Below, piece after piece: positions 1 through 64,000 of a stretch of 64,000 bases of DNA. Every line of letters begins with the position of its first letter. Position 1 is the stretch's first letter. Source of the stretch: Norana najaformis (taxonomy: Eukaryota; Annelida; Clitellata; Crassiclitellata; Hormogastridae); contig OZ029928.1 of the NCBI GenBank assembly GCA_964023275.1, positions 2,939,606 through 3,003,605 on the forward strand, written 5' to 3'. The position numbers were made by a program, and so were the translations under genes. Below the pieces are notes generated by a model. The model did no database searches, was not told the DNA's origin, and saw nothing but the letters and a program-made list of their open reading frames with translations.

Positions 1-713
1 GATCAGCATAGATTTTGAAAAGTTTTAATACTTGCTGCATCGCAGTCCGCAGTCACGGTTACATAGCAGTTCACCGTTCGTAAATGGTAGACCATGCAAC
101 ATCCGAATATTCCTCAGAGTATGAGGTCTGTGCAGGACACCCGCTGCCAAATAATTGGTCGTAGAACCTCCTCACGGTTGACGGTCGACGCCAGTGTATA
201 AGCACCGTAAAAGTATAACACTACATTATAACTCATTCCTAAAACTGACGTAAACCTAAAACGCTTTTGCCGAATTTCGAAAACATTGGTGTTTAATTTT
301 AAGTTTAAATGTGTCCTGCTTATATCTTAACATTGATTGTTACAATGGGATCCACATTTTATAGGTATTCATCGTCATGTTCTGCTTAGGGCTCCATTTA
401 CTTAATTAGGGTAGCAAATGTGAATTGCAAACAATAGCACCAGCGTCATGAAACATAGGGTACTTATGACTGTCTTCTACAATTCTAATTTTGCTCATTT
501 CCTAAAAACATAGGCCTGCTGAAAACTGCTATTTGATGCCAAAGTTACAGTACTTCAACGGTTCGAACCTACGGTCTATGTTAAATTGATAAGGAAATAC
601 ATTTTCTTTTCCAGTTCGTTATTCAAACAGAATTTACCATCACAAACTTCTACGTCAGCGGTAGATGCTTTGAAAGGAATGACTTCAAACTTTGCTAAAA
701 TCAACCATACGTC
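1..713. other. Unannotated 5' flank
   Basis: AT-rich sequence upstream of the glycosyltransferase-like gene. I see no supported coding region, RNA gene or repeat in it. It probably holds the promoter of that gene, but I could not place a convincing TATA box or initiator. Confidence 0.4.
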
Positions 714-1754
714 ATGATGAAGTGCAAAATTAATCAAGTCATGTTTTTCATTCTGGCAGTATTGGCGTTCCTGTGCTTGGTAAAACTGAAAAAAATTAAC
801 TTTACACTTCAGAAAACAGCTATAAAGAACATCAGTGTACTTGACGGAGTATATGAGTACGAAGATGAAGTAGATTTCCGCATTATAGTTCTTACCTTCA
901 CAAGATATCAATCACTCTTTACACTATTAGAATCACTCGACAAAATTGAATTGGATGGAGATACTGGATCTTTAGAAATCTGGATTGATAGAGACAAACA
1001 GGGCTATATAGACAATAAGACAATAGAAACAGCGATATCGTTTAACTGGAAAAAAGGACCAACTCGTGTTTATATGCATAGCACGCATGTCGGGATACAT
1101 GGCCAATGGATTCAGACTTGGAGACCAAAAAGCATCGCTTCAAAGGAAATAGTTTTATTTCTGGAAGATGATATGATTGTGTCAAAATACTGTTACCGGT
1201 GGCTTAAGGAAGTTCACAGATTCTATGAAAAGTCTACAGATTTTGCCGGAGCTACTCTGCAGAGTGACGTTGTCCTTTCTCATGATGGTTCTTCAGCGCC
1301 ATTGAAGGGTCCAACGAACCATACGGTGTTCATGTACAAATGTCTTGGAACCTGGGGCTTTTCTCCAAAGCCATCGGTTTGGATGGCATTTCAGAATTGG
1401 TTCCGAGTTTATAGCAAAAATCAAGAATTCTGTCCATGCGTTCCAGGAATTTCGCCAACTGCGTGGTATAAAATTTTTAAGAAAGAGAAAAGAGAAGATT
1501 CTATGTGGTCTGTATGGTTCATATATTTTGCTTACAAAGAAAAATTGTTCACTGTATACAGTAACCTAAACAGATACAATAGCGACTCACGGTCGTGTTT
1601 AAGTATTAATCGTCGAGAAAAGGGACTGCACTACCAAGGAAACGCCAAAGGAAGCCATTGTCAACTTCTAAGTACTTGGAAAGAAGACTATGTTCATTTT
1701 CCTAAAGTTGTGACCAAGCTGGATTGGAATGGAAAATATATTGACAATTATTAA
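714..1754 (+). CDS. Type II membrane glycosyltransferase-like protein (single exon, 346 aa)
   Basis: Probable Golgi glycosyltransferase. Residues 1-8 are short and basic, residues 9-24 form a hydrophobic signal anchor, and residues 55 onward look like a GT-A catalytic domain. Strand-like segments RIIVLTFTRY (56-65) and LEIWIDRD (87-94) are followed by IVLFLEDDM (146-154). Its EDD resembles the metal-binding EDD of GlcNAc-transferase I-type (GT13) enzymes. A GTWGFSP stretch (212-218) and several cysteines follow. The start at 714 is a double Met directly before the anchor, and no intron is needed. An AATAAA lies about 205 bp downstream. Family: GT-A fold inferred; substrate unknown. The gene appears intact, unlike most neighbouring ORFs. 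Confidence 0.72.
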   Translation: MMKCKINQVMFFILAVLAFLCLVKLKKINFTLQKTAIKNISVLDGVYEYEDEVDFRIIVLTFTRYQSLFTLLESLDKIELDGDTGSLEIWIDRDKQGYIDNKTIETAISFNWKKGPTRVYMHSTHVGIHGQWIQTWRPKSIASKEIVLFLEDDMIVSKYCYRWLKEVHRFYEKSTDFAGATLQSDVVLSHDGSSAPLKGPTNHTVFMYKCLGTWGFSPKPSVWMAFQNWFRVYSKNQEFCPCVPGISPTAWYKIFKKEKREDSMWSVWFIYFAYKEKLFTVYSNLNRYNSDSRSCLSINRREKGLHYQGNAKGSHCQLLSTWKEDYVHFPKVVTKLDWNGKYIDNY

Positions 1755-1958
1755 GTATTAGGCCTAATGTAAGCAACTTTGCTGCTTAAAGTAAATGTTA
1801 ACGACAATACAATGCAACTGACAAAATGTGTAATAGCAAATATTGAAGCGTCATTACTTGCAAAAACTTAATAATGGTGAAACATACGGTAATATGTCTT
1901 AATCCTCAAAATTGTCAACGGTGGGTATTTGGTGTTACAAGATGTGAGATATCATATA

Positions 1959-1964
1959 AATAAA
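1959..1964 (+). promoter_or_regulatory. Candidate polyadenylation signal
   Basis: AATAAA in AT-rich sequence about 205 bp after the glycosyltransferase stop codon, on the same strand. A GT-rich stretch follows after 2020. Position and context fit, but nothing confirms use. Confidence 0.4.
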
Positions 1965-2318
1965 TTAAATGCTGCGGTAGATTGCCTCTTACACTTGTAA
2001 GTGATTAATTCTTAGTTAAATTCTCTTGCTTGTGAGCCCGACAGTCTGTTTTACGGTGGGTTGTATAGCATAGTATTATATTCAATTTACATATCATGAG
2101 ATGTTGAATTCTAAGCTTCAGAATGGTATAAAGGTAACATGAACGTATTATTGCGCTGCTTAGTCAGCATGTTTAAGCGAGTGTTTGCATGGGAAATGTT
2201 ATGAGTCATCGGGTTATTGATTTGTTTCAGCGCGTACAGACCACGTGCTGGCTGGCACGCACAGAACACATGGTATAGGCAATGGGATAGGGTGGCAGAG
2301 CCCTGCGGGCAGGCGATA

Positions 2319-2358
2319 TTAGCAGAAATAATTTATAAGCTGACATTATCAGTGATAA
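2319..2358 (+). repeat. 40-bp direct repeat, left of copy A
   Basis: This segment starts TTAGCAGAAATAATTTATAA and recurs at 4433-4472 with one mismatch (G2354 versus A4468). It ends exactly where the transposon terminus ACACTGG starts. The two repeats flank copy A. Confidence 0.9.
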
Positions 2359-4432
2359 CACTGGTCAACATAGAAATCGTTACTGACTGGAAAAGGCCCT
2401 AATGTGTAGCATCTTGGTGTGCTGAACACGAATATAACCATAAAATTTTTTTATTGGCTCTCGTTTTGAAAATATTTCATATAGTTCATTTTTTATGTTT
2501 CACCATGTAAATTTATGCAGTAGGACTGCGACAATATCCTAAATAAGTCTAGAATGATGTAATATTCCACCTCATTGCATAATCCCATCATGGACACATC
2601 ATGCACAGTTGATTACGTCATTTTCTGATGCAATGTAAAACTACAGCCAGTCGGCTGCTGACGTAAGATGACGTCAGCAGTGTACTATATAAAGCGAGTC
2701 GGAACGGTTGAGCATTTACAATATTACAGACTTTGTGCGAGACAGTTTAAGTTGCTGTTTTATAAAACTATTATTACTTTATCCATTTAGATACAATACA
2801 GAACAGTAATGCCTCGGAAGTGCGTAAATACTGTGGACAACTTTTGTTACATTTGTGGGGAAGTGACATTTGCCAACCAGAAGAAAAGTATCACTTATCA
2901 AGTCAAGAAGGCATATCATGCTTACTTCGAATGCAAGGTTGGTGACCAAGACAAGCCATGGGCCCCGCATATATGCTGTGCTACATGTACAACACAGCTT
3001 TCACAGTGGTTGAATGGCAAAAGACCATCAATGCCGTTTGCAGTTCCCATGGTGTGGAGAGAGCAAAGCAACCACGTAGATGATTGTTACTTCTGCTTGG
3101 TTCCTCCTCTTTCCGGTGGAATAACGAAGCAAAAGAAGTCGACAATAGTCTACCCAAACATTCCGTCAGCATTGAGACCAGTTCCACCTGATGATGGACT
3201 TCCTATTCCAGAACCTCCAGCAGAATATATTTTCCTTGATTCATCTGATGAGGACAAGGGTGAGCCGACATGTTCTTCTCCTGGTCCGTCAGCGTGCAGT
3301 GATCCCGATTTTCACTGTGGTGCATCATCAACCCCACACAGAATAACACAGGAAGAACTAAATGACCTTGTTCGTGATTTGGACTTATCCAAAAACAAGG
3401 CAGAATTGCTAGGATCAAGACTCCAACAATGGAATCTTCTAGAAGAAGATGTCACAATTACTTCATATAGAAAGCGCCATCAGCAGTTGGAACCTTTCTT
3501 TATGAAGGAAGGTAATCTGGTATTCTGTTCCAATATTGACGACCTCATGAATGCCTTACAGATCACTCATGACCCACAAGAATGGAGACTCTTTGTAGAC
3601 TCTTCAACACTGAGTCTTAAGGCTGTGCTTTTGCACAATGGAAACCGTCTTCCATCTATTCCATTAGCGCATGCTGTCCACATGAAAGAGACATACGATA
3701 ACCTAAAACAGCTACTGCATTCCATTGACTATAACAGGTACAAATGGCACCTGTGTGGTGATTTGAAGGTAGTTGCCATTTTAATGGGACTGCAGCAAGG
3801 ATATACAAAATATATGTGTTTCTTTGTGTGAGTGGGATAGCCGAGCAAGAGAGTTGCACTACGTGCGGAAGGAATGGACTCCCAGACAAAACATGGCAGT
3901 TAGACAGAAGAATATCCAGCACCCAGCTCTGGTCGAGGCTCACAAAATCCTACTACCACCCCTTCACATCAAACTAGGTTTGGTGAAGAACTTCGTGAAA
4001 GCCATGGACCGCACTTCGCCAGCTTTCCGATACCTGCATGAAAAATTCCCTCGACTCAGCGAAGCAAAGATTAAAGAGGGAGTTTTTGTGGGTCCTCAGA
4101 TTAGAGAACTCTTCAAAGATGACCGCTTCAACAACTTGCTGGAGGGTGATGCGAAACAAGCATGGAATGCTTTTCGTCTAGTGTCTACAGACTTTCTGGG
4201 GAATGTTAGGGCAGAAAACTACAAGGAACTAGTAGAAGACATGCTCAAGCAGTACCAGAAATTTCGCTGCAATATGTCTCTGAAGATGCATTTCCTTCAT
4301 TCCCATCTGGATTTCTTCCCTGACCACTGTGGTATGGTTAGTGACGAACATGGCGAACGTTTTCATCAAGATATCGCAACAATGGAGCAAAGGTACCAGG
4401 GAAAATGGTCCACTACAATGTTGGCTGACTAC
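2358..4432 (+). mobile_element. DNA transposon copy A (CACTGG-terminal family), 3' end missing
   Basis: The left end reads ATAACACTGGTCAAC, matching the ends of copies B, C, D and F. The first 450 bp hold the CRE/TATA promoter, followed by the transposase-like ORF. The 3' end stops within the ORF at an Asp-Tyr codon pair that starts the conserved tail in other copies, so the terminal ~15 codons, 3' UTR and right inverted repeat are gone. The missing end is replaced directly by a second copy of the 40-bp left flank. From 2358 to about 3500 it is nearly identical to copy B at 62600-64000 apart from B's own insertions, so the pair is young. Confidence 0.82.
2659..2692 (+). promoter_or_regulatory. 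CRE + TATA promoter of copy A
   Basis: TGACGTAA (2659-2666) is followed by a perfect CRE palindrome TGACGTCA (2669-2676) and TATATAA (2686-2692), 9 bp further on. The ATG lies 117 bp after the TATA box. Copies B, C and D have the same arrangement, which supports a functional polymerase II promoter. CRE sites are bound by CREB/ATF bZIP factors. Confidence 0.7.
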
Positions 4433-4504
4433 TTAGCAGAAATAATTTATAAGCTGACATTATCAGTAATAATTATTAGCGACACCGATTTTTGCAAGTT
4501 GTGA
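2809..4504 (+). pseudogene. Transposase-like gene of copy A, frameshifted and 3'-truncated
   Basis: Same family as the intact 567-aa protein in copy C. The first segment (2809-3831) has the N-terminal zinc-binding cysteine pairs (CYIC, CATC, CYFC), the first catalytic-type Asp in LFVDSS and the second in CGDLK. The reading frame then shifts by one base at about 3822-3825, in front of the expected CxxC motif. The second segment (from 3824) carries LPPLHIKLGL, FLHSHLDFFP and SDEHGERFHQDI. The final residues up to 4504 come from the flanking 40-bp repeat, not the family tail. The start MPRKCVN is the conserved family start. Confidence 0.82.
4433..4472 (+). repeat. 40-bp direct repeat, right of copy A
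   Basis: Second copy of 2319-2358 with 39 of 40 bases identical. It abuts the truncated transposase ORF with no inverted repeat in between, and unrelated sequence follows. Confidence 0.9.
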
Positions 4505-4573
4505 CGATTAAGCGAATTGTTGGAAAAAATCCACGATTGCGCAATAAAGGGAGGCCGATCTAAGCCAATCTGT

Positions 4574-4856
4574 GCTGGTCTGCTGTCTTGGCGGGAAAGG
4601 GCACCTATAAGCGGACGCAAATGCATTTTGAGATTTGTAGGAGGCGTCTGTCGTGTTTTAAGTTGAAAGTTTGAGTTACAAATGTCGTCGATGGATTCAT
4701 CCGTTTAGAAACTGTGTCGATTCAAGTACTGTTGTCATTGTACTTTTCGTTTTAATTATAATTTTGAAAATCAGACTATGGTTCTTCACTTGAGTTGACG
4801 CTACGCTACGAATCGGGCAAGACGACGGTTCGAAGCTCCATCATTGACAGCTACAA
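4574..4856 (+). repeat. Diverged dispersed repeat, copy 1
   Basis: About 280 bp that align along their length with 14250-14541. Shared blocks include CTTGGCGG, CGTTTAGAAACTGTG and ACGGTTCGAAGCTC. Each copy lies upstream, on the same strand, of a gene encoding a type II membrane protein (5446 and 15601). It may be an old repeat, a shared promoter or 5' UTR block, or both. Confidence 0.6.
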
Positions 4857-5445
4857 AAGGTCGTCGACCGTTACTGTGTGCAGAAAAAAGTAGCTTTCCG
4901 TTTCTTACTTTCTTTCTGTAGCCTTTTATGAAAAGCCATAGGATAAGATGATGGGAATAGAAACAATGACCGAATTCTCATTCTCTAATGCCACTGTTCT
5001 ATAGTACTGCTTGTGGGTGCGAAGCCTTCTGTTGCCCTGTCCCATTTTTATTTCCAAGTATTTTCTGGACAGAGGTCATCTCTGTTAATGACATTCATTC
5101 AACCTCGACATCTACCTCATATATTTATAGGAAAGTGTGCTTAAAGTACGTTATCAGTTCAACCATGTGCTCGATTTTCGGCAATTATAAACGTTGTATC
5201 ATTTTGGACAAGTCTAATTTTTTTGGCACCGAAACATCGTTCTACTAAAAGCCGTGTAATCAAACGTCACGTGATCATACGTCCGATCACCCACCTTCAC
5301 GACTTCTTCTTGACCATTTAAACAAACAAATGTTTGCAGTGCTACGTGTGTTATTTCCAGTTCAGAACACTAACAACGGTTTGTGTTACTCATAACGATA
5401 ATTTAGAAATAGTCGAGTCTCTAAGCTAACGGAAACACATTAACT

Positions 5446-6503
5446 ATGTCTGAAAAACGGTTCGTTATACGAATAAGTTATGTACACAAGTTGAATTTCA
5501 TCTTCTTTATGTCTGTTGTAATATTTGCAAGTTTATACTTGTCACCGTTAACCAGATTGCCATTTCAAATTATTTTTCCAGAGGAGCCTAAAAGTTTAAC
5601 GATTGCATACTGCAATGCATCCGAGACTTTGGGGAAAAGTACCGAAAGTATAATAAAACGATGTTCAATGCTTGTACACCGAGTCTCAGATAAGCGTGTA
5701 CTCCTTGCGAAAACGGACAACTGCAGCGCATGCACTAGCCAGCTGTTGAGAGAATTTTACATGCAGAGCGAAGATTTTCTTTCTGAATGGTCTTGGAATG
5801 TACTCTGAATAGCTGGTAAAATAAAGAGTGCTTACTTGAGAACACCTGCGTGTTCGTTCGCACGCCAAACATTAAGTTTGTCTACCTAGAAAACTGTCTG
5901 GTGTCACGACATGTTAGACGAATTATGACTTTTGGAGATTCAAATGCACGTAACATAATCGAGGCTATTAAAGACGTTCTATCGCCTGCTCTTAGTAAAT
6001 GCACAATGTTGAAAAAAGAAACCTTGCATTTCATGCCAGATGTGAGTTATTTTTTTGAATCAGGAACTCGCTACAACAGGAAAGACATGATTGTGGCAAA
6101 ACCGACTTGTCGTACCTGCGCTGCAATTCAGTATAAATGCTTTTATGAAGAAAGAAACCAGAAACAATCTCTTGTCTTAGAACATATGCCAAAGAATCGT
6201 ATTCTGGACGACTCAATTCGTATTCTAAATGCGATTCCAAGTGCAAAGCCGACAAATTTTACGGATGAATTTATTTTCAGGGACTATTTGCGCAATAATT
6301 ATCCATACATTCTTTTGATTCTAATACCCTGTAGCCATGAGGTAGGAAATATAAAACGTTGCAAGAAAACCCACCTGCCAAACGCTTTAAAACTCCTGAT
6401 AGGCTATATTAAGAAATATATTCCATCTACAACTCAGATATACTGGATTTCGTACCAATATATTTCGCAGAAGCTGTGCGTTTTTCAACAAGGTCATTTT
6501 TGA
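5446..6503 (+). pseudogene. Type II membrane protein with SGNH-like motif, reading frame interrupted
   Basis: Two ORFs lie in series. 5446-5805 encodes a basic N-terminus, a hydrophobic anchor (residues about 18-34) and a cysteine-containing lumenal part, ending in TGA at 5806. A second open segment in another frame runs to 6503 and has no ATG before MTFGDSNARN. That block resembles the Gly-Asp-Ser nucleophile motif of SGNH/PC-esterase proteins. I could not find the matching C-terminal Asp-x-x-His block. Either a one-base frameshift near 5805-5820 or an unrecognised short intron separates the halves. The dispersed repeat at 4574-4856 lies upstream. Assignment is tentative. Confidence 0.45.
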
Positions 6504-6572
6504 GGTATTGAGAGAGGACTTCAATGCTCCTAAAAGCAACATGCATGCTACATTAGATGCCTTTCAACTTTC

Positions 6573-7535
6573 ATGTCCGCTTATAAATTATCTCCGGTTA
6601 TATATCATTCAACTACTAATATGGTGGTCTCTCAGGGATGTAGCGCACAACTCTCAACATCTTCACACCCATCGATCTATTTGATCAATTCGACCAGCTT
6701 AGCTAAACCTCATGCGATCGAACATCTTGCTGATGTCATATCCTATAGCTCCGACGTCGCCATCGTTGTCGAAAGTTGGTTAAAGAAGAACCATACTGAT
6801 GCTCAGATGAACATTCCTGAATATACTCTATTTCGTCGCGATCGGGTTGCACGAAAGGGAGGAGGTGTTGCGATTTTCTGTAGAAGCTGTTTCAACCCTA
6901 CTCTTTTCCAACCACAAACAGTCTATACTCAAGAAATCGAATTACTTTGGATCTCACTCATTATAAAGGGTTGCACGTATTACATTGGTGCACTGTATCA
7001 TCCTCCGAGACCAATTTACAATGTCGACCAACTTATAGCATGCACCGAATCTACATTGGACGAAATATGTGCTCTACCTGGAGACTCCGTTACCATTCTC
7101 GCTGGTGATTTCAACCAGTTACCTACATCTACTATCTTTTCGATGGGCCTTTTGGCTGAATTTGAAGGTGCATCACACGAAGGTCATTCACTGGATAGAA
7201 TTTATGCTTCTGAACACATATACCAGGCCTGCACAGCTATTAAATCAACGATTAAAACGAAACATTCTGCTATTATTGCGTACCCTCAAAAGAGTCCTCA
7301 TGTCTCATCATCAGACTTTGGTTCAGTAAAAACAGTGCACCAGTTTCGACTGCGTTCGCCAAGGCAATTTGCAGCTCTTCAGAACTATCTTCAGGAAACG
7401 TCCTGGGACTTTATTACAGGTTGCCCATCCATAGATATTTCTTTCAATGCTTTCTATTCTTATGTTCCTGAAATAATCGATCAGTTTTTTCCACTAAAAA
7501 GCATTACACTTAAAAGCAAAGATCCCCTTTTATGA
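6573..7535 (+). pseudogene. LINE endonuclease domain (APE type)
   Basis: Domain order fits exonuclease-endonuclease-phosphatase folds that nick target DNA. VVESWL occupies the usual ETWL position, GDFNQLP contains the catalytic Asp-Asn pair, and SLDRIYAS and KHSAIIA match the terminal D and SDH-like blocks. The final His block reads KHSA, not SDH, which may reduce activity. It is an internal part of a LINE polyprotein, so the Met at 6573 is not necessarily the true start. Confidence 0.75.
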
Positions 7536-7665
7536 GCCCTGTTATCAAATGCTTACTGCGCAAACGGAACAAACTTCTTAGGCAACATAAGTTTGAGGCT
7601 GCGTCGGCCCTGGCCAATAGGATTAATGGTCTTATAACACGTAAGAATGCTTCTGTAAGATGGTT

Positions 7666-7992
7666 AATCGGTTCAGAAGATTCAGTTCAGAAGTCAGCGG
7701 CCAGAGCAGTCAGTCAGAAGACAGAAGGCAGTCTGTATTGCTGCATTCAGACAGGCAGAACTGACAAGATAGTCGACAAGTCGGTCGGACAATCGTTTAG
7801 AATAGACTGAGCTGAAAGTCCGGCAAGGCGAACATTCTCGTTCTGTGTAATGTAGCTCTATCAACCTAGAAAACGTTCGGAGGACAATCGCGTTGAGAAG
7901 ATTTTCGTATCGTAAAGACATGCATATCCAGAGAGACAATAAAACTACAGAAGTTCCTCTCAGTCTAATGACACACACACAAAGGAACTCTC
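7666..7992. other. Unidentified ~330-bp segment interrupting the LINE ORF
   Basis: LINE coding similarity stops after the linker near 7665 and resumes near 7993 just before the RT N-terminus. The sequence between contains repeated CAGTCAG-like and CAGAAG-like words and matches no part of a LINE that I recognise. I did not find clear target-site duplications. Confidence 0.4.
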
Positions 7993-8035
7993 TGACACTT
8001 CTGTTTTCGAAAGATCCAAACGCGGTTCCAGGGAG

Positions 8036-9554
8036 ATGTGGTCTGAGGTCAACCGTCTTCGGGGCGCCTCTAAGAATATCCCGTACTCTGATTGTGGCAT
8101 CACCGCCGAGTCCTTGAATCAGTATTATAGGGACAGGTCGACTGATCTACAATATACCTCTCCCCCGCTTAAATCCACAACGCTAGTTAGGACCCATGAT
8201 GTCTTTGATGAATTTATAATTTTTAAACTGCTTGATTCGGCTGGGCACACAGCCACAGGACTTGATGAGATACCAATGTGGTTCCTGAAAAACACTGCAC
8301 CCATCCTGGCTAAACCCCTCACTTTTCTTCTTAACCAATCCGTCCTTAGATCCTATGTCCCACCTCAGTGGAAAATAGTCTCATCACCTCTGTTCCCAAG
8401 GTTCCGAACCCTATCTCATGTAGCGATTTCGCCCAATATCTATAACTTCAATTCTCTCTCGATTACTTGAAAAACTTATTGTTCGAAGATTCTTCTATCC
8501 TATTCTTACTGAACAATCACTTAATCATGACTTCTTTGACCAATATGAATTCCGACCTACTGGTTCCACGTCTGCAGCTCTTATTTCTATTACTCACCAT
8601 CTGTCTGAACTGCTCGCTTCTAACCAATATGTTCATCTCATATCCCTTGACTTCTCGAAGGTCTTTGATACAATAAGACATGCCTATCTCGCTGATAAAC
8701 TTGCTGATCTTGCTATTCCTGATCACATTTACAATTGGATAATTTCCTCCCTAACCAACCGTCAGCACTGTACTAAATTCAATGACAGTGTCTCTACCTT
8801 ACTTGGCATAAATTCCAGTTTTGTTCAGGGTTCGGGTCTGGGACCAGTGAACTTCCTAGTTGCCATATCCAAGTATAAGCCTTTAGCACCCAACAATAGG
8901 TTATTTAAATACGCTGATGACAGTTACCTTCTTGTACCATCCTGCAATAGCTTGATGATTCAGGCTGAACTGGACCATGTTGCCCTTTGGGCAGATAAGT
9001 GTAACTTAAAACTTAATCATAAAAAGACATCTGAAATGATAATTCATGGCCAAGAATGATAAATCAGCAAATAATTTTACCTAATGTTATTCCTGGTTTA
9101 ATCAGGGTACCAGAGATGACAATATTGGGTGTTACCCTATCGAGTATGTTAAATTTTTATTCTCATTTTGATCGGATTCATAGTCAGGCTCGTCAGTCTT
9201 TATATGCCATACGAATTCTTGTATCACATGGCCTAACTGGCCCTCGGCTCTACGACGTTGTCCGAGCCACAACACTGGCCAGGATACTGTACGCCTTTCC
9301 CGTGTGGTGGGGTTATGCTGGGGCACAGGCTAGGACTCCAGGCTTTGATACGGAGACTTGTGCGTCTCCGCTATCTTCCTGGGAACTCCCCAACGTTCGA
9401 TGAACTCTGTGGCATAGCCGATGCTTGTCTCTTTAAAGCAATCTTGAACAACCCAAATCATGTCTTACATCAGCTACTCCCACCAGCTAAAACACTCAGT
9501 TATTCCTTACGGCCCCCACCCATGATCGTATTATTCCTCCTGCTGACAATTTAA
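8036..9554 (+). pseudogene. LINE reverse transcriptase and C-terminal domain, frameshifted
   Basis: RT motifs appear in order across three frames: the TGLDEIP and PPQWK region, LDFSKVFDT (first catalytic Asp), GSGLGPVNF and KYADDSYLL at about 8910 (catalytic Asp-Asp). A thumb and C-terminal region follows with WGYAGA and NSPTFDELC. Breaks fall near 8460, 9058 and 9330. Inactive copy. Confidence 0.78.
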
Positions 9555-9675
9555 CGAGTAAATGTTTTATTATTAGGATGTTGTATGAATATCAAGCTTT
9601 CTTGTGTTCTTAATTACTTGTAAACCGATGTGCGATTAGCTATTGGTTAATAAAGAATATACTTACTTACTTACG

Positions 9676-10064
9676 GAACTACGCTTACCACGTGATCCAT
9701 ATCACATGCAGCCAATGTGGTATGACCTGTTTGGCAGACAATTTTTAGAACAAATATGCAACGAAGTATTAGGGTAAATATGGTTTTAAATAATATGTGT
9801 TAGATGTGTTAATATCATGCGTTTTCGTGTTCAAACATGCAAAAAATTAAAAGAGTTCTGAACTTTTTGGATAGAGAACTATTTTATACATCCAAGTGTA
9901 AACTTATAACCCATGCATTAATCTCTGCATGAGATTCTTGTTCGTTAAAAAAATTAATTGGGCTCATAGTTTATGAAACATTGAACTTTGACTAACCACA
10001 ATACTTGAAATATTTCCTTCGAGACCTGTCATAATTTAGCCAAGTCATCTGATAGTCTTTCTCC
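9676..10064. other. Intergenic, nothing recognised
   Basis: AT-rich sequence between two LINE remnants. I see no gene, RNA or repeat structure here. Confidence 0.4.
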
Positions 10065-10290
10065 GGTGTTACCAGAAACTAGAACTTTTCTTACTCGAAG
10101 AGCTTTTGCGTTGGTTGAACCTGAATTTGAAACTCTCTTCCTGCATCTGTTTCTTCTGCTCAGCGTCTTGCGTCATTTCGTTCTCAATTTAAGACACAAC
10201 GTTTTGCAGTTGGCTTATCCCTACAGGTCCCCTCTCTGTTTAGATGGACTGGCCCTCTGGATATTGGTCTGATTGCAGTTTTGGCTTTGG
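10065..10290 (+). mobile_element. LINE C-terminal fragment
   Basis: Split between two frames, the translation reads RRAFALVEPE and then ASFRSQFKTQ. These match the end-of-ORF2 pattern RAF..VGP..WN.LP....S...FK..LKT of L2/CR1 LINEs. Short and degenerate. Confidence 0.5.
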
Positions 10291-11237
10291 TGAACCATCG
10301 GCTGATGCGTTGTGCATTATACACCAGCGTTATGGAAGTTGCAAGTTACGAAATGTTTTTTCAATTCTCTTTCGAGAAGTATTGGTCAGAAACAATAAGT
10401 TTTAAATGAATACAAAGTTTAAAAGGACTAAAATATCAAATTATTCAATAGATAGACATCGGGATGAGAGAAGTTCCTAATAACGATTGCGATTAATGTA
10501 CAAGTCAATCTGTTAATTTCATAGAAAATATAATATACTTGGCTTAACCTGCCTTTCAGGATTTTAAAAAGCGCATAATTCAGGGAAAACTGAATGGAAT
10601 CAGTGGATCGGTTGCCACTCAAACGACACTTGAGAGATTGTTGTTACCTCGAACTTAACCGAAATAGACAAATATTTCCGCAGCACTGTCCCTTTTCCCT
10701 TAAAGACAGCGAACGACGATCTATCTTAAATGCTTGACAATGAGGGGCTTCTACTATGTGTAGGCCTCAACACTGGTTATCTTGCTGACCCTTCTTTATT
10801 TCTCGGGCTGGAGTCCCGGCTTCTGTCTCTGTGAAGAAGACGGCATCCTTAACAAAGGCTTTCTCAGCAGACCAATAAAGCTAACACCGTTAGAAGACAC
10901 CATAAGAAGAACCAAATCACTCAACAGCCAGAAGCGCAAGAGAGACTGAAATGGGTCTCTCAAGTGCCTGTTAATATCCCTATTACCCTGGCAATCACTA
11001 CTGGCATCAAACGGCTGGTCGTCCAGCCAATGGCCCTTTGGCCTTCATAACAATGAGGGCCGAAGGTTGGTCTGAACTCAGCCAGCCGGTCAACCAGGCC
11101 CTCACCCAGTCAGGGGAGCCTGTTTCACTCCCTTGGTCCACCGGCCGGTCTACATCAGGAGCAACAAGACTCAGCTTTCCATCCAGCTTGCCCTAATTAA
11201 TCTTTCTTATCAGGTGAATCTCCTTTATTTTCAAGCT
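10291..11237. other. Intergenic, nothing recognised
   Basis: No supported gene. The stretch 10950-11160 is GC-richer and contains CCAGCC/GGCC-rich words, but I could not assign it to an element. Confidence 0.35.
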
Positions 11238-11360
11238 CATTTCCTCAAACACAGCTCCCTGATATATGCCGGGGCAGTGCTGACAAGTGAAAAACATTTC
11301 AGGAGGATGATCTTGGATCACATTCGCTCAGTAACAGGAAGCCAGTGTAGTGTGTTTCAC
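11238..11360 (-). mobile_element. L2-like LINE 3' fragment
   Basis: The reverse strand encodes TLHWLPVTER and PAYIRELCL, the hallmark LHWLPV...YIREL segment near the end of L2-type ORF2. One in-frame stop is present. Truncated on both sides. Confidence 0.6.
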
Positions 11361-13374
11361 AGGTACTCTGAGATATGCGAATTCTTCGGCTGTTAGGTAC
11401 GACTCGAGGGGCACATTCAAACAGACCGAAGCAGACGCAAGCGGAAATTTGACAGACCTGCAAGGATTGAATTGCAGAAAACGAGGCGCTTCATGGTGAA
11501 TGAGTGAACGAGAGTCAATGCAGGGCTGGACGACAAATTGCGCCGTATGACCCGACATATCTTACGCAACTGATGGAAGCAGAACATTCAGGGAAAATTT
11601 ACGTAGATGAGCCAAACAAAATTTCTCCGTCAAAAAACACAGCCAGTTTGAGAACAACGATCTGGTGATTCCAGTCAAGGAATCGCGATTTTATAAAATC
11701 TTCAATATTTTTCTGCGCCTGAAAGAGTTCGAGCTTCAGAGAAATATTGGTTGTCGATTCGATTCATTGGGGAAGGTGGCTCAGCCTAGAGTCCCGCACC
11801 CTAAGATCGCAGGCTGCATGGAGGAAAATAAGGAGACTATTCGCTGAAAGGTTCTTTTCAAGAATTTCTTGGGTCAGATATATCAGTTTAAGTTTATATT
11901 GAAAAGAGCTAACTTAAAACATATTGAAGTGAAAATTGCAAGTCATCGAGAAGAAAAAGGAATTAAGTTTCAGAAACCCGTGGACCGGTTTTCAAAGAAA
12001 TTGTACAAAATACAAAACTGGAAGAGCCAGAAAAGATCCAACTTGTGGCAGAAAAGACAGTTCCAACAAAGTTGTTCAGGCCGAATGTGAGCTTATGTAA
12101 CAATGAAGTAGAAGAATTATCAAAATTGGTAAAAATTGGTTATTATTATTTGTATGTACCTGTTGAACGTATGGGTAGGAAATAAAATCGATTGTTACAC
12201 CAAGAAACAATTGAAGAATTAAGATCGTTACCTCAGCCGATTGTGGTCACTGCTCAATATTCGCCTAATGTTTTGACCAGAGCACAATCTAAAAAGTTAG
12301 AAGAGAGTGAAGTAAATGACACTGTGATAGAATAGGCGGAGAAAGGAGAAGAGAAGACGGATGAAGCAACAGATACCAGGGATGAAGAGAAAATTATGGA
12401 GGAATATGAAGACCTAATAGTATGTCAGCGTAATTAACTGAGACTAAGATGTGGTGGATGGCGTGCGGCGATGTGAGCGTGCGTGCGGCTTGGGAGTTGC
12501 TGACCGAACCGCTGGATCTGCGCAGGACAAGTATTTGTCGTCCATCAAGCAGTCAGTAGTCATGCGCAACAAATTTGATATACTTAACCAGCATTTTGCG
12601 CACGGTGTGCATTGCAGTAACACAGCAAAAGCACTGACATCGGTAAAAGCTTACTGTTTACAGTCTGCTACTGGCAACTTTAGGTATTGGATACCATTTG
12701 ACAGTTCTGTAATTACTAATTTTACGAAGAAAATATGAAATACATTTCTTTATTTGTTGCTTTGACCTTTATTACTTTTATATTTTTTCTGTGTTCATTA
12801 TCACTTTTCAAAGAACAAAACGATGTGTTCCTCTAGGCAATCAAGCAAGTATTTACAAATGCTATTTTGTCCCGGTCACTTACAAATTGCGAATTAGTGG
12901 TTAAGGTTAACAAACAGCAATGGCATTACAATTTGACTTTCGACGTGTTCAGAAAATAATTCAGTTTCTTTGGTCTCTTTACCGTTATATGTTTATTTGT
13001 CCAAGTTGACTGTATAAAGTTAAAAATGATCCTTCTATAGTCATGGTAGAACCTCGGACCTTGGGTCGGTTTAACTCTATGAAAGACTAATTTTACTAAA
13101 CTAATATTAATATGTTAGCTCTATAAACAGAATATCGCTGTAATGCCATATGCAATGCCAAAATGCAAGTGGTTTATCGGAGGATGCCATGGAAGTGTTC
13201 CCGTTTTTCTTCTGTTTACTTAAACATAGCATTACCTTGCAGCTGACCCTGCGATTAATGTTCAGTGCTGCCGTATATCTCCAAACTCTCCACTGCATTG
13301 CCTACAGATAATATTTGGCGCAGGTAAGAATCTGCCGGGCGTCTAGGAAATGTTCATCTTAGGCCAAAAGACAC
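11361..13374. other. Mostly unassigned stretch
   Basis: About 2 kb without a supported gene. Around 12204-12440 there is a short glutamate-rich open segment (ETIEELRSLPQP...) that may be a decayed retroelement ORF; I could not place it in a family. The rest shows no structure that I recognise. Confidence 0.3.
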
Positions 13375-13500
13375 CCCTAACTCGTTGATGGCCGTGATAC
13401 CAAAATCTTGACCCTCTAACTCGTTGATGGATTTGATACCCGAACTCTCGACCCTCTCATTCGTTGATGGCCTTGACACTCAAACTCTCGATCCTCTAAC
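13375..13500 (+). repeat. ~40-bp tandem repeat, about 3 units
   Basis: The unit CCTCTAACTCGTTGATGG...GACACTCAAACTCTCGA repeats three times plus a partial unit. The copies are diverged. The array abuts the minus-strand LINE fragment that follows. Confidence 0.75.
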
Positions 13501-13890
13501 TCCGATCAGACGAGCAGTAGCGTGCAAGACAGATTGTGGTTGCGAGATGCAGGGGAGACTCAAGCCAGCAAAGACAGTATTGCCATAGTCAATCCTGGAA
13601 CAAATAAACGCATGGACCAGATTGGTAGCAACCTGGGTCGTGAGAGAGTGGCGGATAGTGCGCAGTTGACGCAGATGGTAGAAACACGTTCGACAGACAT
13701 TATTCACATGCTCCTTCAGAGTAACTTCCTGATCCAAAATTACTCCTAGATCACGGACTGAAGAAGGGAAGGAGATATCAGGGAAGAGCCTAAGTAATCT
13801 GACCAGATCAATCTTAGAAAGTTGGGCGAGGCTGCCAAACCAGATAAACTGGGTCTTACCAGGGTTCAGACGCAGACGGTTTAGTCTTAA
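13480..13890 (-). mobile_element. L2-like LINE, RT C-terminal fragment
   Basis: The reverse strand encodes LNPGKTQFIWFG, VRDLGVILDQEVTL, HLRQLRTIRHSL and CSRIDYGNTVFAGL, the L2 sequence after the catalytic YxDD. It belongs to the same subfamily as the LINE at 25440-27030. The fragment starts abruptly near 13890. Confidence 0.75.
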
Positions 13891-14249
13891 TATCACATTC
13901 CTTCTTGAATACAAACACAGCTTAAACTTTTAATTTTCCAACATTACTTATACGCTAGTTAAAATTTCATAAATCTGCTCAGTCAGCAAATTATACAACT
14001 GCATATAAATCAAACACATGCTCATTACATATACAAATAAAAGCTAAGCATCACAACCAATTAATAAGTGCCGCATACTCTACGCTCCGTCCTTTTACAT
14101 CACAACTCTCCTTAAGTAACAATTATTTACATACAACAGGGTAAACGATATGTCTTATACCTGCCAAACAAAAACGCCGCCTACCTGACGCGCGAAAGTG
14201 TACTACAGCCCACAACACAAATCAAACCCCCTACGCTAACTACCGGACA

Positions 14250-14541
14250 GCACTGGTCTTCTATCTTGGCGGAAAAGACTTATATTGGCGCGGAGGAAAT
14301 TTTTTAGCATGGAGGGGGAAGATTAGTAGCAGAAGTGTGGTGCATGCTAATTTTAAAGTCTGATGTACGAATGTCTTTATAGATTCGTGCGTTTAGAAAC
14401 TGTGACAATTTAACTTATGTTGTGACTGAAATGTTCGTTTAATTAGAATTTAGAAAATTGAAGACTGTGTGTCCTTACGGGAGTTAACGTTATCTTACGA
14501 AACGGACGAGTCTACGGTTCGAAGCTCGATCATTTAAAACT
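14250..14541 (+). repeat. Diverged dispersed repeat, copy 2
   Basis: Homologous to 4574-4856 (shared blocks CTTGGCGG, GCGTTTAGAAACTGTG and ACGGTTCGAAGCTC). It lies about 1 kb upstream of the FkbM-family gene on the same strand. Confidence 0.6.
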
Positions 14542-14984
14542 ACGAGAAATCGTCTACATCGTTGTTTGTGTTTAAATTCTGTTTTTGTTGTTATTCGTGT
14601 TGGTGATGTTTATTCTCATGGAAGGAGAACTCGTAGGTTCAAATTCTCATTATCAGACTGGCAACAAATCAACCTGTTCACTAATTCTAACTTTACAAAC
14701 AGTAAATTTTCGTTTTCTGTGCGTCAGATATATCGCCGAATATAATTATCACTGACTGCTTTATTCTTAATCTGTGATGATCAGATATGTTTTGAGAAAG
14801 ATTCGATTAATTGTTTACCTGTTTGAAGTTGGCTGTCGCGATTTTTTCTTCTTTAAACTGTTTTATGCGAAGGCTAGCAACATTACAGTTGCGAAAAAGT
14901 TCATCATTTGCTCCATTTTCAGTTAACGATAAAGTCTAGACGCAATATCACGAACGAAGACATTACTACAGCAACTGATCTCCG

Positions 14985-15045
14985 TGATTTAGCTTCCTTT
15001 GGGTGCTGTATAAATTGCGAAACTACGATTACGATACGAAAGATG
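14985..15045 (+). mobile_element. LINE 3' tail remnant
   Basis: GTGATTTAGCTTCCTTTGGG, then GCTGTATAAATTGCG and ACGATTACGATACG. It matches the 3' UTR ends seen at 37970-38020, 54100-54172 and 55640-55705, which end in a short CGATTA repeat. Only the tail remains. Confidence 0.5.
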
Positions 15046-15600
15046 TAGCCTAAACACTACGTTGGTGCAGACTATAGCTATTTTTCTGCAATTTGTTGCA
15101 AAGTTTGTGTAAACCAGTGTAGACAGCTGAGTTACTTGCCAAAACTAGAGACGTCTACAAATTGCGGGGTTTGCAAGACATCAGCATTAGGTGTTGAACC
15201 TGTTTTAGATTATTTCTCTACACAATTTTTTAGTGTGTAACATAATGACAAAGGCGTTCAATTTTTCGATGCATGACACGTTCTCGTTTCAACATTTTCA
15301 GCTTAATTTGCGAACTACAGGCAAGCCTTAACTGTCACAGTTTCTCTCAAAATAATAGTGAAGATGTTCTTACTAAATTGGCTGATTATAGTTGTCTGCG
15401 TCTAAGTTAAGTTGATAAGTGGCGAAAGTGCAATAGAATTTCAGAATACTGACAGTTAGGCACAGGATAAATTAGACTATAATTTTGTTAAATAGAGGTA
15501 GCGGTACATTTTCTTGCTTTGTTTCGTTTCTGTTGCTGTTATACCCAAGTCAACTGAGTTGTATTGTATTTTTTAATCATTTCAATTTGTATTTTGCTAG

Positions 15601-18295
15601 ATGGGTATTGAGACTAACTTTCGTAGAAGACATTCTTCAGTCGCCTTCTGTTGTTTACTCATTGTGCTCTTACTGACATTCTTCACGGGATGGCATTGGC
15701 GCACACATCCTAGCCAAGAAAAACCGGAAGGGGACGGCGTCATAGTTGACATCGGCAGCCGAGCAAGCAAACCCCAGTTTCAGTTCATTAACCGAGTTGT
15801 AACGGAATTCGACGCCGATACACGGTCGACTATGCAACGCCTCGTCGACAGAAGGGCTCAACCAAGAGACCCTCAGCTGATCAAATTTGTCCAGCGGCTG
15901 ATGGATCCTCCACCGATCGAAGGCACTGTAACGCTGTCTACGGGTATCCTAGCCACGCCGCAGTCAAAAGAAGTCGATGCCTTATTTAATGAAAAGGTCA
16001 TTCATTACAAATGAATTGTGTTCTATATGTAAATCTATGCCTACTTGAATCGTCTCAGTTGTTTCTCGATAAAGCAATTGCATCTTGTGCTCTGATATTT
16101 CCAGACACTTGATTTAATTTTTTCAGATACTTAAAGTTTCACTGCGTGATTGTCGATGACTTAAATTTCCTCATAAGCAGTTTGTCATTTAGCAGCGTAC
16201 CAGTTGCTACGGGTATCATAAGCATTTCGATCAAGAGCCAGTGCCACTCCCTGCCTGTCTGGATGTCCTCTGAAGATAACCAGAATATCGGGCCAATTGT
16301 GTTGTGATCTACATGTACTTCTTGTAGGTCTATGATGGCCATTTCTGAGCAAGTCAGCTCATTCAAAGGCTCCCCTTTTCGTGGCCTCAGATGGTTCGAA
16401 CCTGAACATTTTGCGAGAACGGAAAGTGTTGCAGCAGTTTGAAGTTACATGTGGCTTCAGAGCCAAGTTATTAGTAGTCCTTATTAACCAACTTTTAATA
16501 TCATGCCCCTATATTTTAAAAGACAGTGGGTGAAAGGCAAGGATGCTCGCCGTATCTTTCTCAGCAGTATTTAATACTCTTCTCTGCGCTTAGGAATCCT
16601 GGGGTATCGTTGGAGAGCATTCAAAAGATGTAAAGACTCATCTGTAAAATGTATGTGTTATCTTATTAGAAGCTAATTTAGCAGAATTTGCAGTGCATTT
16701 GGTTGCATAATCTTGCCCCTTTCAAGTCGACTTATAATAATAATAACAGACTTTTTCAGAGCTAAACCCAGTGAGGACGCTATGACAATATAGGTGAAGG
16801 TAACACTCACCTGCGTGGTGAATGCAATTGTTGCCACTTAAGGGAAAGATCAGCAGTACACGAGTAAGTCAAGCGTTGAAATTCTTTGAGAGTCTTAGTT
16901 ACTTGAGCCTGTTGGTTTGACTTATGGAATGTTCAGTTGTCTGACTGTGAAACGCAGAGAAATGGCTTTTTCCTGGAGTGTGGGGCGTTGGATGGCGAGA
17001 GGGCATCGAACAGTTTACCCCTCGAGCGGGAGAGACGATGGACCGGCGTTCTAATTGAGGCAAATCCATATTACTATACGCAGCTCTTGGGCAAGAACCG
17101 CAACGTCTGGAGCCTCAACGCCTGTCTCAGTCCATACGACTACGCAGCACAAGTAAGCAACCGAAGCCGCTTAATTGCTATGGTTTGCTCTAAAACGCGT
17201 GATTTCATAATAAACTAATCTGAGTCAGTTGGATTCCGAAACCACAATCAGTCAATTTAGAGCTTGCTTTTAAAAGCATTTTATGGGGACATCTAATAAA
17301 TATGAAGCAGCTACTTTGATTAGCCTTAAGCGCAAATATGAACAAATTGGCTGATCATTAGATATTATTCTATAGTTGTGTTATCTCAAATTTTTAGGAT
17401 GAGTGATCATTTATAAACGGTCATTTGTAAGTAGGAATCTAATCAGCTAAAAAAAAACTCTTTACTTAAGAGCACTGATGCATTTAAAATCAATCTGTTT
17501 AATTAGAGGAAATGAGGAATTTGCTTTAAGACTAAAACGTATGTAAATGAACCTATCAAATTATTTTAGAAGCAAATTAACTTTCAAATATAAACTCTAC
17601 TGGTTTTAAGCGCAAATCTAAGCAACTTCGAAGAAATCATTATATTAACTTAATATCTGAGCAAATGGAACGAGTTCAAATTATCTAGATATGGTTTACC
17701 TAAAAGCAAGTGTGAGCACTTTAAAGCTAAAACAACCTGAGCACGTGAGCTTGAGGCATTTTGGAGCTTATCTGAGTAATTTATGCTAAGATGTTTGATT
17801 TAGCAGAGTTGGGAATCAGATAGTCAACTTATATTTCATTTTCTAGATATGCCACTCCCCGTTTACCAAATATAAGTTAGACCTAAGCATGTTAAAAGCT
17901 TCTTGGCTTTGTGTATGTAGCTTGAATTTGAAAGCAGCAAAGGTCACGCTGGTCGAGTGGCGCTGAACAAGAACGATCTATCTAAAACCAGGACGAACCT
18001 TGTTCCCTGTTTTCCACTGGAGACGATCCTGCTCGCCCTGAATCGAACCCAGGTCGACTACCTGAGCCTCGACGTCGAGGGTCTGGAACTCGAGGTCCTC
18101 AAGACGATTCCATTCGACCGAATAGACATTGGAGTTCTGTCGGTCGAGTACAAACACGGAGGCAGCGGAAAAGACGAGTACAGAAGCTTCATGGAACGCA
18201 AAGGATTCCGGACTCACAAGGAACTCCAGTACAACGAGCCAAGAGCAGGACTCTTCGCCGAGGACTACGTCTTTGTAAAGATACGCGATGCTTAG
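15601..18295 (+). CDS. FkbM-family methyltransferase, type II membrane protein (3 exons)
   Basis: Exons: 15601-15996, 16937-17152 and 17921-18295, all phase 0, giving about 328 aa. Borders are AAG|GTCATT and TTCAG|TTG, then CAA|GTAAGC and ATGTAG|CTT; the first donor is weak. Exon 1 encodes a signal anchor (residues about 14-29) and DPQLIKFVQRL. Exon 2 encodes GFFLECGALDGE (142-153), the SAM-binding motif I region, and VLIEANP. Exon 3 encodes VDYLSLDVEGLELEVL (249-264), typical of FkbM methyltransferases and Star-like animal proteins. The protein is expected in ER or Golgi membranes; substrate unknown. Intron 1 contains a LINE fragment. Reading frames are intact. Confidence 0.78.
16150..16440 (-). 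mobile_element. RTE-like LINE endonuclease fragment inside intron 1
   Basis: The reverse strand carries MAIIDLQE in the position of the LQET motif, then in another frame GHPDRQGVALALDRNA and SNWYAAK, matching the endonuclease N-terminus of LINEs with the SGHP..GGVAL.L.R.A pattern. Frameshifted and truncated. Confidence 0.55.
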
Positions 18296-18299
18296 CATA

Positions 18300-18305
18300 A
18301 ATAAA
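18300..18305 (+). promoter_or_regulatory. Candidate polyadenylation signal of the FkbM-family gene
   Basis: AATAAA begins 5 bp after the stop codon, which is unusually close. The transposon D terminus lies 100 bp further on, so the native 3' UTR would have to be short or run into the element. Confidence 0.35.
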
Positions 18306-18754
18306 TTGACCTGAATCGTTGATAAATCAAGTAGCACTTATCGAGGCCATGTCTTGTAAACAGTTAGAAATGCCTTGGATTCATCTGACTACAGTTCGAT
18401 GATAACACTGGATTACACGAAAAAAATTTTCCCCTGCTACTAGGCATATGTTATGTGTACTACACTAAATCGAATCTGCTGATTCCAAATCTGAAGTCAG
18501 ATTTTGTGTAGCACGTCAGGATCTTAAGATATGCAGCATACATGCTAATAATTATGCAAATTCTTTACAGAACTAGTATTTCCTTATAACTGTGTAATCA
18601 TGCAGACTCAGAGTATTCATACCAAGAAACAAAACGTTATTCTTTTATAACTTGAAATTAAAATATGTTTTAAAATGTAATATAAATATATGTATGTTAC
18701 TCAGATGAAAGCATACATTTCGAAATTTTGTCTCTAGCTTAACTCTATACGAGT

Positions 18755-20429
18755 TCAAAAGTGCTTTAGACACTTGCTCTTGCGCTTGTGAGTGGCCGCT
18801 GTTGCCCGCTGCAGAAACCAGCAGTAATCGCCCATCATGTTGGAATTGCAGTGGCCCTGATATCTTGCTTCAAAGGTGGAGATGTCTTGATGGAATCTCT
18901 CTCCATGCTCATCGCTTACATCACACAAGTTTGGTGGGAAAAAATCCAGATGGGAATGTAAGAAATGTATTTTTAGTGACATCCGGCAGCCGAGTTGCTT
19001 ATATGCTGTTAGCATGTTGCTAACGAGTTCAGCATAGTCCTCAGCTCGGTGATTCCCAAGGAAGTTTTGCACCACCAACGTACATGCATCCCAAGCGGCA
19101 AATTCCAGTGGGTTGAGCTTGGTTCTAAATACAGTATCACGCATTAGTTCGCGGATTTCTGGCCCAATAAAAATCCCAGCCTTCAGCTTAGCATCAGTTT
19201 TGACGGCTCCAAATTTATCTCTCAGTTACTGAAAGACTTGTCCAGTACGATCCATTGCCACTACGAAATTCCTCATGAGGCCCAGTTTAATGTGAAGTGG
19301 TGGTAAGTACACTTTCAATGGATCAACCAATGGTTCGTGTTGCACGTTGTACCGACCAACAATGTGCTCAGATCTAGGAGGCCACAGTTTCACTTTGTAA
19401 TGGTTGCTGTCATCACGACTGTTCCACAAGCACAAAAAGCACATATGTTTTGTGTACCCCAGCAGTAGGCCTAGAATAAGTGCTACCACTTTGAGGTCCG
19501 CACAGATGTTCCATTTGTGGTCTGAGTAGTTGATCACTTTCAAAATGAGTTTCATTGAATCATATGTCTCTTTGAGGCCTACAGCGTGGGCTATAGGAAC
19601 AGACGGCTTTTCGTTACCATTGTGCACCATCACAGCTTTCAAGCTCGCTTGGCTGGAATCTATGAACAGTCTCCACTGATCAGGAACGTATTCGCAACCT
19701 AAATTCAGCATGAGACCGTTCACGTCAGTACAGAAACATATATCATTTTCCAGTTTGTAATATGTAGCTAACTGTTTGTGACGATTACGGAAGTGTGATG
19801 TTGTGGTACCTTTTTGAAGCAAGTTCCATTCCCCTAGTCTGGAGGCTAACAGTTCAGATTTCTCCTTTGACAAAGATAGGTCCCTCACCAGATCATCTAA
19901 CTCACCTTGCCTTATCAAATGCGGCCTACCCTCTTCCAAATCTTGATAACTGGATTCATAAACAGTAACGTCATCTTCTGTATTACCATCAGAACTGTCC
20001 GTTTCATCAGCACCCGCAGCAAGCGGAAATGGTACTGGATTCTCTTCATCATGCGGCACTGGCTTTAGAGCGGACTCGCAATCAGGATAAACGATTTTAG
20101 ACTTATTTTTCTTTGAAAATCCAGCAACTTTAGTAATGCAGAAATAACAGTCTGCATGATGATTTCTTGGCTCGCGCCACACCATAGGCACAGCAAACGG
20201 CATTGAATTCCTTTTGCCATTCAGCAACTGTGTAAGCCCAGAGTAGCACACGGTGCAGCAGACATGGAGGTGCCCAATTTTTATCCTCGTCTCCGATTTG
20301 ACATCCAAAATAATACTTGTAAGCAATCAACACTCTCTTAGTTAACTTCTTGCGCTGGTCACAAAGAGTATATTTACCACAAACATAGCAAAAATTGTCT
20401 GGATGGTTAACACAGCCTCGCCTATTCAT
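18755..20429 (-). pseudogene. Transposase-like gene of copy D (one frameshift, one nonsense)
   Basis: The start MNRRGCVNHPDNFC matches the family; the in-frame Met 18 bp upstream is less conserved. One extra C near 20270 shifts the frame after NWAP. A Tyr codon expected in the V-F-Q/R-Y-L segment is TAA at 19226-19228. The downstream part continues in frame to the stop at 18755. LFIDSS, CADLK, CFLC (19 residues after that Asp), FLHSHLDFFP and SDEHGERFHQD are all recognisable. About 555 codons would be expected. Confidence 0.82.
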
Positions 20430-20501
20430 TTCAAAATTAAATCTCACACACTAGCTACAGCTATATAAGAAAACTTCACCTTCGTTCTACGCAATCTCGC
20501 C

Positions 20502-20529
20502 TTATATACTGGTATTGATGCTGACGTCA
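20502..20529 (-). promoter_or_regulatory. CRE + TATA promoter of copy D
   Basis: On the minus strand TATATAA (20508-20502) lies 13 bp downstream of a perfect TGACGTCA palindrome (20522-20529). The arrangement matches copies A and B although the surrounding sequence has diverged. Confidence 0.65.
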
Positions 20530-20835
20530 GCTCGCTGACATGCCCAATCATGTCTAGCGGCTGCTGCAGGCTTGCTGTTAGGAATATTTCAGGCGACACT
20601 TGCAGGCATGCACGTATCATTGGCAGCAATCGTGGAGACACATACAACAGAATGCACAGACATAACCGAAAACGAGTTCTTACGTCATTACTTGAATGCA
20701 TGCATAACTTAAAATCTAGACGTGCTGGGCAGATTCTGACTTCATATTTGGAATCAGCACATTTGAATCAATATAAAGCACATGCATTACTTTCAGTAGC
20801 AAAATCGTTGTGATCCAGTGTTATATGTCTTTCTA

Positions 20836-21118
20836 CTATAGATATTCCCAAACTAAAGTTTCAAATGGCAATTTATGAAAGTCATTAATTTTTTTCACGT
20901 TATGAAATCTAATGAAACAACGAAACAGTGCAAGAGGACGGTTTGTTCTGTCTATTGAAAACCTATGAATGGTCACAGCCTCTTCAGATGACAGCAAATA
21001 ACGTTCGACATCAGATTTGTCAAGTTTCGCTACTATTTTAACCGCCATCCGGAAAGCTTCAGTTTCTGGAACAGGACCTGCTTCCATTCCAACGCCCTCG
21101 AGCCATCGTACAGTAACA
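20836..21118 (-). CDS. Last exon of an unidentified gene
   Basis: An 84-residue open frame starts at MEAGPVPETEAF and continues upstream without a stop to a good acceptor (CCATACCCTAG|AATG at about 21119). The 93 or so codons end at TAG 20838-20836. The mixed, non-repetitive composition (AKLDKSDVERYLLSS, RPLALFRCFIRF) looks like true protein. I do not recognise the family. The stop codon lies only 15 bp from the end of transposon D, so the normal 3' UTR is displaced by the element or the gene was captured at its edge. Upstream exons were not found. Confidence 0.4.
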
Positions 21119-21540
21119 TTCTAGGGTATGGAATCAGAGACCGATATTAATTTTTAGATTTTATTTTTAAAGCTATTTGCATATAAGCATGACATGACTC
21201 ACACTGAACAAGAATAGTCAACTTCAGGTGGCGACAAAACCTCTCGAAGAAAAACAGAACTTCCACTAATAGCTCAAAAACAGCTCAGAAATAACCAAAA
21301 CGGCCCCCAAGAACCAAGCATGTCATCGACGTAGGGAGACGAAACACAAACAGTGGAGGGACTGGCAACAACACGACGATCGCGCAGGACCAACAAACAA
21401 AATCAAGTCTGAGTCAAAATTTAACACAACACCCTTTATATACGGTGGGCTTTCCAGCGAAAATATACCGAAGATGCACAACATACAACTCAACTTATAT
21501 ATTTATATAATAGGGTGCTCTTCACATACATGGAGAGGGC
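21119..21540. other. Intergenic or intronic, nothing recognised
   Basis: No repeat or gene seen. It may be an intron of the minus-strand gene whose last exon is at 20836-21118. Confidence 0.35.
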
Positions 21541-21558
21541 AAAGTTATTGTACCAAAA

Positions 21559-22638
21559 ATGAGACTGAAAGCCAGTAAACCAAAGGCTGAGGAAGAGCGT
21601 CGTAAGAGATCAAAATCAGAGATGGGAGTGTTAACCAGCGCTGTGGAATTGGAGTTGAGCAGAAACAATCCAATGCACTCAGCTGCTGAAGACAGTGATT
21701 CAGAGTGTGCTAGTTTATCAAAGAGAACGACAAACCAAAAGTCATCCAGTAAGAAGCTCAGCAGAATCCCTGTTTTGGTTGTCAGGTGGTTACAGCTTTG
21801 GATTGATCTAAAGTCACTGACAGAGAAGCACCTCATCTGTTGGCTTCCACTGTACAAGCGCTAGGCCATGAAATCCAGGACTTGCCATTAAGTTGAAGTT
21901 CGATTCGTCGAACCTGGAGGTCATAACGAGAAAAGTTTGCCATGATCTTGAAGCTTCAATTCTCCCCAGAATTTGCTTTGATTGTTTGGTGGTACTGAAA
22001 CCTGTTCATTCATATTACTGGTTGGAAGAAGGTGGCTTGCTGCCTGTTGTTACGTCCGGTGATGGAGTGGAGCAACTACTTGGCGTCCCAAAAATAACTC
22101 CGGCACTGGAAAAGACCAACTCTCAACTGATCCTATGCTTTGATAACTGGAATCTGCGAAAGAAGGTTAAGGGAATGCGCTTTAACACGACAGCCAGCAA
22201 TACTGGTGATCGTGCTAGTTCGTGTACTTTGATAGAAAAGCCAAAGACCAGGATCTATCTACTTCATCTGGCATATAGTCACCATATAGTGGAAATCATA
22301 GTCTAAAGGGCAATCATTGTGCCACCGCTGATCCAACTATAGCCAAATTTCACCGTTTCAAAGACAACTGGCATAAGAGTTAACTAGAGTAGGTTTGAGA
22401 CAGCAGCGGATCTGGCTGAGACTATCGGGTTCAAGGAGCAGCATATTGCTCAGCAGAGGCTAACCTTCAAGTCCATTATCTGGCGCACAATGACACTGCC
22501 GAAAGAGGAGTAAAAATGATTCAGGATGAGAATTCGATTCGTAAAATGATGAACAGCAACACCAATTTAATGGAAGTAGTTGAGAAGCATGGCCACAAAT
22601 TTCCGAACTCCAAGAGGAAGACTGCTAGCAGGGCATGA
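21559..22638 (+). pseudogene. Degenerate ORF, probably transposable-element derived
   Basis: Open segments lie in series: a lysine/serine-rich block (21559-21864), a block with CFDCLVVLKPVHSYYWLEEG and LILCFDNWNLRKKVKG (21893-22306), and in another frame HNDTAERGVKMIQDEN near 22490-22638. The NDTAERGVK motif recurs, from memory, in large uncharacterised element-like proteins of invertebrates. Stops and frameshifts separate the blocks. Family not identified. Confidence 0.4.
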
Positions 22639-23414
22639 ATTAAATAACGAATAAAAATCTGAACTGGCTATGCGTTGAACATAAGCAAGCTTAAGAAAAA
22701 TTGTGAATCGATTTGCAATTTGTTGACTTATTAGTTACTACTTTATTACAGTAAGCAAATGTTCACCGTTTAAGTAAGACTAAAATGCATGCTATAATAT
22801 TCTGTTTGAATACAGATTCGTTTTTGTGTGCCATAAAGCCGTATAATATGGTAGACCAAGAGCCTCTGATTGACTTGCGCAACCCCTAAATATTTCGCAG
22901 ATGGCTCAAATTTGTACCATAGTAGTTGCTTGATAGATGGACGATGGGTTCCAACACTGAACTTTTAAAATTTTGTTGACCGTTCTAATACGTGTACGTA
23001 ATATAATTATATATACATAATATATAGATGTACATAGTTTATATGTGTGCTTGTGTCGTCAGTGTTTATAGCTAGCATGTACAGCTTAAAAGATGGCTAT
23101 ATTATTGACGGTTTTATTGCAACGAGGATCCCCACCACTGCGTGAGTTTCTGTCGTAAACGTTTTGTTATATACTTATGTGTACTTTTAAGCTCTAGCTC
23201 TCATCGACCTGATTCATAGGCCTATTTTGTGTCGATTTTATAGCTTAGGTCATCCTCTACTTATTTTACAGGTCAGTGTGCTATATAGCTCTAACTCTCG
23301 CCCACATGCTTTGTATGTCTATATTTATGTGTGCTTACTTTGCTCTACATGTACTTGACTTATTTTGTAGGTCTATATTTGTCTAAATTATAGATCTAGC
23401 TATTGCTGTTATTT
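22639..23414. other. Intergenic, nothing recognised
   Basis: AT-rich sequence with short TATA runs near 23005-23020. No supported gene. Confidence 0.4.
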
Positions 23415-24340
23415 GTTTTATTTTATTTATTTATTTGTTTGTTTGTTTGTTTAAAGCACTTGTAACGTGCGCAATGTCAACATCCCTGAATCTGAGTTCA
23501 CTATGGGCCGAGATGGAATCATGCAAAAGCCAGGGTGAAGTAGTTAGTCTTAACAAGTGATTTAAAAGATGACAGTGAGTTTGCAAGTCGGACCATTTAC
23601 AGTATGGTAGACGAATCCAAATTCGAGGATCACAGCAGCTAAAGGCACGTGATCCTACAATTGTCCTGAACCTAGGTTCTTGCAACAAACCAATATCGGA
23701 AGAACAAAAGGCGCTATGGAGTCAGCAAAGTATTAAGATATGATGGAAGGCCAGTGTTCTGAGCTTAAAGGTCAAATATGCAATTTTAAACTTAGTACGC
23801 CACTGAACAGGAAGCCAGTGAAGTTCACGAAGGTGATCTAATGCATCTGATGCAGAAGAACATGTAACAACCATAGAAAGAGAGTTTTGAACCCTCTGAA
23901 GCTTTTTTACATTAAGAGAGGATATACCGCATAACATTGCATCTGCATAGTCTAATCGAGAACCAACAAGTGTATATGGCATTGTTTCAGCCTTGTCATT
24001 AGTCAGAGAATGACGTGATGTGACAAAATGCCTTGATATGGTAGAAACAAGACCTGCAAATCGAAGATACGTGTGAAGTCATAATGAGTGAGTTATCAAG
24101 AGTGACAACGAGAGTGTTAACTTTGTCTGAAAGTGGGACTTTGATTCTTGGAGGGTCAATAGAAGAATGCGAAGTGAAAGACTGCCTACGATGGTGAGTT
24201 GTGACTTAACTGGACTGATTGCAGAATCATTAAAGCAGAACCAAATGTGAAGAGAGGACAAACAGTGTTTGAGTTCAGTTTTAACAGAGGGATCTGTTGC
24301 AGAGAGAGAGAGAATCGTACAGTTGAGTATCATCAGTGTT
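23415..24340 (-). mobile_element. L2-like LINE, RT C-terminal half, degenerate
   Basis: On the reverse strand, in order: YADD-adjacent LSATDPSVKTELKHCLSSLH, SRLDYADAMLCGISSLNVKK, LRELHWLPVQWR and EPRFRTIVGSRAF. It shares its sequence and its (AAAT/AAAC)n 3' end with the LINE at 59160-60540, so they are one subfamily. A (TTTG)n run at 23435-23455 is its tail. Several frameshifts. Confidence 0.75.
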
Positions 24341-24349
24341 ATTGTCTTA

Positions 24350-24670
24350 TCTTGTCTTTAGCCATCTTCGATCCGAAGTTGGGCCGCCTCTAGATGTTTC
24401 TATCTTCAGTCGTCTTCAAAGTTGTCAGTAACTGACTCAAAGTTAATCCTGTCTAAAACCATATGTTTTCAATCCAGGTTGTTCGTGATCTTCCACGTGC
24501 TTGCCAACCAAATGTTTTACCCTGCATTATTTTTCCTCATAATACGACCAAAGTACTGTATGTCAACTTCCTTGACTTGATGTTACTTAACGGTTGACGT
24601 TCCATGCTGGTGTGTTCCAGTAGCCAATCGTTGGCTTTCCTTGCCATCCAAGAAACCCTGCATCAGTCCC
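24350..24670 (-). mobile_element. RTE-like LINE C-terminal fragment
   Basis: The reverse strand translates, with a few stops, to SWMARKANDWLLEHTSM, then GRSRTTWIENI, LLTTLKTTEDRN and RRPNFGSKMA. This is the WxxxxTNxxVL....G.R...W...I tail of RTE-like LINE polyproteins. It was missed by simple ORF scans because of frame breaks. Confidence 0.6.
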
Positions 24671-24959
24671 TTCATTTCAAATCCATTTATCTTCATTTCA
24701 TTACTATTAATTAAGAAAATTCCAAAATTTAGGTCCTGTAACCGAGAAAGCTCGTTCACCAAGAACGGTTTTTATTTTTGGTACAATCAGAGAAAGGCAT
24801 TCGGGTTTTAAAATGATAAATTTCAGGAATGAACACCGATTTTAAATATTGTGGTTGGCCAGAATTCAATGTTTAATGAATTATAAGCTCCAAATTAAAC
24901 AAATTCTCTGCTGACCTGGAAACCAATGCAACGTTTTAAGTGGAGGGCTATAAGCTCAT

Positions 24960-25400
24960 TTATGACTCTACCCAAAGCTTATGAACAATTTGAAGTTTCT
25001 GCATGTTTGACTTTGTTACACCAGTAAGAAGCGAGTTACAGTAATCTAGGCGACTGGAAAGCAATGTGTTTGCCAGAGATAGCCTTGACGACATGTGGAC
25101 ATAGCGTCTAATTCTGTGTATGTCACGAGTAGACATAAATGCCGACTTACAAATGCCATTCACATAGTTTGTTAGAGACATAGTAGAATAAAAACGGCAA
25201 CGCCCACGATACAAGCAGCGTCAGCGAACTCGAAAAGTGATTCGCTCAGCTTTAAAGATTTAAGCCATTCAAACTTCATAAGCTGCTGTGGATTACCCAG
25301 CAGCAGAAATTCAGTTTTAGATGGGGTGAGGAGAAGTTTATTAGCCGCCATCCAGGATTACACCTCCTCAAAGGCAGTACACAAGAAGTGCACAGACGAA
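24960..25400 (-). mobile_element. L2-like LINE fragment (post-RT region)
   Basis: The reverse strand encodes KLLLTPSKTEFLLLGNPQQL, then FMSTRDIHRIRRYV and SSRLDYCNSLLTGV, all typical of the region following the RT catalytic site. One frame break at about 25205. Confidence 0.7.
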
Positions 25401-25439
25401 TGTCAAGACAAAACGTCAAATGAAATGTGTAGATCTGAG

Positions 25440-27030
25440 CTCATCCATCATTTACGGCATATGACAACCTGGTTTTTACTCAAAGCAAACTATATTCGGT
25501 CTGTCTCTCTACTGAGGGTGCGTCCCCTCCACTCTTCCCCCAACCGACTGCCGGATGCCGACCCTTCAACCGATCTCCATTGAGGGCTTATGCCCGCTGC
25601 TGTTAATACAGCCATCGAAATCTTGTGAACTGTACTCCCTGTCGACGTTTCTTCTAAGGGAATTCGTGGATGTTTTACTACTTTTCTTACACTTATTGTT
25701 TAATGCTTCCTTGGGTCAGGGTTCCCTCCCAACATCTCAGAAACGGGCCATCGTTTTCCCTTCCCTCAAACGCTCTGTCATAGACATAAACGATATGTCC
25801 AACTATCGGCCCATCGCAAATTATCCTTTCTCTCAAAATTGGTTGAAAAACACTTGTCAATGCAACTTATGCAATACCTTGAGTCTAAAGCCCTCTTATC
25901 CAGCCAAAAATCTGGCTTCCGAAGATCCCATTCAACTGAATCGGATACTTTTGGAGCTTTCGACTGGGGGCATGTGACCCTACTCTTCCTCTTTGATTTT
26001 AGTGCTGCTTTCGACACTGTCGATCACAATACTCTCCTGAAGCGCCTTGAGAGATCATTCGGCATCTCTGGCCCTGTTCTCTCATGGTTCTCTTCATTTC
26101 TATCTGGCCGCTCTCAATCTGTCATTTTCGGCTCTACACGCTCCAGGTGGTCCCCAGTAACAATGGGTCTTGCACAGGGCTCAGTCTTGGCTCTCCTCTT
26201 TTTCATTCCCCATACATCTGACCTGAGTCTCATCCTGTCCTCAACGGAGGTGGTGTCCCACCAATATGTAGATGACACCCATGCTTACATCTATGGCCAG
26301 GCCGCTGAGGCGGTTTCAATGGTTCGGAGGGTACTTGAGGCATCGGCGAATCTTGAGGCTTGGCTGAAATCTAATCGCCTTCGCCTAAATCCTAACAAGA
26401 CCAATTTATCTGACTCAGCAGTTCTGTCCAACTTTCAAAGATTGATAAAGATAGACTTATCTTTATCTTTTCCCCATGTCTCCTTTTTCTATTCAGTACG
26501 CGACCTAGGAGTGACTCTGGACCAAGAGCTCACACTGCGGGAGCACATAAAGAACGTCTGTCGCTCTTTCTTTTATCACCTACGGCAAATTCGCACCATC
26601 CGACGCTACCTCACGACCCAGGCCGCAACTACCTTGGTCCATGCATTCGTCTGCTCAAGAATTGATTTTGGCAATGCCGTCCTCGTAGTCCTAGATCCTG
26701 CTACACTGCACAACTCCAGTCTGTCTTGAATGCTGCAGCTCGCCTGATTGGTGGCATTTCTATGTAAGTTCAGCCACATTTCTTCATTTATGGCGGAACA
26801 ATTGCATTGGCTCCCAATACGGGAGCGTATTCTCTTCAAAATCTTGATCCTCGCGCCGAACTGTCTTGTTGGCTGTTCTCTGCTTTATCTAAGGGAGCTC
26901 TGCATCCCCCTTTCTTCTATTCCTGGCCGCAGACCACTGCGTTCGTCGGTTCAGGGCAACCTCGCCCCACAACGTGTTTGACACGCGGTAGCCTCAAGCA
27001 CGTGATCAGCTCGCGGAAAACAAATCCGTA
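25440..27030 (+). mobile_element. L2-like LINE with reverse transcriptase, defective
   Basis: 5'-truncated. 25555-25977 covers the RT N-terminus (MSNYRPIAN); 25839-26729 covers FRRSHSTES, LFDFSAAFDTVDHN, GLAQGSVLALL and QYVDDTHAY (catalytic Asp-Asp near 26267), then VRDLGVTLDQEL and SRIDFGNAV; 26748-27030 covers LHWLPIRERILFKIL and the end. The usual PQGSVLGP is degraded. Several frameshifts. Related to the fragment at 13480-13890. Confidence 0.8.
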
Positions 27031-27229
27031 ACCCGATGATTCATAAAAATTTTCTATGCAAATGCGCACTCAAAATTTTCTGAACAGACAGCGCAATTTT
27101 ATCTAAAGCTTACAAATCAACCTCAGCTGATTAGTAAATCAAAAACATAGCGCAATACACACAATAATCTGCAAAACACAGAAAATCGTATTCACAATTA
27201 AAACAACCTTAAGCACGGCAAAGTGCCAT

Positions 27230-28034
27230 CACATTCAATTTGCTCCTACATTATCTCACCTTAAGATCAATGGCTTGCAACGCCAAACATCGTCTAGTAA
27301 GTTTTGCAAATTTAGACTTGGGAACAGTCAAACAAACAGATTATAATCAGTATATACAAGAATATGCGACCGTAAAATGACGTTTTTCGGTTTAAATAAC
27401 GCTAATACAATAGAATAAGCTTCTTTGCCAATAGTTGCCCATTTCTTATGGTTTCTGTCGATTTAGATTATTAAACAAAATAAGTCTTTCTCGACCTTTA
27501 CTCTCAGGTTGTGCTAAAACAGCAACGTCACTACTGTCACAGTACAAGTTTACATCATCACCAACACGAATTATAGCTAAATGGAATTTGAAACAAAAAC
27601 GTTTAAACATTTTAAAAGCACTTTAAGTGCATCTGTCCAACAAAACGTCTATGGCACTTCCTTACATGCTGAATCCGATAATGTTACAGTAATCTTCAAA
27701 AAATCGTGAACTGTCAGTAATGAACGAAAATTCATAAAAGCTGCTTCAGTTGCTTCTTGGTCTTTGGTCTTTCCATTTCCACAAAGGAAGATTCCTTATC
27801 GGAAACTATTTGCAGATTTTCCAGTTCTAACAACATGACCAACATATTTAATTTCTGGGTTAGCGAATTCACATTTCTTTAGGTTCAAAGTCAAATCATG
27901 TACACGCACTCGTCGTTAAACAATTCCAAAAGTCGTAAATGAGTGTTTAATTAATCAGAATCTACAGATACATCGTCTGTATATGATTCCGAAAAAGCTT
28001 TTACAGCTGAAGCACAGCATTAAATGCTTTCATA
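27230..28034 (-). mobile_element. Ty3/gypsy pol remnant, downstream part (RT end and RNase H)
   Basis: The reverse strand shows AVKAFSESYTDDVSVDSD, in which the RT YxDD reads YTDD, then LTLNLKKCEFANPEIKYVGHVV, RPKTKKQLKQLL, and RNase H pieces (KWATIGKEAYSIV, AKLTRRCLALQAIDLKV). Many stops and frameshifts. It is interrupted by transposon copy C; the matching upstream part is at 30369-30545. Confidence 0.7.
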
Positions 28035-28035
28035 A
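27972..28035 (+). repeat. 64-bp direct repeat, left of copy C
   Basis: Recurs at 30369-30432 with one mismatch (G27975 versus A30372). The sequence is part of the gypsy RT coding region, so it belongs to the target and not to the transposon. It ends at the ACACTGG terminus of copy C. Confidence 0.9.
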
Positions 28036-28351
28036 CACTGGCCAACACATAATTTGTTGCTTCAAATGTTAGAACTGTTTCTGGGTATATTTGACCTGCT
28101 GATTCCAGAAAAGGCACCAGTTTTCTCCCAGCAGGTCTAGTTTTCGAGATATAGAACATTATGCCATATACCAGTCCTTGCCTCTGCTCGCCCATAAAAC
28201 ATAAGGCTATAGCTATAATTATGTAGTGCTCAATTTATTATGTGATACACTAAATAAACATAATAATACAAATACTTAAAAGAAAATGGTAGTACCTGAA
28301 ACTGTACTTATATGATACCAAACAGAACAAGTTTGTTATAAAAATTTCAAG

Positions 28352-30055
28352 TCATTCGACACCGAAGAAGCTCCTTTTGTACGATTTCCGAGTGTGGCAT
28401 CTGCCGGAACAATCGCGCATAATATTCCAGCAATAGTCTGCCATCATGTGTGCATCCCATCTTCCTTGATATCGATTTTCCATTGTTTTGATGTCTTGGT
28501 GAAATCTTTCACCTTGCTCTTCGCTGAAGTCACCAAGATTCTCTGGAAAGCGATCTAAGTGACTGTGGAGATAATGAACTTTAATGCTCATGTTGCAGCC
28601 AAGCTTGTTGAAATGAAGAAGCATATCCTCTACTAGTTGTGCATAATTGTCTGCCTTCTTGTTGCCAAGAAAATTTTTAGTTACAAGAACAAAGGAAGAC
28701 CAGGCACAAGATTCGATTTCATTCATTGATGGTATGAAAAGTGGGTCATTCATAAGTTGCCTGATCTGTGGACCATCGAAGATTCCAGCCTTCAATTTTT
28801 CCATTGTAATTCCTGGTAACTTGTGTACTATGTATTCGAAGCATGAACCTTCTTTATTCAAAGCCCTGACAAATTGTTTCATCAGGCCTAGCTTTATATG
28901 TAGTGGTGGCAGTATGATCCTATCTCGTGCCACCAAAGATTCCTTGATTACATTTTGAGCTCCAACCACCATGTCTTTCCTCGAAGGCCAATCTTTTCTT
29001 GTCCAATGTTCATGCTTGGCTCTACTGTCCCAAAGACACAAAAAGCAGGGATACTTTGTGTAGCCACTTTGTTGACCAAGGAGGAAATTTACCATCTTCA
29101 AGTCTACACAAATTACCCATTGATGTTCTTTGTATTCTATCTTTTCCAGTACTAAAGAGATGGCATTGTACTCTTCTTTCATCCTGGTGGAGTGACCGAT
29201 TGGAATAGAACCAAATTTGTTGCCGTTATTTAAAAGCACACATTTCAGACTACGTTTTGAACTGTCGATAAAAAGACGCCACTCATCTGGGCTGTAATCC
29301 GACAGACCAATGTTCTTCAATAAGTTGCTGATGTCATTACAGAATACTAGGTTGTTGTCTTCGGTAAAGAATGGCAGCAAATCCTTTTCTCTGTTTCTAT
29401 AAATTGTAATTTTCGTTCCAGGCTGAAGTGCATTCTTTTCCTTTAGTCTGGACGCAAGCAATTCAGAGGACTCTTTGGAAAGATTTAAGTCCCTGATCAG
29501 ATCACTCAACTCTTTTTGGTCAAAACGTTCACTGTGTGAAGTTGATTGGAAATCACTGTCACTGCCCCCACTTTCTTCACTTTCGTCATCTTGTCCGATA
29601 TTGGACATGCAAGTCTCATCGTCTGAGAGCTGAGGTAGTTCGCGAAAAGGTGGAACTGGTACAATATCCGAATGCGGAACAGGTCTCCTGGCTGAAGGTA
29701 TATCAGGGTAAGACAACTTGTGACGATTATTTCGATTGATGCCTATGATATTAACCATACAAAAGTAACAGTCGTCGAAGTGGTTTATCTGTTCCCTCCA
29801 AACCATCGGTACACCAAATTTCAGGCAGCTTCTCTTTCCAATTGTCCAGTGGCGCAATTGTTCAATACAAGTTTTGCATACTGTATGAGGAGCCCATTGC
29901 TTATCTTGATCTCCAAGTTTGACACCAAAATAACCTACATATGCTCTTTTTACAAACTCAGAAATCGGTTTCCTCTTTGCTTTTAGTGTGTATTCCCCAC
30001 AAATGTAGCAGAATATGTCTGGATGGTTAATGCAGCTCCGTCTGGAAGTAGCCAT
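28352..30055 (-). CDS. Candidate DDE-type transposase, intact (567 aa)
   Basis: Uninterrupted ORF starting MATSRRSCINHPD. The N-terminus has likely zinc-binding pairs C16-C19, C60-C63 and C96-C99. Residues 145-175 are acidic and probably disordered; 178-205 resemble a helical segment. The core follows: D264 in RLFIDSSKRSL, D318 in CVDLKMV, C337-x2-C340 19 residues later, LPPLHIKLGL (382-391), H494-x4-H499 in VHYLHSHLD, and conserved E513 and E516 in SEEQGERFHQDI. The D-D-C(2)C-H(4)H-E order is that of the RAG1/Transib, hAT and CMC transposases. Family members are common in invertebrate genomes as uncharacterised proteins. The transposase role is inferred from this signature and from the flanking inverted repeats. 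Confidence 0.72.
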   Translation of the reverse strand: MATSRRSCINHPDIFCYICGEYTLKAKRKPISEFVKRAYVGYFGVKLGDQDKQWAPHTVCKTCIEQLRHWTIGKRSCLKFGVPMVWREQINHFDDCYFCMVNIIGINRNNRHKLSYPDIPSARRPVPHSDIVPVPPFRELPQLSDDETCMSNIGQDDESEESGGSDSDFQSTSHSERFDQKELSDLIRDLNLSKESSELLASRLKEKNALQPGTKITIYRNREKDLLPFFTEDNNLVFCNDISNLLKNIGLSDYSPDEWRLFIDSSKRSLKCVLLNNGNKFGSIPIGHSTRMKEEYNAISLVLEKIEYKEHQWVICVDLKMVNFLLGQQSGYTKYPCFLCLWDSRAKHEHWTRKDWPSRKDMVVGAQNVIKESLVARDRIILPPLHIKLGLMKQFVRALNKEGSCFEYIVHKLPGITMEKLKAGIFDGPQIRQLMNDPLFIPSMNEIESCAWSSFVLVTKNFLGNKKADNYAQLVEDMLLHFNKLGCNMSIKVHYLHSHLDRFPENLGDFSEEQGERFHQDIKTMENRYQGRWDAHMMADYCWNIMRDCSGRCHTRKSYKRSFFGVE

Positions 30056-30212
30056 AACCTTAAGGATGTTCGCATCTGAGGAATTAAATGACTAACCTAA
30101 AAAATAGTAAGAACATGTAGTTATTTAATGCTCACATTCACAGATTGTTCTTGCGACCAACTCTTAATATGCCCTAAGACGACTGCGGCTGCTCTAGCTT
30201 TCAGGAGGCGGT

Positions 30213-30239
30213 TTATATAGGCTATAAATGCTGACTTCA
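30213..30239 (-). promoter_or_regulatory. CRE-like + TATA promoter of copy C
   Basis: On the minus strand TATATAA (30219-30213) follows TGAAGTCA (30239-30232), a one-base variant of the CRE, 12 bp upstream. ATG lies about 158 bp downstream of the TATA box. Confidence 0.55.
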
Positions 30240-30368
30240 GCATAATCTATTTACATAGTTCGAAACCATGAAACGCTGTTTAAGCACAAATAAATTCTAA
30301 ATGAGGCCATGAATTTAGTGCTGAGTAAGCTGTAGGCTACGGAATAGTTATTTCGTTGAATCAGCAAT

Positions 30369-30432
30369 ATCATCTGTATATGATTCCGAAAAAGCTTTTA
30401 CAGCTGAAGCACAGCATTAAATGCTTTCATAA
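30369..30432 (+). repeat. 64-bp direct repeat, right of copy C
   Basis: Second copy of 27972-28035, 63 of 64 bases identical, continuing on its right into further gypsy RT sequence. Confidence 0.9.
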
Positions 30433-30545
30433 TAGTTCACTCGTAAAATTCATGCTGTGTTACAAATGCCATTTTCTGTTTCTCTGACTCTTGTACAGGA
30501 CAAGTCTAATAAGCACTTTTGCAGTCAAGTACAAAATAAATTTTA
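30369..30545 (-). mobile_element. Ty3/gypsy pol remnant, upstream part (RT fingers/palm)
   Basis: The reverse strand reads FVLDCKSAY, then MAFVTQHEFYE, the usual LD..SA......AFVT..G.YE segment of gypsy RT, then the 64-bp repeat. The MPFGL block expected next is missing, so a small deletion preceded or accompanied the events here. Pairs with 27230-28034. Confidence 0.65.
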
Positions 30546-30560
30546 ACTTTCAGCTCTTGT

Positions 30561-30595
30561 ATATATATATATATGTATGTGCATATATATATACA
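30561..30595. repeat. (TA)n-rich microsatellite
   Basis: Two runs of TATATATA separated by GTATGTGCA. Simple repeat. Confidence 0.8.
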
Positions 30596-30639
30596 CTGAT
30601 GCTGGCCGACGTCAAGTAGATGGCGTCCCCGGAGGTTCG

Positions 30640-31350
30640 TGCACCGTAGGAATTCAGACTATGATGGATTGAGCCTGGATTTTACTCTGAAATGCGCTCG
30701 ATACACAGCATTACTCTGTTTCAGCTCAGCGGTTCGTGATGGTTCACAGAAGAAGTAAAGCTGTATATCATCCGCATAGCAGTGGTGAAGGAGCCCATGT
30801 GCTTTTATGATTCTCTCCACATCAGTCGTTTATAATTTGAAGAGGCAAGGGCCCAGCACTGATCCTTGTGGAACACCACAAGATGAGGCGATACAGTGCC
30901 TGGCCATGGCTGACCAATTTGGCCTTTCCCAATGCGCCGCTTATCGTCAGTCGGTCTGGCAGTCTCAAGCAGGTTTACTCCGAGCAAGTGGAAACGCTTG
31001 CTGAACGTAAAATAAGCACGTTCTGCTTCTCGTTCTGCATAAGTACTCTGAAGTCATCGATCTTGTTATTAACCGATCGTAAATTGAGGCATCCGAAGTG
31101 GGTCAGACTACCACGTTGTACAGCGTGTCTCGCGATGGGAAGACGAATACGGACAGGTGTCCTATGTAGCTCTCGTCCAGCGCTGGTTTGAGATGCTTGG
31201 CCCCCGCTCTAAGACAGCCTCACTCAACGATTGCCGGAGATGTACACGACGCCAGAGCAGCCAGATTCCGTGAACGCAGGGGCTGGTCTCCGAAGGAGCC
31301 TGGCTGCGCAGCCACGGCTTTCCGTCTGCTAGTAATAATAACGACTGATA
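30640..31350 (-). mobile_element. L2-like LINE, internally deleted
   Basis: On the reverse strand, an ORF2 start (HFGCLNLRSVNNKIDDFRVL, about 31100-31030) resembles the LN.RS..NK.D.... opening of the endonuclease. It is followed after a gap by GVPQGSVLGPCLFKL and HHCYADDIQLYF (RT catalytic Asp-Asp, about 30760). The endonuclease body and RT N-terminus are deleted. Confidence 0.65.
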
Positions 31351-31544
31351 GGCCTATCTGTACAAAGGACCCGGTTCAAAGCTGCCACAGATACGTAGGC
31401 TTAGTAGGAAGCGGGGACCTTGTTAAACCGGGAGACGTCTGAGTGGGTGTGACTTTCATTTCGTGTACCACTTGTGTTCCTAGTCGTTTTGACTACCGAA
31501 GAACGCACTCGAAATGAAATAGGAGATGCTACGAAACGTTCAGT

Positions 31545-31680
31545 TACATAAATACATACACGCATACATACATATATGCATACTTACATAAGTGCACACA
31601 TACATATATTACATACAAACATACATACATGCATACCTGCATAGTGCATATGCTTAGGCCTAAATACGTACATACAAACA
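31545..31680. repeat. (CATA)n-like microsatellite region
   Basis: Imperfect repeats of CATACATA and TATGCATAC over about 130 bp. A similar block lies at 58190-58260. Confidence 0.75.
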
Positions 31681-32555
31681 TGTTTACACTGTCTTTAACT
31701 TTGAGAAAAGTACACAACAAATGCATATGCGTTCTTGCGAAAGCTCGCTTTCTTAAATATAAACAAACATATGTAGATGGAAGAAAGCGAACTGCCGACA
31801 AAGTAAGCTTTTGTTGAAAAGTGACAAAAACTGGAGTTAAATACTTAAGCAAGTGTATCCTGAGCCTATATGCTGACATTAATTTTGTAGTCTAATTGTC
31901 AGCGACCTTTCGAAGTTGCCATTCGATAGAGCTTCGAATCGTTTTTCCCCTCGATTTGTTGCGTAGCGTTAACTCGAGTAAGGACAAAAAGTCTTGACGA
32001 TAATCTAACGCGTAATTAATGAAATCACGACAGAATTTCGATCGCCGAAATATATTAATTCTTCACGCGCTAATCTATGCATTCCAATCGTCAGCTGTAA
32101 TAAGCGTAACTTGTAATTCAAACAACCAACAGGGTGCAGCCACTGCTGCTCTGAAGTATGCTGACAATACTGTCCAATATTGTATTTGCCACTTCTTTAT
32201 ATAGGCTAAAACCTGCCTCATCAGCAAAACAAATCCAGACATGCCTATGACTCATCGCAAACGTTGCGCGTGAGAAAACCACTAGTACACAAGAGTGGTG
32301 TTTTTCCAAAACTGTCTGTATTGTGTTTTTCAAAACCTGTTGACTCATCAAAACGTAAGCCCCCCGCAACAAGAAAGCACTCCTTCAAAATAACTGCTCA
32401 GCCCACCAATCACAAACAACTCAACAGCCCCATGATTCATCGACGTTACGTCAACAAATATTTCAACACATACGTACCGATTCATCAGCCGAAACTTACG
32501 CTTACACATCAGATTTTTAAAATCAGAAATGAATAAATAAGACAGTATTTGGAAA
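31681..32555. other. Intergenic, nothing recognised
   Basis: No supported gene, RNA or element. Short ORFs on both strands lack any family-like motif. Confidence 0.35.
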
Positions 32556-32559
32556 TATA

Positions 32560-32800
32560 AAAACTTCTCTGAATAAAATCATTCAGAGAAGACTGTGGTG
32601 GTTTGGTCCTGTGGAAAGATTGCCATTTGATTGAATCCAACATAAAGCACTACTTGCAAAATTCGAAAGGAAGAGAAACAAAGCAAAATCAAGACTATGC
32701 TAGATCGATAATATACACAAAGCCAGAGCGAGATTTGAACTTAACATGATAAAAACATAAGTATATGAGGAATGGCTGACGTCAGAAACTGATGATAATC
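32560..32800 (+). mobile_element. RTE-like LINE C-terminal fragment
   Basis: The plus strand reads IIQRRLWWFGPVERLPF, matching the R.LRWFGHVERM motif near the end of RTE-like polyproteins, then a basic stretch and VYEEWLTSE in place of the ..A.DR..W... end. Several stops. Confidence 0.5.
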
Positions 32801-33504
32801 ATGATAATGAACTTCTGATAGAATTTGAAATAATTTCACACAACTTTAGATAATTTTAAGTGAGAACGTTAATTTGCTGAATATAATAAGCACTGTTACA
32901 ATGAATTCCTTTAATAAAAACTTTGAAGTTTAAGAATCATCGGAACGGCTGCGCTCTACCATTGAAATGACGCACGTAAAAAGAAAATATTAATGTAGGC
33001 AAAACCTGTATTCCACAATCACAATAACATGTAGTCGTTCGTTCTTTGTTTGTCTCTAGATGCATTGGACGTGGGAGCAGTTGATCTGACCTAATAGTTG
33101 TCGTTCAATGTCGGCAACTTGTCTGCCTTATAGTTGTTGTTTGGCATTCGAGCATAACAGCTGCATTCTATACACTTACGGTACATTGATGAATGATTTG
33201 TGATCGTCAACAAGATTTCTAATGCAGGGCGCCATGCTGCAGCACAAACACAAAACGTCACAGTAATAGCCGTTAAAGCCAGCGCCGAATATGAATATGA
33301 AATGCATAATAAATATTGCATTTTGTCAAAGCAATATATAGTTGCTAGCGACGTTTTAACGGTACCTACCTTTAGGAGGAGTAGACCATGTATCAGTAAT
33401 GCTCAACACTTTATCATCTTCATAGGCGGACTATGTGCATAAGTGTCTGCACGTATCTGGATATTCATATAGCGCCTCTTAAGAACCTCTAGAAGAAGCT
33501 CCTC

Positions 33505-33642
33505 CCTAAAGTCAATGATTGCATAGTTTGATAAGAACGACAAGTGCATTAGCTTGCGAGATATGCTGGAATAACAGGAACGATGTCCTCTAATGGCCGG
33601 CTCTATCACAGACGTAGAACCAAACCAGATGATTTTTTTGAA
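33505..33642. repeat. Dispersed unit X, left half
   Basis: Matches 36545-36705 (shared words TAGTTTGATAAGAAC, AATAACAGGAACGATGTCC). The unit continues at 35015 after transposon copy F, so F sits inside it. Confidence 0.75.
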
Positions 33643-33644
33643 TA

Positions 33645-35012
33645 ACAATGGACATCAAAGAAACGTCTGGTCTGCTAATTAAATAAATTTATCGGGGAAG
33701 ATATCCAAGTATGAGTGACAAAATGCATCTACCGAGACATACTGCGCTTCATTTTTCTAAACGCCTCTAGCATATTTGGTACCAACTCGTCATAAACTTC
33801 TGATTTGTGGTTTCCATGCAAATTGTAAACAACCTGTTTGTAAGCTTCCCAAGCAGCCAGCTCCAGTTAATCGAGTTTTTATGATAAGATTGAATGAGAT
33901 TAGTTCACGTATTTGTGGTCCAACAAATATTCCAGCCTTCAGTTTGGCATAACCTAACAATCTTCCAAATGTTTCCTGTAGGTATTGGAATCCTGCACCT
34001 TCCACTGTCATCGCCTTTACAAAGGTTTTCACAAGGCCCAGTTTAACGTGAAGTGGAGGAAGAAATATCCTTTTTGAGGATGCATCATCAGCACATGTTG
34101 TACGTTGAAACTTCCTGGAGTTAAGTCTTTTCTGACTGGCCATTTTTTGTCTTTCAAAGGTTAGCATCATTTCGACTATTCCACAAAGAAAAAGCACATT
34201 TTTTGGTGTAGCCAAGCTCCAGCCCAAGTAGAAGGCCTATTACTTTCAGAACTCCATATATATTCCACTTGTGGTCGTTATATTTGTTACATTTAGTAGA
34301 ACTTCCATAGACTCGTTCGTCTTCTTCATGCCGACTGCATGTGCCACAGGCACAACAGTTGCCATTGTTGAGGAGCACTGCTTTCAAACTGGCCTTACTG
34401 GAATCAATAAATAACCTCTATTCATCAGGTTGGTGTTTGTAGCCTAGTTCTCTCATTTGACCATTGACATCAGTGCAGGAACAAACAGCATTCTCCATCT
34501 TAGAGACTGATGCCAAGCTAATATGGCGTACACGAAAAAGAGAAATCTTTATGCCTTGTGTTATCTGTTTTCACTCTTCCCAGAATTTTCGCAGTAATTC
34601 CGCCTTCTCCTTAGACAAATTCAGGTCTTAAATGAGGTCATTTAACTGATGTAGATATATCTAACCATTGGGTTGAAGACAGCACAACTGATAATGTTCG
34701 GGTTTTCCTTGCATTCAATTATGATGTGCAGGTCTGTGCATGAGTATGTAGAACTTGCATAGATGTGTACATGCAAGCAGACAGCCTTTTCAACAGTGTG
34801 CTCATATTTATTGACCAGTTTCTGACCCTTTTGTGCAATATGTACATACCATTGTTATCTAGAATATGCAAAATTACTAGTTTTTTGTTTCACATTTTTA
34901 ATAAAACTAAAATCCTGAAGTGATGGTTCAATTCTAACTTCAAATTTGAATGGGCGAATCAGTCAAGAAGATATATTTGCACATCATTAGTAAACTTGTT
35001 GTTGACCAATGT
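33645..35012 (-). mobile_element. DNA transposon copy F, both ends degenerate, internally decayed (1.4 kb)
   Basis: The left end is ATAACAATGGACATC; the right end on the reverse strand is ATAACATTGGTCAACAAC, close to copy A's terminus. Both are followed outward by unit X halves, and the uninterrupted unit X' at 36545-36965 acts as a related empty site. The interior holds a decayed transposase-like gene on the minus strand. The N-terminal part of the gene and the promoter are missing. Oldest-looking copy in the window. Confidence 0.72.
33680..34650 (-). pseudogene. Transposase-like gene of copy F, heavily decayed
   Basis: Reading across frames, the recognisable segments are DLNLSKEKAELL, SLKAVLLNNGN, HKWNIYGVLKVIGLLLGLELGYTK, FLPPLHVKLGLVKTFVKAM, AKLKAGIFVGPQIREL and a degraded HSYLDIFPDKF. 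The second catalytic-type Asp (in C-D-LK) is replaced by Val (YGVLKV), and multiple stops and shifts are present. Not functional. Confidence 0.75.
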
Positions 35013-35014
35013 TA

Positions 35015-35250
35015 TAATTTACGACTACGAAACGTCGCTGTGAAGACCGTAAACAATTTTTGGATGTTTCAGCAGCTTTGAACGCGACGTTTGGCTCTCG
35101 GGTCCGTTTATTCTATGGGGTCGACCTACTTGGCATTCAGCTAGATGAATAATTACATGCTTGGAAAGTAGAACACGCTGCTTAATAAATGTGTCTGCGA
35201 AGTATTTATTGCAAGCGATGCGATTCCTACTTTCAGTGTATTGTCACGAA
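35015..35250. repeat. Dispersed unit X, right half
   Basis: Matches 36710-36965 (shared words GAACGCGACGTTTGGCTCT and GCGATGCGATTCC). Together with 33505-33642 it rebuilds the unit interrupted by copy F. Confidence 0.75.
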
Positions 35251-35329
35251 TCAAATGATTTGGATTGATGGGTTGTTGAAGACTTGTTAGCCCACGACCT
35301 GGATTTTATATTTTGCACATATGCATCTG

Positions 35330-36535
35330 GCTATTTATGTAGCGCCTCTAAAGAACCTCACAAATCTAACGGTATCTAATAGTTCTTAAAAGGTGCGAAT
35401 TATAGTAAAAAAGTTGAAAATGTTTCGTGAGCTGTACGCATTTTCAGAGGAAGACTGTTCCAGAAGGCTGGTCCAATGCACGAGAGAGCACGGTGTGCCC
35501 GTATAGTCGTACGAGAGTGCGGGACCAGCAAGTCTCCGTTGGCTGCTGAACGCAATGATTGTCGACCAGGCCGGCTCGATACAGGAACGCAGAGCTCCCT
35601 GATGTATTCTGGGAAAACGCCAACTAGCCAGGCTCGTGCCATGAGGAAAATCTTGAATGTGATCCTGTCCTCGATTGGGAGCCAGTGCAGAGTGTCTTGC
35701 ATATAGCTTGAAACAGGCGAGAACTCTGCCAGCGCAGTTCAGGACAGACTGAAGCTATCATATTCTGAACCTCGGCAGGCCTGCCATAATGGCATTACAG
35801 AAGTCCAGGCGGTTCAGAATGAAGTCGTGGACTATAGTCGTAGCGGCGTCGAACGATAAATTTTGCCGTATGACTGATACGACGCATTTGTAAAGAGCAG
35901 GACATGCAGATAGAGTTGACGTGCTTCTCAATGGACAGTTCTTCATCCAGAATCATTCCAAGGTCCCTGACGAGTCATTGTTGCGCTTTCCAGCCCGGAA
36001 AAGCCCTCGCCATTGCCTCTGTGTCCATCTTTGTAGGTACCTATCTTGTGCCGAGCCATATAAACTCCGTCTTGACGGGATTAGGCCTCCACCAATTTAA
36101 GGACATCCATTTCTGCACCCGCGTCACAATTGCCTGCAGACGCACAAGCCATTGTGTCAGTTGGGTGACGTGATAGGTGCAGCTGGACGCCTTCAGCGTA
36201 TTCATGCACCCAAATGAAACGGGTGCCCATGTCTACCTGTCTGAGCCAATGGGTACCATCATGATTTACCCTTCGAGGAAAGAGGGAAGCCACTCCATAA
36301 GAAGTGCCTATTCTTGTATGCAAGATGTCATGGTCCACAGTATCGAACGCGGCGCTCACGTCCAGAAGATCAAGCAGTGTAGCATGTCCGATATCGATGG
36401 CTTAGCAGATCTCAGAGATGATTCTTAGTGGAACTGTCTCAGTCGAATGACCTTTTCTGAAGTCTGATTGGTAACAGGTTGCACGATTCTAAATATTGTA
36501 ACATCTGTTGCGCGACTACTCTTTTCATAACCTTG
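35330..36535 (-). mobile_element. L2-like LINE, RT to 3' end, degenerate
   Basis: The reverse strand has AAFDTVDHDILHTR (36350), the strongly degraded RT middle, then NRLDFCNAIMAGL (35780), LHWLPIEDRITFKIFL, EYIRELCVPV, GPAFWNSLPLK and a 3' end with AGGCGCTACATAAATA near 35340. Frame breaks throughout. Confidence 0.75.
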
Positions 36536-36544
36536 GAAAGAAAC

Positions 36545-36965
36545 GTAAGAAGCTCTTTCCTAGCGTCAATGATATTATAGTTTGATAAGAACAAGTGCAT
36601 TGGCTTGCGAGTTATGCTGAAATAACAGGAACGATGTCCAATGGCCAGATCTAGTACACAGGTATGACCAAACCAAATGATTTGTTATTTTGAATGAATA
36701 TGAAAATTTTCGACTACAAAGCGTGACTGTGGAGACCGTAAAGAATTTTTCTGATGTTGTCTAGAGCACTGAACGCGACGTTTGGCTCTTTTATTCAATA
36801 GAGTCGCCCTATTAAGTTTTCAGTCAGATGAATCCATTCGCGTTCTACTCTGCTTGGCAGAGTAGGACGCGCTGCTTTTCATAAATGCGTCTATGAAGTG
36901 TTTATTGCATGCGATGCGATTCCCACTTGCAATGTCTTGTCAAGAATCTTCGGCTGTCTATTATT
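36545..36965. repeat. Dispersed unit X', uninterrupted copy
   Basis: About 420 bp matching both halves of unit X. It lacks transposon F, so it shows what F interrupted. Nature of the unit unknown. Confidence 0.7.
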
Positions 36966-37256
36966 GTGTTGCGATTTATGATTTGGCTAACAGCCGCTAA
37001 GCGAAGCACAATCGTCCTTGATATGACTCTTAAATTCTCAGACAAAACGGTGTCGGGAGAAATCGCTTGTTGAAAAGTGAACGATACACTAATCTATATG
37101 TTTTTCTATCAGAAGGAAATGAGAGAAGGAGAGCGGACAGACGATTGGGATTGATGGACTGTTGACGACAGACTAGCCCACGATCTGAATTTTACGTTTT
37201 AAATAATATCGATGATGATAATGGCGTGGTGATGGTGGAGGTATTGAATCCGCCCT

Positions 37257-38020
37257 ATGCTTGACTTTAAAACTGCATCTAACATCGCCACATGCATAGT
37301 CCATGTTAAATTAGACTATTTCAATACACTTTTCCTGTACAGAGGTTCCACCCAAATAAGCCGCTTTCAAGGCATCCAAATTGCTCTTCATCGTGCTGTC
37401 ACCGAACCCCCAAACACCATCACATCACTCCTGTTCTTAAATCACTTCACTGGCTTCAAATATCTGAACGAATCGAGTACAAAGTCCTATCACTTACCTA
37501 CAGCACATTTCACCCTCTCAACCCTCCTATCTACGTGAGTTATTTACAATCCAACCACTCCGCTCAACCCCCTCCTCTCTTGCCCTAACACTTCTCCGCC
37601 CGCCCGTCAACTCATCCTTAAAATTTGGTAATCGCTGCATAGCAATAGCTGCCCCACCACTCTGGATTAAACTCCCCCAGAACTGCGACAGTTGTCTGAC
37701 CCATCAAACAAAATCACCAATACTCCGCCGCTTTCAATGTCTACTTTGGCCTTTCACTCAAAGCTGAACATACTCCTCTTTCTCAGATCCTATACCCTTA
37801 CTCCTCTTCCTCTTCTTATCTCTCTTTCCGCTCCAATCATCACCCACCGTAGCCGCCACGCTGTCTGTCTACCTGACTTTTGAATCTTGACCTGGAACCG
37901 AACACTTTTGTCTATCGATTTAGTTTTAGCTGAGCGCCTATGATTAAGCTGGTCCCCTGACTAGCTTTCTCTGGGCGCTGTATAAATCTCGAGATTACGA
38001 ATCTTACGATTACGATAGAG
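37257..38020 (+). mobile_element. LINE 3' fragment ending in CGATTA-type tail
   Basis: The plus strand encodes ASNIATCIVHVKLDYFNTLF and, in other frames, the SLHWL-type and APPLWIKLP segments. It ends with the TGAGCGCCTATGAT...GCTGTATAAATCTCGAGATTACGA tail shared with 54100-54172 and 55640-55705. Confidence 0.65.
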
Positions 38021-39330
38021 GTGGTATTGTGTATAAATAACTCTTCGGCCATTCACAACAAATGTGCCTCTAACACAGACGTAATAAATAATCCGTTTGA
38101 CCTGGGCGTTACCAGTGGCAACAGCAATGTAGAATGCCAACGTCACCAATACACAATTAACAGGCTAGTGTAGAGCTCTGCCAAAATAGACAACCGCACC
38201 GAGTGCTGTGTCAATAATTCAAAACCTACGTACTGGAAATAGATTCTCAGCACAGACTCACACGAAAGACTTACTTACGCACATATAGCCACTAACATTA
38301 GACCTTAACTGATAAATGGACCTAGAAATCTGGTACTCAATCCCGAGGGATGTCCTCAAGATATGTAGTGGTGGTTCTTTCGTATTCAACTTTCTTGAGC
38401 TTACTTACTAACTCAATGCTAGAGGCCTAACTGCGCTCTATAATTCACATAAGCACTTGAGCCCACCACGTGTCACATACATTGATCATATGCTGAAAAG
38501 CATCTATACTCAAGCACTTAATCCTACCAACAAGTTACTTATTTTTTGGCTCGTTATGATAAAAGTTCCATTTAAACGAGTTTATTATGAAATTTGACGG
38601 TAAATGTTCACACGGTCCATTTACAATTAAGCAAAGAAAGGTATACCAATAAACCTACTTAGGGCCTGCAAATTAACTAAATCTAAGAGAAAAAAGTATT
38701 TAACTTCCCTCCTCAAGATGAGATTCCTTCCAGTTAGTCTTTTCTTGGATTTTTCAGATGTAGTGTAGTCAGGCCTTTCACCTTTCGCGCGGCGGTGCGT
38801 TTTTATCTCGCAGTCTTTCGAAGATACGAGGGCAATATGGCGTACCCTCAAGCAGATCTTGGATTATCACCAAGTCAACGTACAGTTCTCAGTTTCCTTC
38901 GATGATAATACGACCGAAAGTCACGTAGTTCGAAGACCCTACTCGATAATGAGTTAATCAACAATTTCCCGGACAAATTATGCGTTCGAATTCGACGATC
39001 AATGTCCCTTCGGCCAAATGACGTTCTAGTTCGATCGGTAAGTTCTTACGCTGCTATCCTCACAGCATATATTTCACCGTGAGTGAGTCACCCACCAATT
39101 AAGTTCACTTAAATCTACCGATTTATAACTTTGACTCCAAGAATTACGAGGCGTCCTTCACAAACTACTCATCAGTGGCCTCCAAATAGAATGGCTTCTC
39201 GCTTAAGTAGTTCCCTCCAGGTTCGTCTGCAGATTAATGGCGGACCTCCGATTCTACCTAGTCATGCTGGGTAGTGGAGTTTCAATGATAAAACTGTCGT
39301 CTGCGAAACTAAGCCCAAATGAAATGGACC
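38021..39330. other. Intergenic, nothing firmly recognised
   Basis: The stretch next to the mariner fragment (38880-39330) may include more of that element, but I could not align it convincingly. The rest is unassigned. Confidence 0.35.
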
Positions 39331-39339
39331 ATATGCGCG

Positions 39340-39600
39340 AGATAACTTGTTAACAAAAGCCTTGAGCGCTCAAGCCTTGCCTGCGTGAGTTCAGTCGCTT
39401 TACACCTTTTGAAACATTTTAATCCAAGGTCTTTTTTCTCAGTTTCCTTTACTGAACACTGAGAAAAGCCTAGTTATCGTGCAACTTGTCGCATTGTGAG
39501 GTGAGTTTGCGGTTTATCCTCTTGACTGAAAACAAGATCTTGAACCTTTCCGATGTTAATCGTTTTGTCCTCTTCGCTGAACGCCTTTTCCCAGCCATTT
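39340..39600 (-). mobile_element. Tc1/mariner-like transposase fragment
   Basis: The reverse strand reads IGKVQDLVFSQEDKPQTH, then LTMRQVAR, a stop, LGFSQCSVKETEKKDLGLKCF and ARLERSRLLL. This is the paired helix-turn-helix DNA-binding region of mariner-like transposases (V..L.LSQED.P.TH.....IA...GIS..SV..I...DL.LK..K). The catalytic part is not recognisable. Dead fragment. Confidence 0.65.
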
Positions 39601-39839
39601 TAGACGGGGTGTTCGCAAATGACGTCAGATTTACGTCATATTTAACTGGGGACCGTTTAAGATTCAAATATCCTTAGCCGTTGCAGTAAAGATTAAAATC
39701 CATTTGAATATCCTTACATTTATCAATATTTCGTAGTTTTATAAATTACAGTTGTAGGGGGTCGCTTTCTTCCCATCACAGTGCAGATGGCAGCGGAGAT
39801 GGTGCAATGGTAGAGATAGTGGTGCTGGTACAGTAATGT

Positions 39840-39915
39840 TGTTGTTATTAATGGTGGTGGTGGTGGTTGTTGTTGTTGTGGTGGTGGTGGTGATGGTGGT
39901 GGTGGTAATGGTGAT
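39840..39915. repeat. (GGT)n/(GTT)n microsatellite
   Basis: Imperfect GGT and GTT repeats over about 75 bp. Confidence 0.85.
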
Positions 39916-41440
39916 TATACAATGAACTAAAATTGAAGTCTGAGATTAGTTATATAATGAAGTGAAATCGCAGTCTGCTGAAACTCGTCTAGTGCGTTTC
40001 TGAAGCTGTGTTGTGCCGTCGTTGTAGACGATTTGCCTTTTTCTACTGATACAACTGACGCACGAGACTTAACAGTACTTCTATAAATATATAATAATCA
40101 AATGGTTTAGTTTTAAAATCGTGCGAGTAGTATCGCAGCGTGTTGTGTCCCAGATGCAAACAACGACATAAGACCCATGATCTTTAAGATGGGCTACATT
40201 CAAAGGGAAACCTTTTCACACGCCACTGGAATAATTTAGATGTTGCGATTTAGACCTGTGAGTTTTGCAAATAGTAGGCCAAAATTATGTTTGAGCAATA
40301 GCATTTGCATTAATCTATTTATTGTCTACACTTTTGAACCGATGTTAAAATGGTTATTATGGTGAATGATGCAGAAACTGAATGATTCAAGACCCTTAAA
40401 CCGACTGATTTAAAATTTGTAATACGAAATTAAGTTCGCAAGATCTCAGATTGGACCAAGTTTTGTACCGAACGGGGCAGACAAAAAACATCTGCTAAAA
40501 TCATAAAATTAAGCTTCGATGGACCTCTGCTTATAGAATCGCTGATCAGCTTTCATTTTTGTAACGATTATCGACCACACTTGTGCAAAGCTTCTGCTAA
40601 ACGTCAATGCTTTTACGCATCACCATAACATATTATGTTGCGCGCCAAGTCTTGCTAGTCAGCCGCATTAGCTTTAAATTCATATGTCCATCTGGCCGAA
40701 TAACTGCTTGAGATTATTTGTATGCACAAATCTACTTTGCATGCACTGCCTTCACCCTGCCTTCACCCGCATTCTATGTAATTATTGATATCACAAGTCT
40801 CTCCTGATTTTAAGGAGAGTAGAATGTGTTTAATTTGATTCCATGTGTGTTAACTGTCTCTTTAAAGTTTTGGCCAAAAATGGCATAAGCAGTAGTTTTA
40901 AAAACATCCTAAAGACAAGATTGGGCGTTTGGCTGAAAAATTATTTGTAGCTTTATTAATATGGATTGGTCGTCTTGGAGCCGCTGCTGGACATGGTAGA
41001 GGGGGCAAATACAGTATGTTGAAACTTTGCAAATATATAAAGTATTGTGCAGACTAAAAGAAACAATTATTTATCTGTTGTCAAGTTCAAAATCTCGGCC
41101 AAGGCTTTGAATAACATAACCAGTCTAGGAGTAACATCTCGACAGCTGTTTGCTGATAGGCCATTCAGCATTAACAGGTCAACCGTAGCAACATTCTCAA
41201 TATAGATCAACAGTAGCAGCCGACTTGCAAATGCAAAAATATAAATATGCGAACGCGATGTTTTTCAGTTAGGACAACAATCATAGAATATCAACCTTCT
41301 TTTCTATTGTTACAAATTTACGTTGCATGTCACAACAGTTCTCTAAGCGTACGAGAGCAAGTGATTTAGTGATTTAGGCCAATATGTATGTTATAATTAT
41401 TCAGCTTAAAAGGAGGCATATGGGTTACAAAACTGTTACT
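39916..41440. other. Intergenic, nothing recognised
   Basis: AT-rich, no supported coding region or repeat structure. Confidence 0.4.
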
Positions 41441-41444
41441 CATT

Positions 41445-41515
41445 ATTATTTACTAGTAACTTCTATTGCGCGGGTGTCTAATGCACAAGGCATGAAGAGA
41501 TGGAGAACCAACACC
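41445..41515. repeat. Short dispersed repeat shared with 56050-56125
   Basis: Both contain CAACTTCTA-like sequence, then GTGTCTAATGCACAAGGCAT. Probably a LINE 3' end, since similar GCGC...TCTAATGC ends close L2-like elements. Confidence 0.5.
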
Positions 41516-41885
41516 AAGTCGCAATAAGGTCAATATTTATAAGGTTTCAATATCCATAAAATCAGTCCACTAAAATAGCAGGTACAAACAATTTGATCGG
41601 TGCAAACAAAGCGTGTTTTGTAGGTAAATGTAGTTTGGGGAAGATTTGCTAGCAGTGACTTTGTGGCGGAGTTCAAAAAGTTATTGTATAGAATCAGTTA
41701 ATTAAGCGCAATGCGATGCATTAAAAATAAAGAAACTTGCACATAAAAGCGTAAAGACTACAGCTAGAACTAAACTAGACTACAACTAGACTAAAGCTAG
41801 AATACAATCTGTGCGATATGACAGTAGGGTCCTGTGTGATTTCGGAGAATTACTACTCTGCATAGTTTCGAGTCTTCTGCCGTCA

Positions 41886-42595
41886 TTATTTAGATCTTCC
41901 TTTGGCAATCCAGTTTCTCATCTTTATGGATCCGATAATGAGTTCACATACAGGCTTCTTCATTACCACGGCCTCAACTTTACCCTGAAAACATTTGCAT
42001 TGCACGTTCACATGTGCAGCCGGAAACCTTTTAGAAGTTCCATCAGCAAACCTACAGTTTAGACTTCTACCAGTGTGTTGTTCAGGTTCTACTAACGCCT
42101 CCTTTACTACATAACAGGAAGCACCAGAATCGTACAGATATTTAACATTCTGTTCATTTACGATGGCTTTTCCCGTATACTCTCCTTGAACTAATGGCAA
42201 CTCAGTCCTTGTTAGTCCCATCTGGGTTAAATTGATCTCCTCTGTTAGGGGCTTTGTACAACGACAATTTGTCATCTTTACTCCGGTATCATCTATAGTT
42301 TTTACTATAGTTTCATGGACTTCACACCTTTCAGAGTCCACTTCCTCTTGTACATAGGCCACAGTGTGCCTCCCAGCATTTCTATCTCTTCTCGGACAAT
42401 TCAACATCGGAAGTTTAACAAATTTCTCCTCCTGTCTCGCTGCAACATTGCGTTCCGGTTCGAGACTATCACGGCTACCTGCTCTCGACATTTCCTGATT
42501 TCTCCTATCCTCACTCTCCAACTCTCTCATTCGGAACTCATGATCACGTTCCTCTCTCTTCTGTCTCTCCAAAGCAATATTCTCTGCGTTTCTTA
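41886..42595 (-). mobile_element. Ty3/gypsy gag-protease remnant
   Basis: The reverse strand encodes a charged helical region (REERDHEFRMRELESEDR) and then an aspartic-protease segment with LYDSGASCYVV at the catalytic D-S/T-G position, LNCRFADGTSKRFPAAHV and CELIIGSI, the usual end of gypsy proteases. No zinc knuckle was seen between them. It lies directly left of the younger gypsy insertion at 42639 and is not part of it. The first codon of the open stretch is TTG, so the 5' end is missing. Confidence 0.7.
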
Positions 42596-42638
42596 TCTTC
42601 TCCTTTTCTCCATCTCAGCCATTTTTTCCTTAACATAA

Positions 42639-43361
42639 TGTAGCGGACTTCCCCCACACGGGAACATACGAGTTCGCAAAGGAACACATGGAGCGCAGCG
42701 TGTTCGCCCTTTCCCCGCACGGGAACCCATGGAACTCAACGAGTTCGCAAGGGAACACATAGAGCGCAGCGTGTTCGCCCTCCCCCCGCACGGGAACCCA
42801 TGGAACTCAACAAGTTCGCAAGGGAACACATGGAGCGCAGCGCGTTCGCCCTTCCCCACACGGGAACCCATGGAGCGCAATGTGTTCGCCTTCCCCCGCA
42901 CGGGAACCCATGGAACTCAATGTGTTCGCCTTCCCCCGCACGGGAACCCATGGAGCGCAGTGTGTTCGCCTTCCCCCGAACGGGAACCCATGGAACTCAA
43001 TGTGTTCGCCTTCCCCCGCACGGGAACCCATGGAACTCAATGTGTTCGCCCTCCCCGCAAGGGAACGCAATGCGAACTCGATGCCTATAAAAGGGATACA
43101 AGAGAAGAGAAGAAGAAGAAGTGTAGAGGGCACGGAAGTCTTAGAGTAAGAACTGTTTCGATGCTTCATGTTCTGTTCAAGTGTCTTGTGAGAAATAAAA
43201 GGGCGATAGCTGATCGATCGACTTGGCGTTCAGTCTCTTGAGGACCTCAAAAGCTTATCTTGCGGGCTGGCAGTAGATAGGCGCTGGTAGGGAGTCTTCG
43301 AGTAGAGTGGCAGAACACCAGCACCTTGACAGGGGATTCGGCATCCCCGATTTGGAGTAAC
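42639..43361 (+). repeat. 5' LTR with tandem repeats, TATA and poly(A) signals
   Basis: The first 420 bp consist of repeats around CGGGAACCCATGGAACTCAA in 40-bp and 71-bp forms. A unique part follows with TATAAAA (43086-43092) and AATAAA (43194-43199). The repeats generate long spurious ORFs in several frames on both strands. Confidence 0.85.
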
Positions 43362-43378
43362 TGGTACCAGAAGTGGGG
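43362..43378 (+). other. Primer-binding site
   Basis: TGGTACCAGAAGTGGGG directly after the LTR. It starts with TGG, complementary to a tRNA 3' CCA end. The tRNA was not identified. Confidence 0.6.
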
Positions 43379-43593
43379 TACCTGTCAACTGCAAGTCGAA
43401 ACCGATCATCTACACCATCATCTACACTTTGTTGGACGTTGCGGACGTTTCACCCGATCAACTTAGAAGCTCGACGCCCGGTGTACGAAGAGCGACAATG
43501 GAGGTCTTCAGACTCGACCGTAGCCAGTTTCTGGAGAACATCGACTTCGACAGCTCACGACCGGCGGTGGCGAACGGCGGCGAACGAAGATAG

Positions 43594-44460
43594 ATGCAGG
43601 GAGAAAGTGAAACGGCTTCGAAGCTACCGTCGTTGGAAAACGTCGTCTACCGCAAGACTCCGATGAAGCCTGGGAAGTTCGACGGAACGGGATCCCTGGA
43701 GTCGTTCCTGACACAATTCGAGGTATGTGCCAAACACAACAAGTTGACCGATTCCGACAAAGTGGACTTTCTGCGATGTGCCCTCGATAAGGCTGCCACG
43801 CAGTTACTCTGGGATTTCGGAGCTCGGCAGGACGTGACGTATGAGGAGTTGACACAGAGGTTGCGACAACGATATGGGACCGAAGGACAAGCAGAGACCT
43901 TCCGGGCGCAACTCTACTACCGCCGTCAACGGGCCGATGAGAACCTGAGCGACCTCCTTCACGATATCCGTCGGTTAGTGGTACTTGCTTATCCGGTGCC
44001 CTCCAACGAGACGACCGAAATCATTGCCCGCGACGCTTTCCTTGAGGCCATTCAGGATCGAGAGTTGTCACTGAAGGTCCGGGAGCGCGAACCCAAGACG
44101 CTGTACGAGGCGTACCGGATGGCGCTACGTATGGAAGCGTACCAACGGATGCGGATTCCGAGGAACGACGGAGGCCACCGAACCGTGTTCGAGGAACCCA
44201 GGAGTCCGACCTAAACGTGCCACTCCAGAATCAATTGGACCAGTTTCTCAAAGCACAGCGTGGGGAACAGCAGTGTTGGCAACGGGACATGGCAAAGAAG
44301 ATAGAACGGCAGCTAGAGGCTTTGCGCAACCATCTTGCGATCGACACGGAAGCCAACCGACGCGACGAGATGGCAAGGGATGAAAGCCAGGGACGGGATG
44401 TGGTCTGCTACAACTGAGGACTGAGAGGTCATATCGCTCGTGGGTGCCGTCAGCCCCGAC
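43594..44460 (+). pseudogene. gag of the gypsy element, broken
   Basis: 43594-44214 encodes a capsid-like domain (KPGKFDGTGSLESFLTQFE, DKAATQLLWDF, AFLEAIQD). The frame then shifts near 44212, and the continuation (44217 on) has a coiled region and a CCHC knuckle whose second Cys codon is TGA (CYN-stop-GLRGHIARGC). Gag is therefore interrupted twice. Confidence 0.8.
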
Positions 44461-44518
44461 GGCCCCGTGCTGGTACAGATGAAGTGACACCCGATGGTCC
44501 GGAGGCGCAGACGCCAAA

Positions 44519-47500
44519 ATGCAATACGGGAATCTGTCAAGTATGGCCCCTGCATGGATGACAGAGCCAAAGGAAGTCCTGCCGGGAGTTCACGTAGCAC
44601 GTGTGTTAATAGGGAATGCTGCCCAGATTCTGGTTGTAAATCTCAATGGAGATCCCGCCACACTCCCTAAGGACCAGCTTCTGGGAAGATTGCACCCTGT
44701 AGAGGTGGAGACATGTGCTGGAAAAGGAGTGGGTCCCAGGGAAGAGGGTGAAGCACCCTTTATCACGGGTTTGATGTAAGGGCTTCCCGAAGAAGTGACC
44801 CAGGCTACCAGGAGGTAGTTGGCGAGTCTGTTAATAGAGTTCCGGGATGTTTTCTCCGTGGGAGAAGGGGACCTAGGGAGGACGACCCTGTGTAAGCATC
44901 GGATTGACACCGGGAACTCGGCCCCGTTCGTCAGCCTTTGAGGCGACAGCCTCTTCCGTATCGGGTAGCCATTGATAAGCAACTGGATCAGATGTTGGCA
45001 GATGGTGTAGTTGAGCCAGCTGTGAGTGAGTGGGCAGCTAATGTAGTCCTGGCACGGAAGAAGGACGGTACCCTAAGGTTTTGCATCGACTATCGCCAGT
45101 TGAATGAGCGAACCAGGAAAGACTCATACCCGCTGCCAAAGATTGACGAGTGTTTAGATGCCCTGGCTGATGCGGGATGGTTTAGCACCTTAGACTTACG
45201 TAGCGGCTACCATCAAGTGGAGGTGGATCCTAGGGATGCAGATAAGACGGCTTTTGTTACTCGCCGAGGGATTTTTAGATGGCGTGTTATGCCGTTTGGC
45301 CTATGTAATGCGCCGGCGACATTCCAGCGCCTTATGGATATTGTGCTCTCGGGGTTAAACTTTGAGATTTGCCTGGTGTACATCGACGACGTGATCGTTT
45401 ATGGAAGCACGCCCGAGCAGCATCTGGGTAGGCTAAACAGGTGTTCCAGCGGCTCCGTGGGGCGAATCTCAAGCTTAAACCTAGCAAATGTCGCATGCTG
45501 CGCCGCTGCGTGAGTTTCCTGGGGCATATAGTAACGCCGAAGGGAATAGCCGTCGACCCGTCCAAGGTTCACGAGGTGGTGTTCTGGCCAGCGCCCGAAC
45601 GATTAAGGGAGCTACGTGCCTTCCTGGGGCTATGTGCCTATTATCGTAAGTTCATCCGAGATTTCTCACGCACCGCCGCTCCACTCTTCGCGCTGACTAA
45701 GAAATCTCGATCGTTTGTGTGGGACGAAGAGTGCCAGGTGGCCTTCGACCAGTTGAAGGTGGCTTTGGTAACGGCGCCGGTTCTGGGCCTGCCAACGGAT
45801 GAAGGGAAGTACGTCCTGGACTGTGATGCCTCGGATGAAGGAATTGGTGCGGTGCTGTCCCAGTGCGACGGAGATAGGGAGAGAGTAATCGCGTATGGGA
45901 GTCGCCTGCTCTCGGCAGCGGAGCGGCGATATTGCATCACCCGCAAGGAGCTGTTGGCAGTGGTACACTTTGCCAAGCTCTACCGGCAATACTTGTTTTG
46001 CCGACAGTTCATCCTCCGAACCGACCACGCAGCCCTCCAGTGGTTGCAGAAGACCCCAGAGCCTAACGGGCAGCAGAGTCGATGGCTGGAACGCCTCGCA
46101 GAATTCGACTTTCAAAAAGTTCATCGACCGGGGCGGAGGCACGGGAATGCGGATGCCCTTTCCCGACGACCTTGCCGTCAGTGTGGATGGGAAGAGACTC
46201 CAGCGATAGTGGCTGCCATGAGACGGTCCGAGATGACGGGTGCGGATGCAGAGGGAGAAGATGAGCTTTCCGGAGGAGTTGAGCCCACTGAGGAGGGACG
46301 AATTGTGGAAGCGCAGAAGGCCGACCCCGACCTCGCAGTGGTAAGGGAATGGCTAAGCCCAGATGCGAGAAGGCCCGATTTCCAGAAAATCATGTGGGAG
46401 AGTGAAGCTTTGAAGACTTATTGGCACCAAAGGGACAGCGTGTACGTGAGGAACGATGTAGTCTACAGGAAGGCAGCGGATAGTACGGAACAGTTGCTGC
46501 TACCCAGATCCTGGAGGGAGGATTTCATGAAACTTGCCCACACCGGCGTGACAGGGGGGCACCTGGGAGTCCCCCGTACCCGCTGGCAAGTTAGACGCCG
46601 AGGCTATTGGGTTGGTTGGTCAAGGGAAGTTCGGCGGTTTTGCCGCCGTTGTTCGCAGTGCTGTCAATACCGCCGCGGTCAGCCTCCCAGGCAGGGTCCG
46701 CTACAGCCATTACCCTGCGGAGAGCCGTGGGAACGAGTGGGTGTGGACATCACGGGGCCCCATCCAAAGAGCAGGAAGGGCCATATCTACATCTTGACGG
46801 TGATGGATTATTTCTCGAAGTTTGTAGAGGCAATTCCGGTGGCGAACCAGGAGGCCGCAACGGTGGCTCGAGCCTTGGTGGATACGGTGATCGTCCGGTA
46901 TGGAACCCCGTTGCAGATCTTAACAGACCGCGGTACTAACTTCGATGGGATTTTGTTTAGGGAGGTGTGCACGCTTCTGAGGATCGACAAGCTGAGGACC
47001 ACTAGCTACCACCGTAGTGGGAATGGCCTGATCGAACGATTTCATAGGACGCTGAATTCCATGATCGGGAAAATAGTGCATACGGACCAGCGGAACTGGG
47101 ACGAGTTGCTACCGCACATCCTGACGGCCTATCGGGCCTCCGTCCATGAGGCCACCGGTTATTCGCCAAACCTGTTGATTTTCGGCAGGGAGAATAGTGA
47201 TCCCCTGGATTTGGTGTATGGAAGAGCGCCAGGCCCAGCGGAAAGAGGGGGGACCTATGCATCCTATGTAGAGAGCCTGGGTGAGCGTATGGAAACCGCT
47301 TACAGGGTGGTAAGGGAACGCTTGCGGAAGGCGGCGGAGCGGCGGAAGCATACCTACGACCTAAGGGTTCTCCCGGTTGAATTCACGGTGGGTGATTGGG
47401 TGTGGTTCTATACCCATCGGAAATATCCAGGTCGCAGTCCCAAGTGGCAGCGTTTGTACACGGGGCCCTTCATGGTCATGCGACGGTGTGGACCTGTGAA

Positions 47501-47693
47501 CTATCAACTGCAACGATCTCAAAGGGCCAATCCGTTCGTAACCCACGTTGACAAGTTGCGGCCATGTTACGATCGAGAGTCGGGAGTTTGGAACCAAGAA
47601 GGTCCTTCGTCAAAGAACCCTGTGGAGACCATGCCGGAACCGACCCAGGGGCGGCCATTACGCGCCACCCGGAGGCCAGAACGCTTCCAATAA
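44519..47693 (+). pseudogene. pol of the gypsy element: RT, RNase H, integrase; protease absent
   Basis: After the knuckle only about 60 bp remain before the spacer with LPGVHVARVLIG and the RT, so the protease is deleted. A one-base shift occurs at about 44925. The RT (44938-45430) has FCIDYRQLN, TLDLRSGYHQ and YIDD (residues 148-151), then a second shift near 45435. The open frame 45441-47693 (750 codons) carries the RT end, RNase H (LDCDASDEGIG, TDHAALQWL), the integrase zinc domain (H..H and C-x2-C) and the D, D, E core in VDITGP, LTDRGTNFD and GLIERFHRTL, followed by a basic C-terminal domain. Confidence 0.85.
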
Positions 47694-47743
47694 AGAGGCG
47701 TTGTGTGACTGCGGACGTCGTCATGGTAACCATTGTTTAACGC

Positions 47744-47750
47744 TATAAAA
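47744..47750 (+). promoter_or_regulatory. Internal TATA box upstream of the extra ORF
   Basis: TATAAAA, 44 bp before the ATG at 47794 and just after the pol stop, with CAGTC about 25 bp downstream as a possible start site. It suggests separate transcription of the third ORF. Confidence 0.55.
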
Positions 47751-47793
47751 GTGCTGTGAGCGACGTGCGACAGTCTTTTGCGAACAAGTCACG

Positions 47794-48651
47794 ATGGCAG
47801 ATGTTACTCTCATGTGCGAGATTTGCGGTCGTATGTTTCGTGGGCGGTATGCAGCCAAGTCTCGACGCCGCCATTGCCTTCAGTACCACGTACCAGACAT
47901 CAGGGGCATTCATGTAGTCAACGCCTCCGAGTCACTGGATTCTGACCGGCCTTCGACCAGTCGACCTTCACCGAACTTCGCCGAGCTGATGGAGGAAGAA
48001 GACCCGGGTCTGTTGGATGCCTCGGCCTGTGACCTGATGCTGGCCGACCTGCTGTCCGACGACGTCGTGTCTGCGTCATGGCCGGAGGCGGACGCTGCCG
48101 TGATCACTGCCCTTGAGGCCGACTTGTTAGAGGACGAAAACCTCTTTTTCGGCCCGTCTCCGTCGGAGGCAGAAGAAGACGTCCTGCCGGCCCGTCAGCC
48201 TCCTCCCGGTACCTTCTTCCTCGCTGCGGACGCGGACAACGTCGCGGATGCGAGCGATGACTTCGACGTCACTCTGGACGCTCCTGCCGTGGTGGCGGAG
48301 GAAGCGGAAGGCCTCTTCGACGCTCTGGTTGGCGAAGATCTACGCGTGTCGCCAGGCGTCGCCCTTCCGGACCTGGACCCTCCTGCCTCCTCTGAGCCTC
48401 CGCTGCGCCCGGATGTCCTGCCGGTTTCGGAGGACGAACTAGCCACGATCTCGGAGTTCCTATACTCTCATGCTTCTGGACTTGCCTTGCAGCAATGTTG
48501 GGAGGCTATGGGGGCGCGGCTGCCTTACTGCCCTGAATGGGTGGCCCGCGGTGTCTACCGTGGACGTCGCTCGTTGGCCCCGCGGCCCAAAGCGGAAGTC
48601 CGTCCTTGGAATCAGGATGTGGAAGATGACGATGTGATCTTGTTGGACTGA
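47794..48651 (+). CDS. Extra ORF of the gypsy element: acidic protein with one C2H2 zinc finger (285 aa)
   Basis: Intact although gag and pol are broken. Residues 8-32 form a C2H2-type finger (C8-x2-C11-x15-H27-x4-H32) with a basic RYAAKSRRRH linker. Residues about 55-225 are strongly acidic and hydrophobic-acidic (LMLADLLSDD, DDFDVTLDAP), like transcription activation domains. The C-terminus (228-268) is a more ordered region with ISEFLYSHASGLALQQCWEAM, followed by an acidic tail. It is not an envelope protein: no signal peptide or membrane span. A DNA-binding activator of the element's own LTR is a reasonable guess, not shown. Confidence 0.65.
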   Translation: MADVTLMCEICGRMFRGRYAAKSRRRHCLQYHVPDIRGIHVVNASESLDSDRPSTSRPSPNFAELMEEEDPGLLDASACDLMLADLLSDDVVSASWPEADAAVITALEADLLEDENLFFGPSPSEAEEDVLPARQPPPGTFFLAADADNVADASDDFDVTLDAPAVVAEEAEGLFDALVGEDLRVSPGVALPDLDPPASSEPPLRPDVLPVSEDELATISEFLYSHASGLALQQCWEAMGARLPYCPEWVARGVYRGRRSLAPRPKAEVRPWNQDVEDDDVILLD

Positions 48652-48949
48652 CCTGGTGAGAGGGAACTTACGTGTTCGTTTACTGTCAAGTGTGGCCATT
48701 TTGTTTGATGGATGAGTGAAAACCGCGTATGCGGCCGTTTAGTTTTTCGTAAAGCCATGTGGCTTGCATAATTTGCTTGTTCACAGCTGTCAGTAATTGT
48801 GTATGCCATTTTTGTAACTGCCGTCTGAACCTGTGACTGTTTAATGGAGCCGAAGTGTCGGCCATTCTGTTTTATTTGTGTGCTATAGAGACTGTATTTT
48901 ATGCGTGGGTTTGTGCGAAGTTGGTTTCGAACCGGGACGTTCGGTTTCT

Positions 48950-48964
48950 TTGGTGGGAGGAGTG
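48950..48964 (+). other. Polypurine tract
   Basis: A purine-rich stretch (GGTGGGAGGAG) lies just before the 3' LTR, the usual plus-strand priming position. Confidence 0.55.
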
Positions 48965-48965
48965 T

Positions 48966-49687
48966 TGTAGCGGACTTCACCCACACGGGAACACACGAGT
49001 TCGCAAGGGAACACATGGAGCGCAGCGTGTTGGCCCTACCCCCGAACGGGAACCCATGGAACTCAATGTGTTCGCCTTCCCCCGCACGGGAACCCATGGA
49101 ACTCAACGAATTCGCAAGGGAACACATAGAGCGCAGCGTGTTGGCCCTACCCCCGAACGGGAACCCATGGAACTCAATGTGTTCGCCTTCCCCCGCACGG
49201 GAACCCATGGAACTCAGCGTGTTCGCCTTCCCCCGCACGGGAACCCATGGAACTCAACGAGTTCGCAAGGGAACACATAGAGCGCAGCGTGTTCGCCCTA
49301 CCCCCGCACGGGAACCCATGGAACTCAATGTGTTCGCCTTCCCCCGCACGGGAACCCATGGAACTCAATGTGTTCGCCCTCCCCGCAAGGGAACGCAATG
49401 CGAACTCGATGCCTATAAAAGGGATACAAGAGAAGAGAAGAAGAAGAAGTGTAGAGGGCACGGAAGTCTTAGAGTAAGAACTGTTTCGATGCTTCATGTT
49501 CTGTTCAAGTGTCTTGTGAGAAATAAAAGGGCGATAGCTGATCGATCGACTTGGCGTTCAGTCTCTTGAGGACCTCAAGGGCTTATCTTGCGGGCTGGCA
49601 GTAGATAGGCGCTGGTAGGGAGTCTTCGAGTAGAGTGGCAGAACACCAGCACCTTGACAGAGGATTCGGCACCCCCGGTTTGTCACA
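48966..49687 (+). repeat. 3' LTR
   Basis: Same structure and nearly the same length as the 5' LTR, but the 40-bp and 71-bp repeat variants occur in another order. The unique half (from about 49390) matches the 5' LTR with few differences. It ends GTTTGTCACA, then ATAA. Confidence 0.85.
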
Positions 49688-49691
49688 ATAA

Positions 49692-50215
49692 TTACGCAGC
49701 TCTTCGGCATTAGAGCCCAAATCTTGACCCACTTTACTACTATGATTCATGCCATGATATGCAGTCGCATTGACTACTGCAACTCTGTACTTGCTGGTTT
49801 ACCTAAGTATCGACTGTCTTCCCTTCAATCAGTACTAAATTCTGCGGCCAGGTTAATATCACGTCTTCCTCGTTTCTCTCATATCTCTGATTACATCATT
49901 CAGCAACTTCATTGGCTCCCTATCCAATCTCTTATTCAGTTTAAACTATTATCACTGGTAATAAGAGCTTGCATGGTCCAGGCTCCAAAATATCTTTGTG
50001 ATCTTATTCAGCCTCCACACTCTAGTACCTCATCCCGCCCTTTACGTTCTTTAGATCGTATGGATCTATTTGTTCCTTGTGTTAAGTCCTCTCTTGCTCA
50101 GCAGAGGGCTTTTGCTGTTGTTGGCCCATCTCTATGGAATGAACTTCCGCTATCGCTTCGTGCTAGGGTCACTGTTGTTAATAGAGCTCAGTCAGCCGTC
50201 ATTCGTTACCAATTC
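49692..50215 (+). mobile_element. L2-like LINE 3' fragment
   Basis: One open frame encodes MIHAMICSRIDYCNSVLAGL, LQSVLNSAARLI, IIQQLHWLPIQSLIQFKLL, APKYLCDLI and FAVVGPSLWNELPLSLR, the post-RT end of an L2-type ORF2. It lies directly against the gypsy 3' LTR. Confidence 0.75.
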
Positions 50216-50434
50216 TCGTTTTCTTTGAAATATTCAGCAAGTATAATTATCAATCTTATCATTTCCCTGAAAAGAATTATATGGTCATCAATTTGAATCC
50301 TCATTTCCAACAAATATTCTTTTTTGCAGTGTCAAAAATGCCAGTGGGAGGAGTACATCTATTGCTATACTTTTTTGCCGCATCAACAGAAAGAATGCTT
50401 CTTGGCGGACTCTAACTTGCGTTTGCAGACAGGA

Positions 50435-52887
<2,453 letters not shown>

Positions 52888-53564
52888 TGTTGGTTATTAT
52901 GACGATTTCTGAAATTATGATGCAGACATGAATTTCCACAAAGCTATAGTAAAATTCACTGACCCTGTTGGAAGTTGTTGTGGATGTAAATTATCTGCAA
53001 ACCTTGCCAGTTGTTTGACTTTTTCAGTATGAAGTTCACCGAATATTAACTTCACTCACATTAAACCTAACAAAACATTTTTCATTATTTGCCTTGCATT
53101 CCTTTATTCATTTGACCTAATGAAATATGAAAAACATCTCAGTCTCAACATACAAGCTCTCTGTGAGGCAGAACTATCATTACAAACATGGACAAAGATT
53201 CCGCTCACTAGGACTGTAGCGAACCCCATTTTATTGCGCATTTGGTTAGAGTTATAATGCGTTAGATTCGCATACTTACTATTGTTGAATTTAGTGTATA
53301 GTCTAGCTAGAGTAGCTAAATAAGATTTAGATTTAAGATTAGCCGACCAGCTATAGAATACGTAGGGTTTTATTATTAAGAAATTGGCCAGCTTAAGTAG
53401 ATATTTAGATATCAGTCAGTTTAGCTGGACATTTGGGTGGTTTTGACTGAGCGTTATGGAGCAAGATAGTCGTCCAATTGGATTAATGCAGACGGTGAGT
53501 CGGCAAAATTGAAAGATACCGTTGAAATTCAAACAGCTGATCACGTGGAAACGAGATCGGGTGA
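52888..53564. other. Upstream flank of the zinc-finger gene, nothing recognised
   Basis: May include its promoter and 5' UTR. No repeats or coding segments seen. Confidence 0.35.
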
Positions 53565-54172
53565 CCTCAATATTGACACAACCCAGATAAATCGCCTACA
53601 AGCTATCCAGAATGCTCTCGCACGTGTTGTCACTAAAACTCCCAAACACCATCACATCACCCCTGTTCTCAAATCACTGCACTGGCTTAAAATACCAGAA
53701 CGAATAGAGTACAAATTCTTATCCCTCACCTACAACACACTTCAATCCTCCCAACCCTCCTATCTTCGTCAATTATTTACTATCCAACCATTCCGTTCAA
53801 CCCGCTCCTCGTCCCCTTTGGAATAAACTCCCGCCAGAATTGCGACAGTTGTCTGGTCAATCATACGAACTCACCAACACTTCACCTCTTTCAGTTTCTG
53901 CGCAGGTCTTTCACTCAAGACTGAAAACACTTCTTTTCCAAAAATCTTATCCTGATTCTTCCTCTTCCCCTTATCTCTCTTCTCGCTTCAATTTCAAACA
54001 TCATCCACCGTAGCCGTCCGACTGTCTGAGTGCCTGACTCCTGGATCTTGACCTGGAACCGAACCCTTTTGCCTATCGATTTTGTTTTGACTGAGCGCCT
54101 GTGAATAAGCTGGTTCCCGCGACTTAGCTTTCGTTGAGCGCTGTAGAAATCTCGAGATTACGATTACGATTA
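53565..54172 (+). mobile_element. LINE 3' fragment with CGATTA-type tail
   Basis: The plus strand encodes TTQINRLQAIQNALARVVTK, HHHITPVLKSLHWLKIPERI and SYLRQLFTIQP; a 3' UTR then ends CTCGAGATTACGATTACGAT. Close relative of 55000-55705. Confidence 0.75.
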
Positions 54173-54192
54173 CTGAGCGTTTGCCACGTATG

Positions 54193-54644
54193 CCGTCAAA
54201 ACTGATGCTAAGCTGAAGGCTGGAATTTTTATTGGGCCAGAAATCCGCGAACTAATGCGTGATACTGTATTTAGAACCAAGTTCAACCCACTGGAATTTG
54301 CCGCTTGGGATGCATGTACGTTGGTGGTGCAAAACTTCCTTGGGAATCACCGAGCTGAGGACTATGCTGAACTCGTTAGCAACATGCTAACAGCATATAA
54401 GCAACTCGGCTGCCGGATGAAACTAAAAATACATTTCTTATATTCCCATCTGGATTTTTTCCCACCAAACTTGGGTGATGTAAGCGAAGAGCATGGAGAG
54501 AGATTCCATCAAGACATCTCCACCTTTGAAGCAAGCTATCAGGGCCACTGCAATTCCAACATGATGGGCGATTACTGCTGGTTTCTGCAGCGGGCAACAG
54601 CGGCCACTCACAAGCGCAAGAGCAAGTGTCTAAAGCACTTTTGA
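54193..54644 (+). pseudogene. C-terminal part of a transposase-like gene (copy E)
   Basis: Encodes AKLKAGIFIGPEIRELMRDT, FLYSHLDFFPPNLGDVSEEHGERFHQD and the tail ending KCLKHF. The usual FLHSHLD reads FLYSHLD, so the middle His of the HxxHxH string is lost, while the outer pair (H-x4-H) remains. Catalytic Asp region absent. Confidence 0.8.
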
Positions 54645-54992
54645 ACTCGTACAGAGTTAAGCTAGAGACAAAATTTCGAAATGTATGCTTTCATCTGAGT
54701 AACATACATATATTTATATTACATTTTAAAACATTTTAATTTCAAGTTATAAAAGAATAACATTTTGTTTCTTGTTATGAATACTCTGAGTTTGCATAAT
54801 TACACAGTTATAAGGAAATACTAGTTCTGTAAAGAGTTTGCATAATTATTAGCATGTATGCTGCATATCTTAAGATCCTGACGTGCTACACAAAATCTGA
54901 CTTCAGATTTGGAATCAGCAGATTCGATTTAGTGCAGTACACATAACATATGCCTAGTAGCAGGCGAAAAAATGTTTCGTGTGATCCAGTGT
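54193..54992 (+). mobile_element. DNA transposon copy E, 5'-truncated
   Basis: Closely matches the 3' part of copy D in opposite orientation, including the 348-bp 3' UTR, and ends TTCGTGTGATCCAGTGTAAT, the inverted form of ATTACACTGG. Only about 450 bp of the ORF remain. The right flank is LINE coding sequence that continues at 55000. Confidence 0.8.
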
Positions 54993-54995
54993 AAT

Positions 54996-55705
54996 CCATG
55001 CAAAACTAGGCTACTGCAATTCACTTTTCTTCAGTATAGATGCCACTCAAATAAACCGCCTTCAAGCTATCCAGAATGCTCTTGCTCGTGCTGTCACCAA
55101 ACTCCCAAACACTGTCACATCACCCCTGTTCTCAAATCACTTCACTGGCTTAAAATACCAGAACGAATAGAGTACAAAGTCTTATCACTTACCTATAAAA
55201 CACTTCAATCTTCCCAACCCTTCTATCTTCGTCAGTTATTTACAATCCAACCACTCCGTTTTCCTGCTCCTCTTCTGCCCTAACACTTCTTCGCCCTCCG
55301 TCCACATCATCTTTGAAATTTGGAAATCGCTCCATAGCCATAGCTGCTCCACCCATCTCGAATGAGCTCCCGCTAGAATTACGACGATTATCTGATCCAT
55401 CATGCGAACACACCAACACTCTACCTCTTGCAATTTCTGCTCTGGTCTTTCACTCAAAACTGGACAATTCTTTTCCAAAATTCTTATCCTGATGCTTCCT
55501 CTTCTCCTTATATCTCTTCTCACTTCAATTTCAAAGACCATCCACCGCAGCCGTCCGACTGTCTAACTGCCTGTCTCCTGGATCTTGACCTGGAACTGAA
55601 CCCTTTTGCCTGTCGATTTTGTTTTGTCTGAGCGTCTATGAATAAGCTGGTTCCCGCTTGGCTTTCATTGGGCGCTGTGGAAATCTTGAGATTACGATTA
55701 CGATT
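54996..55705 (+). mobile_element. LINE 3' fragment, second copy
   Basis: Begins right at the copy E terminus with IHAKLGYCNSLFFSIDATQI, continues LQAIQNALARAV, FTGLKYQNE-type sequence and YLRQLFTIQP, and ends with AAATCTTGAGATTACGATTACG. Frameshifted. Confidence 0.75.
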
Positions 55706-56690
55706 ATCAGCATGTTTCCAGGCTAGGCAAATTGTTGCATATTGTGTGTTTATTTGAAAATTTCTAAATTTCTTTTTAAGTTTTTCTACGGAACGGGGAG
55801 AAAGAGACAGCTGTCGATGGAGATAGTCGGAGAAACGTTTTGGAAAAACCTTTTCTTACCTTTCTCCGACTATGGGAGGGTCCAATTTCCAATACGGTAT
55901 TTCGAAGTTCAGCCAAGCGAATTATTCGCTTCGATTGGGATATTCGGGGTAAGGGGGAAAAGACGTTATGTAGAGGAATGTGTGAATTGAAATTTTCAGC
56001 TGTTAAAATTGTTTAGGTATGACTTAAAATTAAAGGAGATAATCTATGAATAATAATAATAATTAGCAACTTCTAATGCGCCAGTGTCTAATGCACAAGG
56101 CATCAACCGATGGCACAATGATAAACGGATGTCTACAACGACGTTTTGGAATAACCAACATTTATATTCGAATAAACGCTTATAGAAAATCAATAACATG
56201 CGTAATATTATTAATTAATGGGGTTTCTAAAATATGGGGAATAAGAGGATAGAAAGAAATATACCTTCTTTCAAGAAACAATTAACATTTAAATCGAATA
56301 ATCTTGAAAACATTATTAAAATAGTAGATAGACGCGTGACTAGCCGCCATTAAAACTATAAAAGATCGATGACGTCATTCGTTTGTGCATTATGCAAGGC
56401 GGATGAGTTTTATTAATCTTCATTACGGAGATCCCTTAATATTTGGAAAATCTTGGTTACAGATCCCGTAGAAAATAGAAGATCTATGAACTTAACTATT
56501 AAGTGTGTTAGGCCCTTTCCTTGAGTGTTTCCAAGAGGATTCCTTGGTAAGTTCTTATATAGAGGATCCATTCCGGAAACCTCTGACTATATTGAGGATC
56601 ATAATCGGGTGTGATTAATTATTGGTTGTGGTAAGCAATATTAAACGTTATTTTTTATTATAAGATCCCTCGGGGTTAGGACATCTATAT
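55706..56690. other. Intergenic, nothing firmly recognised
   Basis: Contains the short repeat at 56050-56125 shared with 41445-41515. Otherwise unassigned AT-rich sequence. Confidence 0.35.
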
Positions 56691-56694
56691 TCAT

Positions 56695-57180
56695 GGCCCG
56701 GGTGAGGGTTGTATTTATGCTTTAAGGTTAGGGTTTAAAATTAAGTTTGGAGTTGGGGAAGAGGTTGAGGAGTAAAAAGTTATGATAGAATTAAATTTGG
56801 GGTTATGATTGGGGTTGGGTTAATTAGAGGCAGAGTATAAAGTTAAGTTTAGGGTTAGTATTGGGGTTGGGGTGGTTATGGTTAGAGTTAAGTTTAGGGA
56901 TGGGATTCGGGTTAAAGCATTAGGAGTTAAACTTTCGAGTTAAGTTTGAGATTAGTATTAGGGTTGGGGTGGTTAAAGGTTAAGGTTTAGTCTTGTTGGA
57001 ATTAAGATAGGGGTTGGGTTGGGGCGGTTAAGGGACAGGGTTTACAGTTAGGTAAATGGTTAGGACAGGGGTTCGGGTAGTTCATGGTTATGTTTTAGAA
57101 TTAGGTTCTGGTTTAGGATTAGGGTTAGAATGGTTAAGGTTTAGGGTTGAAAATTAGCTTTGAGGTTGATATTGGTTAAT
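56695..57180 (+). repeat. G-rich degenerate minisatellite (GGTTAGGG-like, ~55-bp units)
   Basis: About eight to nine diverged units of the type TTAAGTTTAGGGTTAGTATT then GGGGTTGGGGTGGTTA. The plus strand is G/T-rich with many GGG and GGGG runs (quadruplex potential). It superficially resembles TTAGGG telomere repeat but is not a pure array. Confidence 0.75.
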
Positions 57181-57299
57181 ATTTCAAGAGGTCGAGTCAA
57201 GTCGTTGTTTCTAAGTCATAGATGTCAAGTCGAATTCAAGTCATTTTAGAGTCAAGCAGGGTCAGCTTGGCTAACCTAAGTGACTCCCAAGTCTACTGC

Positions 57300-57412
57300 C
57301 GGCCTAACTAATCGTAATCGTAAACTGCAGATTTCTACAGAAAACGAGATCGATAGGCAGGAGGGTCAGAATAGGTTCCGGGTCAAGATCCAAGAGTCAG
57401 GCAGACAGGCAC

Positions 57413-57448
<36 letters not shown>

Positions 57449-57620
57449 ACAAGCAGGCAGGCAGGCAGGCAAGCGGCTCCGTGAATGATGTTTGGAATTG
57501 GAGCGAGAAGATAGATAAGGAGAAGAGGAATCAGAATATAATCTGTGAACTAGAAGTGTTTTCAGCTCAACGCTGCTCTGGATGCGTGGATAAACCAGTA
57601 CGCGGTACAAAGTCTTCTAT
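57300..57620 (-). mobile_element. LINE 3' tail with embedded microsatellite expansion
   Basis: The reverse strand encodes the end of the CGATTA-tail LINE (ELKTLLVHRLYSDSSSPYLS, 57560-57500), its 3' UTR (CTTGGATCTTGACCCGGAAC) and remnants of the ATTACGATTA tail near 57310. A (CAGG)n run at 57415-57478 replaces the short CTGACTGCCTG word of sister copies. Confidence 0.65.
57415..57478. repeat. (CAGG)n microsatellite
   Basis: Fourteen or so CAGG units with a few CAGA/CAAG interruptions. Confidence 0.9.
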
Positions 57621-57924
57621 ACCCATCCGTCGCACTTGCCTGCGTATCTCCTGTGCAACCTATTATATCGGAGGTAGACCTCTTGATTTCTGCCAATTGG
57701 TTCTGGTTGAAGATTTAATCTATCTGTCTAGGCACACGCAACGCGCGTGCAAAGATCGACGAAGTAGTAAAGTAGCGTTTCCTAGACTGAAATCGTTATC
57801 CACAGCCTGGGTAAGCTCTTTGACCGACAGCGATACATAGCTGAGCATGTGATCATATAGCCGCATATTGAGCATACGGCACAAGTTGTTGTTTATCGCC
57901 GGGTGACCATCATCCATTAGTTCA

Positions 57925-58130
57925 CCGCGAAACGCATCGACTATTACAATTCAATCCTCGCAAGCTCACATGGAGTTGCCGCGCTTCCTCACATCAGCTC
58001 GAGCCCATCGTGTCTTCTGCCGCATTCGACATTCCTCTTAGTAATGTCTTTCATTGTTTGCACATATGTATTGCTTTTGACTCTGGTTGGAATACATATT
58101 CAACCTATCTTAAAACACACTTGTTTAGAT
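57925..58130 (+). mobile_element. L2-like LINE fragment
   Basis: The plus strand reads AKRIDYYNSILASSHGVA and, further on, TYLKTHLFR, matching the RIDYCNSLLAG and LKTHLF motifs. Most of the sequence between is deleted. Confidence 0.55.
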
Positions 58131-58260
58131 AAGTTAGATAGTTATATGTGGAAAGCTTTGCGAGTTAGTTAAAAACCGTTTTATCAAGTGTCTTGATACA
58201 TACATGCTTATATACATGCATGTATACATATACAATATGCGTACATGAATACTTACATAC

Positions 58261-59034
58261 CAGAGTTGTCCATGGATCACTTTTTAAGGTTCCGAACCGA
58301 CCCATCACACACTGGACCCAACCCGAACCAAAAAGAAAAAAGATGGTTGTGCTAATTTATATTGCGTCGTACTTTAACTGGTTTTATGGTTTTAAACAGC
58401 TAAATAAAATGACCTTGAAAACAAGTTTGTTTTATTAAAACAAATAGAAACCTTTATGGAGACTTACTGCAAATGAAATCCATGTTTTCGAACATCACAC
58501 CAAACCGGTGATAAGCACCCATCAGAAATTGTTCGACCGACTGAAGAAAAGCCTGGGTTATTTCTAAGGTAAACTAACGAAAAATGCTGCCATATCTCGG
58601 CTTTCACTGAAGGATTGGTTTTAACACATATTTGCCCGACTTTGCTTTCAAGTTCGACTATTTCTTTTACCATTTCGCATAAACGCTTTTGAAAATCGAG
58701 AAAAATGTTGAATCGTATTTTACTGTCACCATTAGAATTAAGTTTAAATGAAGGACTTACTCATGTAAGTAAGTCTTTCATTCATGCAAGTCACGCCGCA
58801 AGAAAAGGAAAGAAAATCGTTTAAAAGTGAATGAATAACTGAAACCGGAGCGGCAGTTTTGCGCTATAAAAGTATTGTTAAGTGAGTAAGCTGAGAGATA
58901 ATCGATAACAACTGCTTCATCTTGCTGATTTATATATCAGCCTAAATTATTCATTACACAGCCTTCTTGACCCTACCCACCGAATTTTACAAAAATTCCG
59001 ACCCGTGGGTCTATCCAACCTTTGGACAACTCTG
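58261..59034. mobile_element. hAT-like element remnant (774 bp)
   Basis: Ends CAGAGTTGTCCATGG and, inverted, CAGAGTTGTCCAAAG, typical hAT termini (CAGRG). Inside, the minus strand at 58464-58673 encodes SVKAEIWQHFSLVY, like the BED zinc-finger start of hAT transposases. The catalytic domain is missing. I found no matching 8-bp flanks, so they may have decayed. Confidence 0.6.
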
Positions 59035-59159
59035 ACCCTTTTGAGTTGTTCTTTTGACAGCATCGGCAGAAAATGTTTTTAACTTATGCTAATATTGTAT
59101 TATGCTTGTATCTTTCTGCCGTAGACGAATCAACAAATGCCTTCATTCATTCATTCATT

Positions 59160-60540
59160 CAGGGGCATGTAACATCTTCTCCAAATTTTAGTCCTTTTCA
59201 GTCGGCTTATCGTAAACATCATTCAACTGAGACTGCTCTTACTGGTACGGTTAGCAATATATTTAATTCGATGGATTCTGGCAAAGCATCTCTTCTTATA
59301 TCTCTTGATTTGAGTGCTGCATTTGATACTGTAGATCATGATATTCTGTTGTCTCGACTCTATACATCTTTTGGAATTACTGGTCCTGCTCTTCACTGGA
59401 TATCTTCTTATCTCAATGATCGCTCCCAACGAGTGGCAATAAATTCATCTCGCTCTGACCCTATTGCCTGTCGTTCAGGTGTACCTCAGGGTTCTGTCCT
59501 TGGACCTCTCCTATTTTCTATCTTTATTTCGCCCATTTGTCAAATTGCACGCATGCATTATACAGTACATTGGTTCAACAATATGCTGATGATACTCAAC
59601 TTTACGTTGCTCTTTCTGCAACAGAGCCCTCAGCTAAAACTGAACTTGAACACTGTTTGTCCTCTCTTCACATTTGGTTCTGCTTTAATGATCTTGCAAT
59701 CAATCCAGATAAGTCAGAGGCAATTCTTTTTACAACTCACCAGCATATGCAGTCTTTCACTTCGCATTCTTTTATTGACCTTGCAGGAACCAAAATCCTA
59801 CTGTCAGACAAAATCAAAACTCTTGGTGTCACCCTTGACAACTCGCTCATGTGACTTCACACGTATCTTCGATTTGCAGTTCTTGTTTCTACCACATCAA
59901 GGCATATCGTCACATCACGCCATTCTCTGACTAATGACATGGTTAAAACAGTGGCATATGCACTTGTTAGTTCCCGATTAGACTATGCAAATGCGGTGTT
60001 ATATGTTATATCTTCTCTTAATGTAAAAAGCTCCAGAGGATTCAAAACTCTCTTTCTAGGGTTGCTACATGTTCTTTTTCATCAAATGCATTAGACCGCC
60101 TTCGTGAACTTCACTGGCTTCCTGTTGAGTGGCGTATTAAGTTTAAAATTGGATGCTTGACTTTTAAGGCTCCGAACACTGGCCTTCCATCATATCTTAA
60201 TACTTTGCTCGCTTCATATCGACTTCCCAGATTCTTGCGTTCTTCTGATACTAGTTTCTTGCAAGAATCTAGGTTCAGGACAATTGTAGGATCATGTGCC
60301 TTTAACTGTTGTGCTCCTCGCATTTGGACTCGTCTACCCCAAAAAGCCCGTCTTGCAAACTCCCTTTCATCTTTTAAATCACTTGTTAAGACTCACTACT
60401 TCACCCTGGCTTTTTGCATGACTCCATCTTGGCCCCTTGCGAATGTAGCACTGTACATCCGCTTCTCAGATTCAGGTTTACTGACATTGCGTGCGTTACA
60501 AGTGCTTTAAATAAATAAATGACTAAATAAATATATTTAG
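59160..60540 (+). mobile_element. L2-like LINE, RT to 3' end, defective
   Basis: Encodes FSPFQSAYRKHHSTETAL, ISLDLSAAFDTVDHDILL (first catalytic Asp), GVPQGSVLGPLLF, QQYADDTQLYVA (near 59583), TLGVTLDNSL, SSRLDYANAVL, FRTIVGSCAF and the end. Frameshifts near 59560, 59850 and 60025. The 3' end is AAATAAATAAATGACTAAAT. A (CATT)n run lies at its 5' border (59143-59160). Confidence 0.8.
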
Positions 60541-60719
60541 GAAATGAATCCCGATTTATTAACAGTCAAAGACTTATGTATTACGTTATTTTTATCCCAC
60601 TCATTCCTCATACCTACACCATTAGAAGGCAAGAAAATTTTAAGATATTGTTAAGACTTATGAGAATGTTTCAAGTAAACAATACTCAGCTAATATTTCA
60701 AGTAAAATCACATTCTGTG

Positions 60720-61243
60720 GGTTGAAGGCGCTTCTGTGGACTTCAGTCCTGTTTCCGTCCAATGACAGATTAGCAGAAATTTTTGCCTGTGAGCCGTTGC
60801 TCGCCAACCCATACCTTACTCTGCACTGTGCTTCACAAGAATTCAGGGATCTCCTCTCTGTCTTTGTTCTTATGCAGCACGTCTCCTTCCCAACTCATAA
60901 CATGGGTCGTGCACTTGACCTCCTCAGAAACCAGTCCAGTTTTTCTGTTGTTACGAATATCTCTTCTTACAAATCACATTTGTCGGACAAAACTGCCATT
61001 AGAACTCAGGTTTCTTTCCACAATAATCCGCGTTCTACTTATTCTTTCATAACTTACCGTCCTATCTTCAAAGCTAACATAAAGCAACATGGTCTCTGTG
61101 GTCGGGTCCAGCACAGAAATCTACCAAAGTCTGTTCTTAACCTAAATTCAACTTTTTCTGAAATCCTGGATGAACTCATTCTTGCCAATCTGAGAGGACT
61201 GCATCAGGCCCTTCCGGCCCTGGCACAACTCAGAAGTTGACGC
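60720..61243 (+). mobile_element. L2-like LINE endonuclease C-terminal fragment
   Basis: The open frame includes LMQHVSFPTHNMGRALDLL, TNISSYKSHLSDKTAI and TYSFITYRPIFKANI, the H..G..LDL......SDH.AI end of an L2-type endonuclease and the following linker. The His is changed in SDKTAI, so it is inactive. Different copy from the preceding LINE. Confidence 0.65.
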
Positions 61244-61329
61244 TGCTATTAAGCTGCACAGCTTGCTTGAGAGGTGTTGGCGACGCTCTCCGATTTACGA
61301 CATCAACAGTAGCGGTAGTATACTGACCA

Positions 61330-61432
61330 TTAGTTTAAGTTAAATAAGTTTAGAAGCATATAAGATTCAGTTAAATATGTTTAAAAGCAAATAAGCTTAA
61401 GTTAAATAAGTTTCGAAGCAAGTAAGTCTTTA
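61330..61432 (+). repeat. Short tandem repeat, ~35-bp unit, 3 copies
   Basis: AAGTTAAATAAGTTTAGAAG-type unit repeated three times with small differences. Confidence 0.75.
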
Positions 61433-61521
61433 AAGCACCACCTATGTAGAAATTCAACTTGAAGCAATGAGAATGTCTGAACCGCAACGGCATAAGATAT
61501 CAGAATTAAACATTTGGTAAT

Positions 61522-61913
61522 TTAGACGAGAGGCCCCCACAACAACGTATAGGGGCTTTTCTCATCTTCTGAAGTGAAATACTCAATTAACGCAATGGAA
61601 AACTCCTCATAGCTAAGTTTTCCATCTTGGTTGAGATCGATGGAGTCAAAAGCCCTCTTTACGAAGCTAGTATCCTTGAGGCCGACTTGAAGAAATGATT
61701 TGACGTATTCGTCTTCTTGAATAAAGCCATCGCCACTGGCATCCAGAAGCTTAAAGAACAGGTGGCACATGGTCAGACTTGTTGCCTTAAATTCCGGGTC
61801 ATTCCTTTGTTGTTTAACGGATTCAATCATAATCGAAGGGGTAATCAATCCGTTGTCATCGGATCCTGCAGACTTCATAAATGACCGCCATACCTGTGGT
61901 GACATTGCAAGGC
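61522..61913 (-). CDS. Last exon of an EF-hand calcium-binding protein (sarcoplasmic CaBP-like)
   Basis: The acceptor ACCGATAG|GC precedes about 130 codons, joining in phase 1. Two canonical 12-residue EF-hand loops are visible, DASGDGFIQEDE and DLNQDGKLSYEE, each with acidic residues at positions 1, 3 or 5, and 12. The C-terminus ALIEYFTSEDEKSPYTLLWGPLV resembles sarcoplasmic calcium-binding proteins and related coelenterazine-binding proteins, which buffer Ca2+ in the cytosol. Upstream exons (N-terminal EF-hands) should lie to the right; I could not find them before copy B. The open frame upstream of the acceptor to 62031 looks intronic. Confidence 0.65.
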
Positions 61914-62599
61914 CTATCGGTACAAATAAGTATGAGAAAGACCTAGGAAAGTTGCTGTTTACATGTAGATTGTAGTGACTGAAGTTTCCTATTTTGCTGC
62001 AAAAGGTAAAACAATTATTTTCAAAAAACACTGTTTATTCCAACTTTAACTACTGGTACGATTTAAATTATGCTTCTTGTTCGTTTGCAGGAGGACACGA
62101 TTGATGAGCTCGTAGTATTGGGTAGATAGTTCTCATAGTTTTGGCTGAAGCTTACTGCAAAAGAATGGAACGGCTTGCGTTGTTACGTGACTACCAATAT
62201 TTAATGATGACGTCACAGGAAGGCGAAGTGATGCGAGAATGGAGAAGAAGCGGACTGATAGGATGGCCAAACTGTGATTAATTGAACTAGATAGGATGGT
62301 TAGAAGCACTAGCATGAATTTTAAATAAGTGACTGGACTTTATTATTTAAACGTTCACTAGGCCTAGTGGTGTGGTGTTTTAAGGGTTCTGTATATATGT
62401 GTGTGTGTGGTTGACATATTGGTAGTGTTAGTCCATTCTTTCTTTTTAAAAATTCGGGGTAACTACATGCCAGCGATTCAAACTGAGGACAGACTGTCAA
62501 ATGAGCCGCCACATGAATAAATCGGTTCTTTCGACTTAGGGTAAAGTGCTCTGAAAAGACATCCTCTAAGAAATTTTGCAATTTTCCAGAAACTAGATT
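61914..62599. other. Intergenic or intronic, nothing recognised
   Basis: Lies between the EF-hand exon and copy B. It has a short (GT)n run at 62398-62410. An open frame on the minus strand (62321-62683) crosses the copy B boundary and looks accidental. Confidence 0.4.
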
Positions 62600-62899
62600 A
62601 CACTGGTCAACATAGAAATCGTTACTGACTGGAAAAGGCCCTAATGTGTAGCATCTTGGTGTGCTGAACACGAATATAACCATAAAATTTTTTATTGGCT
62701 CTCGTTTTGAAAATATTTCATATAGTTCATTTTTTATGTTTCACCATGTAAATTTATGCAGTAGGACTGCGACAATATCCTAAATAAGTCTAGAATGATG
62801 TAATATTCCACCTCATTGCATAATCCCATCATGGACACATCATGCACAGTTGATTACGTCATTTTCTGATGCAATGTAAAACTACAGCCAGTCGGCTGC

Positions 62900-62933
62900 T
62901 GACGTAAGATGACGTCAGCAGTGTACTATATAA
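62900..62933 (+). promoter_or_regulatory. CRE + TATA promoter of copy B
   Basis: TGACGTAA (62900-62907), TGACGTCA (62910-62917) and TATATAA (62927-62933), identical in arrangement to copy A. Confidence 0.7.
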
Positions 62934-63196
62934 AGCGAGTCGGAACGGTTGAGCATTTACAATATTACAGACTTTGTGCGAGACAGTTTAAGTTACTGTT
63001 TTATAAAACTATTATTACTTTATCCATTTAGATACAATACAGAACAGTAATGCCTCGGAAGTGCGTAAATACTGTGGACAACTTTTGTTACATTTGTGGG
63101 GAAGTGACATTTGCCAACCAGAAGAAAAGTATCACTTATCAAGTCAAGAAGGCATATGATGCTTACTTCGAATGCAAGGTTGGTGACCAAGACAAG

Positions 63197-63308
63197 CCAT
63201 GGGCCCCGCATATATGCTGTGCTACATGTACAACACAGCTTTCACAGTGGTTCCATGGGCCCCGCATATATGCTGTGCTACATGTACAACACAGCTTTCA
63301 CAGTGGTT
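63197..63308 (+). repeat. 56-bp tandem duplication within copy B
   Basis: The unit starting CCATGGGCCCCGCATATATG occurs twice in a row (63197-63252, 63253-63308). Copy A has it once. Confidence 0.9.
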
Positions 63309-63431
63309 GAATGGCAAAAGACCATCAATGCCGTTTGCAGTTCCCATGGTGTGGAGAGAGCAAAGCAACCACGTAGATGACTGTTACTTCTGCTTGGTTC
63401 CTCCTCTTTCCGGTGGAATAACGAAGCAAAA

Positions 63432-63635
63432 CAACTGCCCAGTCCAGGAGCTTTGCCTTTGTTGGCCCTTCCAGCTGGAACTGCCTTCCTCTTGACCTCC
63501 GGCTTCAGTTACTTAGTCTCTCTCCTACCCAGTCTCGCAAACGCCTGAAATCCTTTTTGTTTGTTCAAGTCAGGAGCGCCACTGTTTCCTAAGTGGCGCT
63601 TTATAAATGTTCGTTTACAATTACAATTACAATTA
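63432..63635 (+). mobile_element. 204-bp LINE 3'-end insertion with CAAAA duplication
   Basis: CAAAA flanks both sides (63427-63431, 63636-63640), and copy A has the empty site. The insert encodes the end of an L2-type ORF2 (LDLRLQLLSLSPTQSRKRLK) and ends TTTACAATTACAATTACAAT, a short repeat tail instead of poly(A). 5'-truncated. Confidence 0.85.
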
Positions 63636-64000
63636 CAAAAGAAGTCGACAATAGTCTACCCAAACATTCCGTCAGCATTGAGACCAGTTCCACATGGTGA
63701 TGGACTTCCTATTCCAGAACCTCCAGCAGAATATATTTTCCTTGATTCATCTGATGAGGACAAGGGTGAGCCGACATGTTCTTCTCCTGGTCCGTCAGCG
63801 TGCAGTGATCCCGATTTTCACTGTGGTGCATCATCAACCCCACACAGAATAACACAGGAAGAACTAAATGACCTTGTTCGTGATTTGGACTTATCCAAAA
63901 ACAAGGCAGAATTGCTAGGATCAAGACTCCAACAATGGAATCTTCTAGAAGAAGATGTCACAATTACTTCATATAGAAAGCGCCATCAGCAGTTGGAACC

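Follow-up and report, generated by a model that had tools for sequence, protein, structure and literature searches.

A probable Chapaev3-type transposase with a predicted RAG1-like core and one-ended copies of its element in an earthworm genome

The stretch of 64,000 nucleotides analyzed here, referred to as the window, contains an uninterrupted reading frame for a protein of 567 aa and raises the question of which group of mobile elements this protein belongs to. With a probability of roughly 0.87, it serves as transposase for a DNA transposon of the Chapaev3 type, a known group within the Chapaev/CMC–Transib lineage. The preliminary description of this DNA had read the protein as a candidate transposase of an uncharacterized family with a RAG1/hAT/CMC-like signature; a real transposase of the proposed lineage is what the present analysis finds as well, and the family is most likely Chapaev3. 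The comparison was made with published descriptions of Chapaev3 and not with labeled proteins or Repbase entries, and for this reason, membership rests on hallmarks.

The hallmark residues of the protein were followed through an alignment of 143 rows, which consists of the window protein and 142 of the 240 listed relatives, taken from the best-scoring ones (best 120 of each search) and 45 to 96% identical to the window protein. D264, D318, C337, C340, L385, H386, and H499 are identical in all 143 rows, and H494, E513, and E516 are each identical in 142. The DDE triad—with either E513 or E516 as the catalytic Glu—and the motifs C(2)C, LH, and H(4)H are thereby represented. Apart from L385 and H386, these are the residues that the preliminary description had listed, and all of them are placed correctly; free variation of the Asp/Glu residues, CxxC, or Hx4H is not seen across the 143 rows. 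The N-terminal Cys residues 16, 19, 60, 63, 96, and 99 show a single substitution among ungapped rows. The spacing of 19 residues from D318 to C337 matches the preliminary description and is retained in copies A and B of the gene. The block HxxHxHLD is retained in A and B and reads HFLYSHLD in D, where both His residues of Hx4H are present; (D/E)EHGERFHQD is retained in A, B, and D. The preliminary description had assigned both blocks to copies A and E; A indeed keeps them, and the letters of the copies may differ between the two accounts.

RAG1 is the enzyme that assembles antibody genes, and the Chapaev3 transposase is a distant cousin of it. Mouse RAG1 features D600, D708, C727-x2-C730, H937-x4-H942, and E962, with 19 residues between the second Asp and the first Cys. 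The comparison of folds constitutes a test that is independent of this numbering. The structure prediction that had been proposed as a check yields a RAG1/Transib-like fold for residues ∼175 to 557, with moderate Foldseek TM-scores of 0.37 to 0.47 when normalized by query length. As judged by this model, the catalytic core is RAG1-like in fold and belongs to the RAG1/Transib lineage. The likeness to RAG1, Transib, and RAG-like proteins comprises the predicted fold, the Asp pair, CxxC, and Hx4H; the differences are a sequence identity of 10 to 15%, another N-terminus, and the TWA context of the insertions, whereas Transib duplicates 5 bp. The RNase H core of hAT (Hermes) and P element transposases was found in the same structural comparison but at a much lower score (9.9 and 12.0 versus 19.6). 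These systems have other ends and duplications; the target duplication of hAT is 8 bp long, and an 8-bp direct repeat is absent from the flanks of B, the sole two-ended copy. It is extremely unlikely that the ORF encodes a hAT transposase or is a transposase-derived host gene instead of one for a transposon enzyme.

According to PMC4079192, Chapaev3 elements end in CAC...GTG, duplicate a TWA target that is preceded by A and followed by T, and encode a transposase marked by C(2)C, LH, and H(4)H. The Garfield transposase has 556 aa and that of Merrow 78 + 484 aa, the elements measure 2.3 to 2.5 kb, and the hosts are lampreys, fishes, reptiles, insects, and mammals. The elements of the window share with Merrow, Garfield, and Conan the CAC...GTG ends, the A-TWA-T target, and all three motifs, and in addition, a protein of ∼560 aa, a length of ∼2.3 to 2.5 kb, and scattered animal hosts. 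The gene is a single uninterrupted ORF, as in most Chapaev3 elements, whereas Merrow and Garfield have two exons according to the same text. Unlike the TWA duplication described there, that of copy B—the sole copy in which both sides can be compared—is inexact, with TAA on the left and TTA on the right, one mismatch.

The genes had been described as lying between CACTGG inverted repeats. Both ends are present in copy B only (at 18406 and 20820); the left end alone is found in A and in the intact copy, D has the right end only, E has a left end with its right side beyond the window, and the decayed copy as well as the broken ends carry none, which leaves six recognized ends. CACTGG occurs 43 times in the window, with a mean of 25.83 expected, and several of the sites that are not ends sit in repeated LINE-like sequence, such as CACTGGCTTCC, which is present three times. 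On its own, CACTGG is therefore a poor marker of element ends and was discarded as such. The longer string ATWA|CACTGG is found at six of the 43 sites, all six being ends of transposase copies when read on the outward strand, and the A-TWA-T feature is present at every one of them. The left flank of copy B reads ATAA and its right flank TTAT, an unoccupied ATAAT adjoins both copy A and the intact copy, and the copy of a LINE-like repeat at 37297 shows the site equivalent to that of D empty, as ATAGT. The window contains five instances of the subterminal motif TGCTGATTC, of which four lie 61 to 80 bp in from an element terminus and the fifth at the right end, now broken, of the intact copy; the motif is likely a transposase-binding site.

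A search with the intact protein gives 2,099 relatives at E ≤0.001 and one with codons 1 to 340 of copy A gives 2,002, two sets that may overlap and of which the best 120 each are listed. Species are given for a minority of the 240 listed rows, and those named are all animals, including beetles, Hydra, a worm lizard, a turtle, a frog, a lamprey, an electric eel, and a spider; a bacterial metagenome bin accounts for one row and most likely reflects contamination with animal DNA. The names displayed in these 240 rows are hypothetical, uncharacterized, or unnamed, and "transposase" is not among them. No Pfam model matches the window protein at cut-off, and the 13 families found in 44 members at E 0.1 include no transposase family. 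These blanks, together with the comparison by description, speak for a separate group of the CMC/Transib clade that has no name yet and, as the sister of Chapaev3, inherited the same ends and target. Such a group is improbable since the checkable hallmarks, even the A and T beside TWA and the LH motif, match those of Chapaev3, save for the inexact duplication of B, and since the host spread given in PMC4079192 resembles that of the named relatives. An animal EnSpm/CACTA element, to which the CA..TG ends and the C(2)C and H(3-4)H motifs would also point because they are common across the lineage (PMC12730594), is very unlikely: Transposase_21 is found neither in the window protein (Pfam) nor among the families in the 44 members (E 0.1), the animal element SmTRC1 has Transposase_21, CCC ends, and 2-bp direct repeats in the accessible part of PMC1636069, and the target context here is TWA. 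The N-terminal region gives a zf-AD match below the Pfam cut-off, seen in 17 of the 44 members at E 0.1, and yields no usable model (pLDDT 36.8) when folded alone with two copies from the window; PMC4411706 names an N-terminal Chapa zinc domain for Chapaev3. A sequence search of the PDB gave no transposase match, a fold search of BFVD gave nothing at E ≤0.001, and neither viral_contigs nor genome_contigs, when searched, contained a relative together with its flanks.

Searching the window by tblastn yields five further copies or fragments besides the intact ORF (Table 1). The gene matches lie at 2815–4447 (+, frameshifted) in A, 20426–18776 (−, with a frameshift and a stop) in B, 54201–54623 (+, C-terminal part) in D, and 63056–63995 (+, interrupted) in E. 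The end regions of B share a 98-bp stretch at 77% identity. Relative to B, the intact copy has lost ∼60 bp on its right side and stops beside the subterminal motif. Between A and E, whose flanks differ, identity amounts to 99% over stretches of 664 and 365 bp and to 98.9% over 182 bp; between B and D, it is 97% over 807 bp, and the intact protein has a relative that matches it at 96% over the full length. These identities point to recent movement of the elements. A complete working element is absent from the window: Breaks affect A, B, D, and the decayed copy, the gene of E is interrupted, and one end is missing from the element of the intact gene. The gene of copy E also contains a 56-bp tandem duplication (63197–63308), and the copy carries a 201-bp insertion (63427–63642) with an 8-bp duplication, AAGCAAAA, and an end in repeated AATTAC; this insertion looks like a SINE or the 3′ end of a LINE.

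Table 1. Positions of the transposase gene, the element copies, and their flanks in the window
Feature	Position	Strand	Remarks
Intact transposase ORF, 567 aa	28352..30055	−	Uninterrupted reading frame
Motif residues of the intact ORF			D264, D318, C337-x2-C340, L385-H386, H494-x4-H499, E513/E516
N-terminal Cys pairs of the intact ORF			C16/C19, C60/C63, C96/C99
Element of the intact copy, probably Chapaev3-type	28036..30368	−	Left terminus kept, right terminus (5′ of gene) missing
CACTGG left terminus, intact copy	28036..28041	+	Preceded by ATAA (28032–28035)
TGCTGATTC near left end, intact copy	28097..28105	+	61–69 bp inside terminus
TGCTGATTC at broken right end, intact copy	30358..30366	−	Equivalent in copy B 61–69 bp inside right terminus
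64-bp flank of the good end, intact copy	27972..28035	+	Repeated at 30369–30432, 98.4%
Second copy of 64-bp flank	30369..30432	+	Joined to broken end, continues into unoccupied ATAAT (30429–30433)
Copy A	2359..4432	+	Left CACTGG end; gene frameshifted, broken off past ∼residue 541 of intact protein
40-bp flank of the good end, copy A	2319..2358	+	Repeated at 4433–4472, 97.5%
Second copy of 40-bp flank	4433..4472	+	At broken end of A, continues into unoccupied ATAAT (4469–4473)
Copy B	18406..20820	−	2,415 bp, CACTGG at both ends, gene decayed
Decayed copy	33844..34648	−	No recognizable ends
Copy D	54192..54991	+	C-terminal part, right CACTGG end
Copy E	62601..64000	+	Left CACTGG end; right side cut by window end

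Two of the one-ended copies bear odd flanks. A scan of the whole window for direct repeats (30 to 200 bp, ≥95% identity, non-overlapping, ≤6 kb apart, and filtered for low complexity) returns exactly two pairs, namely the flanks of the intact copy and of A, and both repeats end at the base before CACTGG. A flank repeat is present in two of the three one-ended copies whose broken side is in view (A, the intact copy, and D). Copy D, considered as a third case, counts neither for nor against: its left flank (53567–54172) is 86 to 87% identical to the right one, but both belong to one LINE-like family, the left ending in (GATTAC)n.

The intact copy and A resemble products of an unfinished process, and the repeats that flank them are unusually long. 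The loss of one end together with the repeat of the flank probably results from aborted gap repair, in which a sister chromatid would serve the left end of the gap as template for the element, an empty homologue would serve the right end as template for the flank, and the two ends would then be joined. Filler DNA is reported at excision sites in 58 of 94 rice events in the available text of PMC4423477, and template switching during gap filling is documented in that of PMC8277862, where breaks inside elements fit the captured sequences of that study better than excision gaps do. The one-ended layout with a flank repeat is not described in the accessible portions of either source. Alternatively, the left end only may have been joined at ATAAT, with the other strand broken 40 to 64 bp upstream and the ragged end joined there. 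Both A and the intact copy agree with such an insertion in having an exact CAC joint and a ragged other end, with the repeat stopping exactly at the joint and the empty site lying on the other side. The cases are two only, however, D being flanked by two LINE-like copies, and filler DNA and template switching as described in those portions of PMC4423477 and PMC8277862 could yield the same layout. It is doubtful that a RAG1-lineage transposase here integrates by one end and creates a target duplication of 40 to 64 bp—a LINE-like product of a cut-and-paste enzyme. If true, such integration would offer a natural model for single-end RAG insertions, and the paired one-ended copies are in any case a simple test case for how RAG-like elements break.

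By analogy with its family, the Chapaev3-type enzyme would bind the ends and the subterminal TGCTGATTC through its N-terminal Cys-rich region and its core. D264, D318, and E513 or E516 would hold the metal ions for cutting at CAC, CxxC and Hx4H would hold zinc, and excision followed by reinsertion at ATWAT would generate the TWA duplication. The element of the intact gene is one terminus short and, hence, should not be mobile as a unit, and the product of the gene could act in trans. The assignment provides a likely name and mechanism for a family of ∼2,000 relatives whose shown names are uninformative and for which no Pfam match lies above cut-off. As a compact single-ORF cousin of RAG1/Transib with an intact copy, the protein is, in addition, a candidate for the biochemistry of the Chapaev branch.

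A Ty3/gypsy-like element at 42639–49682 is GC-rich (∼51 to 57%) and shows matches to capsid, RNase H, and integrase; its direct repeats (42639–43354 and 48966–49682) are 87.6% identical and contain 40-bp tandem repeats. A C2H2 zinc-finger array at 50485–52147 is formed by two adjoining ORFs (50485–51576 and 51581–52147). LINE-like ORFs match an endonuclease (6573–7535) and reverse transcriptases (25839–26729 and 59073–59930), and a LINE-like repeat is present in three copies (53567–54172, 54992–55706, and 37297–38012), one of which contains the right end of copy D.
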